Assembly: GCA_029204225.1 (NCBI GenBank)
Contig: CM055101.1
Coordinates: 42,616,927 to 42,680,926 of the forward strand
Length of the DNA: 64,000 nucleotides
Direction of reading: 5' to 3'
DNA from: Diphasiastrum complanatum
Taxonomy: Eukaryota > Streptophyta > Lycopodiopsida > Lycopodiales > Lycopodiaceae
This document shows, one piece after another, positions 1 to 64,000 of the stretch; the stretch's first letter is position 1; each line of letters begins with the position of its first letter. The translations under genes and the position numbers were made by a program. Below the pieces are notes generated by a model. That model was not told the origin of the DNA. It saw nothing but the letters and a program-made list of their open reading frames with translations, and did not search any database.

Positions 1-228
1 TAGCGACAGTCAGAGTGGCATTCAGCTAGCAAAGAATCCAGTGTTCCATGTGAGAACTAAACACATGAGATTCAATATCACTTTATACGTGAGAGGCTGC
101 TGAGTCGTGAAATTCATGTTGTTCATTGTAGCACAGAAGAACAACTGGCTGATATTTTCACTAAGCCACTTGTTGGAGAAAAGTTTGATAAGTTTAGATC
201 AAATCTTTTTGTACTTAAAGTTTGTTGA
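1..228 (+). mobile_element. Copia retrotransposon, RNase H C-terminus (decayed)
   Basis: This is the tail of a Ty1/Copia polyprotein entering from the left edge. The first frame reads through the conserved segment NPVFHVRTKH. A frameshift near base 70 then moves the match to the frame ending at the TGA at 226-228, which gives YHFIRERL, HCSTEEQLADIFTKPL and a short tail. ADIFTKPL is the hallmark of the plant Copia RNase H end. The frameshift means this copy is dead. Family identity is secure; the rest of the element lies outside the window. Confidence 0.85.
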
Positions 229-249
229 CTGTATAAAAAGTAGACTCTA

Positions 250-590
250 CTTTAAGGGAGAAAGTTAGAATTAAAGGAATATTTCTCATTGTAGATAATG
301 CTTATCTCCATTCGGTTTGTGTGACCATTTAGTTCAAAGTCTTGATCCAGTGGTATCCATGTACCTTTAATTTTCTTGTATCTCTAGCTATTTTCAAAGT
401 TTGGGTGCCAAAAATCTCTCTGATATGATACTTAATTTCAATTTTTTGTATCACATTTAATCTAATGTGAATGCCAACATAGTCACAGTTACTACGTATA
501 CCATATTTTATGTAACTATACATACTATATTTCTATAACTATAACTAGTATAGTTAGAAATTTTCATTATACTAACCAGCATAGTCAAGT
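250..590 (+). repeat. candidate 3' LTR start of the Copia tail
   Basis: About 25 bases after the RNase H stop is a purine-rich tract (TTTAAGGGAGAAAG), in the usual place of a polypurine tract next to a 3' LTR. The LTR would begin around 263 with TTAGAA, so its expected leading TG has probably mutated. I cannot see the far end and no second LTR copy is present, so the right border is a guess. Confidence 0.3.
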
Positions 591-2093
591 AAATTTATCT
601 TGAGGTATTGACGTCGGGCAGATTAGCACGTGTCGGGCAGGAAGAAGAAACCAATGGGATACGTCCATGCTGCCCGGACACAAATTTCAAAGTTTTCTAT
701 ATTGCATCTTTATTTTTAGTTAATTTGAATTATGTTACGTAGATTTCAAATCTGTGCATTTTGATTGGGCCTGGTGACGGTCGAAACTAAAGAAAAAAAA
801 TAAAAGTATATTTACAAAGGGTCTTTTTGATATTGAGAACTCCTCTAATGCTCTCTCATGAAAATAAGAAGATATGTGTTTGAACTCACATTCTAAAAAC
901 TAAATCCTTTGCATATAAAATGTATTTCCATGATTTTACAATATCTCACAATATTCTAGTTGTCCATTATACCCATTGCTATTCAATTAGTTCATAAATG
1001 CATTAGTTTTTAAAGCAAACTTCATTTCCTTTATGGATTTGATGTTCGAATCTCCACTCTAGTTCCATACTTCCACAATGGACAATTGAGAATGTGTCTT
1101 TGATGCATTACTTGCACATCACATTTGATGCGAGTGCACCACATTCTTTCTTGAGATTAATAAAATTGCAAAAAAGTGAGCTTATAAAATCATTGCATTA
1201 TCCATCATACAATACACTAAATTGAGTTCACATGTACTTATCTTATTGACATATCAGCCCTGGTCACTAGACTCTGTGTGTGATGAGTTGCACTAACATA
1301 CATGGATAAGCTTTGAGAGGTTTTAAGCATTCTCTGAAGAACGCGAGATGCAAATCTTTGAAATTTTACAAGGATGCTTTGTATTTTAAGTTTTTTTGCT
1401 TAAGATTTACTCAAATAGCTAGTTGACATTTTCTCACACTCCCTCTTCAACTCTACTTGCTATTTTAACCACACTACTTTAATCCAACTTAAGAATGATC
1501 CCCATACTAAGAATAGATCTCCTCTCAATGATGATGTAATGCTAAAAATAGAAACATTCATAATTGATATGGATAATAGTGTCCATATTGGATGCTTTAC
1601 TGATTTCTTACATCAATTTTATATATCAAGATGAAACTAGTAGATGAAGAACAAAATAGAATGTAAATGTTTCCACCTTTGATATCTCTTAAAAACAATA
1701 ACAACCAAGCAATAAATGTGAGTGATCAACAAATTCTTGCATGCCTCTTCCATATTCCACTTCATTTGAAGTGTATGTGTCCAAACTCCCATATACGAGC
1801 CTCCATTGCCACCTTGCCATAAAGAACCATCAACCCTTCAAAATCCATGAGTTAAAGAGTACAAGAATGATGCTAATCCAGCTCCACACGACTCCATATC
1901 ACTAGTAGGTAGCACTATTCCATCTTCATGATCCATTTGATAGAAGAAAATTACCATAGATTCACCAGAAATTGACAAGTTATAAATAGGTTGAGACACT
2001 TTCATTATGTGATCTCTCTCATTTCATGATGAGTTGAAGAGAAGTAGCTACACATTGTCTACTTGCTCTCTCAGGCTTCTCTCTCTCTCTCAG

Positions 2094-2095
<2 letters not shown>
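591..2095. other. AT-rich non-coding sequence
   Basis: I see no gene. A short stretch at 605-680 has GTCGGGCA/TGCCCGG motifs around a CACGTG core. At about 1420-1456 the minus strand resembles the Copia 3' coding/LTR junction seen at 15983-16012 (CACACTCCCTCTTCAACT), too short to assign. A TATA-like GTTATAAATAGG lies near 1979, upstream of the CT tract. Confidence 0.5.

Positions 2096-2189
<94 letters not shown>
2096..2189. repeat. (CT)n microsatellite, about 94 bp
   Basis: A nearly uninterrupted CT dinucleotide run preceded by shorter CT-rich stretches from about 2067. It is one of six long CT/GA tracts in the window. Confidence 0.97.
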
Positions 2190-2191
<2 letters not shown>

Positions 2192-3659
2192 GCCAAGTTT
2201 TAGTACACTAATGAAGTTGTTCTCCTTCATGGATGAGATCTTCACTATGTGCTAAAGTCAAGCTTTCAATCTTGTATGGACCATTTATGTACTTTGGAAG
2301 AAAAATCAGGATGCATCTATCAAGGTTCATACTATACATATCAAAGTGCAGGATGCAACATATATCTTGTAGGATATGTGAATGCAAATAGCTAAGAATA
2401 ACATAAAAATGGTTAAGATCAAACACAATTCTATGCTAACCAAATATGTTCATATAGAAGAGAGATATTTGAGATCTAAAATTGGCAAGATTTTGAAGGA
2501 TTCTAAGGTACTTAGAATTGGAAAATACCAAAAAGGTATCACCAAGATATGTTGGTTTATAGATCTTGCAAAGGGATGAAGGTGCTCTTCTCCCCTTTTA
2601 GATGGAGCTTGATTTGCCACCATGTTGCCAGCACAAGGTCATAGAGGCCTTCAAGGTGGTTTTTTTGGTTCCTAAAGGACTTCACAAGTTGAGCTGCTAG
2701 GGGCGATTACTTAGGGAAAGTGGGCCATAAGGTTGTGGTCAACATTTACCGGCTTTGGTCTGAAAGAGGTCATGTGCTTGTCATGTCACTTGAAAAGTCA
2801 TAAAAATGGGTGGTAAGAGAAAGGGGTTAGACAATCTTATAAGTCGCTAGTATGGATACACCTTAAATATGATTGCACATAGATGATGATACGTGATGCA
2901 AGGTGAGATCATTCAACATGGTTATGGCAACCCCGCAATTAATGAGTTACGTAGCACTTCTCTCAAGTGGGCTCCAAAGGAATCCATTGCAGGCTTGGAG
3001 TTTGTGAGTTGCAATGTAGTTCAATGGCCCCTGTGCCTTTAAATGAAGGGCAAGAAAACCCTTTAAGTGTTACTTGAAGGCCACTTGCAAAATGTGCTCT
3101 TCAAGTTAAAGTGCCTAATGAATTGGTGGTGACACTAAGTCTATAAGCAAAAGCAAAAAACATAGTAGACCATTCCTAGATTTGTTGAATGTGCTTTTTG
3201 TAAAAATCTTAGCCCATTTGCAGATTTGTTGTAAATGTGCCTTTTGTTGTTGTAGATGTAAAATGTGTTTGAAGGGTACAAAACTAAATGGGATTGCATT
3301 TGAAAGACAAAAAGGTGAGCTAGGAGTAGGAGGCAAGCTGAAAGTTGTTAGAAAATGCCCTCTAAATTCCAACAAGGCCATCCCGATTCCTGGGCCAGGG
3401 GCCAAGACCAATCACCGAGGTATGCATGAGTCATTGTTAAGGTTAGAGAGCAGTGGGCAGGCTTTTAACGTCACAATGTCAACTATGTGTCGTGAGCCTC
3501 TATTAATGCAGGTGTATATATATACATATATACATAATATATATATGTGTTTGTTGCTAAAAGGAAAAGGGTTAAAATTGAGTAGATATGTGTATATAGA
3601 TAAACTTTGATCATGTACAACAGAAGGTGGGAGGCAGTTTCAACGTCCGTCGCCACCTT
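2190..3659. other. non-coding, no recognisable gene
   Basis: An open frame at 3182-3610 (plus) has no family features I can recognise and covers a TATA/TATATATG dinucleotide-rich patch at 3512-3547. I treat it as chance. Confidence 0.5.
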
Positions 3660-4404
3660 TTGAATTATGGGCCTGGCGAGACACGCGGCGTGAGATTCAT
3701 GTCCCTCACCTCATAAATGGAACGTGACCATGTTCTAAATGACAGACACGCCACCACCATATTGGGCCACATCCGTAACGGCCACCAACACAACCCAATA
3801 CACATACATATTAAAAACTCTCTAATTAGGGTTTCATTTTCTCTTAATTTGAGTGTTAAAAGATGCACACCATACGGTCTTCTCTTGGGACAGCTTCCTG
3901 TCATCTACCTCCTCCTCATATTTCGATCAACCTTGCCTTTGGCTTGCCATATCTGTATCCTCATCTGCTTATGTGGGTGTTGCCGACAACTACTTCCCTT
4001 CCTTCCTGCCTTTCCTCGCCCTTGGCCCCGCCTGCTGCCTGCCTCCTTGCGCTTTGTGCCTCCGGGTAACGCTCAGTCACCGGACCGGTTGTGGTCTAGC
4101 AGCTGCCTGGCGATCAAGTGTGGGCTGGTCTTGGGAGGTATGAGCTTTGAAGGATGTGGTTGATGGATCCATGATGGTAGAAAATTGCGTTGGAAGCGAT
4201 CGTCTCGGATCGTGAGCTTTGATGGTCTAGTGACTAGTCTAGGAATCCAAAGATTCGGTTGCTTTTCGTTGTAGGTTAGGTCGCCTGCTGGCAAAGCTCG
4301 TTCCAGGCTGAAATTCAGGTGAGGCTGGGAGGAGATACGGAAATTGGGACGTTCGAATTGGTGCTAGAAAGGACTTGGAGCTGCTGTTGAGCAGATTGGC
4401 AGAT
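3660..4404 (+). promoter_or_regulatory. candidate promoter and 5' leader of the LBD gene
   Basis: This is more GC-balanced than its surroundings. A TATA-like CATATTAAAAAC near 3805 precedes CTAATTAGGGTTTCATTTTCTC, which resembles a plant transcript start or 5' UTR. A consensus splice donor (GATCG/GTAAGG) follows at 4404/4405. Together with the acceptor just before the LBD start codon, this suggests a leader exon ending at 4404. Small open frames here (3717-4163, 3853-4143) look like leader ORFs, not genes. All of this is inference from signals. Confidence 0.35.
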
Positions 4405-5930
4405 CGGTAAGGTATCGTCTGAAACCGTTTGGATAAGTTTCTCTATTACCTATGCACGACGTGACGGAAATACTCGTGCTGTCCGACAAAAGCTCTGAAC
4501 TGAACAGCATACCCTCATATCCTCACCAGAAGTGAGGCTTCTGACCAAGTGCTTTTATAGTTCGATGACAGGATAGAAGGCTCAAGTCTTGTAAACATAT
4601 TTAAGGACCGTTTAGAAGATTAGAACTTAACCTGACTAAGAATATGAAGAACACCAAGAATGATGCTAGATCTCAAATCAGATGAGCTCCAAGGCTTTGA
4701 ACAGATGAATCATAATGAATTCTACAAGAAAGAAAAGCCCCAGCTTTCAGTCTTCGCATTGTACATCGTGGCTCTAACTTAATCCTCAGTGAAGGAACGC
4801 TAAGTCTCATATGATAAACGCCGGCAGCTTGCTAAGCGCAACTGCATAGAGGCGTCAGACCGGGGTCCGAAGCAGGTATTATGCAAATCATCTCAATCAA
4901 TGTTTTAGAATGATTGCTCACCTTATTTCAAGCTCATTGAAGAAAAGGGTATCACTTTTGAAGTTCATTATAACTTAATTACAGAACTCTCATACAGCTA
5001 GCTTCGAAACGTTGAGTATGTTCGATTGGCCATATAATAGTCATAAGATCGGTTATATACTCCGCGCTGCCATTCATTAACCGTTGACAAAATATCCCCC
5101 ACAATTGCCGCTCAACTTTTAGCCCGACTTAATTCTTCAAATGGTTCGTCCTCAGTTACCGCTTTGTGTTTGCAAAAGAAATTTCTGGTTGCGTAAGTGT
5201 ATAAATTTCTTTTGGTTGATTTGAGGAAGGGAATCAATAACTGACAATTCACCTACAGCTTCCCTTATGAGCACAGATGGCAGATCTAAGCCAATTATCT
5301 ACTTCGCAAACGTTTAGTTACACAATACTGCTGTCAATAAGCGGGTATAATTGAGAAGGTATGCTCTCTAAATGCTCCCAAGCATATACGTGTAACTACT
5401 AACTCAAAAACATACTGCACAGCCAGCACATTTATTTTTCCTCGGTTTTACAGTTGAGAGAGTCCACAGAGCTCTAAACTATTGAGATTAGGATATGCAT
5501 ATGATTAAGTACTTCTCTTCAGACTTCAGTGCACTGTTATCTCCTACTAACTCGCATCTTAAAAAGAATAGCAAGTGAAGACTCCGTACTTTTCTAAGGG
5601 TTTGAAGTATAATCGCTGTAGGAGCCAAATTGATCTATACGAGTTCAGTGTTCACAATATTTGGGAAGATATGATCATTTGGTAGTTGTTTAGGCATGTA
5701 CTAGTTCTTGAGCCAACGTGGCATCAAGCAGTCCTATGCAGCTCCGGTCCTTCTAGGGATATACAAGTACGTTAACCGTTTGTTTGACGAGTCAGGCATC
5801 TCAGAATGGATTATTATTATTTTATAAGCACTAGTATGTGTAATGGCCTACTAATTTGTCATTTCATTGTTTCTGAAGCAATCTGCCTTCTATGTTAGAG
5901 CCTTAATGTTATTAAGCACTGTTTTTGTAG
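4405..5930 (+). other. possible 5' UTR intron of the LBD gene
   Basis: It is bounded by the donor GTAAGG at 4405 and the pyrimidine-rich acceptor TGTTTTTGTAG ending at 5930, two bases before the LBD ATG. Genes of the AS2/LOB class can carry a leader intron, but another donor could be used or the whole region could be promoter. Confidence 0.35.
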
Positions 5931-5932
5931 TT

Positions 5933-6598
5933 ATGGCATCATCTTCGAGCTCTCCATGTGCTGCTTGCAAGTTTTTAAGGAGGAAATGCACCGCCGAGTG
6001 TGTTTTCTCCCCGTATTTTCCTCCGGATCAGCCTCAGAAATTTGCCAATGTGCATAAAATCTTCGGGGCGAGCAACATTAGCAAACTGCTACACGAGCTT
6101 TCTCCACATCAGCGTGAAGATGCAGTAAATTCACTGGCTTATGAGGCAGACGCACGTGTAAAAGATCCCGTCTATGGTTGTGTTGGCGCCATCTCTATCT
6201 TACAGAGACAAGTCGCTCAGTTGCAGCAAGAACTTTCAATGGCACACCAGGATCTTGCAAGATATGCAGGCTCAAGCATCGCCGCCACTCCCTCTCTCAC
6301 GCAGCAAACTATTCCATCTCCTCTAAGAATTGGTACGGGGTTACATCAAGCTGCGCCTGGAATTAGTCGTGAACAGATTTTCGCACGAGATCATTTGATG
6401 GGGGTCACAAGAGAGCAGCAACTTTCAAGAGAACAACTACTGGAAATCGCGAGGATTGGAGGAGGATCGTATGAAGCTGGCCTTGCAGCACTAGGTTTAA
6501 GTGTCAGCTTTGGCCCATTGGGACCACCTCCCCCTTCAAGACAAGGAAGCAATAGCAGTGGAGGCGGCGGAAGTGGGATGCGGCATTTATCACCATGA
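5933..6598 (+). CDS. LBD: LOB-domain (LBD/ASL) transcription factor, class I, LOB/AS2-like
   Basis: This is a plant-specific DNA-binding protein of 221 residues with an intact single-exon coding sequence. It starts MASSSSSPCAACKFLRRKC. The zinc-binding block CX2CX6CX3C uses Cys9, Cys12, Cys19 and Cys23. The GAS block follows, with FANVHKIFGASN at residues 37-48 and DPVYGCVG at 78-85. Residues 80-101 form the hydrophobic heptad coiled coil used for dimerisation, which marks class I. The block sequence is closest to what I know of LOB, AS2 and LBD25. The C-terminal half is variable, with REQ repeats and a Ser/Gly/Pro-rich end (about 195-221). The reading frame stays open upstream to 5867, but I choose the ATG at 5933 because the conserved MASSS start falls there and a splice acceptor ends at 5930. 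The family acts in the nucleus in boundary and lateral-organ development; the role of this member is not readable from sequence. Confidence 0.95.
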   Translation: MASSSSSPCAACKFLRRKCTAECVFSPYFPPDQPQKFANVHKIFGASNISKLLHELSPHQREDAVNSLAYEADARVKDPVYGCVGAISILQRQVAQLQQELSMAHQDLARYAGSSIAATPSLTQQTIPSPLRIGTGLHQAAPGISREQIFARDHLMGVTREQQLSREQLLEIARIGGGSYEAGLAALGLSVSFGPLGPPPPSRQGSNSSGGGGSGMRHLSP

Positions 6599-8061
6599 TA
6601 AATTACAATATAGCTAACTGGCAGCTGCCTAACATATTTTTATCTGCACAATCCAAATCAGGTTACATCGATTACTACAACGTAGTGAAATTTACTTACA
6701 AGCAGCTAGGTATGATTTTTTACATTGTCAGGCAGGGTTCAAACTTCAGGCTGATCTGTCTGGGATGCTCCAGCCATTTTTTTTTAAATACGAGTAATCT
6801 GCTCAAACTTCCATTTCTACGAATATTACAATCTGGAAAAAAAACCTACATGAAACAATCCACTGACATAAGTTTTACGATAGTGTTGTTTGCCGCATGT
6901 ACTATTGCGAATATTTGGTAATTCATAAAAGCATTTTAGACTTAGATGTTATCGGAGGTAAACCGAAATCTCTTATAGCTCCTCCGTGTTCTCGATAGTT
7001 ACTGTAGTGTTACGTTAAGCTAGAAAACGACTGTTACTGGAAAATCCCATTTCAGGATGCATTCTCATCAGAAACTCACAACCACCAAATCCGATCAACA
7101 AGCGATGGTTAGAAGTTGGTGACTGAATGAAAATCTGAACTAAGAGACAACCTGTTAGACTTGGAAAAATGCTGCAAGCTTTACTCCCTTGATCGATCTT
7201 ACTATCTGTCGTGACAACGTGTTTGTCATGTATGAGAATCTCTTCACCTCAAAGTATTGAAAAGCATCCCTTTCAACAAAGCTCAAGCATCCGGGGAAGG
7301 ACTGGCCACTCATCGAGATTCGAAACACGCTGTTCAGAACATTCGCAGATATCGCTATCAATGTGCAGAGTTCTTATCTGATGGCATTTATATTACTACC
7401 TTAAGTCACTTGGTTAGCATTGAAACTGTTATGCTGCTTCGACTTTTGTTTCGATACTCTGGACTTCTATTTGCAGTGTCGCAGTAAGTGGTTGTAATCA
7501 TACATTTAGGGAGATGTTCACATCCGAAATTACATTTGATTACAACGGCTCCTTGTTGTGGATTTAAATACTACGAAGTTTACCATACTTGTAGCTTTTA
7601 CTATAACATCTGGATTTAAGGGCTCTGTTCGCATTGTGGAGGTGAGAAACAACGTGAAGATTCCTTGCAATTTAATCAAGAAGGAAATTATCTACTATTT
7701 CGCACAGTTCAAACGCCTGAGGTTAATCTACCTCTCAAAAGGTGTAAATTCTGGTTGTCTCCATGCTTGTTTCTATCACAATGATTCTTTAAATTTTTCT
7801 GCCTACTTTTCGTATTGATATGATCATTGCAGTGGATTTCATGCTATACAAGAGTCTACGACTTGATCATTCAACACTTTAGCATCTAAAGGTTTTGAGT
7901 TAACACAACTTGTGCTAGTATGGGCGTCATATGCATGCCTTATATATCTACCAGAATCGGACATTGTTGAGCAAAAATCTATAGCTATTATTGTTATATG
8001 CCATTAGCAGGGTGATTCTGATCTAGTATATGTTGTTTAAACATATATCAACGAACCGTTC
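6599..8061. other. LBD 3' UTR and intergenic sequence
   Basis: The start of this stretch should be the LBD 3' UTR. Open frames at 6595-6921, 7257-7487 and 7558-7818 are short, lack domain features and look accidental. Confidence 0.5.
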
Positions 8062-8174
8062 CATTATTCTAGCCTATCCAAAGGGGTTAGCCTAGTTGGT
8101 TAGCTTGGCATCCAAAGTTTCTTTGGTCCCAAGTTCGAGCCTCCCTTGGAAACCAAGAAGCATTATTCTAGCCT
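8062..8174 (+). mobile_element. short tRNA-derived SINE-like insertion with 14-bp target duplication
   Basis: An 85-bp body (8076-8160) is flanked by the perfect direct repeat CATTATTCTAGCCT at 8062-8075 and 8161-8174. Inside are a pol III A box, TAGCCTAGTTGG at 8088-8099, which fits the tRNA consensus, and a B-box-like AGTTCGAGCCT at 8132-8142. They are 32 bases apart, as in tRNA genes. A small hairpin, CCAAAG-TTT-CTTTGG, lies at 8112-8126. There is no poly(A) tail and almost no tRNA-unrelated body. A long target duplication plus an internal pol III promoter is the signature of LINE-mediated retroposition. It could be a minimal SINE or a retroposed tRNA-like pseudogene. Confidence 0.75.
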
Positions 8175-9589
8175 TTAATTAGTGGTGAACGCATATACCA
8201 GACGATAGTAGCCGGCACCTTCAATTCAATCCTCGTAACGAGACATGTTGGGAATAGTCAGTCAATTGTACGATGCTCTCAATTGTAATAATATACGTTA
8301 GAACACCATATCACAGGAGACTCACACTGCTTGAAAACCCATATTTATGCTCAATCAAATGTTTCCGATTACTGCAAATTTAAAGCTGAATTGTACATAA
8401 CTCAAATATCGCTTTTCCCCACACTTTTGTTTTATTAGTGTTTTCAATGATCGTGTCTAGTAAGGTGTAATTTCAGTTCTTTATGTGAGATCCATAAAGT
8501 GTCTAACATCATTTCATGATAAGGAATACTGTCTAATAATTGATTCGATAGCATATCTTATGCTACATTTGTTTCTTCGAAGTTACAAATGATTCAGATA
8601 TTCATCCACAATATAGGAGATAAAAATTTGACTAACTGCTCCTAGCATGTCTTGCAGCATCAGTTTGTTAGTGACTAGGAAAACATTCTAATTTTTTTGA
8701 ACTTTCCAATATCATAGCTGAAGTATCAAGTGATCTCAATGTCGTTGCGTTCAATCGATATACATGCATATATCTTGAAAAACTCTTGATACTGGCCAAT
8801 TCAGGCTTGTGACTTTATGAGAATGTGTCAACAGAATAGCTGCAATGACCACAAATCATTCTACCTCCATCCATACAGAGGTGAAAATCAGGCAATCGAA
8901 GCTTTCCTTTTTTATCATGCTACTATGATCAGACAATCGGGAAGATAATTTGTGCTTCGAATATGTATAACGCATTCGTTCTCATATCTGTCAAAAATGC
9001 GTGGTGGCAATTTGCGAATTAAGTGCAATACAAACCTCCGTTGCTATAATCTGTCATCCTCAGCAATATTTACACTGACGATCAGCCTTTCCAAAAAACA
9101 ACGAAACTCGCCATACATAAAACTCTTTAGCAGGTAATTGATGATTGTCCGCACGCTTGCTTCTAGATCACGAACACGGACTATTAAAGAAAAATCATAA
9201 ACGACAAAGGTTGCTGTGTTGAAATCTCCTTAATCTGAGGTTAATGTGGCATACTGATTGATCTGAAATTCTTGTCTTCATGGCGCAGTACGCACGAGGT
9301 CTTTTGGCCCAAAATCTCATGATATTCCTGAATTCAGAAGCATTGAGATATGGTTCTGACTGCATGTTTCTTGCGCAATTAATGCTGTAAACGTTCGCCT
9401 GAATCTAGACATGCTCACGACGTTTCACTTTAGATAAGGAACAAGTAAAATGCTAAAAGATATCTCAAACTTTTTGGCCAAATTCCATCGTGAAGCAAAA
9501 AGAAAGCATGCTACCCTTTTACAAAAACAAAAAAAAAAAAAAAAAGACCACACACACACAATCTAGATCCCTTCCATGCCCAACCCAAG
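8175..9589. other. AT-rich non-coding sequence
   Basis: No gene is seen. An A-rich run at about 9522-9545 followed by a short CA repeat is the only low-complexity feature. Confidence 0.5.
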
Positions 9590-10440
9590 GGAATGGGCCC
9601 GCCGCCCTAATGGCTGTGTTTTTTTGTTCTACTCCATAATTTTTTGTTTAATACTTTGAGGTTAATGATTCTTGGTATTATAAACCCGTGGGATCTCATA
9701 GAATCTTACTTGGGTGAGCGAGCCCACCGGATACCCCAACTCACCACTTGTGGGAAGATACTTTGATTTACTAGGCAAAAATTCAGCTTCAAGTTCTTTT
9801 TGTGGAGCGCGTGTGGGGGGGGGGGGGGGGTTGCGCGGCATTGCCCTGGGGTTTGGCCCCATCCCCAGCCCATTGTTATCCCGCCACGTGGCACGGGTAG
9901 GGGCAAGCAAAAAATTTGGTTTTGGTAGGTGCGAGCGCCAGGCTGTACGCGGTCCCGAGTGGGCGGGCGTCGGGGACCAACCAGGTGGCGCTGGGCAGCC
10001 AGGAGCGCACAGGGCTGGGCGCCAAGCAGTGAGCGGCCGCAGCACAGTGGCGCCGGGCAACCCCATGCGACGGCCGGTCAACTCCAGGGGTGGTGCCGGG
10101 CAACTTAATGCCCAGGCACACACACAAGGGGTTTGCATATATATTCCCTCTGCGTAATGCCATGAAAACGCTTATGGGATATATATTTTGGTTGCCCGGA
10201 CACGTGGCGCCCAGGCAGCCAAATTTTTTTTCAAAAAAAAAAATGTGTGGCTGTGGCGTCGGGGACCAACCAGGTGGCGCCGGACAGTCAGGGGCACGCA
10301 GGTTGGCGCCGGGCAGCCAGGAGCGCATAGGGCTGGGGCCTTCCTTGCAGGGAGGGCCCTTGCCTGAGTGCGGGAGCCCAAGGGCAAGGCCATGACCTGC
10401 ATGGAAGGCCCGAGGCCCATGAGCTTTCCACGACGTAATG
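9590..10440. repeat. GC-rich repeat block with internal duplication and a G16 run
   Basis: This is sharply GC-rich inside AT-rich DNA. A segment beginning GCGTCGGGGACCAACCAGG at 9967 recurs at 10256, and GGGCAGCCAGGAGCGCA occurs in both copies. CACGTGGCGC lies at 10201. A run of 16 G lies at 9815-9830. Open frames on both strands are high-GC artefacts with no domain. Its origin is unknown; it could be the interior of a DNA transposon. Confidence 0.6.
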
Positions 10441-10448
10441 CAAGGGGT

Positions 10449-10569
10449 GGAGAGAGAATGCACATTCTGGAGAGAGAACGCACATTTCGAAGAGAGAATG
10501 CACATTTCGGAGAGCAAATGGCACAGTCTGGAAAGAGAACACACATTTTGAAGAGAGAATGCACATTCC
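10449..10569. repeat. 20-bp minisatellite, six units
   Basis: Six consecutive units follow the pattern GGAGAGAGAATGCACATTCT: five of 20 bp and one of 21 bp (10509-10529). Point differences between units show it is not fresh. It abuts the GC-rich block on its right side. Confidence 0.9.
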
Positions 10570-12601
10570 AGAGAGTGGGAGGAGAGAAAAAGGTGGATGC
10601 ATATTCCACTCATGGAGGTGCTTCCAAAATTCTCACAAAACTTGAGCACTTGCCATTACACATGGGTAAAGCCCTCTTAGAGAGCTCGGGCAACTCATGC
10701 ATCCAAAAGGAATGAAGTTGGATTTTGTTCCATAGGAAGGCCTAGCACAATCATGTCATGTTGTGATAGATGATGGGATGCAAAATCAATTATCTAATCT
10801 CTTATTAAATGCTTAAAATTATTAATTAGGAATTTACTACTCCCATGAGTGATTGTGCTACTTCACAATGCACATCATATGACAATAAGGACTTTAAAAA
10901 AAAAAAGTTTGACCTTCTACAAAATTAAGGGCCTTAAGGAAAAATTCATGCACAAGAACCAACTTAGCCAAAATTTAAAAGTTCTAGCCTAATGGCGTGT
11001 CAATCATAATAGAACTTTGAATGGTACATCCTTCCCAACACCCATGAATGGATGCCAATTGACACAATATTATTAACTCTAACCAAAATGTGAAAATTGA
11101 AAACAATAAAAAGTTATTTATCTATTTTCATTAACATGCTTAGCTTATTGTGCATTTGATTATTGTTTATTTATTGATTAATGCTACTATGTTAATGTAA
11201 AACTTGTCAAGGAGCTCTGCAAGACTTTATAGAATTGCTAGATTTAGTTGCAATGTCATCTCATAGTGTCATATTTGCATTACATCAAAGAAATGCTCAA
11301 CTCAAAAAGGGCTTCCTAAAAATTCCCACATAAGAAATGTTGAATATTTTCCAAGTTAAAGTTTGTGTTATGGGACATTGTGCTCGGACAACTATTTTGA
11401 CTATGGGAATTTATATAGACCAATAAAAAAATTTAACAAACAAATTATATGTATACATTGAAAGCATCGATGACAACTTACAACTCATGGCAGTAGTAAA
11501 TTTCTAAATAGTAAATACAAGCATTTGATAGCAAATGAGAAAATTGATTTTGCATCGCATCATCTATCACAATAAACTTATCAATACACTACAACAACTC
11601 ATGCATTTTTTAGCACTTTTTTGGAGTGTTCTTAATCATTTTTGTGGCTATGTCACAGTGGTCAGCGGCATGACGTCTGGGGTGTTGACTGCCATCAATA
11701 TAAGGGTTGCAATAAGCAGTAGTAAAACACATTACAATTGAACTTAAATAAAGAGGTAACCACCAACAGATATATTGCTATTAATGAAAATTAGCCAAGG
11801 TCGGTATTTACTTCGGTATGTTAAAAAGAGGATGTTTCAAAATCTTTTGAAAAGATATGCTTATCAATACAATGAAATAAATATTTATAAAAAAATAGGG
11901 GCCATACATAGAAGTAAAAACCAAAATCATATACAATAACAATATTATGATTAATTACTCAACAATGGATCATGCATGGTAGCTCTCGTGTCATATGCTA
12001 GTTAATGATTATCAAGTAAACAAGTACAATTGCATGGATGAGCAATACAATTAATAGTATGATAAGTTGTCGTTCATCATTGTGTATCATCTATATTTTA
12101 TCTGCTGCTACATTGATATCCTTTGTTGCATCATGGGACAAATCCACCAAACTGAATAACTCTATCTCCAACTCTATCCACATATCCTCTATCGCTTCGT
12201 TATCATAAATAACACGATCTTTACTAGTTGATGGCGATGGTGACTACAAAAATGATCAAAGGTGTATTGTGCAAATTCAAATCAACAGATAATAACTCAT
12301 CATGAACGATATCATCATCTGCTTGAGAAACATTTCAAAACAGATCATTAACATCATCAACTTGATCATTTCATTTATGTAATGTTGCTGATTGCATGTC
12401 CTCCGCGATAACTGTATCCTCAAATATATTTTTGCTTTGAGAAACAAATTGAATTACATACCACCATTTGGGATCTTAACGATCAGAGTGAAAGACCACC
12501 TGTATAATTATCACCGTACACATTTGCTGACTTGTAAATAGTTTCACACATACAATTTTTGTATAGAACATTAACTAATTGACAAAGAAAGGCATTAATT
12601 A
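10570..12601. other. AT-rich non-coding sequence
   Basis: I see nothing beyond short A/T runs and small chance frames (for example 11535-11741). Confidence 0.5.
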
Positions 12602-12787
12602 CTTGAAAACATATATGTACATATTTTATTGTCACTCTATTCTTTCGTCATAGTCGTATTGGTCCCAATGCGACTATGACGAAAGAATAGAGTGGCTATT
12701 TTACCATTGACTCACTAGAATTTGGAAAAATTAGATACATTTGTTTTTCCTTACTGACAATGGGATATGTACATATATGTTTTCAAG
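12602..12787. repeat. nested inverted repeat with a 30-bp palindrome
   Basis: The inner palindrome has arms 12633-12662 and 12665-12694, two bases apart, complementary at 29 of 30 positions; the mismatch would be a G-U pair in RNA. The outer inverted repeat has arms 12602-12624 and 12765-12787, 23 of 23 complementary. The interval is lopsided, with 8 bases on the left and 70 on the right between the arms. It may be a foldback/MITE-type element or a hairpin precursor; no target duplication is obvious. Confidence 0.9.
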
Positions 12788-12955
12788 ATACACTTCTATC
12801 TTCTGATCACTATCAAAAGATAGACTTCTATCTTCTGTAGAGAGAGAAAAATCAATTTTTTTTAAGATTGGAAAAGTCTCAATTCTCCACCAAATCAGGC
12901 GAGTGAGGGCTCTAAACAATCAGTGGTAGATGGGCAAGGCTGGCACGAGAAGGGG

Positions 12956-13239
<284 letters not shown>

Positions 13240-14235
13240 CATGCTTATACATGAGTTCTCTTGGGTTCATCTATCCATTGGTGCACTATCTTGATGACCT
13301 AGGCGAAGGTTCAGTAGTGTTATTCTGGAAAACAACCCTTTGATCAACTTTTCTGAAAATTTTTAGAGAAATAACCTTCGTTGAACTCTCAGATGCAAAA
13401 TCTGACACAGATAAAGCTATGGTAAACCCGGCGAAGGTTTTTGACACAAGAAAATATAGTTTTTGTAATTTTGCGAGGGTTAAAATCAAGATTTTCTATG
13501 ATCAGAACAAGAAGAATCTTCACCGAACTCAGAAATAATATTTTACTATAAATAGAATGTCTTGAAAACTCGACAAAGATTTTGGTGAAGGATCAAGAGT
13601 AATACTAGTATTGTTACAAAAAAGTGACTTTTTTTGGCAAAAATATGGCAATATGACAACTGATCCTCTGAAAATCCTTCTATTTTTGGTATTATTCTTT
13701 GTCAACCTAGTAGTAGATAGATCTGAATCACACCTATGCACAGTGAATCAGACGAAGGTTCATTTTTCTGTATTTTTAGGGTTTTGGTAATTTTCCGGTG
13801 TTTTTCTGATGTTTCTGAAAATCTGCTGGGAATTAATCTTGGCCCTTCAAACTAAAGGTTTTGTGATCAAAACCGAAGGTGTCTACAACTCGACGAAGGT
13901 TTCCTGAATGAGGGCAAAAAGTTATCAACTCTGATGATGATTTTTGCCTCCTTTTGACCAAAATCTGACAGATTTGACCGATTTTTGTTGTTTTTTCTGA
14001 TATCTCAGATCCAAATGGATCTTAAGATGGTGATCCGAATAGCTTTCCCTGTTCCTAAATCAAATTAGATTTCAAACAAGTAAATCCACTCAAATCAAGC
14101 AAAATCACTCCCAAACTAATCCTAAATGCAGATCTAACAATAATTATGCAACAACAAGATGCTTAATGCAAGCTAACCATCCAACAAACATGCTGCAAAC
14201 TGAAAAATTGGCATAGCTCCCTGGAAGCGGCACTC
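13240..14235 (-). mobile_element. leader region of a Gypsy-type LTR element with repeated CGAAGGTT
   Basis: On the minus strand this lies downstream of a degenerate primer-binding site and LTR (14236-14760). It is non-coding and carries five exact copies of CGAAGGTT or its complement, at 13304, 13373, 13432, 13753 and 13894, with several one-base variants. A similar leader occurs at 17000-17796. Assignment rests on position and on that parallel. Confidence 0.45.
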
Positions 14236-14760
14236 AAATTGTAGTGGGTTTCTTTCCTTGCCTAACCTCAAACCACGATCTAGTCAATCTAACATCAAAG
14301 AGACGAAGTTAGTTGTCACGCGTAGATTCGTTCCCATGAGAGCGGTAGTATAGTTCAGATTTCAGCATGAATGAAGATCCACATCTAACTCTAACATCCA
14401 TTAACCCTAAATATTGACACTACATCCATTAACACTAGATCCACAACAAAGATAGCTTACTCTTTCTCTCTCGCCCTTTCTCTCTCACCAAAAATATAAT
14501 AACATGCAATCTCAATAACAATCAGATCCAACAATTAGCAAAATCCAAATAAAGCATGAGAGATGGAAGAAAAGTAATAGAGAGCAAAGACATTCATCAA
14601 TCCATTTCACAAGATAACCAATCTGCTTTATTGTAATGAGGAAATGAACATGTGTAGGAACTCGAGTTGGTCCCTTTTTATAGTAGAGAGGAGGACCCTG
14701 GCCTCTGAATCCTATTGGTCCATTTCTACCTCCCTAATTATTTAAATTTAAAAAAGAGTG
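14236..14760 (-). mobile_element. Gypsy-type LTR with degenerate tRNA-Asp primer-binding site
   Basis: Read on the minus strand, TATA-bearing sequence (CTATAAAAAGGG at about 14678-14689) leads through a CT/GA-rich stretch to GTGCCGCTTCCAGGGA near 14225-14240. This resembles GCGCCGTTGCCGGGGA, the site complementary to the 3' end of plant tRNA-Asp used by some Gypsy elements. The order matches the better preserved unit at 17797-18350. The outer border is uncertain. Confidence 0.45.
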
Positions 14761-14945
14761 GGAACCATCTAAATTGGAGGGAAACCCAACTTTATTCACT
14801 GACTTGACATTTAGGCCTGCGACATTAAAAGTCCCGCAAAAAGGCCTAAAGTCGTTTTATTGACTTTCTAATTAATCAAATCTATGTGTGATCATCGGGT
14901 TGGACTTACACACGCAAGGGTGCCAAATCCCGCTCACTTATTAAC

Positions 14946-15701
14946 TAGGGTTAGGGTTGCCTTGGGATCCGCAAACCCTCCAGCAATAAAACCTTTGATA
15001 GTAGTTTGAATTGATCATGCTGGAACCTCAATCTTACAGTACCATCACCTTCAATAGTGTGAGTATTATTGTCACCAAGATGAACAAATTTCTTCGTGCT
15101 GTAAGGTGTGTAGGAGTTGAAAATCTCGCGTTGATTGGTCATGTGTTGAGTTGCTCCAAAATCCAGAAACCATGAATCATCCATAAATGCGCTTTGGTCT
15201 TTGACCATAAATGCTCCTTCGTCCACTTCGACTTGGGGAGATGATGAAACTGTGTTTGCTTGTTGATCAGGTTGCTTGGCTACATTCTTCGCTTGGAGAA
15301 TTCAACAATCCTTGATCTCATGGTTATTGCACTTCTAATACCTACAAAACATCTTCTGTTTCAACTGTGGTGCGACACTATTGTCAAACTCCGTGTATTT
15401 TTGTAGATTGTGTAAAAACACTTGTAATTCTGTAGACTTTATAAAAACACGGAAAAATTCGCAGAACTGGATAAACAATGGATGAGGACTAAAACTGATT
15501 AGTCGATTAGTAAGAAGGAGAATAATCCAACACATTGCAATTGGAACATCATGATGGATGGAGTATCGCGGAGACTAAGAGGTATCAGTAGAAGACATGA
15601 TGATTGAAAGTAGGGGCGAGTGTATATCAGAAGGCTGAAAAAAAGTTGGTAAAAAGTTTTGGTAGGGTTAGGGTTGCCTTGGGATCTGCAAACCCTCCAA
15701 C
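14946..15701. repeat. pair of ~38-bp direct repeats bounding a Copia fragment
   Basis: The segment AGGGTTAGGGTTGCCTTGGG and its continuation to GCAAACCCTCCA occurs at 14946-14983 and again at 15664-15701 with about one difference. Between the copies are about 300 bp of unrecognised sequence and a Copia zinc-knuckle/protease piece. On the minus strand the 15664 copy follows GGGAAGATGTTGG, which looks like a polypurine tract plus LTR start. Confidence 0.75.
14984..15360 (-). mobile_element. Copia zinc knuckle and protease fragment (family A)
   Basis: On the minus strand this matches the family-A copy at 46721-50900. A broken zinc knuckle (stop within [13 protein letters not shown]) is followed by [20 protein letters not shown] and the aspartic protease motif. 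The catalytic Asp-Ser-Gly reads DFGATQHMT here, so the active-site Ser is replaced by Phe. The match stops at LLSKV and runs straight into the direct repeat at 14983. Dead fragment. Confidence 0.8.
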
Positions 15702-15705
15702 ATCT

Positions 15706-16006
15706 TCCCACGTGTGTACGGCCATATATAGCATATCCATGTCTCATTAATAATCTTCATTTCCCTCCATATTAAGAACCCTACCAATAATGTGGACTAG
15801 ATTCAATGTCTCAAACATTCAAATTTGAATCTACTAAACTTGACCTTCTACTATTTTTCTCACTTTCTAAAAGTGGTAATTCAAATACATTTGAACTAAA
15901 AAAACTTTGAAATGACAATATCTAAGTCTAATATGAAAATTGGCCTCAATTGCCAAATAAACAAATTTGACCAAATTTGACTAACCTAGTTGAAATCTTT
16001 CACACT
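15706..16006 (-). repeat. 3' LTR of a Copia element (minus strand)
   Basis: On the minus strand it begins TGTGAAAGATTTCAAC directly after the purine-rich GTTGAAGAGGGAG that follows the RNase H stop. It contains the TATA-like GCTATATATGG near 15722-15732. The plus-strand fragment at 12956-13140 is homologous. The far end is cut by the direct repeat at 15701. Confidence 0.65.
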
Positions 16007-16590
16007 CCCTCTTCAACTAGTTTTAGCATAGACTTTGAGAATACTCCAAGTGAAGTCCTATGCTTCATAAACAAGTATTTTCCCAATGTTTTGGTGAAGA
16101 TATCAGCTACACATTCCCTTGAAGAAACATGTTGAAGCTCCACCTCCTTTACCATGACTTGCTCCCTCACAAAGTGATATGCCACCTCAATATGCTTGCT
16201 CCTAGCATGAAATATAGATTGCTTGCCAGCTTTTGGGCTGATATGTTGTCACAAAAGATGATTGGGATCTCTGAAAAATCCAGCAAGTGAAGATCCTTGA
16301 TCATCCTCTTGATCCATACCATCTCTTTTGTGTAATGAGTAAGTGCTTTGTACTCAGCCTCACTAGATGACAATGAGATAGTGGCATGAAGATACAATGT
16401 GCACTTATGGATTTCCTATCCATTTGATCTCCAGCAAAGTCCAAATCTGAAAATCCATACAAGTTAGGTGATTATCCCTCATACAATATGCCAAAATTTC
16501 GAGTTCCCATGATGTATCTCAAAACTCTTTTTCTAGCTTCCAATGGTCTTCACTAGGATCTTGCATAAATTGGCTTAATCTACCAACACA
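16000..16590 (-). mobile_element. Copia reverse transcriptase end and RNase H (decayed)
   Basis: On the minus strand the order is QFMQDPSEDHW, RYIMGTRNFGILYEG, DFSDLDFAGDQMDRKS, then RNase H with SLSSSEAEYKALTH, and finally HVSSRECVADIFTKTLGKYLF. The pieces lie in different frames with internal stops, so the copy is dead. The coding end at about 16000 is followed by its own 3' LTR. Confidence 0.85.
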
Positions 16591-16682
16591 ATAGCTTAGA
16601 TCTGGTATTGTGATGGTTAGATAGATAAGTGAATGTAGTCAGTCGTAGTATAGGGGTCCGTTCACTGGGAGCCGCCCGTGCA

Positions 16683-16999
<317 letters not shown>

Positions 17000-17796
17000 A
17001 GAGAGCTTTATTGAGAAAAATGAAGATGATTACAATGGAAAATGGCCTCCTTATATAGTTGAGGAGGGAGGGTGATTTTTAGGCACTCAAATCCAATTTT
17101 CTGCTCACTGGAATCAAACTAATCTTCGTAGACTCTTTTGTGTCCTTGTCTCACTGAGATGGAACTTCAAAATTCTCTACAAAGGTTCTTGGCCACTAGA
17201 ATTGAAAATTTGGGTGTCTACGAGGGTTCTTCCTGATTTTCTCACATTTTTGCAACTTGGAAACCTTTGCAAGACCACTTATGCTGGGAACTAACCTTCG
17301 CAAGCATCTCTATGCTCTGGTCTTAGTGAGATGGAACTTTAGAGAGCTCTGTGAAGGTTCTTATGAAGATTTGAAAAAAAAAATTGATTTTTCAAGAGTT
17401 ATGGTTTTTTTTTAGATTTTTCAAGATATGTTTTGTAGGAACCTTTGTAGGCTTCTATGCCGGTCTGGGATAGTAACCTGGAGCTGTTGCCAGTCGTGCA
17501 AAGGTTGGTTCCCACTGGATTTCGAATAAACAAAATCTGATAAAATTTCTGCCTCTGTTCCCTCAAAAAATAGATTTGGGCTCTTTTTATAGTTGTTTTG
17601 GTTTTGTGAATGGATGCCAAGCCCTTAGAGACTATCTTGGGTCTGCACTACCCTCTCACACCTCCTCCGCTGGCTGAGAACAATCCAAGCACAAGAAATC
17701 ACACAAAACCAGCTAAATCTACCCCAAAAACCACCTAAAAACACTCTAAAAAAACAAAAACAACTAAAATGCAACTAAACTAGTTAGTGAAACCTA
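17000..17796 (-). mobile_element. leader region of a Gypsy-type element
   Basis: This lies downstream of the primer-binding site at 17797-17813 on the minus strand. It is non-coding, with spaced AACCTTCG-type motifs (near 17177, 17262, 17293, 17341, 17441 and 17499) like those in the 13240-14235 leader. A TATA-like CAACTATAAAAAG is readable near 17581-17594. No gag frame is recognisable before the GA tract. Confidence 0.45.
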
Positions 17797-18350
17797 TCCC
17801 CGGCATCGGCACCACTGTAGGGTGTGTAGATTCGGTTGGTGAGTAGCCCTTTCGCCTGTCAAAGAGGGTTAGAACACTAGATAGGTATCTAACTATGTCA
17901 AGTTGCTAGATTTAGATGCTTTCTACTCTTTTTCCTAACACTACTCCTTCCTATGCTAACCACACACACATCGTGATTTTGACTGAAAGAGAGGGAGAGA
18001 GATAGATAGATAGAAGTAGAAAGTAGAGAAAGAGGGAGAGAAAGAGAGTGAGGGGAGGTTAGCTCATTTGCTCATTGTGCATGCTAATGAAGAAACATTA
18101 ACTAATGAAACCAAAAACATGGAAACTAGAAAGCAAAGACACAAGCACACAAAAGCATTAGCAAGTATTGAATAGCAAATGAGGATGTTTATCTCCAAAA
18201 TGGTAGAGTTTCCTCCTCCTCATTAAGCATGGAATGGGTTATAAATTGTGCATTTTTATCTTTGGGTGGCCCTTGCCCCTTGCTTCCTATTGGCTACTTG
18301 CAAAAGATAGGATTGTAATCCACACCATCCATAAGAAACACAAATGAATC
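17797..18350 (-). mobile_element. Gypsy-type 5' LTR with tRNA-Asp primer-binding site
   Basis: On the minus strand TGGTGCCGATGCCGGGGA (17797-17813) differs at two positions from the classic plant Gypsy primer-binding site complementary to tRNA-Asp. The LTR ends with ...CACCCTACA just before it (edge about 17816). It runs back through CTTTGACAGGCGAAAGGG, a CT-rich stretch, and CTACCATTTTGG to about 18350. The plus strand at about 55200-55693 is homologous over most of this length. The outer border is approximate. Confidence 0.65.
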
Positions 18351-20184
18351 TATGGTGTAGGAAGAAACACACCCCACCTACCACCATTTGACTTTTGACT
18401 AATCACTTTGTAACTTAACTTTGGCTTTCTAGTATTATTTTTAATTACATGGCACAAAGTCAAGTTTATGTCCATAATTATTTACTTACAAGTGCTCATT
18501 GGGCCATGGGCTTAAGCATGCAAGATGTCATGACCCTCGCAACTATTTTCGACTAATTTGTTTATTTGCACCATCATGCCCTCAACACATGGGGATTGCA
18601 TGGGTTCATGCTCAAGACTCTACTATCTATATATTGAGGTAGAGATTCTCCCGTCGACATATTGGGTTTCCAGTTTCTCTCTTCTCCTCTAGCTTTCACA
18701 TGGCATGGCTTGGGGGCTAGATCCAGCTGTAAGTAGCCATAGGCTAGTCTAATAGTCAACTCCTAGTTTTCTCTCTATCTCTATCAGGGTTTATTTTACT
18801 CTTTTTTCATTTAGTGAAATAGTGATTGTGTGTGTTCTTCCTCAAAGATGGTCCATAGAACTAGATAAACCATGAAGTAATTGAGTCCATCAAACATTTC
18901 TTGACATAAGTCATTATAATTTAGACCCAACTCATTGCTTTAATCTCTAGCATCAGACTCAAAGTTTATTCTTGCATTTTCTCAAGATTTTAGTGTGTAT
19001 TGTTGCAAAGAATTAAACTCTACAAAGGATTAAAGAATTGTTAAAAAATAAAGATTGGACACATCATTATTCATTGTGCCATACATTCATCTCATTTTAT
19101 TGAATTAATTATGAAACTATTTTTTAATAAGCTACACTACATGTATTGAAAGAGACATTACCTTTTCTTCTAATACTTTTAATTTTAACATCTATAAAGA
19201 CATTTTTTAAGCAAAATTATAGTGCATGAAAAGTCCATAAAAAAGTTTTAGAATGAGATTACACCCCATAAAACATCAAAGTGTGGCCCATGAAAAAATC
19301 TCAGCCATGACAAGCGGTATGCCTCATCTTACTCTTTACCTTTGAAAAGGGATTTTCTTGTGACACTACCACCAAGTTCAATGGTAATTCATTTGTGGGC
19401 TGGCTTAACAACCTGGCCATAAAACTAAAGGCCACCAAAAAAAATCCCCTTTGAAAGTTTTCCCTAATATTTTTGCACATTTTTTAACTACCATTGTGAA
19501 CCATTAATGTACATAGAGTGGAACCAGAAGGAGTGAAATCTAGTCAGTTCCATTGCATAATAACAATCTAAATGTTTTACACAATTTTATTTTGTAAGTT
19601 GTATTCAATATTAAAACTAATGTTAGAGCAAATTGCAAATGTAATTTTCACACCAAGGAGCCAACATGTCTCTAAGTGGTATTGTGATTAGGTATCTACC
19701 ATTCATTGGAGATTGGCTTAATGTGTGGAAAATCTATGTGGTTATTGTGCTTTGTTTATATTGAAAGAAAGTTTGCATTTGTTTTATGATCAATCAATCA
19801 ATCACTCTTGTGAGTCATTAATAGACTCAAGTAAGGTCTAAAGTACTATACTTTGAAAATGGGTGCCATATGATTATATATATACATCGATGTTTAGAAC
19901 TCAGTGTCGAAAGGAAATTTTACTTGAAGGAGTTTTCTCCACTAGACCCCTCTTTTGGGTTGAAGACATTGTTTAGGAGGGAAGTTTAGAGCGTTTGCTA
20001 AAATTGCTTATCTATGTTGTTCTGCTAATACATATAAGCAATTTTCCATAGACATCGATAATAAATGCTCATGCTTGCCACAGATAAGCGATCTCCTTGG
20101 GATAATAAAGTCTATTCGTAAAAGGATACGGCTAGTTCTCAAGAGCATTGAGTTTGAATGAGGTGTGTCTTTTTTAGTGTTGTT
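18351..20184. other. AT-rich non-coding sequence
   Basis: No gene is seen. 18560-18830 has an LTR-promoter look (TATATATTGAGG, CT-rich follow-on), but I found no partner copy in the window. Confidence 0.5.
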
Positions 20185-20415
20185 TCGAATGTTCTTTATG
20201 TCCCTTAGCTATCTAAGAACCTATTATCAGTCTCTAAGATAACTGATGAGGGCTACGCTGTTATTTTTTCTTCTGAACAGTGTACAATCTCTGATGAAGA
20301 TACTACTCTGACTATGTATACTAGAGTCGAAAATCTATATGTACTCTCTGACTCAGTTGCATTAGCTTTACTGTGGCATGGTCAAAATACATCTCGATGT
20401 TTGACTATGGCATTT
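20185..20415 (+). mobile_element. Copia protease/pre-integrase fragment, plus strand (family C)
   Basis: Read on the plus strand it gives NVLYVP.LSKNLLSVSKIT, then DEGYAVIFSSEQCTI, and ends in ALLWHGQNTSRC. This is the conserved stretch between Copia protease and the integrase zinc finger. One stop interrupts it. It faces the opposite way to the adjoining family-A fragment and is too different in sequence to belong to it. Confidence 0.75.
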
Positions 20416-20439
20416 GAAGACAAGTTACAACTTCCTATA

Positions 20440-22345
20440 CTGAAGGTCTAAGTGTAATCGACGTTGTATATCTAAGAAAATCCTCTGGCGACAAGTCGTG
20501 CCTTTCTCCTGTTGATGCTTCCATCTGCATTGTACTTGACTTTGAAAATCCATTTGCAATCAACTACGTTTCTACTGGCAGGTAATTTGACAATTGTCCA
20601 TGTCTTATTCTTGATAAGAGATGAATACTCTTTATCCATAGCTTCTTTCCAGAGATCTGAATTAGGCTGACTAAGTGCCTCTTGGACAGATGTCAATTCC
20701 TGAACAAGATAGGTTGCAGACTCGTCGATAATCCTGATACTTGTAGGCTTGATCTGAAGTAGTGTAGCTGATGAAAATACATTTGGTACTCTAGAAGTAG
20801 AGCTTCTTCCTAAGATCACGAGGTATCTACGCAAAAGCAGTACATCCAAAAACTTGTAGGTTTGATAAAGAAGGTTTGAATGGTGTTTTGTCTGAGAGAC
20901 CTTTAATAGGACATATGTTCTGAATATAGGTTGCTGTTGACACAGCTTCAGCCCAGAAGGACTTCGAAAGTGTCACATGTAATAACATGCACTTTGCCAA
21001 TTCAACTAAGGTTTTGTTCTTTCTCTCAGCAAGACCATTTGATTGAGGCAAATAGGAGGTAATGTATTGTTGCTCAATGGCGTTGTTAAGTCAATACTCC
21101 TTGAATTTGGTGGAGATATATGCTCCCCCGTTATCTGACCTCAATGCTTTGATTCGTTTGTCAGTTTGATTCTCGGCGTGCTCTTTGAATTGTCTGAATT
21201 TGATGAAAGCCTTTGATTCCTGTTTAATAAAATAAATAGCTGTTCTTCTGGAGAATTCGTCAATAAAAGTAATGAAATACTTTGCATCTAACAATGAAGG
21301 AGTTTGCATAGGTCCACATATATCTGTATGAACAACATCTAACAGACCTTTTGTTGCATGCCTATGGTTTGATCTAAAAGGAATCCTAGCCTGCTTTCCA
21401 AAGATGCAACTATGATAGACAGGGAGATCAACCTTACCAGAAGGATAGTCGAGATCAAGAACCATGGATTGTTTGGACATGTTCAAAACCGATGCATAAT
21501 TCAAGTGTCTTAAGCGATGATGCCATAGTAATGCTTTATTGACTAGAATAGAGGTTTTCAAGACTTGACTAACTCAGAATAACAACGTGCCAATCTATAT
21601 AAGTAACCTTGCCTCTTGTTGAGTGCAAGGATCTTATTACTCCTATCAATAATTTTGCAATGATCATATTCAAATTCTACCCTATGACCTAAATCTGTAA
21701 TTTTACTTACTCATAACATATTTGTAGAGAATTTAGGAACATATAAGACCTTTGATAGTAGTTTGAAATGATCATGCTAGAATCACAATCTTACAGTACC
21801 TTTACCTTCAATAGTGTGAGTACTATTGTCACCAAGATGAACAAATTTCTTCGTGTTGTAAGACGTGTAGGAGTTGAAAATCTCACGTTGATTCGTCATG
21901 TGTTGAGTTGCTCCAGAATCCAAAAACCATGAATCATCCAAAAATGCGCTTTGATCTTTGACCATGAATGCGTCTTTGTCCACTTCGACCTGGGGAGATG
22001 ATGAAATTGTGTTTGCTTGTTGATCAGGTTGCTTGGCTGCATTTTGCGCTTGGAGAATTCGGCAATCCTTGATCTCATCGTTATTGCGCTTGCAATACTT
22101 GCAAAACATCTTCTTCTTTGACTGTGGATTTGATGATTGTACTTGACTTTGAGTCAGTTTCTGATTCGTTGCAGCCTTCTTGGAGCTTTTTTGCTTCTGT
22201 CACTTAGAGCCTTTGTTGACATATAGAGCCTGAGAGGAGGAAGTAGACAAAGTGTCTTGACTTCTTCTATTGTCTTCTTGTAGCAACATAGTGATAACTC
22301 TAGTAAGTGTAAAATCTGAGTGTGTGGATATGATCATCACCCAGT
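20440..22345 (-). mobile_element. Copia internal fragment: gag end, protease, integrase, RT start (family A, decayed)
   Basis: On the minus strand the order is: gag end with [15 protein letters not shown]; zinc knuckle CKYCKRNNDEIKDC, whose His is Asp; protease DSGATQHMT; integrase zinc finger with HHRLRHLN and YHSC, whose first Cys is Tyr; integrase core with HTDICGPM and SDNGG; then [13 protein letters not shown] and the RT start ([13 protein letters not shown]). Frameshifts separate the pieces, and part of the integrase-RT linker is missing. The fragment starts inside gag and stops inside RT, with no LTR at either end. Confidence 0.88.
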
Positions 22346-23275
22346 TCTTGATATCATCAACATCTCGATTGTATCCACCACTCAAGATGATATCATCCAC
22401 ATAGATTAGCAAAATGGTAACATCATTTCCTGCAAACCTATAATAAAGTGAATGATCATACTCACTCATAACAAACCTTTGAGAGAGTAAAAAAGTGTTA
22501 AGCCTAGCATACCAACTCCTTGGTGTTGCTTAAGACCATACAAACTCTTTTGTAGAGAACACACATGATTTGGCTTTGTAGATGAAATGTAGCTCTTGGG
22601 TTGCTCCATGTACACTTCCTCCTCAATATCACCATTCAAGAATGTATTTGTAATGTCCAATTTCCATAGATCCCATCCAAAAAGAGTAGCAAGAGAGATG
22701 ATGACCCGAATGCTTACCATCTTTGCCACAGGTGTAGAGGTTTCATCATAGTCAATACCACGTTCTTGTGCATATCCCTTGGCCACTAACCTTGCCTTAT
22801 GCTTATTGATAGATCCATCTTGGTTATTCTTCATCTTGAAGATCCATTTCCATCCAATAGATTTCTTGTCCTTAGGTAACTCCACCAATTTCATAAAGAC
22901 TTATTCTTCCTTTCGGCCACTCCATTTTGTTGAGGTGTCCTTGGAGTTGTGTACTCTCTCTTGATCCCATGCTCATCACAAAAGGCCCTGAACTTGGTTG
23001 AGATATACTCAAACCATTGTCACTGCTCAAGCACTTGATCCTTGTGGAAAATTGGTTCTCCCTTGAACTCTTGAAATTCACAAAAACATCATACACTTCA
23101 TCTTTGCTCTTTAATAGATATACCCAACAATATCTACTAAAATCATCAATGAAAGTTACATACATTTTAGCTCCACTATTGTTAATAATAGTAATTCCAT
23201 GAATATCCAAATGTACAACTTGAAAAGGCATAGCAAATGTGCCTCGAAGCACAATTAGGGACCAACATGGCATGG
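22346..23275 (-). mobile_element. Copia integrase and reverse transcriptase (family B, decayed)
   Basis: This is a different Copia family from 20440-22345. On the minus strand the integrase core reads VTFIDDFSRYCWVYLLKSK and SSDNG. It is followed by RT with GWKWIFKMKNNQDGSI, KARLVAKGYAQERGIDYDET, YGLKQ and the catalytic YVDDI. Frameshifts break it. Immediately after YVDDIILSGG the sequence switches to family-A gag while keeping one open frame (22200-22469). Its own 5' LTR is probably the one at 23934-24749. Confidence 0.85.
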
Positions 23276-23921
23276 CTCAAAATAGGAAATGAAATTTTTT
23301 GTGAAAGTCAAGCTACTTGCAAAAATGAATAAAAGCAAGATAACTTAGACTCTTAAGTTTAGAAATGAGCCAATAGTCTTTTGCTTTCACTTTGGCATGA
23401 TTTAGAAGCAATTTTGAAGGGCTTTGATGTATGTAGATTTCCCTTTCACATTAAGTCTTGGAACTCAAAGACATGAAGAGCTAAAGGTATGGCGCCCACA
23501 AATTGTCAACAATAGGATTTAGAAGAAGTGGTATCAACTACCTTGCTTGTCTGGGATTGTTTTTATTTTTAATCCTCCGATATGAAGTAGAGAGGCTTTT
23601 GTAAAGACAACTTGTGACAACTCCCTCTTATCCTATTGTAATGACATTTTTTTGACCTTTACATCACCTTCTCCCTATATAATCAATCCCTTGCTTTACA
23701 TACTCACTAACAAATAGGTTCTGCCCTATAGAAAGCTAAAAGCAAGGGCTATAAATCGACAAGAAATAAAACAAGAAAAAAAGAATAATGGATAAAAAAA
23801 TTGACCCAAAGCAATCTAGAAATTGAAAAATCAAGAAAACTAGAAACATAACCTTACAAAAGTTAATAAACCTCTAAATCTAATGAGAATCATGAAAAAT
23901 CAGAATGTGTATAGAGCTTAT
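23276..23921 (-). mobile_element. 5' internal region of family-B Copia element
   Basis: This lies between the primer-binding site at 23922 and the integrase. I cannot read a gag frame; it is either decayed beyond recognition or partly deleted. Confidence 0.4.
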
Positions 23922-24749
23922 GCTCTGATATCACAAATTTCATCTGACAAACCCAAGAAAATAGCAATAACAATGAAATTAAAGTTGTAATAAAGATGAC
24001 ATAGCATTCGTGTTCACATAGCCATAGAATACAAATCACACATAGAGCTCCATGAAATCACCACTATAATTAAAGAGTGGAAGCAAATCAATACAAAAGG
24101 AGGATGGATTTTATGTGGATTGGGAACGTGAGACCTAGCAAGCTCGATTTCCAAGGAAACGAGAAAGCTTAGTTCTCTCCTTTGCAAAAGAGCCAAAAGA
24201 TCCTTCTAATGATATCTCTTGCCTACTTATAGACAAAGTCCCTAACTTAACTAAGCATAACTTTTAAGACCACCAGGAAGGCTACTAAGATGAGGACAAG
24301 ATCAATACAAATAGAGACTAATGGGAGCCAAACCATCCATCCAACAGAGATGTATCCGAACACCTCACCCCCGAGCCATGGCAAGTGAACACCTGAGGAG
24401 AAGAGAGAATCCAACAACCTAGATCCAAAAGCTTAGAATGGAGGAAAGTGTGTCCCCTACTAGTATACATACGAGTAGGAAGCCTGTGCATGCACCCATG
24501 CAACCTCTCATGCAGTCCATCTAAACATAGGTCACATATATCATGTTATCCTCATGCATATAACCCGTCACAAGCCATGGACTGCTCCACATGTCTCAAC
24601 AGGAGTGTCTGGGTCCTCTCAAAGTTATTAGTTACAAACTGGCCTTGACATGGAATGAAATCGAGGTGTAACTAACAATCTCGAATACTGGAGGGCCGGT
24701 CTATCATATTAGAACTATTCCAAATCCTTAGCTAAATATGGTCGTAACA
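23922..24749 (-). mobile_element. 5' LTR with tRNA-Met primer-binding site
   Basis: The minus-strand TGATATCAGAGC (23922-23933) resembles TGGTATCAGAGC, the site complementary to initiator tRNA-Met. The LTR runs upstream to TGTTACGACCATA at 24749. Homologous LTR sequences with the same tip occur at 33063-33539 (minus) and 53090-53413 (plus). The left edge, near 23934-23944, is uncertain. Confidence 0.65.
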
Positions 24750-26833
24750 ATAACTATCTTGAAGAATAGTTAACCCTTGTTAAGTCTTATTAAGTGTACT
24801 TGGGCCCTTCTTGGCCTATTATCCTTATTCTTAAGGCTATTTTTTTTTTTTGGGCTCAACAAAGTCCACATTGGACATTATAAGACATTAATAAGCGTTA
24901 ATGTACCGAAAGTACATGATAGAATACCCTAATTACCAAAATTTATACTCGAGCTTTAATAAGTTGGCTCTTTGGTTATTATACAAGGTCAGTCTATGAT
25001 GAAAATCTCATATCCTTATTGACTTTGCGAGTTCAATAAGCTCTTAAGACATTCATGGAATCTATAATCTTATGTTAAGTTAAGAACACAAGCATGATGA
25101 CTAATGCTCACAGTTATGCAATGAAGCTAAGTGACTCTCTGAAGCCCCATTCATGCAACAAGCTTCTATGTGCAAGCGAATTGTGAATCCATGATATCTC
25201 CATCTAGGATTTGCAAATTTGTGATATATTTTGGAGTGTTTCCTTAAAACAACTCCAAATTTTCTTGAATCACATTTCAATACATGTGTCATTTATATGA
25301 AATGTGCACAATTTTCAAAGACATAGGTAATAAACATTTAAAAAATGAAACAAACACAAGCACATCAATTGTTTTTATGCTTACTACATATGCCCTCCCT
25401 ATAAGGTTTTAAAAATAACAAAAGCATTTATACAGATAAAAAACAATGGGCTTCCTCTTTGACATCTATCTATGCACTAAAGCTCTTGTATTGATGATGT
25501 ATACATGATGTACATGAACCTTAGATGTCACCACTACTTGGGATATACATCTTGCAATGTTGACACTACAACACAAGACCACATAGCATTTAGAGTGAAA
25601 TCTTGTACTAATGTTGTATACAAGATGTACATGAACCCCTCGGGGATCTGCATCTTAGGGTGGTTTCACACTACTGACAAGTCCCTTTGTTTGGCCCTTT
25701 CACTTGCCACCTATTTTTTGAATCTTGGCAAGTGAGTTGACACGCAATGGACCACCGGTGTTTCACATTTGTAAGTGTTAAATGAAGGTCCACAATTGAC
25801 CTACGATTGGCCCATTTAAATTTTGACCTACGATTGGTCCATTTTATTTAAGGTGTTGTATTTTAAAAGGCAACTATTGAACTTTTCATGCTAAAAGGTT
25901 GAAGGGTGCTATAAGGTTTTTTTTCAAGCAATCACCTTTCAACTCGAAAGGTCAAAATTCTAATGCATTTCATTGAAAGTAATATCGACAATGAAGGGTT
26001 GGGAAGGCTTCAGTATGCAGGACAACATGCAGGACAACTCAACATGTCAAGGGACATTGTGGCCCAAAAAATGACTTTGAGTTTGCCCCTACATGGCACT
26101 TGGTCCCTGCCATGACATCTTCCACATAGTGGCAAGTGCGTGTTAATGTCATTTTGCTTTAGTGAGAGCTCTATTTTAAATTTCGGACTTCCTAAGCAGT
26201 GTCATGTGAAATGGCCCTTAATTTGTCAACAACATGACACAAAACCATCAAGACCACTTGTCATTTAGCGGGAAATATTCTTCAATTGACTGGTACCATG
26301 GCACCATGTGTTACATGCTTTCTCTAATTCATGGTATTTAGGCCTTTCATATTTGATACTTTTTAGTTTCAAACGTATGTCACACGCTACTGCCTCCCCC
26401 CCCCCTTTCCTTGACGGCCCAAAGAGGCCCCGCGCCGTTGGGATCTTTTGGTCGGAAGCGCGACAGTTGCAGTGGCAACCCTCACCTTTCAAAATGAAAA
26501 TGAAAATGAAAATGTTATATGTGACGGTTCCGATTCACTTGAAGCAGTCCTTGTTTTTTAACAGGCTTTCATCTCTTGAGGCAACCTCGCTCTTCAAAAT
26601 GCAATGGTAAGCGCGAGAGTTGTCTTCGTCAGAACGTCAACTTCAACGTCAAATTGAAAATCACACGCAATGCCGTGTCAAATTCCAGCACTAGAAAATT
26701 ATTATTTACCCTTCAAGATTTTCCAGAAGCAACGAAGCAACGAGAGAGCCTATAAGTTTTATTGCTATATTTTGTTCGCGATCTCGAGGTCCCCGCCCCC
26801 ACCGTTGGATGACGCAACAGCGTTGAGCTATTG
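24750..26833. other. intergenic sequence before the NDA gene
   Basis: No gene is seen. A motif GTATACAAGATGTACATGAACC occurs twice with small changes (about 25498 and 25615). GACCTACGATTGG is repeated at about 25800 and 25837. An (AAAATG)n run lies at about 26493-26514. Confidence 0.5.
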
Positions 26834-26957
26834 ACACGTGGCAAACATCCAAGCGAGACAGCTAAGCACCTATACTGTTTTGGCACGTGGCGAACATCCA
26901 GGTGACCGTGCTGGGCGCCGTCGTGACCCCGCCAAATCGAGATCTAAACGACGTCAG
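26834..26957 (+). promoter_or_regulatory. paired G-box/ABRE motifs upstream of NDA
   Basis: ACACGTGGC at 26834-26842 and CACGTGGC at 26884-26891 lie in a short duplicated context (CACGTGGC.AACATCCA), 49 bp apart. A GACGTC core follows at about 26951. ACGT-core elements bind bZIP and bHLH factors in light and ABA responses. Arabidopsis NDA1 is light-dependent, so this fits, but control of this gene is inferred only from position, about 0.9 kb upstream of the ATG. Confidence 0.5.
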
Positions 26958-27041
26958 AAAAGTTACGATCCAACCGATGAAATGTAGCGGCGGCTGCTGC
27001 TGCTTCAACGATCAATATGCGTCGATCGCATACGTTTTTCC

Positions 27042-27620
27042 TTGATAATTTCTGCTCCATTGCAATCTGCCTCTGTTTGAGATCGCAAATCTGCCAGCAA
27101 TAGTATTTAGTTTCTTGATTTCACATAATAATCTGCTTTTTCTGCTCTCTTGCCTGCCTTCGTCCAAGTGTTCGATATCGAAAAATTGACCGCATTAGTG
27201 AGTTTTCTTTTGCCAAGCTTGCACTTAATAATAAGTCTGCTTTTCCGGCTCTATTGCCTGTCTTTGTATTGGTGTTTGATATTGCAAAACTGACGGCGAT
27301 ATTAATATTTTCTTAATAATCGGCTATTTCTGCTCTATTGCCTTTGTGTCGGTGTTGGATGATCCAAAACTGACAACAGCAATAGTATCCTATTGCCAGG
27401 CTTCCAGTTATCAATCTGCTTTTTCTGCTCTATTTCCTTTTGTGTCGATGTTGGATGATCCAAAACTGACAACAGCAACACTATTTTCTTGCCAGGCTTC
27501 CACTTAGTAGTCTGCTTTTTCTGCTATATTGCCTTTGTGTCGGTGTCGGATAGCGCAAAGCTGACAGCAGCAATAATATTTTCTTGCCAAACATCCACTT
27601 AATAACCTCCTTTTTCTGTG
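27042..27620 (+). repeat. ~95-bp tandem minisatellite in the NDA upstream/5' UTR region
   Basis: About six diverged copies of a unit begin at TCTGCTTTTTCTGCT: 27132, 27236, 27321, 27415, 27511 and about 27607, with a weaker copy from about 27045. Each contains TTGCCTTTGTGTCGGTGTT, then CAAAACTGAC, then CTTGCCAGGCTTCCACTTA. It ends some 180 bp before the start codon, so part may be transcribed. Confidence 0.85.
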
Positions 27621-27801
27621 CGAAGTCACAGATAGGATTCATGCCCAATTTGTATAATACAATTTAGTTTTGGAATCTGTAATTGAGAAGGTGCTAGATT
27701 GAAGCTGTAGATTGACGAGATTTAGTTTGCTGAAGATCGAAGCTAGTTGGATCGTTGAAAGATTGCAAGAATTTCAAAAGATTTATAAAGAGCAGCCTGT
27801 G

Positions 27802-28353
27802 ATGTTGCGCATAGCACAACGGGAGCTTTTCCGTGCTCGTTTCTCATCCTGGGATCCTAAGCCCGGCCTTCGATTACTTCTCAGTTGTCCTGCAACTACT
27901 TCAAGCGACTACTTCCAGTCCAAGAGTGCATCCATCAACTTGTTTAGGCATCCGTTAGGCAGCAGCCAACGTCAACATTGGTGCGGATACGCATCAGCTC
28001 CTCAGGTACATATTGCCGAGGCAGAAAATACTGATACGTCAACAGAGGTTGAAAAACTGAGTGCATTAAAGCCAACAACAAAGGAGCAAAAGCCTCGTGT
28101 GGTGGTGCTTGGCTCTGGTTGGGCAGGATGCAGACTCATGAAGGATCTTGATACACGATTGTATGATTTGGTGTGCATTTCTCCGCGTAATCACATGGTC
28201 TTCACTCCACTTTTAGCTTCTACATGTGTAGGAACACTTGAATTCAGATCGGTCGCAGAGCCCGTGCGTACCATTCAGCCAGCCCTGTCGAAATCTCCCA
28301 ATTCCCACTTTTTCCTCGCAAACTGTACAAACATTGATGCAGCAAATCACGAG
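27802..28353 (+). CDS. NDA: NDA exon 1 (residues 1-184)
   Basis: It encodes the targeting sequence ([16 protein letters not shown]) and the FAD-binding fold with GSGWAG, then [16 protein letters not shown] and VAEPVR. It ends ...NHE at donor GAG/GTGAGA in phase 0. Confidence 0.93.
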
Positions 28354-31300
28354 GTGAGACTAAAGCTGAACTTAACCTCAAAGATAACAAAATTTGTGTA
28401 TGCTAATGCTATTAGACAAACGTCGTGTTATTGAAGCTATATGGTTCAGCACTACGTAATTAGGTCAGATTACTATCATAGTTTGAATTCAATGCCTGGT
28501 TTTGATTTAATCACGAAAGGGCTTGTAGTTGAAGCAAGTAGGCGTTAGGCGGCTGCCTGAATACTAAAACTTGGAAACACGTCCATTATGAGGCAAAGTC
28601 AAATAAGAGGATTCAGAAATTTTAAGTAATATGATAAATCAAGGCGATTTCATATTTCTTTGATTGGGAAAAAAAAGTTTGATTCGATCTCTTTTTGTGA
28701 AACTGAAGATACTGAATCCAAAGAGGGATTCGAAAAATCTAAGTCTGTAGCCCTTTGTGGGCACGTTTCCTTTGTAAATTTCTTGTGTGAGAGAATCACA
28801 TGTTAGTATACCATATTGTTCAGAGTCCCAGACATTCCAGGGCCAGAATGTTATGTTCTGAATGTATGGAACAGAACTCATTCTGTGCACTCTGAACCAA
28901 ATGCCACTGGAATGAACTATCGAAGCTCAGGACTCCACACAATTTCGAACTTTACTAGCCCATAGTTTTGGAGGGATGTACTTCCTACTCACTGAATCAT
29001 CATAGATTTGAGCATGATAATCATCCATATTTTTAATTTTAAAATTGCTTCTCGGTACTGCGAGATATATTGGATTAGGGACTTGTCCATTACTGTTCTT
29101 TCCCAGGCTCTATCAAGTTCATTTTCTGGTAGGAATTCTCTTAGGAAAGCTTCTTCAAAGGCTTTCCATGACCGGGGAGTCTGCCCAGTCGCGTGGAGAT
29201 TTAACCACCACTTATAGGCCATGGGCCCTAAGGAAAGACTGGCCTCAATTGCCTGCAAATGGTCAGGGGTCTGTTTAAGAGCATGAATGTTCTTCCATTT
29301 GCTGAGGAAGGTTTGTAGAATATCTGCATTTCTATCCTTCTCTTCTCCAATAAAAGTAGGAGGCTTTAAATCTTTAAAGACACTGGGGTGAGACCGCAAA
29401 GTCTCACCCGAAACTGATGGAAGTGGAGAAGGGGACAACTGAAAAGTGGAGGGAAGGCTTCCTTTCGCGGAACTCAAAATCAAATCTTTGAGTTCAGCGA
29501 ACGAGTCGTCCACACTGGACTTGAAATTGGCTAATGCCAACTTCAGTTCATCCACTTCTGTTACCAAATGGAAAAACTGCTCCTTGGTAACCAATTCGTC
29601 GAGTTCTCCGGCGAACTGTTCTTGTTCTTCCATTTCCATAGGTTCTTTCCTTTTACTGTAAGCCAAGGCTTCTGTTTCAAGCTCGTCGATGCCTCTCTCC
29701 GAGGGTTGATCAGGTCCCTGAGGAGTGGTCATTTTCAGAACTGAAAGAGAGGTACCTTAACTTTTGATAAAAAAAAAGTCAGAAAGACTAATTTACAACT
29801 GTACAAGGGAAGGAAAGAAAACTTAGCTCTTTCTGAGAACTGTACTTCCATAGAGAGAATCAAGAAAAGCCCTCTCAGCTCTTCCTCAACTGCTTTCAGA
29901 CCTGTGGTTCTGAGAAATTCGAATAGTAGGCGGAAAAAAGTGCAAAAAGATTTGAAATTTTTGCTATCCCCCTTCGCTGGTCTGACAGCATCCCAATTTG
30001 TCCACAAAAAGGCAAATTTGAAGTCCAAAAGCACCGCTGAATTCTGAAATTTCAGAAGCCCCTTGCTCGCTGATCTGGCAGAAATACTATTGCTCCAAAT
30101 CTTTTTAGTTGGGGCCCAAAAATTTGTCTAAAATCTGGATTTTCAGAAGCACTGGCAGCGCTGACCCTGCTCTTCCCTTTTGGCTTCAAACTCGCCGAGA
30201 ACTACTGAATTTTCCTCTGGAAACCAGATGCCGGTCTCTGGATTTACAGCGATGGAGGTGCTTGCTGCTGGAAAATGTGTAGAAAACTCTCTGAACTTTG
30301 TGATGAACAGCTGCCTTTCCAGCGAGCTACCTACACATGGAATCTGACTCCTTACTTCTGATTTCTATTCCCTTTGAAATCTAAGAATTACTCTCTGAAA
30401 ACGAAGAATAGATATCTGTTTTCTACAGCGATGGACCTGTCTCAGAAATCTAACTCATATTCCAACTGAAAGGAAGATGATTCAATGGAGATTTTCACAG
30501 TAGAAAGCTACTCCTCCAGCGCTGGATCTGTCTCTCTTATTTACCAAAGTTCTAAGAGTTTCTAAGCACTCTCTCTACTTTCTCCCTGATGCTACTTAGC
30601 TCCCAAAGATGGAGATGGCTCTGATACCAGTGTAATAAGTCCTAACACCACAGTAGGGCAAACACTAACTGATCCACCCAACCTTGCCTACTCCCTGATA
30701 TAGAGTAAGCCCCTCCTAGCCCAGTGTGAGGATTGATAGCATGCAACTGCCAAGTGTCGGTCCCGTGTCACTGACGTGGCCGATTTGTTGGGACCCAATT
30801 GGGGGCCCTGTCCTGCTGACAGGGTCCCTAGACTGTGTTAGGCCCGCCATAGCTATGGACCGTGCTGGGGCACACTACTCACACTGTCTTGCCCTGTTGG
30901 TGGTGTACGCTGGACACGACCCTGACTGTGGTATCTGACCTATCTGTGTTCTCTAGGGTTCGGCACTGGTTACGAGCTCGTAACACTAATCTCTCCTTTC
31001 GAGATCAAATCTCGAGTATGATGGTACTTTAGAGGTATATGCTTTGTCTTTGAATGGAAGACAGGATCTTGGGACAGATATATGGCACTTTGAGAATCCA
31101 TCATCATCATCGTGCATGGTTCTCCTTGTGATATGCCAATTGGCTCCAACATCATCTGCAACCCAACTACCTCGTTCGCCATCTTTGAAGCTGCAACATA
31201 TTCAACTTCGCATGAGGATTGAGCTACCAAGGTTTGCTTTTTGCATATCCAGCTGATTGCTGCTCCGCACGCTATTGAACATCCTCCTGTCGCGGACTTG

Positions 31301-34300
31301 CTGTCATCTTTGCAGCTCGCCTAGCTTGCATCATTGTAGTGGTGCAGCTCGAATCCTTTTCCTTCGTTGTCTGCTTCGTAGGTTAATCCCATATTTTGGG
31401 TACCCTTCAAATATTGTAGGATTCATTTTGCCATTTGCCAATGTGCCATGCCAAGATTGGAAGAGAATTGGCTTAAAGCATAGACAAAGAAAGCCAAATC
31501 GGGTCTGGTACAAATTGTAAGGTACATCAGACTACCGATCAGGTTTTGGTAGGGTATACCTTCCATCTTCTGTTTTTCTTCCTCTGTTTTCGGGCAATCC
31601 TGCTTTGTCAATTTGGCTCCAGCTATCATTGGTGTGGCTTTTTGTTTGCAGTCCATCATTCGATATTGCTTCAACACTTTTCTAGCGTACTCTGACTGAC
31701 TCAGATGCATTTCTCCTTTTATTCGATCTCTTCTGATCTCCAGCCCAAGGCATTTTGTTGCTTCTCCCAGATCTGTGATTTCATAATATTCAGAAATCTG
31801 ACTCTTTCTGTCCTTGATTAGCATCAAGCAGTTTCCTATCATAAGAGAATCATCCACGAAAATAGTCAGAATCACAAAATCTTGTCCTACTCTCTTTATG
31901 TAGACATTATAGTCTGGTTGTGTAGGATTGAAGTCTAGAGATTTCAGAAGACTGTCGAGCTTCTTGTACCAAGCTCGTGATGCCTGTTTCAGACCATAAA
32001 TGCATCTCTGCAACCGACAGACATATTGTCGATTGTCGGGGTCTTCAAATCCTTCAGGCTGCTTCATGAAGATTTCTTCCTCTAGATCTCTGTGGAGAAA
32101 GGCTATCTTTACATCAATCTGGTGAACTTTCAGATTGTGTTATGTAGCGTATGCAAGGAGCAGTCGAATGCTTGTCATCTTCACCATTGGCGAATATGTG
32201 TCAAAATAATCGACTCCGTACCTAATATGAGCTTTTGCATATATTTCACCCTAGGATTAAAAACATGAAATGGAATCAGTTTCTCAACCTTGAACAGTCC
32301 CTATCACTTACAATTTTTCCAAGACCAGATTTGAAATTTAACCAAAAAAAAAAAAAAATTCAATTTTAACTCTGTATCTGGGGGTACCCCACTCCAGACG
32401 TTAAAATGTCATTGCGGTATTAAACTGCCGTCAATTTGTGTGTATTAGGTATAATAGAATTTGTGGTTCCTTCAATCTATCAAAAGTATTCATAATAAGG
32501 AAACAAGTTAACTTTAGTGAAAATGTTGTGACCGAATCTGATTGAACGAAAACCACAGTGTGGTCATTTCAGTAATCTAAGCCCATTCCATAGATATTGT
32601 AAAAAAACTGAAATCTTGAATTATCAAAAAATTGGATTCTAAACAAATTTTATGTTATTCATTTCTAGCCAAAAACCCTAAAAAACAAGCAAATTTTGAC
32701 CAAAACCATAGCCTAGAACTGTAAATCTTGCAAAATTCCGGTATGCAATCATTAATTCAGCAATTAATGAAATCCTAACCGAAGGTACATGGAAATTCAG
32801 ATCTACCATAAGTTATGAGATATACAAGCAAATTGACAAAAACCGTCATAAACTGGCTACAATCGACAATCACCCATATTGCTATGGAGAAGCCAATATC
32901 TGATGGATCTTAGCAACGTGCAAGTGGAAATACTGAGAGAACACCCACTTGGAAGCTTGTTCACCACCAGGAAGAGAAAACAAAGATCTCCACCAAAGAG
33001 TCAACTAAAAGCTTGATAGCTCCAATTCCTTCGATCTTCGTAAGCCTTGCTTTGATATCACTGTAAGGAGAAGCACCTCCAAGATCTTTCTTACAAGACA
33101 AACACAAAGAAATGGCAGTGGAGCCAATCCACTCAACCATGCAGATCTACTGATCAATCTCCAGTAGCATCACCCCCGTGCCAAAGGATAGCATGTAGGT
33201 GTAGAGAGAGGAACCCGACAATGAAATCTCACAACAAGAATGGGAGTAGGGCAAGTTTCTCCTAGAAGAAATAGCCCTTGCTTTACTTGTGCATGTGCCC
33301 ATGCAAGCATACAATATTCCTTATTACTATTGATACTCTACACCATGCCCATAGTCGTCCTAACCCGTGCAATAGCTCACATGCCATAAGATGTGTGACT
33401 GGGTTCTCACAAGGTTATTAATTGCATTTTTGGCCTTGTTTGGAATTACGAGGCGTAATCAATAATCTCGAGTATTGGAGTACCGTGTATCCAAGTCTAG
33501 GATTATGTCAAATCCTATATACAGGACGTGGACGTAACAATTTGAAATGTAAAAAGTTTCAAGATTGGGAATAAAGTCTCAATAGGAAGGACATGGAAAT
33601 TTTAAGTTCACTTTTGCATCACACTAATGAAGTGCTTGGACAAGTGTTTATGGAAGCCTGACACATTGTGGCTTTTGATTTCTTTCTTAATGGATCCCAC
33701 ATGGGTATGAGTTGTGTCTTGGCCTTGAGCATGTGTTAGAACTTAGAATGGTTGAAAGAATGTGATGCTATGATATTGGAGCCACCTTATAGTGTAGGAT
33801 GATCCATGTTATGTTGAAGTGAGCATGAAAGTTTTGTGAGTTGAAATGAATGCCAAAATAAGAATTTCATAGTGATTAATATCTGTGAATTTTTTTATTG
33901 CCATTTAAAAAATCTAGTTGACGAGTTTTTCTAGTGGGACAAAAGTTTATATTCTTAAAATCAACAACAAAGTTATGATGGAAATTATGGGCTTGATTTG
34001 GAACTTTTATTGTAAAGCAATATTTACCTGTAAAGATAAAATGGGCATTCCTCTTTGCCAAATGTTCTTCTAACTATTAAATGAAAATGAATCTGCAGGA
34101 TGAGTTACAATAGTTGGTTAGATTATCTGGTTAAAGAAAGATTTTAGAGATAATTTACGTTTGACAAAAAGTGTTTTCATTTTATTTTTCTTCAAGATTA
34201 GAACTACCATAATTTGAACAATGAATCTTTTGGTTGACTCTAGGTGTATTGTGAAGCTGTGGCGGAGAATCCAGACAAGGATGATGTTCAAAAGTTGGCT

Positions 34301-37300
34301 TTCAAGGTCGCTTACGACAAGCTAATTATTGCATCGGGTGCACAAGCTCTCACTTTTGGGATACATGGCGTAAAAGATCATGCCATTTTCCTTCGTGAAG
34401 TCTCCCATGCACGCGATATACGAGGGAAATTATTGCAGAATTTGATGTTATCTGAGATTCCTGGTACGTTGCTTACCCAATATTTTGTGCCTTGTTATAA
34501 ATTTCTATTATTTTCAATGTATGTAAACCTCAATATCCTTGGCTGAGACAGAAAGAAAGAAAGCTTTATTAACGTTTTAAAAACGTACATAATGTTGGAA
34601 ATCAAAGTGCCAAGATCCTTCTAACATTCAATCTCCATATACAAGAAGAAGAAGAAGAAGAAGAGGAGGGAGAGGGTTAGGCGCCCTCAAGGAGAGAGAA
34701 AGTAGTAGCAATGCTTGAAAGGGAATGAATTACAAATGAACAAAGAGTAAATATAAATAGGCCTTCCAAGGGCCTAGACTCTTCCAAACTCTAAGTTCTA
34801 GAACCTTCCAAGACCCACTACTAATTATAGGGCATCCCCAAAATTCAAGACAGGGTCCCTTAACATAATTAGACTTTACTTGGACCCACGAATTACTACT
34901 GGACCAAAATTGGGTCCAACTCAACTAAAACTGACTTAACATGGTCTAAATAATAAACCTAACCCATGGTTACACAAGTCTCGACCTTTTGGGTCAAAGT
35001 AACCTATGGGAAACTAACATTATCATTTATTACTTCTAACACCTTCCTTAAATGATAATGTAAAAACATAACATGACATGAAGTATGAAAAATTGCAACA
35101 AATGCAAAGTGTTGCATGCTGCTCAAAACTCCATGTACCGAAAAAGAAAAGATGTAGCTTCCTGTCCAAGCTTAATGCCGCCAAAAAAAACTTCAGCTTG
35201 AAGTAGTCGAAGTAGCCGAAATCTCAGCCCCAATCATGCCCGATGTAGAAGAGATGTAGAATACGAAGTGCGGTAGCATCAAGTCGAGGAGTGAAGACAA
35301 GCATGCTCCATCCAAAGTAGGTAACCAAAAAACCAGCCACAAGCCGAAATATGGATTTGCAATCCATCAATGGTTCCCACATAATTCCATAAGTCTTCTT
35401 ACCACAAGAAACATAAAGAAGAGTATGATACTCTTTTACCATCACATCCTCCCAAATCTTACTATCAAGGATCTGCTCACCAACACTAGGTAAGAAAACA
35501 CCGTCATCATAAGAAGTAAGCATCAAAACATGAAAATCAGCATAAGGTACTGATTTTGGTGAGGCATGTGTGTTTCCTCCAAGGTAAAAAGATGCTTTGC
35601 TATCTCGCAAAGACTTGGACAACCAACAAGAGGCTGTAGCAGGCTGTCCAACAGCCACAAAATCACCAACACTTTGCTGTCCAAAGTGTTCCAAATGTGG
35701 ACCTTGCTGTCCAAAAACCTTCCGCAGGCTGTTCCCGATGCATAATAGGATGCTCACGATGTAACATAGGTTGAAAATGATCAATAAACCATGGCTAAAT
35801 CTGGTGTTCACCATTTTCAAGAAAAAAACCAACAGCTTGCCACTTTGAACACCCAAAAAATCCAGCAACACGCCACTTTGAACCAATGTACTAATTGACA
35901 TGATTTTTTCCCCTCCTCCATTAGTACAAAATGGCTTCAAAGATTGTGTGATTTCAGCCTTTTCCAAAACATTAACTTGAGAAGCTTGCTCATAAAGTTC
36001 TTCACTAATGCATCCATCATTTGCAACAAATGGCTCAAGAGAAGAAGAATGCTTTACCATACCAACATTCCGATGCAAACTTGTACTTGTAGAAAGACAA
36101 TGATCAAACTTTGCATGACTTTGCTCTTCTACCTTCAAAGAGATTGAAGTAGAGAGGAGAAAGCATGATGATGAATCCTTTATTCGGTACATCTTTAAAA
36201 GTGTTTCCCAAGCACTTTTAGAGGTCTTGCAAAATCTCAAATGATATAAGATAGATCTTGTTACCGATAAAATCTTGATCATCACGTCGATGCAAAATCT
36301 CAACTAACAACTCCATGAAGAATAGTTGGTGCCATCCAACATATCTTCGCCCGAACAAGTACGAATTGCTCCCAAATCTCTTGCCATAAGAACCAGCCAA
36401 GAAGATAAACTTTTTCAAACCCTAAATGTGCCCTAAAAGACACAAAAACCAGCAAGTATCAAATCTGACAAATCAGCACCGGAATGTGTTGAAACCACAC
36501 ATTAGATGGATGTAGGAACTCGCCCTCCTACAAGCCTCGTGTGCTGAGAATTTCAACCTGAAATTGCATTACAAACTCAAAAAACCAGCAAGCAAAGAAT
36601 TAGGTTAGCCTCCAACAAAGCTTTTTCTGGAACCCTTCTTTCTTGCCAAAAAGTGTGAACAATACACACACGGATAGGGCTGTTGCAACACCCTACAAAT
36701 GGTAATATGCTGTCCAATTTTCAGCCTCGGAATGTGATCGGATCATCACAAAAAAATTAACACCTTCTGCCACACCTGGAAACAAGCAAAAAGAAGCGGA
36801 TCTTCACTTTGTAAAATCAGCAAGGGTGTCAATTTTTCAGCCAAATCAGAAGAATAGAAATTGCTTGTAGATGGGCGCCCTCCTGCAAAGGAGCAAATCT
36901 GAAAAATAGGGCAGCAGCGGACCAACAGAAGTAGGATAAACCTACACGGATGTGGGCGACCTAAAAGAAGCCCCAAAGAAGATAATTAATGGCGCCTTCT
37001 TGCAACCTGAAAAATCAGCAAACAACAACCTGATTTTTGGGCGCCCAAAATCCTGTTATCTTCTTTGATGTGTGGCGCCCTCCTGCAAAACGGAAAAGAG
37101 TCAAAAAATGGATCTTCACTCCAAAAAATCAGCCAAGGTGCTGAATTTTTGTGATCCCTAAGTGAAGATGATCTCTTTTGGTAGGGCGCCCTGAATCAAG
37201 CATAGAAGATCCATGGCTTTGATACCATGTAGGAAATCAAAGTGCCAAGATCCTTCTAACATTCAATCTCCATATACAAGAAGAAAAAGAAGAAGAAGAG

Positions 37301-40300
37301 GAGGGAGAGGGTTAGGCGCCCTCAAGGAGAGAGAAAGTAGTAGCAATGCTTGAAAGGGAATGAATTACAAATGAACAAAGAGTAAATATAAATAGGCCTT
37401 CCAAGGGCCTAGACTCTTCCAAACTCTAAGTTCTAGAACCTTCCAAGACCCACTACTAATTATAGGGCATCCCCAAAAGTCAAGACAGGGTCCCTTAACA
37501 TAATTAGACTTTACTTGGACCCACGAATTACTACTGGACCAAAATTGGGTCCAACTCAACTAAAACTGACTTAACATGGTCTAAATAATAAACCTAACCC
37601 ATGGTTACGCAAGTCTCGACCTTTTGGGTCAAAGTAACCTATGGGAAACTAACATTATCATTTATTACTTCTAACACATAACACTTAAGTATGGTCTAGT
37701 TTATGAAGTGTAAAACATCTTTATATGAAACAATAGCCAAACACATGAGAGAGAACACAAGTGATGGAACTCCAACTATGTCCCATTGCATTATGAGGTA
37801 GGGCGCCAGCCTACATCTTTAGTTTCTCTAGTCTATGTGAAAAGCTAAAGACATAAAATAAATAGCTAAAGACAAAAAGCCAATTGCTATAATTATTACC
37901 TATATTGGGTAAAGACCCAAGATGTATTTCTAAGTGGTAAAACCAAATCCTACTCTAGAAGTAGTGCACCCACTTACATGTATGACTAAAAATCGAATTT
38001 ACTATAAATAGTAATGGCCCCTATAATAGCACACAGGCATGGCCCATTAATCCTAATTAGCACACAGGCATGGCCCATTAATCCTAATTAGTCCTAAATG
38101 ATAACATTAGAGGTACTAATGTGAACATTAACTCTAAAACTCCCCCTTAATGTTTACACTGTCAAGAATTATGTATAACAAAAGTATGCATATGTATTCT
38201 CCATGTAATGATTCCGATGTAGAATCCATAATCAACTCTTATCTCAATGTCTTCATTACTCGATGTAGAACTTTCTTTGTATGTCGATGTAGAATTTTTT
38301 CATATGCCGATCCTTTTTCTTATGAACCTGCTTCATATGACTTCCCAGTGTCTTGCTTTAGTCTTCATATCACTTAGGGTATATGTGTGACCACCATGAG
38401 TACAACATATCACCCAATTCCTTGACTTCCTTTGAATCAAAGAACTTTGACTCCCTCTGAATCAAATTATGTGAACATGATAACTTTTGCCTTAACCTTG
38501 AGAACTTTGCGTGAAGATTGACTCCCTTGGTCCCTTTGAACATCTTTCAAGCTATTACCACAAAGGATCTCACCAACATTCATAGAGAAAATGTAATCTT
38601 CTTTGATTACTTTAACACCATCATGACAACTATAAGCAGGAAATAGATCTTCAAATGTCATCATCAAATCTCATACATCAACACCCACGTTAGAAACCTG
38701 TACTTCATAAGTAGTTGGCTCCACTTGTGTTGATTCCTTGAATATTTCAACTCTCCCAGTACTCTCATAAGTTACCACTTGTGGTGAACTTGATGGACTT
38801 TGGTTGAACTACTCCCCTTGGATGTACACTTCATGTTTGCATTCCAACCACTTTTTCCAAATAGAATAGAATATTATCCATAAACCAAACCAAATATGCA
38901 AGTAAAAGAGCATCCCCAATAGAAAGATAAAGGTATACAATACTTCCTCAGACAAAGTAACTGATACTCCCCTTCAAATACTTTCTCACACAAAGTACTT
39001 GACATTATCTTTTCCATGGAATCTCCTACCTCTATCTCACACATAGAGTCACTTGCACCAAACAACTTTCCAACCTAGAAAGCATTTCATCATGATATCT
39101 ATTTATCCTGACACAATGTCATATGCAAACTTCCCAACTGGTGTGCGTCCATCTTCAACCATGTTGTTTTTTGTGAGGCTAAACAACAACTTGTACTGTT
39201 GATTTTCAACGGCTAATCAACAACCTCGGCTTCCAAATCTTATAACAGAATCTACCACATGACAGAACATGCACTTGGATAGATTTTAGAACTTTTCTCC
39301 AACTCAAAACAAAATTGATCTCAACCACCACAGGAACAATCAACTATGACTTGGATAGTATCCAGGAATTACATGACAACCACAACAAGCAATCACTTTG
39401 ATTACTCATAAATCTGAAGTGATACTAGTTTAGATAGACAAGAAAGTTTCTACAACATAACCAAGTTAATATGACTTGAATAGAAACCAAACTGATACAA
39501 CATAGAATGTCGAACACACAGCTTGCCACACCTTGTCACTTTGTAACAACGAACTTATCATTTGCCACCATGATAAGAAACTGTGAAAACATCCTCTTCA
39601 ATATCGTTTAGTGATGATGCTAGATGGGTTTGAGGATAGGATGGACATGGAGTTCAACAGAAGGAGAGTAATACAAGAAGACAGACGCAAGATTAGCTCA
39701 CCTCAAGACGAAGTACTAATCTTAGAACCTCTGAAGTTTACCTCCCTTTAGTATCAAACTTTGGCTATCTGCCTCAGTAGCCAGGTTCCTCTTCCAGCGA
39801 ACCAGTTCAGATCTACCTTCAACTCAGTGATTAGATTTCAGACAGTCTAGTGATCTGATTCAGGCAGCTACTTGTTGGCCTAGCAAACAGTCCAGCGAAC
39901 AGAATAGATCTGATTTCAGTGAACAGATCAGATCTGTCTCAACAAACAGGCAGTGAACAAGACTTGTCTTCCAGCTATCTGATATGACTTTCAGCAATCT
40001 GATCTGCTGTTTTCCAGTGATCTGACCTACTGTTTACGAACTATTCCAGCGATCTTCCTTTTGATCAGTAGCGAATAATTCTAGAAATGACCTGTAGATT
40101 TGCGACCTCCAACAGCAACAAACTGATCTGCAAACAACATTCATATCTGATCCTAAAATCTGAGGGAGATTCCATAATCTCCTCCTTGCAGCTCCGCTCC
40201 TCCTTGTAGCACTAGATCTTCTCACAAAGCTGGCACCGTTCTGAATGAAGATCAAAATTGAGAGCTGGCTAGCTGCTTTTCTCCTTGAAGATGATGGCCA

Positions 40301-41312
40301 AATCAATCCCTTGTGAATTGATTCTGTTCATTGGAGTACCTCCTTGTTCTCTCAAATCTTGAACCACACTCTGATATTATGTTATAAAACCGACTTGCTC
40401 ATACAAGTAACCCAAGACAAGATTCCTATTGTGATGAAACAATAGCCAAACACATGAGAGAGAACACAAGTGATGGAAACTCCAACTATGTCCCATTGCA
40501 TTATGAGGTAGGGTGCCAACCTTACATATATAGTTTCTCTAGTCTATGTGAAAAGCTAAAGACATAAAATTAATAGCTAAAGGCAAAAAGTCAATTGCTA
40601 TAATCACTACCTATATTGGGTAAAGACCCTGGTAAAACCAAATCCTATTCTAGAAGTACTGAGCCCACCTACATGCATGACTAAAAAACGAATTTACTAT
40701 CAATAGTAATGGCCCCTATAATAGCACACATGCATGGCCCATTAATCCTAATTAGTCCTACATGATAACATTAGGGTTACTAATGTGAACATTAACTCTA
40801 ACAGAAAGTGAGTTTGATGGGCCCCAACCAGACACTTCTTGAGTGTGTGCATGATATGTGAACCAATAAATATAGTCAGTCATGTGTACTCTACGAAAGG
40901 TGAGATATGGATATTCCAAACGAATCTAATAGCCGCAAAGCTTGATAATACCAAGATGAGTGACAACCTTGCCCATAAATCCCACAAGAGGATGCGAGCA
41001 CTAGGCTTGGGTATTTCATGTCTCAAACATTTGCATCCCCAAACTCCAAAACTCTTTGTAGATAAATGGTCGACCTGATGGTGAATAGTTGGATGTGTGA
41101 TTGAAGGCTTCACTCGTCTTATATGTGAAAGCATGGAAGCCTAGAGACATGTTTGTGCATTAAAATTTGAGAGTCGAGATTGGTAGATTGGTTACCTCTG
41201 GTAGCATTGAGCAATTTGAGCTACGAGCAAAAACTTATGCAATTGTACAAACATGAATGATGATCGTAAACACATCATACTAGTAAATAGTACCTACATA
41301 ACAACCCCCCCC

Positions 41313-41385
<73 letters not shown>

Positions 41386-42039
41386 ACTTTCTTTCTCTGC
41401 GCATTTGCACTCTCTGCATGAGACTGAGGACAAGGCCACTTCCTCCTCCACTGCCCAGTTTATTATGAGATACGTGGGAGGTACTATTGCCTGTGCAGGG
41501 ATGGGCCACATTCACTACGGTCATTCATGCACTACCTTGATCAGTGTTGCCTGGGTCTGATGGTTCGTGAGATGCTGCTCCTACGAGACTCCTTGCTTTC
41601 CCCGCCGTTACCTACTGTGCCTGCTCCACGCCAGTCTGCTATCACGGACTTCTTTTAGCAGATCCATCATTTTGAGTCTGATGATGAGATCGACATTCCT
41701 ACACGGCCGCCTAGGCCTCGTAGGTAGCTTCTTTACCTGGCCCGGGTTGTGGGCACTTTGGCTGGCATTGTCTTAGATTTCACTGTGGCGGCATTGTCTG
41801 GTCCAGGTTGTGGGCATTCATACTTTCTCTGCCAGCCTGCCATGTCTTTCTTACAGCTATTTCTTTTTGTCTTTTACTTGGCCCGGTGGTTGTGGGCTTT
41901 GATGAGGCACTTAGTTCTATCATGTTTTCATTTCTTGTTTTTTTCCCGTTTTTTCACGTCCGCTCATGGACTAAGCTCCCAACACATTGTACAAATTTTT
42001 TTGGTCTAATGCACCCTCGGGGGCTATATAGACGTTAAT

Positions 42040-42121
<82 letters not shown>

Positions 42122-45100
42122 AGGAAAATGCCAAAGTCCAACTTCATGTATCATTAATGACCAAAAGTGATAAAACTTCAAACACATTACAATCTACAAC
42201 ACTCAAAATTCAAATCACAATAAAATAGTAAAACTGATAATCAATAATGTGAACTGATAAACTGATAATCCATAATCAATAAACTGATAATCAATAATCA
42301 ATAAAACTGATAATCAGTAAAATGTGATAGTCATCTCGGAAACATGCCTACCCTCTGTATTGTGCTTTATAGGGACCAATTTGGTGCACTGTAGCTCAAG
42401 TTATGGCCGTTTGAAGTTTTGCTAATCTGTGAGTAAAATTTGCCTAAAACGCAATTTGTTCTGATGCATGTCTGCTTTTTTCCAGCTTTTTCCCAAATTT
42501 AACGTACTATGCCTGTGGAAATTGGTTGCATGGTGATTCTGCAAGTGATTCTAACAGGCATGAAAGATCTACAATTGTTTTGAGTTGTTATACGCATGTG
42601 TTCTGACGGTTTTGTCATAAACCAGTGATAGTGGCTGACGGTTTCAATAAAACTAGATTTTACTAAAGACGTTTTGCAATTAATGTCGTATGCTTTACAT
42701 GCCAATTTGACATTAGACTAGTGACATTAGGAATCCAAGAGTATGCTTTTTTCGATTTCGATTGTCTTTGGAAAAAAATTGCGATTCGGGTAAATTATTA
42801 TATGAAATAAATTATATTTCTGTGTTCTTGCCACTAGAAGGCATTTGCAGATTTGCACTTCTTGGGAAAGCTCCTTGCTTGCATTAGCCAAGCCGCTCTC
42901 CTTTGAGTTCGTTTTTATATAAAATATCTCTTGGTAAAGCATTCGAATGTTAGAAGTGAGCACATGACGAATGTTGTCAAAGTAGCAATGTCCTCATTGG
43001 TACCACTTTTGCAACTTGGGATTTTCATTATTGCTCTTTGCAACTCTAATAGAGTTAAGTAAATTATTTGTGATTTGTAGTGATAATGTTCTTGCTTTGA
43101 CTTGTAGGTGTATTAGAAGAGGAAAAAAAAAGATTACTGCATTGCGTTGTTGTGGGAGGCGGTCCTACAGGAGTCGAATTTAGTGGTGAACTTGCTGATT
43201 TTATCAGAACAGATGTTCGCTTGAAATATCCACATGTGAAAGATTACGTTCATGTTACGCTGATCGAGGTAGATATCATTCTACTTTTTGGCTTACTCCA
43301 TAAGGGTGGTGTACTTTTCTTTGAAATTTTTTTCTATATTGTTCGTCTTAGTTGTTTGTAAGTCTTGTTGAAGAAAGAACATTTTTGTGCATGTATGACA
43401 ACATTTAGTTATCTGTATTTGAGTACCTGCATCCAGCTTGTAATATATGGAATTCTTATAGATTCTGATATATATCCATCCACTCCAAAAGATATTTTGG
43501 CTCTAGGAACACATTAAGCTGAAAAATTTAAGGAGGAGGCCAACCGTCATTCTTAATCTGAGCTGTTTAGCAATCCAAATGGTTATTGTTTTGGAACCAA
43601 ATGTAGGGGAAGCTAGCCAAATCGACCTCTCATTCACTCAAAGCTCCATTCTTTGAATAAGTGAAGTGACCCTTCTCATTACTTTTCTGCAATAGTTGGG
43701 ACTTTTAAGCACTTTCGAGGTAAGAACTCCATGGTAGCAGGTTTCAACAGATCCTTTTCAACATAGCTAGAATGTATCTTTTTCACATTTTTAGATCTAA
43801 TAAGCATAACGCTATTGTTATGTGCTTGATTTGTTTTGAATTTTTTTTTTTGTTCGCGATTCAACCAGCAACTTTCTCAAAGTGTAGTAGCTCTCTGTTG
43901 GGTACATCAATTATTTGATGCTTCTCTTTCAACATAAATGCATGGTAGATCACTCTTATTTACAATTTGCTTGTGTTACAAAATATATATTTTCTACAAT
44001 GTACTTTTTTGGTAAGATGCAAGTTATGGACAATTGATCGGGTCATAGGGACATGAACTTGAAAATAAAGATATATCATTTGGTCCTCACTTGTGACAAG
44101 ACTTAGTACCTCGTTGGTTGGCCCAAAAGTGGGACGCCAAATTTTAATGGACCCAAATGTTAGGTTTGTAGAATTCAGCATTTGATTTCAAAAGCCTTAT
44201 CTCTAGAAGTCATTATTAGGGAGGGTGGTTTTAGGGCTACGCCCTATATCAGATACATCCATTGGACATTGGGATTTCCTTGGGCATATGCGATTATTTG
44301 TCATTAGACGTTGTCTAAGGTCTATAAATCATGATTTAGCATTCATTAGTCTTTTTTTTGGAAATTCATGACCATATTTTGTTATTTGATTCCCTAAGTT
44401 CATTGGGATTTGGGCTCTAGCCCTACTTGGTTGACTTTAACAACTTTGAATAGGCTTGATAACTCATCAAGTAGATGATTGAGAGCTTAATCTTAGTCGT
44501 AATATACCTAGCTAGGTTTTCGGTCAGCATTGTCATACAGTTGATGAAGGTTGGTTTCCATTCTTTTCAATATTATAGCATTTTCTTTGAGTAATTGGGT
44601 TGTTGAGCTTGTAGCTTGCGAACGACACTTGACCAGCCCTTACATAAAGGCAATACTACGTTATGCATGCACTTGGAAGACCTAAAGGAAAGTTTTACAA
44701 ATACAATGTAAAAGAAGGAATTAACATAGCATGGTTCACTTTAGTTCACATCAAAACATAATCACATCACATGATAAGCATCACATGGACACCACATAGA
44801 GGGCCTTGCCAAGATGGGCCCCCCTCTCGTCAGTGAATGTTTTGTTGATGCAACCAATCATTGACCAAAATTGACCGCTCTATGTCTTTGACAAGGATCT
44901 TAGTTTTTTCCAAGCTTTCTTCACATTATACTTATACAAGAGTTAGCACAAAAAGAAAATTCTAGTACATGCAATGACTCTTTTCCCCAAGCAACCAAAT
45001 CTTCTCATTGATCAGTATATGAAAATAGTATGCAAATCTTGCTTAGTCATAAAAGATCTAATTCACATAAAAAGGAAGAGAATGTTAGGCATAGTGGAGA

Positions 45101-48100
45101 GGATAAAATGGGTGGAAGAGAAGAGGAGAAATGGGGGGCAGGAAATAAAAAAAGCTTTATTAATGTCTTTTCCATGCCAAAAGGCATACAAGACGAAAGA
45201 TACAATGTCCAGTATGTGGTAACCATGGGAGCGTATAAAACAACTCCAAAACAATAACTAAAAAAAAAACATGTGCATCTAATTGTAATCTAATGTGATC
45301 ATCTCCCACTACTGTGGAAGAAGGATGTAATGGGGGCTGCTATTGGTTGTATGTCCAGGCTCATTGTTGATGTCGTTGAAGAGGTCATTGATGAGAGAGG
45401 TGTCTCCTCATGGTAGGATATGTGGCTATCACGACAACAGGAGAGATGCGTTGTCGCTGGTCTCTATGTCAAGAAGTGTCATCATTGTCACTATCATCTA
45501 TCTCTAGATCAATCTGGGGTCTTCTACGAGAGAAGAAGGATGTAATCTGGAGCTATGTGTCGGAGTGACTCGGTTGAATTGGCTGATAGACATCGTGTCG
45601 TAGTAGAAACAACGAGGATCCTCGTATGCTATCATGGACCGTAGTGTAATCAGTGTATGACGCAATAGGCAACAGTATCTCCCTATGATCTCATAATAGA
45701 CTAGGCATCTGAATAAAACAAGATCCTCAGACTTCACCTCAAACAAAGAATATATCTGGCAAATCCTCTCCTCTCTGGGATACCTTGGAAGCGTCCAGTC
45801 TCAATAGCCAACTGATGTGAGGAGATTCGGAGTTGTCCCAATAGAATCTAAGATTGTGAGATAATCCTGAATCAAGATAAGGTGGTAAAATTGGAGCCCC
45901 ACTGCATCTAACTCTAAATAGTGAGTCTGGTTTGACCCCTAGTTGGCCCTTCCATGCTTGATTAAAATATGTTCTCTATAAGAAGTGTATGATATAATCA
46001 TGGGTTGCTCGATGGAAGATTAGTGATCAATGACAAGGACCGGATGGATGCCAGCGGATCACCAGGCAACTGGCGATCGCAATTGACGACCTAATTTCTT
46101 AGTATAAATAGTTGTTCATTTTCGTACATATTTAATCAATCAAAAATCAGAATTATCATAAGCGTTTGAATAGTTAGTTCTCTCTCTCTCAAGCCTGCGA
46201 GCTTGAACACTCCTGAGCATTCTAGCTCACTACTTAGAGTTGTTTTAGAGATTGCTATTGCGCTATTGCTCATCAGCATTGCGCGCATTAATTCAGACTT
46301 TCATATTAGCCGCTCAGAGATAGCATAGAGTACACGGCTTCGATCCGTAACCTATTGTACTCAATTATTTCTGTTTCATTTTGAATCAATACTACTCCTT
46401 ATTGCGTTCAGTTTCGTCTCGGACTATATGCGTTTCTGTATTTCTTCGCGACTAATTATTTGTCTGATAATTTTCGATGCTTAATCGTTTGGCTACGTAA
46501 TCACTGTAGTACTGACGATTTCAAAGTTAGTTACTATAAGTTCAAATGTGATTTTTATCACTGTTGTCTTGTTTGAAATTGATAGGCGTAGTCATGTATT
46601 GGAAAGATGAAGATAGTTTATTCCGCCATGCACGAAAGGTTTTCTTTCTAGACACACGAATTATTTTCATTCGTTTCTTTTCGAGCTAGACCTATCTTCT
46701 GCACATACCACTTTCCGACATGGTATCAGAGCGAAATCATTATTCTTTATCTGATTCCAATATGATATTAGAGCGAAAGCTCTAATACTTCATATCTTTC
46801 GCGATATCAAGTTGATATCATACTCTTCAGTTCTTTTCAACCTTTTTGTATCAGAGAATTGATTTCTTATTGTTGGCATTACTACTTCTTAGCGTCATCG
46901 ATACAATCGACAGACTAAGTTCCAGACGGATTCTCAAAGTAAAGCCGGTCTTATCGCAGACAAGCTGAATGGATCAAATTATCATTTGTGGAAATTTAAG
47001 ATGAAGACCTTGTTAATCGCCAACGAATTATGGGATGTTGTCACAGGTATAGAAGTAAAACCTGAAGACGACGACTCAAAGTCGAAATCGAAGGATGGTA
47101 AAGCTTTTGTGCTTATTATCCTCAATATATCAGATATACAGATTGGACACATAGCTGAAGCTAAAACGTCAAAAGACGTTTGGGACATTTTGAACTCACT
47201 ATATGACGTGAGGGACGTAACTACTAAGTTACATTTACGAAGGAGATTCTTCACATTCAAAATGTCTAGTGGTGATTCTCTTCAGAGTCACATTAACCAG
47301 TTTAAGAATCTTTTGCAATAGATGGCCGTTGTTGGATCAGTCATAGACGATCAAGACGCAATTATGACATTGCTTTCAAGCTTGCCCTCTACATATGAGA
47401 ACTGGGTGATGATCATATCGACACACTCAGATTTAACTCTTACTAGAGTTATCACTATGTTGCTACAAGAAGACAATAGAAGAAGTCAAGACACTTTGTC
47501 TACTTCTTCCTCTCAAGCTCTATTTTTCAACAAAGGCTTGAAGCGACAGAAGCAGAAAAGCTTCAAGAAGGCTGCAACGAATCAGAAACAGACTCAAGGT
47601 CAAGAACAATCATCGAATCCACAGTCGAAGAAGAAGATGTTTTGCAGGTATTGCAAGCGCAATAACCATGAGATCAAGGATTGCCGAATTCTTCAAGCGA
47701 AGAACGCAGCCAAGCAACGTGATCAACAAGCAAACACAGTCTCATCATCTCCCCAGGTCGAAGTGGACGAAGGCACATTCATGGTCAAAGATCAAAGCGC
47801 ATTTTTGGATGATTCATGGTTTCTGGATTCTGGAGCAACTCAACATATGACCAATCAACGTGAGATCTTCAACTCCTGCACTCCTTACAACACGAAGAAA
47901 TTTGTTCATCTTGGTGACAATAGTACTCACACTATTGAAGGTGAAGGAACTGTAAGATTGCGATCCAGCATGATCAATTTAAATTACTATCAAAGGTTTT
48001 ATATGTTCCTAAACTCTCTACAAATCTGTTATCAGTGAGTAGAATTACAGATTCAGGTCATAAGGTAGAATTCAAATCTGATCAATGCAGAATTATTGAT

Positions 48101-51100
48101 AGGAGTGATAAGATCCTTGCACTCGGCAAAGAGGCAGGGTTACTTATATAGATTGGCACACTGTTATTCTGAGTCTAGTCAAGCCTTGAAAACCTTTGTT
48201 CTAGTCAAGAAAGCATTATTATGGCATCATCGCTTAGGACACGTGAATTATGCATCTATTTTGAACATGGCCAAACATTCCATGGTTCTTGATCTCGACT
48301 ATCCTTCTGGTAAGGTCGATCTCCCTGTCTGTCATAGCTGCATCTTTGGAAAGCAGGCTAGGATTCCTTTTAGATCAAACCATATGCATGCAGCAAAAGG
48401 TCTGTTAGATGTTGTTCATACAGATATATGTGGACCTATGCAAACTCCGTCACTGCTAAATGCAAAGTACTTCATTACCTTTATTGACGAATTCTCCAGA
48501 AGAACAGTTGTTTATCTCATTAAACAAAAATTAGAGGCTTTCATCAAATTTAGACAATTCAAAGAGCGTGTTGAGAATCAAACTGGCCAACGAATCAAAG
48601 CACTGAGGTCAGATAACGGGGGAGAATAAATCTCCAACGAATTCAAGGACTATTGCCTTAACAACGGCATTGAGCAACAATACATCACTTCCTATTCGCC
48701 TCAGTCAAATGGTCTTGCTGAGAGAAAGAACATAACCTTAGTTGAATCGGCAAAGTGCATGTTATCACACGCAACACTTCCGAAATCCTTCTGGGCTGAA
48801 GCTATTTCAACAGCAACTTATATTCAGAACAGATGTCCTACTAAAGGCCTCTCAGACAAAACACCATTCGAAGTTTGGACAGGTACCATTTATCAAACTT
48901 ACGAGTTTTTGGACGTACTGCTTTTGCGCAGATACCTTGTGATCTCAGGAAGAAGCTCGACTTCCAGAGTATCAAGTGTGTTTTCATCAGCTACACTACT
49001 TCAGATCAAGCCTACAAGTTGTTCGATCCCATCGAGTCAAAGATATTCACTAGCCGGGATGTCATCTTCATCAAAGATCAGTTTCAAGACCTCAAAGGAA
49101 AGGGCAGTCCCCATGTAGCCGACCTGTCAGATTCTCCTGACGCTTTGAACTTTCCAGTTCGACTATTCCCATTGAAGGTCCAAGCTCTTCTACTTTCGAC
49201 GAACAACGAATGAACGGTGGATCAGAAGATGATGATGTTGCAGTTCAGCAACTACAGTATGATAGAAACGATCAACTTCCTGAATTACCCAGAAGATCTT
49301 CAAGGACTAGCAGACCACCCAACTGGTATATTGACGAGTCTGCAGCCTATCTTGTTCAGAAATCGACGTTTGTCCAAGAGGCACTCAGTCAGCCTGACTC
49401 AGATCTCTGGAAAGAAGCTATGGATAAAGAGTATTTATTTCTTATCAAGAACCAGACGTGGACAGTTGTCGAATTACCTGCTAGCAGAAACATAGTTGAT
49501 TGCAAATGGATTTTCAAAGTCAAGTACAACGCAGATGGAAGCATCAACAGAAGAAAAGCACGACTAGTAGCCAGAGGTTTTTCTCAGGTATGAAACGTCG
49601 ATTACACTGAGACTTTCAGTCCAGTAGTCAAGCATTCTTCTATTCGACTTTTGCTATCATTTGCCGCTGCAGCAGATTTGGAAATACATCATATGGATGT
49701 ACAGGCAGCATATCTCAATGGAGTTATCGAAGAAGACATTTACATGTTGCAACCCGAAGGTTATATTATTGAGGGTAAGAACAATCATGTTTGTAAACTC
49801 CATAAGGCACTTTATGGCTTGAAGCAATCTACTCGAGCATGGTTTCAAAGGATCAATACTTTCCTCATTGATCACGGTTTTACACCTAGCTATTCATATT
49901 CAAACATTTACTTCAAAGCAGTGCAGTAGTCTTTTATCATTATCACATTATACGTGGACGATACATTGCTTTTCAGCAACAGTATTGATCTGATAAAAGA
50001 GGAGAAGACAATGCTATCTTCCGAATTCAGCATGACTGATCTGGGCGAAGCTCATTTTTGCCTTGGTATACAAATCCACAGAGACAGAAAACAAAAGTTG
50101 ATCTACATTACACAACAGAGGTACATCTACAACATGTTAGTCAGATATAATCTGATCAATTGCAAGTCAGCTCTCTCACCAATGGAACCAGGGCTCAAAT
50201 TGTCAAAGGACCAGTGTTCCTAAACAATTCATGAGAAGCAACAGATGCGTGAGTATCCTTACCATTCTATTATAGGATCTCTTATGTACGCCATGATCTG
50301 TACTAGGCCAGACATAGCTTTTGCAGTCAGCTCTCTCAGTCAGTTTATGACTAATCCATATCAGAGTCATGAGATATCTTCGAGCTACTATGGACTTTTG
50401 CATTTGTTATGGAGCAGTCGGCAACGACAAACTCAATTTACTCAGTGGTCACACAGATGCGAGTTGGGTAGGAGATGTAGACACTCGTAAATCTACTTCC
50501 GGATTTACATTCTTCCTCAACAATGGTCCAATTTCTTGGAACAGTCACAAGCAATCTTCAATAGCTCTATCTTCCACTGAATCAGAGTATATCGCAGCCT
50601 CTCAAGCTACAAAGGAAGCAATTTGGTTGAGGAACTTACTCTCAGATACAATATGCTCCGACGACATTATTTTTGTGATAATCAAAGTGCCATTGCTTTA
50701 TCAGCCAACCCTAGATTTCATTCCAAGAGTAAGCACATTGAACTGAAGTATCATTTTGTCAGAAGCAAAGTTCTCAACGAAGAGGTCAGATTGCAGTACT
50801 GTAAAACGACTAACCTTTTCCCTTTTTGAGTTTCATACACCCGTTTCTTCCGACGGAGGGCATGATGGAAAGATCGACGAGCTGCAGGAAGAAGATGTGT
50901 GTTATGCAATCTAGCTTGGGTGACTTGGACACAACCTATCGCGCTTGTGAACAATATTTAGACTTTCCATGATAGTTGTACATTAAACATTTGTAACTAT
51001 TTTAAATTACTGAATGGGCTCTGCCCATGGTGACCATTGTAATTATGTTGTAACTAGTCGAGAGTTGTGCTTTAGCTTTTTGGCATGTTGTATTGGGTCA

Positions 51101-54100
51101 TTTATCAGGACTAGTTGGATTGACCTTCTAAAAAGTAGAAGAGTTTATTTAATAGGACATGTGTCATACGCTCATTGGGACACTTGGTCCAATGTATAAG
51201 TGACATGTCGGGGGACGGTCCTCCCTCTTGCTTGGCTCTGTGTCAGGTTACTGCCAAGTGGCAAGCGTTGACTATGCATGGAGTTTGCTTTGAGTCGACA
51301 ATAGGATGTGTCGAGATCAAGGGAGCCCAAGAGAGGCATTCCTTATCACTTTCTATGTTGGAAAGGTTGGGCGGAGACATAGCAACCAGGTTCTACAGTA
51401 TCGTGATGGCATCTTATGTACTAATTGAAGGAATCGATAAAGTTTTGATTTGCATAATTCCCTGTTGTGTTTGGTAAGTTCAAATAGTAGTTTTGGCATT
51501 TGGTATTGGAGCAAAGGTCAGCTGGGATTCGCAGATTACTGCTGGCTGTCCATCGTCGAGTAGGGTTGTACTTTCTATCAGAGTTCTCTGTTTAGGGCTG
51601 AAAACCCCACTAAAATTCTGGATTTTCGTAGCTTGCTGTCCATCGTTGCCTTGCAACCTCAAATCGCTGAGTTTCTGACACTGCCAGGGCTGCAACAGAT
51701 TGCTGAAATTCTGGTCAGAAGTTTGAAAGTTTGAAAGTTTGAAACTTACCTAGTTGGCCCCAAAAAATAGCAAACGCAAATTTGTTTTATGGCACAACAT
51801 TATCTCCATCAGTATGGATCCTTTGGAAGGTACTAGCACTGAGATACTCAGAATTGAAAACTAGCAGTATGGATCCTTTGGAAGGTACTAGCACTGAGAT
51901 ATTCAGAATTGAAAAGTAGTTGCTGAAGTGGATGCCATGGAGGTTATTCTGCAACAAATTCTTGATCGACTAAAGGCTAATAGATCCCCACAAAGAAGCT
52001 GAGAGAGCTAGTGATATAGCTGTAGTTGAGCATCGCTCTTCCTTTCCTGCTTTTACCCATCCATTCTTAGCAAAGGCTAAACTACTTTTGGAGAGCATAA
52101 ATTTGAAGATTTGGGTGATGGCTAAGGTGTGATTCTTTCCATTCTAAAATGCATGAAAAGCTTGCATATCACTTTGAAGTTTGTTGATTGTCTCACGTCT
52201 TCCTGTTGAAACTGGCCTTTTTCTTAATGCATAACACTTCGAGGCTCATAATGCTCTCTTCTCATAGATGAGCTATGCTGGATTAGCATGGATGATATCA
52301 TTTGGTAAGCAGTGTTTCCAGCCGATTTGTTCGGTTCAAACCAATTTGATCCGGAAAAAAGTTATTTAATAATTAATTAATTAATTATGTATAGGTATAT
52401 AGCAAAGGTTGGAGGACCCGGACGTGGACGTGCGTCCGGGGTGGATGCACTTTTTAAAATTTATTTTTTTTTAGTGTATTTTAGTTTAAACAAAAAAAGG
52501 GAGGCGTCCGCATCTAGACGCCGGACGCGGATGCGAAATGGCCGCTTTTGGGGTGGACGCGCATGCCTGCTATATACTAGCAGACATGAGGGTCCAGGTC
52601 CCGGACGCGGGCTTTTCACGTCCGCGTCGGCGTCCGGACGCGTCCGACCCCCGGACGCGGGGTGGGACGGGTCCACTTTTTTTTAAAAAAAATTTATTCG
52701 GTTTTTTTGCTATTTTATGAGGAAAAAAGAAAAAAAACCGCCTCCGAACCCGGACACAGGTCCCGGGCGTCCGTGTCCGCCCCATTCATCTTTGTACATA
52801 TTCTATTTTTTTCTGTTTTTTTTTTCAAAATTCCCAAGGCTTCTATACTTATATAAAAGCAGTTTTTAAATGCTATTTACAACGCTCTACATAGTACTAG
52901 TAACTATTGTGTTCGTGACACATGCATTGATTTGTCTACATGTTTGTGCATTGAGCAATTTGAGCTGTGAACAAAACCTTCTACAATTGAACAAACATGA
53001 CTGATGTGTTCTGAAAATGCCAAAGTCCAACTTTATGAATCATTCATTAGTAGACCACAAGTGATAGAAGCTCAAACACAAATCAGAATTGTTACGTCCA
53101 TGTTTGGTATAGAGGATTCGGAATAATCCTTGACGTGGATTTTAGGTACTCCAGTGTACGAGCTTATTAGTTACACCTTGCCATTTTGGACTAGGCCAGA
53201 AATGTAGACACCTATTTTCCAGTTTCCGACTGCCGGAATCCTCTCCTCTTTTGTATTTAGTCACCATGGTTCGGGGGAGAAGCGAATTGGTGTTTGACTC
53301 TCGACTTCCAGCTCGTTGGGCACTTTGGCTCCACAGTAGTCCTTTTGGCGCATGCAATAGGATATAGAAGATCTTCACTTGGCGATCTTTACAAGAATAC
53401 ACAAAATCCATATTCCTATAAAATGTTGAGACTAGTATTATGTTTTTAAAATATTTTTTTTTCGGTTCGAACCAGCTTTGAATGATTTGAACTGCGGTTC
53501 GTGGAAACTATGTTTGGTAGAATGTCCACTTAAGAATGGATTGAATAGAATCTTGTTGTAAGATTTGCAGAAAAGAATAACTAACTATTAATTGCCATTT
53601 TTTTTATAAATTTTGCATGTGGAATCACATGCAAGTTCATATCATCTATGTTGTTATAACGTTTGCAATCTGTATGGTTTTCATGGCTATAGCTGAATCC
53701 ACTTTGAGCATTGATTTATGGACAGGGAAACGAAAATCTTATTTCATCAACTAAAAGTGATTACTGTAAACCATAAAAATATGCTGTGATTTGAAGTAAT
53801 GTTTATTGACTTAGTTCGGTCGAATGTGCAGGCAAATGAAATATTGTCATCCTTTGATGTGCGATTACGACAATATGCTATAAAGCATTTGACAAAGGTG
53901 TGCTTTTGGATATAAACAAGAATTTTGTGGTATATGACAAAGGCATTGCCACAAATTTCTTGAATAAAAGATGTGATTGTGTAAGATTGGATGCATGGTA
54001 ATTAGCTAATTTAAATCTTAGTTGTCTTGGAACTGTGGCATAATGGTTAGCATTTCCTTTGCTTACCTTAACACAAATAGATAGTCTTTACTTTATTATC

Positions 54101-55482
54101 GTTGTTGGTGATGATGTTGGTACGTCCCGCAAGCTGAGAGCCTAGGGATGCATGCAAGAAAACGGGAGGGACACATTTTCTGCTAGCTATGACTTGAATA
54201 TGTGGGTGCATCTAAGCGTGGGCATGCATGCAAGAAAAAGAGGACATAAATTTTTTTGCTATTTTTGACTTGCATATAGAGGTGCATCTAAATGACCAAG
54301 TTCTTGCAATAAAGTCCTTAGCAATGTGGCAAAGCTATTTGTGCCTTTGAGACATTGACTTTAATTTTGACTTTTGCATAAACTCTGTTGAACAATTCAA
54401 ACACAATATTGCCTTTTGCAAGGCAATGCCAGAAAGGGCATTGATGGCAATTGCTCAATTTCTCCTTTTTTTCAACTTTCATTCTAGTTTGAAGTGTCTT
54501 ATTATATGCGTCTTTTCTATGTAGCCAGATATTTTTTCAAGTGCCTCGAAATTTGTAACCCGTAAGTTGTTGAAACAGTAGCTACAGAGTTTTTCCCAGA
54601 TGCAATCAAGGAGACTTTCATTGCATACTTGCAAATTTTAGATTTCCAGGGTCCATGAGAAGTTTTGAAGGATACAGATTTTAGCAAGCAGACTGAAATG
54701 TTCTTGAAAAACATTTACACTTGATAAAAGTTTTGGTTCCCTTTGCTGTTCTAAGAAACACTTTCTTCAATTCATATGTTTTTTGTTGTCTTATGACAAT
54801 GAGTCAAAGTTCAGCTAAACAATGTCAAGGTAGACTAACCTAATGATTTCAGTCAGGGGTCCGGTTGATGCGGGGGGTTGTGAAGGATGTTCAACCTGGA
54901 AAATTAATCATTAGTGATGATACTGAGGTGCCATTTGGCCTGCTGGTTTGGTCGACTGGTGTAGGAGCATCTGAATTTGTGAGGTCACTCCAACTAGAGA
55001 AGGCTCCTGGTGGACGGTAAGTGATCCTGATTAGTAGAAGCAGAACTACTGACTGTTAGTGAAGTAGTGAAATATTTTTGGTATCTTTTTAATGGATTTC
55101 GAATTTGTTCCTAAGGCTACTTCTGTTTCCCTCCAGTTTCTGTTAGTGAGAGTTGTGGTTGTCTTGTCAGGGTAGCATAAACTTCTGGCTGATAATTGAT
55201 TTTCAATCCTACCTTGAAGTAGCCAATAGAAACCAAGGTAAGGGCCTTCCCAAAGATAAAAAGGCACCTCTTGTAACCCATTTCGGATGCTAATAGAGAG
55301 GAAGAGACTCTACCATTTTGAGTATTGAAACATCCTCATGTGCTAATGCTTGCATTTCTATTGCTCTTTGTTTATGCTTTCTAGTTGTTTCCCATTTTGC
55401 ATGGTTCTTTGTTTATGATTCTTCAATGACTTTCCCAATAGAATGTAGTTTTTGAGCACATGAGCGCCTCCCTCATCTCTCA

Positions 55483-55532
<50 letters not shown>

Positions 55533-58500
55533 TGGATTGTGTGTGTGGTTAATGTTAGTTGGAGCTAGAGTTAGAGTTAGTTTTGTGTAGAAAGCAACTA
55601 AGCAAGCAACTAATCTAGTTAGATCACCTATCCTTGTGGTTCTAACCCCTTTTGACAGGCGGAGGGCTGCTCACCACATATTCCTACACCCTACACTCAT
55701 CACATACTATGCAGCAAAGGTTGAAGGCAGCCAACTGCTATGTACTTGCTGAGAATCGAATAAAGTTTGAGATTTGTGATCAAAGAGTGTATGACATTAT
55801 GTTGTTTGTAAGTAGAGCTTTGAAAGAGTTTGACATTTGGTATTAAAGCAGAAGGGAATTTGATCAACGTGGACAAGAAAGCTTGAAAGCAAGGTTTTTC
55901 TTAGTTAGGTGGACCATTGCAGCCCTATAGTTGCTTCTGATAGCCCATTGTTGGTGGGAAAAGCTAGGAATTACCTTCGAAACAAGGATATTTATTTGTT
56001 TTTCAAACCACTATTGTAGCCTCGAATTTTCAATTACTAGTTGTTTTTCTGCAAATTCTACCTCCTACAAAGATTTGCGTCCCTGCAGCTCCATTGCACT
56101 TCAGAAATAGGCTGTTTGCAGCCTGTTGTAGCCTTACAACACCTGCAAAATTTGCATCTAATGCATCTGCAACCTGCTCTACGTCAGCAGTCCACTGCCA
56201 TACCCGCAACCACTGGGAAAGAGTTTTTTCTACCAAGATTTCGTTGTAAATCCATCATATAGGGTGTAGAAGACCTGCAGCAAACTTATTATAATAGTTA
56301 TGGATCCGTTGGAACGTTCTAGCACTGAAAAACTAAGGATTGAAGACGTAAGCCGTAATGCAGATACCGGAAGAGGTTTTGATGTTCTTATAGGTTTTCT
56401 GCTTCATGGAGGGCTTGCGTGAGAGCCTTTGGCCTTTCGTGAGAAAGGAGTAGCCTCTAAGCCTCCACAAGGCATTACAGATGGCCTTGCACTGTGAGGA
56501 TGGGAAAAAGGCCAAGGAGCCTAAAACGTCTACTATAGGCGGATTTCAGCCTTGGGGAAAGAGGAAATTCAAGAAATTAAGGGGTCAACTTAGACAAGAG
56601 CTTGTTCAAGGTGCCAAAACAAGTAAAGGTGCGGGCGCCTCGAAAAGCCAAGGAGTGGTATGGGATGTCCAATGTCCAAGGGGGCCAGTGCTTTTTAATG
56701 TTATCGCTGCAAGATTTGGAGCAGGCCAAGAAAGAAAGCTTGTGCTTTAGTTGTCTAAGGCAGCATAGGTGGAAGGAGTGCCCCCTGTAACCCTTTCACG
56801 AACCACATAGAGCTTGCAAGTTGAGGAGGCTACTCTGATCCAAATTGAAGAGCTAGAATATGAAGAACCTCAAGCTGCTCCACGACTCATGAATGTGTCG
56901 GTGATTTGGAAGGTTGAATTTGTTCCTTTGCCACAAATATTGAGAGTAGTGCAATATGGGTATCAATTTCCTGCACTTCTTTGATTGTTATGTGTGGATA
57001 GTTGTGTGGTAGAGATGCCTTGATTTTATTTGACACTGGGCTCTCACATGACGTTATTAGCTCCGCTTTGATTAAGCAACTGAGAGAGAGCACACAAAAC
57101 ATCCCTGTATTAGTACACAACCGAAATGGATGATGGAAAGGGTGCAGAAGTGTGGGATTCCAAAGTTGTGAGCATGCCTCTTAACCATTCAAAGCTATAC
57201 TGAGGAGTGGGATTTTAAGCTAACTCGTTTGGCTCGTTTTGATGTCGTGCTTGAAATCTGTTGGCATGTGCCTAGGAAACCCTACATCGCTTGGGATACT
57301 CATGTGTACAAGTTCTAGTATGGTGGTTGGACCATTCCTTGCATGGTGAGCCTAATGTGCCTCCAAGACTTTTTGATCACGGTATAAGGTTCATTGTAAG
57401 TGTATGCATGTTTATTTGTTGTTTGATATGTCATTTCTGCTTGTGAAAATGATGTGTGAAGGACAAAACATTACTAAGAACCTAGATTGTCATTATAGAT
57501 GTGTCCACTGATGCAACTTGATGGTCTTGTAGATGGATCAAGAATATTGGAGTTCCAAGAATAAATTGAGAAGCCAGTCAAGATTTTAATGAATTTAGCA
57601 CTGCGAATCTGTCTATTTTACATGTTAACAGGTTTTCTTTTTTCTTTTTTCCATTTTGGTACTTGATATCTATGCTCATTCATTTTAACCTAATCTCTTT
57701 TTGGTTTTTGATGTTTCAGGATTGGCGTGGATGATTGGTTAAGAGTTGCAGGATTGGAAGATGTTTATGCTATTGGTGACTGTGCTGGTTACCTTCCAAG
57801 CACTGGAAAGTCAGTGCTTCCTGCTCTTGCCCAGGTGACATTATTTAAGACAAATCTCTTACTTTACTTGAAGGATGTGGAGTGAAAAGTTCAGACTTAC
57901 CAATAGAAAGACCAGCATCAACTAGACTGAGATGCTACGAACTTAGAGATGCAGACGACTAATTATTGAGTGAAAAGTTCAGACATACCAATAGAGAGAT
58001 CGACATCAAATAAACTGACATGCTATTAACTTAGAGATGCAGGTGACTAGTTATTAAGGTTGATAATCAAATGGGAAGCATCAAATTTCATCACAATTTT
58101 GCACATACACACATAGGAAATTGTACTTGGATTTACATAAGCGAGGTGCATCTGCATGCAGGCTGGCTATGTACTCTGAACTTTTAAGTCCAGCAAATGC
58201 TATTGCAAAGGCATTCATTTGATTTCTGGCAAGCAGAGATTTGATCAATTTGTGAAGATACTTTGAACATTTTTTCATTTTTTTTCCCTGAATGCTGTTA
58301 ACAACTGCAAAATTATGACGAAATTGTTACCCCAATCACATATCGTCCGACAACAAAATCAAGATAGAGATATCAAATTCTTTCAGTTGAGCCCACGATG
58401 ATTGTTCAGGATAAAAATAGAAAAGTGAATGTAATCTATGAAAGAAATCAGTCACTTCTTGTACATCGACGTAGCATGTGCTCTATCCTCTCATTATGTA

Positions 58501-60427
58501 ATCTAAGACATGCACGTGAAGATGTAAAGTATGAGAACATGGAAGCATGACATTATTTCCTGTAATTATATCTGTTGGTATGCTCCTGGGAATGCATGTC
58601 ATGGTATAAGTCTTGATACAACTGTGCAGGTTGCAGAGAGGCAAGGGAAATATTTAGCAAGGTCTCTGAACAAAATAGCGAGACAAGGTCGTGGCCGAGC
58701 ATGCTCTGCATCTGGCTTAGAGGAGGGAGAACCTTTTATATACAGACATCTTGGTAGCATGGCAACTGTTGGTCGATTCAAAGCTTTGGTAGACCTTCGG
58801 GAAAGTAAGGTATGTGCATTTCCTTTTGGTTTCTGAGGACCTGGACTGCCAAAATTGATTCAGATAAAACTATATCACTTTAGGATAAATACATGCTGCA
58901 TGAGATCAAAATTTTCCAATATATATAGCCTTATGGAGTGCCTTCATCCACGATTTTATTCTTGATACATACATCATCTGAGGACGTGAACTGCCAAAAC
59001 TGATTCAGATAAAGATTTTATCACTTTGATAGAATAAATACATCCTGCAAGAGATTCAAATTTTGCAATATAGATAGCCCTATTGTGTGATTTCATACAC
59101 GATTCTATTCTTGATACATACATTTATACTGCATGCCTCAGCACGTTGGAATCAGTTTCAGAGAATTATCAATGTTTCTTACTGGGTCAAGTTTTAAGCT
59201 TCATAGTGAACTGGGAATTCACATTCGTTTTTGTTCTGAACTTTTCCAGTACATTGCTACAAGAATCTTCTGAAATATTATTTTTTCTTTATTTTCATGA
59301 GGAGGTAGGGATTTCATTGATTGGCTTTGCTCTTTAGCGCTAGCCTTCATCACAATCGAGTCTTCTCTCCACCTGTGGAGAGGTCATAGGAACTCAATGT
59401 CATAGCATTGCGCGACGCATAACGAAGCTGATGGTCTCCACTTTGTGAGTGGACTCCATGAGGTTGAAGATTGCATATCTCATTGGTTATGTTACTATTG
59501 TAGACATAACATCAATATGTTTACCTTCATGGATGTTTGTGGTTTACCCAGTTATTTGATAGTTGTGTTAGTTTCTCATGCAAAGGTATTCCTTTTTATT
59601 TGGCCAATATACCTTGATCAAATCCAATGATATATCTATTGCAGCGTCTTAGCTAGGAAACTTTAGACAGCAAGCAAATCGTCACTGTCAATCTCTTTCA
59701 AAATTCCCAAACATCTATAGCCAAAAAATCTGTTTCTATGAAGCTTGAACCTTGTATTTGTTGCAAAGAGCAATGATCAAGTGCTCAACTGAAGCTTGTG
59801 AAATTTGTCAAACCACCTAGAATAGTTATTTTGATCTTAAAGCTTTGGGCTTTCTTCATATTTGCATGGGCTAAATCATAGTTTAGAGTATATGTGACTT
59901 TGCATGTAAAAACAACGACTGGTTTATGAAGTCAATGAGGTTGGTACTTGGTTTGTTAAGTAAGATCACACTCTTCAAAGTTGATTTCTCACAGGAGATG
60001 CACTTCTCAAAGTCCTTGTGATTTTGATCCCAAGTGTACTTGTCTGCATTTAAATTAACTAAGACTAGACAACTTCGATTTTCAGCCATTGTTGGTGTGT
60101 TTCTTCTAGAATCACTATGTTTTTTATCGATTGTTGCTGGCAAAAATCAAATGCTTTTTTTAAAGTAGAAAATCAGAATTCACGTTGTAATTTCTTTCTT
60201 TGAAAAAGCTTGTTATAAATTTGCAAGGTCATTCATTCATCAACAATAACTTTGAATGTGATGTTTTCATGAAGGAAGCAAAAGGTATATCATGGGCTGG
60301 CTTTTTGAGTTGGGTAGTTTGGAGGTCGGCATATTTGACTCGTGTAGTAAGTTGGCGGAATCGTTTCTATGTTGCTGTGAACTGGACCACTACATTTATA
60401 TTTGGTCGAGACACATCAAAGCTGTGA
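27802..60427 (+). CDS. NDA: type II (alternative) NAD(P)H dehydrogenase, NDA class; eight exons joined
   Basis: This enzyme passes electrons from matrix NADH to ubiquinone without proton pumping, bypassing complex I. The coding exons are 27802-28353, 34244-34463, 43108-43268, 53832-53897, 54853-55016, 57720-57834, 58630-58809 and 60275-60427. All introns are GT-AG and all phases agree, giving 536 residues. The N-terminus is Arg-rich like a mitochondrial presequence. The FAD fold has [10 protein letters not shown] (100-109). The NAD(P)H fold has GGGPTGVE (274-281) with Glu311 after the second strand (VTLIE), the acidic residue associated with NADH preference. AIGDC lies at 405-409 and a hydrophobic C-terminal segment at 490-530. 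No EF-hand lies between the folds, which excludes NDB. The protein ends in SKL, a PTS1 peroxisomal signal. The ATG at 27802 is chosen over an in-frame non-ATG extension. Introns make up 95% of the span and hold many retroelements. No broken codon is seen. Confidence 0.93.
28985..30985 (-). mobile_element. Ty3/Gypsy element 5' part: LTR, primer site and gag
   Basis: On the minus strand there is a 355-bp LTR (30631-30985, TGTTACGAGC...TTATTACA). It is followed directly by a full tRNA-Met primer-binding site, TGGTATCAGAGCCATCTCC (30611-30629), a repetitive leader and a gag frame (28989-29732). The 247-residue gag has an acidic N-terminus and a retrotransposon-gag domain with [20 protein letters not shown] and [16 protein letters not shown]. 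No protease, RT or 3' LTR follows, so it is truncated on its 3' side. The LTR abuts a Copia RNase H frame at 30986. Confidence 0.82.
30986..32280 (-). mobile_element. Copia reverse transcriptase-RNase H, interrupted by a Gypsy LTR
   Basis: On the minus strand it reads [20 protein letters not shown], a stop, then [33 protein letters not shown] and FVDDSLM (the catalytic motif reads FVDD). RNase H follows with [17 protein letters not shown] and [19 protein letters not shown], ending at KGEIS. The Gypsy LTR begins at that point, so RNase H lost its end. Confidence 0.85.
32281..33048. other. non-coding intron sequence, probably retroelement interior
   Basis: It lies between the Copia RT and the primer-binding site at 33049-33060. 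No gag frame is readable. An A-rich run at 32342-32357 is the only simple feature. Confidence 0.4.
33049..33539 (-). mobile_element. LTR with tRNA-Met primer-binding site (TGTTACG family)
   Basis: The minus-strand TGATATCAAAGC (33049-33060) is a primer-binding-site variant. The LTR extends to TGTTACGTCCACGTC at 33539. Over the terminal 250 bp it matches the LTR at 23944-24749 (ATCTCGAGTATTGGAG, CTCACAAGGTTATTA). Whether the Copia RT further on belongs to it is not shown. Confidence 0.65.
33540..34243. other. end of NDA intron 1
   Basis: AT-rich sequence with no feature I can support except the acceptor at 34243. Confidence 0.6.
34244..34463 (+). CDS. NDA: NDA exon 2 (residues 185-258)
   Basis: The acceptor CTCTAG precedes GTGTATTGTGAAG. 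It encodes [10 protein letters not shown] through [17 protein letters not shown] to LSEIPG. It ends at donor G/GTACGT in phase 1. Confidence 0.92.
34593..35041 (-). repeat. 3' LTR of the non-autonomous element
   Basis: 449 bp, bounded TGTT...AACA. It contains GGTTAGGCGCCCTC, an AGTAAATATAAATAGG TATA region and the conserved tip ACCTTTTGGGTCAAAG. It differs from the 5' LTR at four bases. Confidence 0.93.
35224..36303 (-). CDS. 359-codon open frame inside the non-autonomous element
   Basis: This is a long open frame with an unusual make-up. Residues about 20-55 ([20 protein letters not shown]) look like Copia gag. Residues about 280-330 ([20 protein letters not shown]) look like the start of Copia RT (W.EAM..EY..L). 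The middle matches nothing I know. It reads as a deletion product fusing a gag remnant to an RT remnant, without any catalytic site. Whether it makes a protein, perhaps a gag-like one, cannot be told from sequence. Confidence 0.5.
   Translation of the reverse strand: MRFCIDVMIKILSVTRSILYHLRFCKTSKSAWETLLKMYRIKDSSSCFLLSTSISLKVEEQSHAKFDHCLSTSTSLHRNVGMVKHSSSLEPFVANDGCISEELYEQASQVNVLEKAEITQSLKPFCTNGGGEKIMSISTLVQSGVLLDFLGVQSGKLLVFFLKMVNTRFSHGLLIIFNLCYIVSILLCIGNSLRKVFGQQGPHLEHFGQQSVGDFVAVGQPATASCWLSKSLRDSKASFYLGGNTHASPKSVPYADFHVLMLTSYDDGVFLPSVGEQILDSKIWEDVMVKEYHTLLYVSCGKKTYGIMWEPLMDCKSIFRLVAGFLVTYFGWSMLVFTPRLDATALRILHLFYIGHDWG
37228..37676 (-). repeat. 5' LTR of the non-autonomous element
   Basis: 449 bp, the same length as its partner. 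The differences are TGTA for TGTT at the tip and three internal substitutions. Confidence 0.93.
37682..40803 (-). mobile_element. older pol-less LTR retrotransposon
   Basis: On the minus strand the 5' LTR is 40380-40803 (424 bp). It is followed by a primer site (40368-40379, TAATATCAGAGT, two changes from the tRNA-Met site). The 3' LTR is homologous, ends at 38139 and is preceded by the polypurine AAGGGGGAG. The LTRs differ by many substitutions, a 16-bp gap and a 31-bp tandem duplication present only in the left copy (38028-38089). The interior (38140-40367) has no recognisable gag or pol; 39780-40030 repeats CCAGCGA/GATCTG words. The far end of the left LTR may continue beyond the younger element, to about 34573. 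Confidence 0.8.
41317..41381. repeat. (CT)n microsatellite
   Basis: CT dinucleotides of about 65 bp after a run of ten C. Confidence 0.97.
42044..42120. repeat. (CT)n microsatellite, one interruption
   Basis: CT dinucleotides with a single CCTCT break near 42093, about 17 bp after a TATATAG motif. Confidence 0.97.
42191..43107. other. end of NDA intron 2
   Basis: AT-rich. Short AACTGATAATCAATAA tandem words occur at 42235-42320. Nothing else supported. Confidence 0.6.
43108..43268 (+). CDS. NDA: NDA exon 3 (residues 258-311)
   Basis: The acceptor TTGTAG precedes it. It encodes [21 protein letters not shown] and [11 protein letters not shown], the second nucleotide-binding fold, ending VTLIE at donor GAG/GTAGAT. 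Confidence 0.93.
43269..46720. other. first part of NDA intron 3
   Basis: No gene is seen in 43269-45950. The last several hundred bases should be the 5' LTR of the Copia copy that follows: a TATA box AGTATAAATAG lies at about 46101-46111, a CT-rich stretch at 46180, and the LTR ends ...CCGACA at 46720. I cannot fix the LTR start. Confidence 0.5.
46721..50900 (+). mobile_element. Copia retrotransposon, nearly full-length interior, decayed (family A)
   Basis: The tRNA-Met primer site TGGTATCAGAGC lies at 46721-46732. Then in order: gag ([20 protein letters not shown]), zinc knuckle [14 protein letters not shown], protease DSGATQHMT, integrase zinc finger ([13 protein letters not shown]), integrase core ([13 protein letters not shown]), RT ([31 protein letters not shown]) and RNase H ([19 protein letters not shown]). 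Stops interrupt at 47319, 48627, 49591, 49927 and 50221, with frameshifts near 47965, 48900, 50370 and 50670. All catalytic residues survive but the polyprotein is dead. The end stops after LQYCKTTN and no matching 3' LTR is seen. Confidence 0.92.
50901..51500 (+). repeat. probable LTR preceding a second primer-binding site
   Basis: Its last ~130 bases resemble 55700-55837 (TATGTAC..., AATCGATAAAG, GTTTGGTAAGT, CATTTGGTATT). Both end just before a variant tRNA-Met site. The start is not determined. Confidence 0.45.
51501..51980 (+). mobile_element. primer site and gag start of an LTR element, with 55-bp duplication
   Basis: TGGTATTGGAGC at 51501-51512 is a tRNA-Met site variant. At 51814 a frame starts [16 protein letters not shown], like [16 protein letters not shown] in the related copy at 56300. 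A tandem 55-bp duplication (51811-51865 and 51866-51920) repeats the start, and both copies end in a stop. No further element sequence is recognisable. Confidence 0.65.
52310..53512. mobile_element. possible hAT-like DNA element with GC-rich core
   Basis: CAGTGTTTCCA (52310-52320) and TGGAAACTATG (53502-53512) are inverted terminal repeats with two mismatches. GGTTC/GAACC words are found just inside both ends. The flanks read TTTGGTAAG and TTTGGTAG, near to an 8-bp target duplication. Inside are a CpG-rich block (52410-52790) built of CCGGACGC/GCGTCCGG words including the palindrome GCGTCCGGACGC, the dispersed repeat at 52930-53075, and an LTR fragment. No transposase is present. The assignment is tentative. 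Confidence 0.4.
53090..53413 (+). repeat. LTR fragment of the TGTTACG family
   Basis: It starts TGTTACGTCCATG and matches the reverse complement of the terminal part of the LTRs at 24749 and 33539 (CTCCAGTGTACGAG, TTAGTTACACCTTG). No primer site follows, so it is a partial or solo LTR. Confidence 0.6.
53514..53831. other. end of NDA intron 3
   Basis: Nothing seen except the exon 4 acceptor. Confidence 0.6.
53832..53897 (+). CDS. NDA: NDA exon 4 (residues 312-333)
   Basis: A 22-codon exon between acceptor GTGCAG and donor AAG/GTGTGC, encoding [20 protein letters not shown] and TK. It matches the NDA segment directly after VTLIE, so it is real despite its size. Confidence 0.9.
54853..55016 (+). 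CDS. NDA: NDA exon 5 (residues 334-388)
   Basis: The acceptor TTTCAG precedes it. It encodes [13 protein letters not shown] through [19 protein letters not shown] to PGGR. It ends at donor ACG/GTAAGT, splitting the Arg codon. Confidence 0.93.
55141..55837 (+). repeat. LTR with an expanded CT tract
   Basis: The plus strand from about 55200 to 55693 is homologous to the minus-strand LTR at 17816-18350: AGTAGCCAATAG, CTACCATTTTG, GGTTCTAACCCCTTTTGACA, CCTACACCCTACA. A (CT)n run (55485-55527) sits where the other copy has a mixed CT-rich stretch. The final part, to CATTTGG, resembles 51360-51500. The start is uncertain (TGTTAGTGAG near 55141). Confidence 0.55.
55838..57110 (+). mobile_element. 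decayed LTR element: primer site, gag, zinc knuckle, protease
   Basis: TGGTATTAAAGC at 55838-55849 is a tRNA-Met site variant. Gag starts at 56300 ([17 protein letters not shown]) and is soon stopped. A zinc knuckle, [16 protein letters not shown], ends at about 56790. It is spaced CX2CX3HX4C, one residue short of the usual CX4H. A Gypsy-type aspartic protease motif, [19 protein letters not shown], lies near 57010-57085. No RT follows before exon 6. The knuckle and DTG order points to Ty3/Gypsy. Confidence 0.7.
57111..57719. other. end of NDA intron 5
   Basis: Possibly more decayed element interior (frames with stops to about 57480). A T-rich tract precedes the acceptor at 57719. Confidence 0.5.
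57720..57834 (+). CDS. NDA: NDA exon 6 (residues 388-426)
   Basis: The acceptor TTTCAG precedes it. It encodes [20 protein letters not shown] and [18 protein letters not shown], holding the second FAD-contact motif, and ends at donor CAG/GTGACA. Confidence 0.93.
57880..58056. repeat. 88-bp tandem duplication in NDA intron 6
   Basis: GAGTGAAAAGTTCAGAC begins copies at 57880 and 57968. The shared order continues with TACCAATAGA, GACATCAA/CAGCATCAA and ACTTAGAGATGCAG. The copies have diverged by roughly one base in ten. Confidence 0.9.
58630..58809 (+). CDS. NDA: NDA exon 7 (residues 427-486)
   Basis: The acceptor GTGCAG precedes it. It encodes [20 protein letters not shown] through [20 protein letters not shown] to ALVDLRESK, the conserved quinone/membrane-proximal region. 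It ends at donor AAG/GTATGT. Confidence 0.93.
58832..59126. repeat. 145-bp tandem duplication in NDA intron 7
   Basis: TCTGAGGAC.TG.ACTGCC begins copies at 58832 and 58977, sharing TGATTCAGATAAA, ATAAATACAT, TCTTGATACATACAT. Substitutions and small gaps separate them. Confidence 0.9.
59127..60274. other. rest of NDA intron 7
   Basis: No gene or element recognised; short open frames here lack domains. Confidence 0.6.
60275..60427 (+). CDS. NDA: NDA exon 8 (residues 487-536, stop)
   Basis: The acceptor ATGAAG precedes GAAGCAAAAGG. It encodes [20 protein letters not shown] through [14 protein letters not shown] to FGRDTSKL and TGA. The SKL end is a PTS1. The acceptor is less pyrimidine-rich than the others but is the only one that keeps the conserved ESKE.KG join. 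Confidence 0.9.
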
Positions 60428-63135
60428 TTTTCTTATGTCACAGCCACACTTTATGAGCTCGTTTGGGATGAAAATCACGGTCTGTCTTTTTGAAAATTTT
60501 GTAGAGGGTTAGGAATGCCACTTATGAAATAGATGTATATAAAATTGACACTTGGTTCGATGAGTTTTTTGATTCTCTAGGTAGGATAGCTTTAGTTATA
60601 GTAAAATTGAGGATGGTTTTGCTATACAGAGTCTTATTCACATGCGTGAAGTAGTCAATATATTTGAAAGATTGAATGAATCATAGAGATAAGAGGATGA
60701 ACTCTTCGTAGTTTATAATGTCATTTTATACATTTGAAAGTAGTACTCTCTTGTCAAGAGGCTAAGAGAGCACAAAATACCAAAGGATGATGTTTCCATG
60801 CATTTTGGGTAAGTTTAGTATTTGAAAAGTTGTTCATTATCTAACATGAGTATCTCAACATATTGAGTATTAAGGTTCTTACCCTTTCCCTTTTCAGGAG
60901 TCTCAAAAGTACATTTAATGACTTCTAGTTGGCTTGAAGAAATAAATGTGAAACATTAAAGATGTGGATTGTTAGCTTTCAATGCAGATTATGGCATGAT
61001 CCAACTATTCCATTTAGTCAAATTTTCTTAGAAGTGTTGATTCATGAAGTGTTTTTTTTGTGAGTTATGAAAACATGGTTGGATTTCGATAGCTTATGCA
61101 TACCACATGGTGCACCATTTTACGTCAGATTAAATTATCATTGTTTTCACACGCATGCACCTACACACATAACTTTCAATTCTCTTATATGAAACATATA
61201 ACACATATGCTAGTGGTGTCATAACTCTGTTATGGCGTTTTATAAAATTTAATGGCTTTTCAATCATATTTAAGGAGTCTTGAATACTTGGAAAGCTGTA
61301 TAATCTAAAGTGTTGCCAGATCTACTACTTTGAAGTGTCATTTACACTTTACGGCATTTATGGGATGCAAGCTTGAGAGTCTTTAGTTCTGAAGTATTCG
61401 ACTTTCTTCAGGACCTATAATTATTCGAGTTTTATCCTGGCATCGACTTTCGAAGTACTTATTTATGTGACCAGGAATGAGCTTCATATAAGGGCATATT
61501 CGATTGTGAAGATCTTTGGTTTCATAAAGGCATAAGCAGAGGCATTCATTTTATAATATCAAGGGCCCAATATATACATAGCTTGAGGCATAAATGACAT
61601 GGTGAAGCCAATCTTTGGTGTTGAAGTCATAATTTCCTTCCTATGAGAATTTAAGGGCTATGGTCTCTACTTGCAAAATAGATTTCACGGGCCAACCCTT
61701 AAAATATCGATCTACAATACTTGAAATGTCGTATTCCATCTAAAGAATACCCAACATTTGCATTAAAGACTGAAAGATAAATGTTGATTGTTCAAGGGTA
61801 GTTTCACTATCCCGAGACAATTGTTGCATCTCTTACGAGTTCGGTATATGTGGATTCATGATAACTGCCAAATATTAGACATAGACAAAGATTCTCTAAA
61901 GTGGTGTTTAAGGCCAAGCAACTTATTTCTTTAAGGCCTTGTTCACCTTAAGGCATGACTTATACGTTTGAAGGTTAGCCTTTGAATTAAAGGCAATATC
62001 AAAATTAGAGGCAAGGAACCACCTCGATTTTGACTAGGGCGAATTCGATCTTCAAAGAATGTCTTCACGCGTTCTTCAGCTCCCTTCAGCCATCAACATT
62101 CAAGCAAACTCGATATTCAGAAATGCGCCCAGCCAACAACCTTGATTTTGGAATCGATCCGACCTCCAACGCATATGCAGCTACTCGATCCAACAGTTCA
62201 ACCCTACAGTTAACGGAACTAGCGTTCTACACATTTCGATCTTCATCGATCTTGCAGTTGGCCGTCAATAGGGAAATTCAATCCATCGAATCGATTCGAT
62301 CAATCCTGGATCGGATTTCTATCATTGATCTTGAACCCTCAAGTTGGCGGCTATCTTATGAGCATTATTATTTAGAGCTTTGATCCGCAGTGCAGCCTAG
62401 TCAGAGCATCTTTTTCTCATGCAGAACGGCAACGAATTTCAGTAAGCCATCGATCCGATTCACGCCCACAGCAACATTTTGAGCTTATGCTATTTTCAAC
62501 CTACCTCGGAATGTAGAAATGGTTAGGGCAAAATATTCCTAATAGCAGCGAAGTACCCAAATCGATCCAAAGCATTTTGTCGTCCAGGGCGCACCTCTGT
62601 ACACATGGATTTTGCTACATTTGATCTCTGAACAGCAGTTCACTCTCATTATTTTAATCTATAGTCAGCCGCCCACATCCATTTTGAAAACTCGATCCTG
62701 TCTGCAAATGCGATATTGGATCAATCAGCCTGTTTCGACTCTGAATCGAACTGTCAATATCATCTTATAAACAGGCAGTTAGGGCGTTCTTTTCACATGG
62801 ATGGTCTTCAACGGGTCCTCATGCTTCAACCAGTACTCTTCCGAGTGTAACTCTCAGCCAACAATGGACAAGGCTTAGTAGAAGACACTTGGACGTTTCA
62901 CATTGGCTAATCTTCATAACTCAAACGTGGCAGATTAGCATTGGTGCTAATTCCTAAGACAATTACAGGCTCTATTTCTCTTCCACGAGTCTCATTATAT
63001 GAGCCATAACGTCTCATTGTACATGTATTCCATTTTTTATTCTTCTTGCTTTCAGGAGAGGAATAGCAAGAGCAGAGGCCTCTCTTGTTCTTTGTGGTTT
63101 AGCAGAGAAGAGGAATGTATCTATAGAGAAGTGGA
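60428..63135. other. NDA 3' UTR and intergenic sequence
   Basis: No gene recognised. AAGGC words recur at 61905-62005. The stretch 62030-62810 is unusually rich in ATCGAT/TCGATC words, and a 117-codon frame at 62030-62383 runs through them without any domain. A small direct repeat, GGAATGTATCTATAG, lies at about 63112 and 63133. Confidence 0.5.
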
Positions 63136-63554
63136 ATGTATCTATAGGAAAACGAGAGTCAAGGCACCAAGATCTAGCTATCAATCAATCTCCACAAGAC
63201 ACGAGAGAAGAGGCTGGGCACCCTCCTCTAAGAGAGAGAGAGAAAAAAAAAACACCACCACAAGTAATGGAAAGCAATGCTTAGCCAAAACTGAAAAATG
63301 TGACACAATAAGCCAGTATGTACTATACCTACTTACTGAATGTAGGGCACTCCCAAAAGTCAAGATAGGGCCCTTAAATCAAATTAGACCTCTAAGGACT
63401 CACGAGTCAATACATGATTAAAATTGGATCCATCACAAATTAAGACAAATTCAACATGGCTTAAATAACTAAATACCCATGGTTACACAAATCTAGACCT
63501 TTTGGGTCAAAGTAACCTATGGATTAACTTTAGCATAGTCATTTATTTTTAACA
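63136..63554 (-). repeat. 3' LTR related to the non-autonomous element's LTR
   Basis: About 419 bp. Its order matches the LTR at 34593-35041: CACCAAGATC, CAATCTCCA, GGGCACCCTC, TAGGGCACTCCCAAAAG, AACATGG.TTAAATAA, ACCTTTTGGGTCAAAGTAAC. On the minus strand it is preceded by the polypurine TTTAAGGAGTG. It is much more diverged than the two LTRs at 34.6-37.7 kb are from each other. Confidence 0.75.
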
Positions 63555-64000
63555 CTCCTTAAATGACAATGCAAAAAAACTGAAATCTTTACTATGTAAT
63601 AAAGCCACCACGTAATATTAAATTTAAAGCTTCATGAAGTCTCTTCCGAACAAAGTGATAATGGATATCGATGTGTTTCGTCCTTGCATGAAAAACTGGA
63701 TTTCGTGCTATGGCAATAACACTTTGACTATCACTCAAGATAAGAGTGGTTGGGGCTCGCTAAACTTCACGTCAACAAATAATCTTTTCAGCCGTAAACA
63801 CTCCATTATGGTTGAAAATATCGCTCTATATTCTGCCTTACTAGAAGAAGTAGCAACAATGGCCTGCTTTTTACTTGACAGAATTTCCATAGAAAAAGCA
63901 ATGTCCACTTGTAGAACGTGTAGTGTCTTGATTTCCACCCCAATTCGAGTCACTAAAACCAAACATGCATCATTTTAAGTAGAAAAAAATAGTCCATGAC
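63555..64000 (-). mobile_element. Copia RNase H, running off the window
   Basis: On the minus strand, SMEILSSKKQAIVATSSSKA and EYRAI form the RNase H core. A frameshift near 63735 is followed by DSQSVIAIARNPVFHARTKH and IDIHYHFVRKRL. Its own 3' LTR follows at 63554. This copy is decayed, but it shows that the LTR family is linked to a Copia pol. Confidence 0.85.

Follow-up and report, generated by a model that had tools for sequence, protein, structure and literature searches.

The stretch of Diphasiastrum complanatum DNA that we analysed (64,000 nucleotides, hereafter the window) contains an LTR element of 3,084 bp at positions 34593-37676, the sense strand of which is the minus strand. In sense orientation its 5' LTR occupies 37228-37676 and its 3' LTR 34593-35041, both on the minus strand and 449 bp long, and on realignment all 449 bases aligned without an indel and with 4 mismatches, the number of differences that a preliminary description of this DNA had counted; the youth that it read from these differences stands. 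The perfect target-site duplication that it reported, CATAA, was present on both flanks (34588-34592 and 37677-37681). The primer site and polypurine tract (PPT) were likewise located, both on the minus strand: the primer-site-like TGGTATCAAAGCC lies directly 3' of the 5' LTR, with the primer-binding site given as TGGTATCAAAGC (37216-37227), which we take to be of the initiator-tRNA-Met type, and the PPT AAGGAAGG (35042-35049) lies directly before the 3' LTR. Eighteen of 22 non-redundant other copies carry TGGTATCAGAGCCATGGATC at the primer site. Judged by eye, the sense-strand CCTATTTATA in U3 (34753-34762, minus strand) is presumably a TATA-like box. With near-identical LTRs, a 5-bp target duplication, a primer site and a PPT, the insertion is an LTR retrotransposon. 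A search of the assembly with its left flank returned no second full-length match, and no empty site or second haplotype. A LOB-domain gene, of a plant-specific group, agrees with a plant host.

Read in the sense direction on the minus strand, the interior begins with a 5' leader (36388-37215) of diverged repeats containing five GGCGCC palindromes (36874, 36991, 37040, 37074 and 37185; one more lies in the 5' LTR at 37315); pol-bearing Copia relatives have a homologous leader. There follow a Gag N-terminus that runs from its ATG for 27 codons and then meets a stop (36304-36387), akin to the Gag start of those relatives, and a 359-codon open frame (35224-36303) in which a Gag fragment (36049-36273), an integrase-to-RT linker (35503-35721) and the first residues of a Copia reverse transcriptase (35341-35541) share one reading frame. 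A pre-PPT stretch (35042-35130) is again homologous to the relatives (64% over 97 aligned positions, E 0.002). Protein comparison scores for Gag, linker and RT start exceeded those of every shuffle, at 107 for the linker (best of 500 shuffles, 49) and at 67 and 49 for the RT start (best of 200 shuffles, 49, and best of 500 shuffles, 45, respectively). The order of leader, Gag start, Gag, a weak integrase stretch, linker, RT start and pre-PPT region is colinear with the pol-bearing relatives. Together with the homology to copia-type Gag, linker and RVT_2 RT, and with Pfam domains in the relative's pieces, this colinearity identifies the interior as what internal deletions have left of a Ty1/copia element.

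The only copia-type Pfam match in the window copy was Retrotran_gag_2, which scored 16.6 bits where the cut-off is 27, and none of six minus-strand open frames had a Pfam match above its curated cut-off. Neither protease nor RNase H could be detected in the interior, nor could the greater part of integrase or of RT; a candidate RNase H remnant was rejected since no score exceeded those of shuffles, and neither the Pfam scan nor the frame-wise protein comparisons contained an intact pol. The preliminary description had held that no pol is recognisable here, which is right as to intact pol and to anything above Pfam cut-offs, but the linker and RT-start remnants are detectable and the interior is not featureless, so that the origin of the element can be named from its Copia gag-pol remnants. 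The element is non-autonomous, since none of protease, integrase, RT and RNase H is complete, as judged from the window copy, a Pfam scan of long frames in two other copies, and the same interior of about 2.2 kb in 25 of 30 leader loci.

In the 1.745-Gb Diphasiastrum complanatum assembly, tags from the interior and the LTR (up to 3 mismatches in 40) gave 721 and 1,556 matches, respectively, against 0 for reversed controls; the element is thus not single-copy, and both refuting conditions named in the preliminary description, single-copy status and an intact pol between the LTRs, failed. Perfect 5-bp target duplications, the other check proposed, were found by a strict script in 12 of 20 sampled copies, which represent 11 independent duplications because two of the 12 share one site. 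LTR divergence was 0.008-0.030 in the 18 pairs, out of 20, whose alignment spanned 300 bases or more. For the leader search 30 loci were cut out, including the window copy and near-identical duplicates, and 28 of them aligned at 95-100% identity; the compared copies are the best-scoring ones rather than a random sample.

At its far end the window holds part of an old pol-bearing Copia relative (63159-64000, minus strand), of which we see the 3' end, an LTR with about 77% identity in its U3 half followed by RNase H, before it runs past the window as L061. A wider search for such relatives listed 150 scored integrase matches, from 73,627 first-look candidates, with open frames of up to 973 codons; the sample was chosen by similarity to L061, and 12 of the 150 listed matches were looked at. 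The PPT AAGGAGGG was found in 8 of these 12, as was the AAGGAGGG/TGTTAGAAAT junction, and TGGTATCA(A/G)AGC lay directly after the 5' LTR in 4 of 6. Leaders are homologous between the deleted family and the relatives, 5 of 6 of which carry GGCGCC. LTR divergence was 0.009-0.030 in five relatives (one measured from 167 bases only), a range so like that of the deleted family that the two groups were mobile at the same time. The relatives (L061, L082-L099) thus have the primer site, PPT, LTR ends, GGCGCC-bearing leader modules, Gag start and age in common with the family, but they possess integrase, RT and RNase H, and the U3 half of the LTR is only 77-82% identical (8 of 12). With these cis-acting parts in common and of similar age, they are likely helpers.

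Very probably, then, the window element is a recently inserted member of a high-copy, non-autonomous LTR family that descends from a Ty1/copia element through internal deletions and whose RNA would be packaged and integrated by a pol-bearing relative. The family retains its putative cis-acting parts, namely promoter-bearing LTRs, primer site, leader, PPT and LTR ends; protease and RNase H are gone, as are the greater parts of integrase and RT. The LTR would drive RNA synthesis, the RNA would enter particles formed by the relative's Gag, reverse transcription would start from a tRNA primer, and the relative's integrase would insert the copy and generate the 5-bp target duplication. The leader palindromes may have a part in RNA pairing or in packaging. 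The earlier suggestion that the element borrowed the machinery of another is supported by the lack of intact pol, the many copies and the independent target duplications; as regards mobilisation as a parasite in trans, the sequences show shared cis-acting parts and equal age. A single plant genome thus offers hundreds of similar deleted copies beside equal-aged pol-bearing relatives with shared cis-acting parts, a pair that allows one to ask which leader and LTR features suffice for mobilisation in trans.

It is quite possible, if not the reading we favour, that mobilisation in trans depended on some other helper. It could belong to a Copia family whose LTR matches, be it closer, rarer or extinct, or to another Copia lineage. 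This alternative overlaps with the preferred explanation, in which we infer who the helper was. A helper closer than the sampled relatives may exist because U3 identity to them is only 77-82% and a BLAST of the LTR outside the U3 half against their LTRs gave no match, and a sample built on L061 with 12 of 150 listed matches viewed could have missed it. On the other hand, a narrow test for a hybrid pattern of RNase H side, PPT and LTR junction (up to 1 mismatch) gave 0 matches, and the relatives already sampled equal the family in age and share its primer site, PPT, LTR ends and leader modules. One LTR pair 6.2 kb apart on C1, the single pair fetched for its wider spacing, was discarded as a helper, being a non-autonomous copy with a nested insertion.

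The open frame raises the question of whether a fusion of Gag fragment, linker and RT start has a role of its own, for instance as a Gag fragment joining or poisoning helper particles. With two Markov orders, none of 3,000 composition-matched shuffles per order reached its length of 359 codons. A private stop breaks the frame in the window copy, several other copies join it to the Gag start, and in four (L033, L039, L046 and L048) a frame of 386-387 codons is open from its ATG. Among the 50 changes common to at least 2 of 20 copies no stop occurs, where about 2.6 are expected. Against a protein role, substitutions stand at the neutral expectation (77 synonymous changes with 78 expected, 222 non-synonymous with 215 expected; 9 stops against 14.8, one-sided P 0.05), and we rejected amino-acid constraint on the frame accordingly. 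Among changes confined to one copy 12 are stops, with 9.8 expected, changes common to at least 5 copies show no synonymous excess (7 against 7.4), and the three codon positions vary about equally. The Gag match is moreover a fragment under the Pfam cut-off (16.4-17.0 bits against 27, covering 36-50 of 172 profile positions, including two copies with the long open frame). Comparison of the frame with solved structures gave weak unrelated matches only (best E 0.021). We regard a role for the 386-387-codon protein as unlikely.

The leader palindromes invite a bolder proposal, that of a tuned parasite in which a leader shared with the helper, its GGCGCC array set in repeated modules, would act as a multivalent dimerisation and packaging signal pairing both RNAs, with the fusion frame that several copies keep open supplying a Gag fragment that interferes with the helper or joins its particles; we consider this improbable as well. 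Selection on the palindromes among copies was tried and rejected, their CpG being kept in 94 of 100 site-by-copy cells, no better than at 9 of 11 other leader CpGs. A kissing-loop reading is unsupported by the fold models, because palindromes folded singly were not placed consistently in hairpin loops and 4 of the 6 pair with another palindrome in the whole-leader model. Our literature search found no paper joining dimer initiation, packaging signal and plant retrotransposon.

It is very improbable that the family spread chiefly because one dead element was duplicated as DNA, in segments or in tandem. A tandem LTR-interior array does exist on C17, where three leader matches lie 2,785 bp apart (L048-L050), and L037 and L041 have one flank in common, but most sampled copies have distinct flanks, the 28 LTR loci include, besides the 11 independent target duplications among 20 copies, 6 different solo LTRs flanked by 5-bp duplications, and each copy's two LTRs differ by about 1-3%. 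Finally, relics of deletion are common in plant genomes, but deletion of an autonomous Copia element after insertion at the window site alone is next to impossible and already contradicted, since the same deleted interior runs end to end in the 25 of 30 leader loci (one with a gap of about 90 bp; L034, L035, L043, L054 and L058 lack one end), and the deletion therefore predates amplification.

As a type the element is ordinary, a genomic parasite of a known kind, if a well-formed one, and it is best read as a non-autonomous, LARD-like Copia derivative that was probably mobilised in trans. A search of a plasmid collection returned no match, a result without bearing on plant repeats. LARDs presumably move in trans, and classical ones measure several kilobases; the present family is smaller, and what lies between its LTRs can be recognised as a deleted Copia gag-pol that includes an open fusion frame. 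It resembles them in keeping its LTRs, lacking coding domains above curated cut-offs and exceeding 2 kb. The Inpactor rule for LARDs given in PMC6022998 (no domain, length at least 2 kb) describes it at 3,084 bp with a sub-threshold Gag match only. TRIMs, in the same source, are likewise non-autonomous with LTRs and no coding domains, but shorter than 2 kb, a limit that 3,084 bp with 449-bp LTRs exceeds. TR-GAGs, as defined there, carry a Gag domain, optionally a protease and no other domain; the family is similarly non-autonomous, with a Gag-derived frame and no pol enzymes, but its Gag is a fragment fused to the linker and RT start and falls below cut-off in two copies that retain the long open frame as well. 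BARE2 of barley, according to PMC3735527, is a Copia parasite without Gag expression, through a conserved deletion removing the start codon, which retains dimerisation and packaging signals and whose RNA is packaged into BARE1 particles. Relative to a BARE2-type element, which lacks Gag and retains pol, our family has additionally lost nearly all of pol, the RT start and weak integrase stretch being all that is left. Domain-based pipelines would give the label LARD to a Copia derivative of this kind, which has no complete coding domain; frame-wise comparison against relatives in the same genome nevertheless revealed its parent lineage.

The element and coordinates of the preliminary description, an LTR retrotransposon at 34593-37676, proved exact. 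In its reading direction, the minus strand, it is bounded by LTRs of 449 bp each (34593-35041 and 37228-37676) that differ by 4 mismatches and 0 gaps across the full 449-bp alignment, and CATAA is present at both flanks. In sense orientation the 5' LTR terminates in TTTCCTACA and is immediately followed by TGGTATCAAAGCC, which we take to be an initiator-tRNA-Met-type primer site, and AAGGAAGG immediately precedes the 3' LTR. In 18 of 22 non-redundant other copies the interior begins with the 20 bases TGGTATCAGAGCCATGGATC. Taking 1.3e-8 substitutions per site per year, a rate that may not be that of the host, the 4/449 of the window copy would correspond to about 0.3 million years.

The expectation of a family was borne out across the assembly (1.745 Gb, 5,176 contigs), where a 40-base leader tag gave 721 matches at up to 3 mismatches and an LTR tag gave 1,556; both reversed controls gave 0. 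The leader tag is present unaltered in 18 of 20 aligned copies, and every site in 18 sampled stretches of pol-bearing relatives differs from it by 17 or more mismatches. The assembly looks in part like retained alternative haplotypes, unplaced contigs sharing both an insertion and its flanks with a chromosome locus (L005/L006, L013/L018, L014/L019, L023/L024 and L027/L028), and because chromosome loci are repeated on some contigs, distinct copies are fewer than the tag counts. In the similarity searches the best 40 of 1,273 leader candidates and the best 40 of 1,621 LTR candidates were scored, so that the copies compared are the nearest ones. Of 30 leader loci cut out, a set that includes the window copy as well as seven near-identical duplicates, 25 hold the full end-to-end interior (in L051 with a gap of some 90 bp) and five lack one interior end (L034, L035, L043, L054, L058); 28 align at 95-100% identity, L054 (91%) and L058 (93%) being lower because of foreign ends. 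With the far LTR fetched for 20 of these copies, a strict script found intact target duplications, as identical 5-bp flanks, in 12, or 11 independent cases since L037 and L041 have one site in common; the other eight were excluded by a truncated LTR, a ragged alignment end or a mismatch. The two LTRs of a copy diverged by 0.008-0.030 in the 18 pairs in which 300 or more bases aligned, and solo LTRs with 5-bp duplications made up 7 of 28 LTR loci (L003-L030), 6 of them distinct. On C17, leader matches at 3644887, 3647672 and 3650457 (L048-L050) form a tandem array; the interiors cut out at all three are identical and follow one another at 2,785-bp intervals, so adjacent units have one LTR in common, and the array either arose by tandem expansion not long ago or is an artefact of assembly. 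On C1 a family copy is interrupted by a foreign insertion of about 3.5 kb (L103, about 1214-4762) with a frame resembling, by eye, the BED-type zinc finger of a hAT-like DNA transposon; the two parts of the interrupted copy overlap by 9 bases, as expected of a target duplication.

Across six minus-strand open frames of the element, the sole copia-type Pfam match was to Retrotran_gag_2, covering a fragment of Gag and scoring 16.6 bits where the cut-off is 27. An open frame of 359 codons (35224-36303, minus strand) was matched in openness by 0 of 1,000 shuffles of the interior and by 0 of 3,000 shuffles with the frame's own composition at each of two Markov orders. Against Copia pieces from elsewhere in the window, its Gag fragment (36049-36273, minus) and a reverse transcriptase start (35341-35541, minus) each exceeded all 200 shuffles. 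The earlier statement that the interior has no recognisable RT thus stands for a working enzyme but not for a remnant. An old Copia relative at 63.2-64 kb carries an LTR about 77% identical in the U3 half, adjoined by RNase H (both relevant frames above all 300 shuffles). Its locus, L061, 8 kb fetched around and past the window end, bears many stops and contains gag, a zinc-knuckle-like stretch judged by eye, integrase, linker, RT and RNase H; of seven pieces searched with Pfam, four scored above cut-off (gag, rve and two for RVT_2), one below it (Pol_BBD), and two had no match. The 359-codon frame scored 68 against the L061 Gag (best of 500 shuffles 60), 107 against the linker (49) and 49 against the RT start (45), and not above shuffles against the remaining 11 of 14 pieces. 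Compared as DNA, the interior and the pol-bearing relatives are colinear: in sense coordinates of the interior, 1-650 matches in the leader, 839-919 in the Gag start, 975-1059 in Gag, 1282-1348 weakly in integrase (E 6e-4), 1451-1559 in the linker, 1506-1809 from the linker to the RT start and 2098-2186 in a stretch before the polypurine tract (E 0.002). The element is thus a Copia derivative with internal deletions.

Four copies (L033, L039, L046, L048) retain a frame of 386-387 codons from an ATG that spans the Gag fragment, linker and RT start and whose first part in L033 includes DGTNYSSWS; in the window copy a stop, absent from all 22 other copies, ends the frame after 27 codons. Against these 22, distinct changes in the frame numbered 77 synonymous, 222 non-synonymous and 9 stops (expected 78, 215 and 14.8), counts near expectation and thus without detectable constraint. 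When changes in the frame were sorted by frequency, leaving out the two most truncated copies, the common ones showed no synonymous excess (7 versus 7.4 expected in at least 5 copies; 10 versus 6.7 in 2-4 copies). Stops numbered 12 among single-copy changes (9.8 expected) and 0 among 50 shared changes (about 2.6 expected), an absence that leaves a weak case for possible constraint.

The L061 integrase piece gave 150 scored matches, its own included, among 73,627 first-look candidates (82-100% identity; longest open frame 973 codons). From 12 such pol-bearing elements we inspected twelve 3'-end stretches and six 5'-end stretches. At the 3' end, an LTR matched the U3 half of the family's LTR at 77-82% in 8 of 12, and the AAGGAGGG/TGTTAGAAAT junction was present in 8 of 12. 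At the 5' end the LTR matched in 5 of 6, GGCGCC lay within the leader of 5, and TGGTATCA(A/G)AGC followed the LTR, with GGCGCC 40 bases on, in 4. Those four have a Gag start, MAKESEAIGS...GTNYSLW (with an early stop in L095), that is plainly akin to that of the family. LTR divergence in five pol-bearing elements was 0.009-0.030 (one from 167 bases only), similar to that of the parasite; together with the shared LTR, junction, leader and Gag-start features, this makes them helper candidates of fitting age and kind. A narrow search found no helper with an LTR closely matching the family.

All five GGCGCC palindromes of the interior fall inside 36874-37190 (shuffled interiors average 0.1, maximum 2 in 1,000), within a leader that also contains diverged repeats, and each LTR has one more. 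Leaders of pol-bearing elements align with the family leader and carry similar modules; 2 of the 5 palindromes are exact in three of four such leaders and 1 of 5 in the fourth, where 6-8% of leader hexamers are kept overall, and the other three are not kept. Among family copies, retention of the palindromes does not exceed that of most other CpGs in the leader, and a fold model predicts 4 of 6 paired with another palindrome and not exposed as loops. For Ty1, RNA dimerisation via kissing loops close to the 5' end is reported (PMC5454406), and BARE2 reportedly retains dimerisation and packaging signals (PMC3735527); a putative packaging or dimerisation role for the leader palindromes is a reasonable guess. 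The palindromic repeats of Sireviruses are of another motif and occupy the LTR and the region preceding the envelope gene (PMC2829016).

By the rules in PMC6022998, where a LARD is at least 2 kb with no domain above cut-off, the element would be filed as a LARD. It belongs to an already known kind. The definitions of TR-GAG, TRIM and BARE2, when applied, did not describe it.

The element lies antisense within an intron of a gene bearing Pyr_redox_2 exons (27703-28434 and 34244-34546), and further downstream lie type-II NADH-dehydrogenase-like exons, located by motif. The exons of this type-II NAD(P)H dehydrogenase-like gene extend across more than 30 kb (27703-60400) with retroelements between. 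Part of the exon preceding the element has 72% matches at C9:25045756-25045989 and C2012:1889-2122, and the left flank (613 bases) has no second full-length match in the assembly and five partial ones. Other Copia families are represented, through RVT_2 and gag matches, at 20472-23276, 30970-32139 and 46893-50746; in the open frames of the last, inspection by eye also picked out protease, integrase and RNase H. An open frame with a Retrotrans_gag (PF03732) match lies between two exons of one gene (28989-29756, minus), long open frames overlap on both strands at 9662-10715 together with five GGCGCC sites, and about 350 bp past the element a 31-bp unit is perfectly duplicated in tandem (38027-38088).
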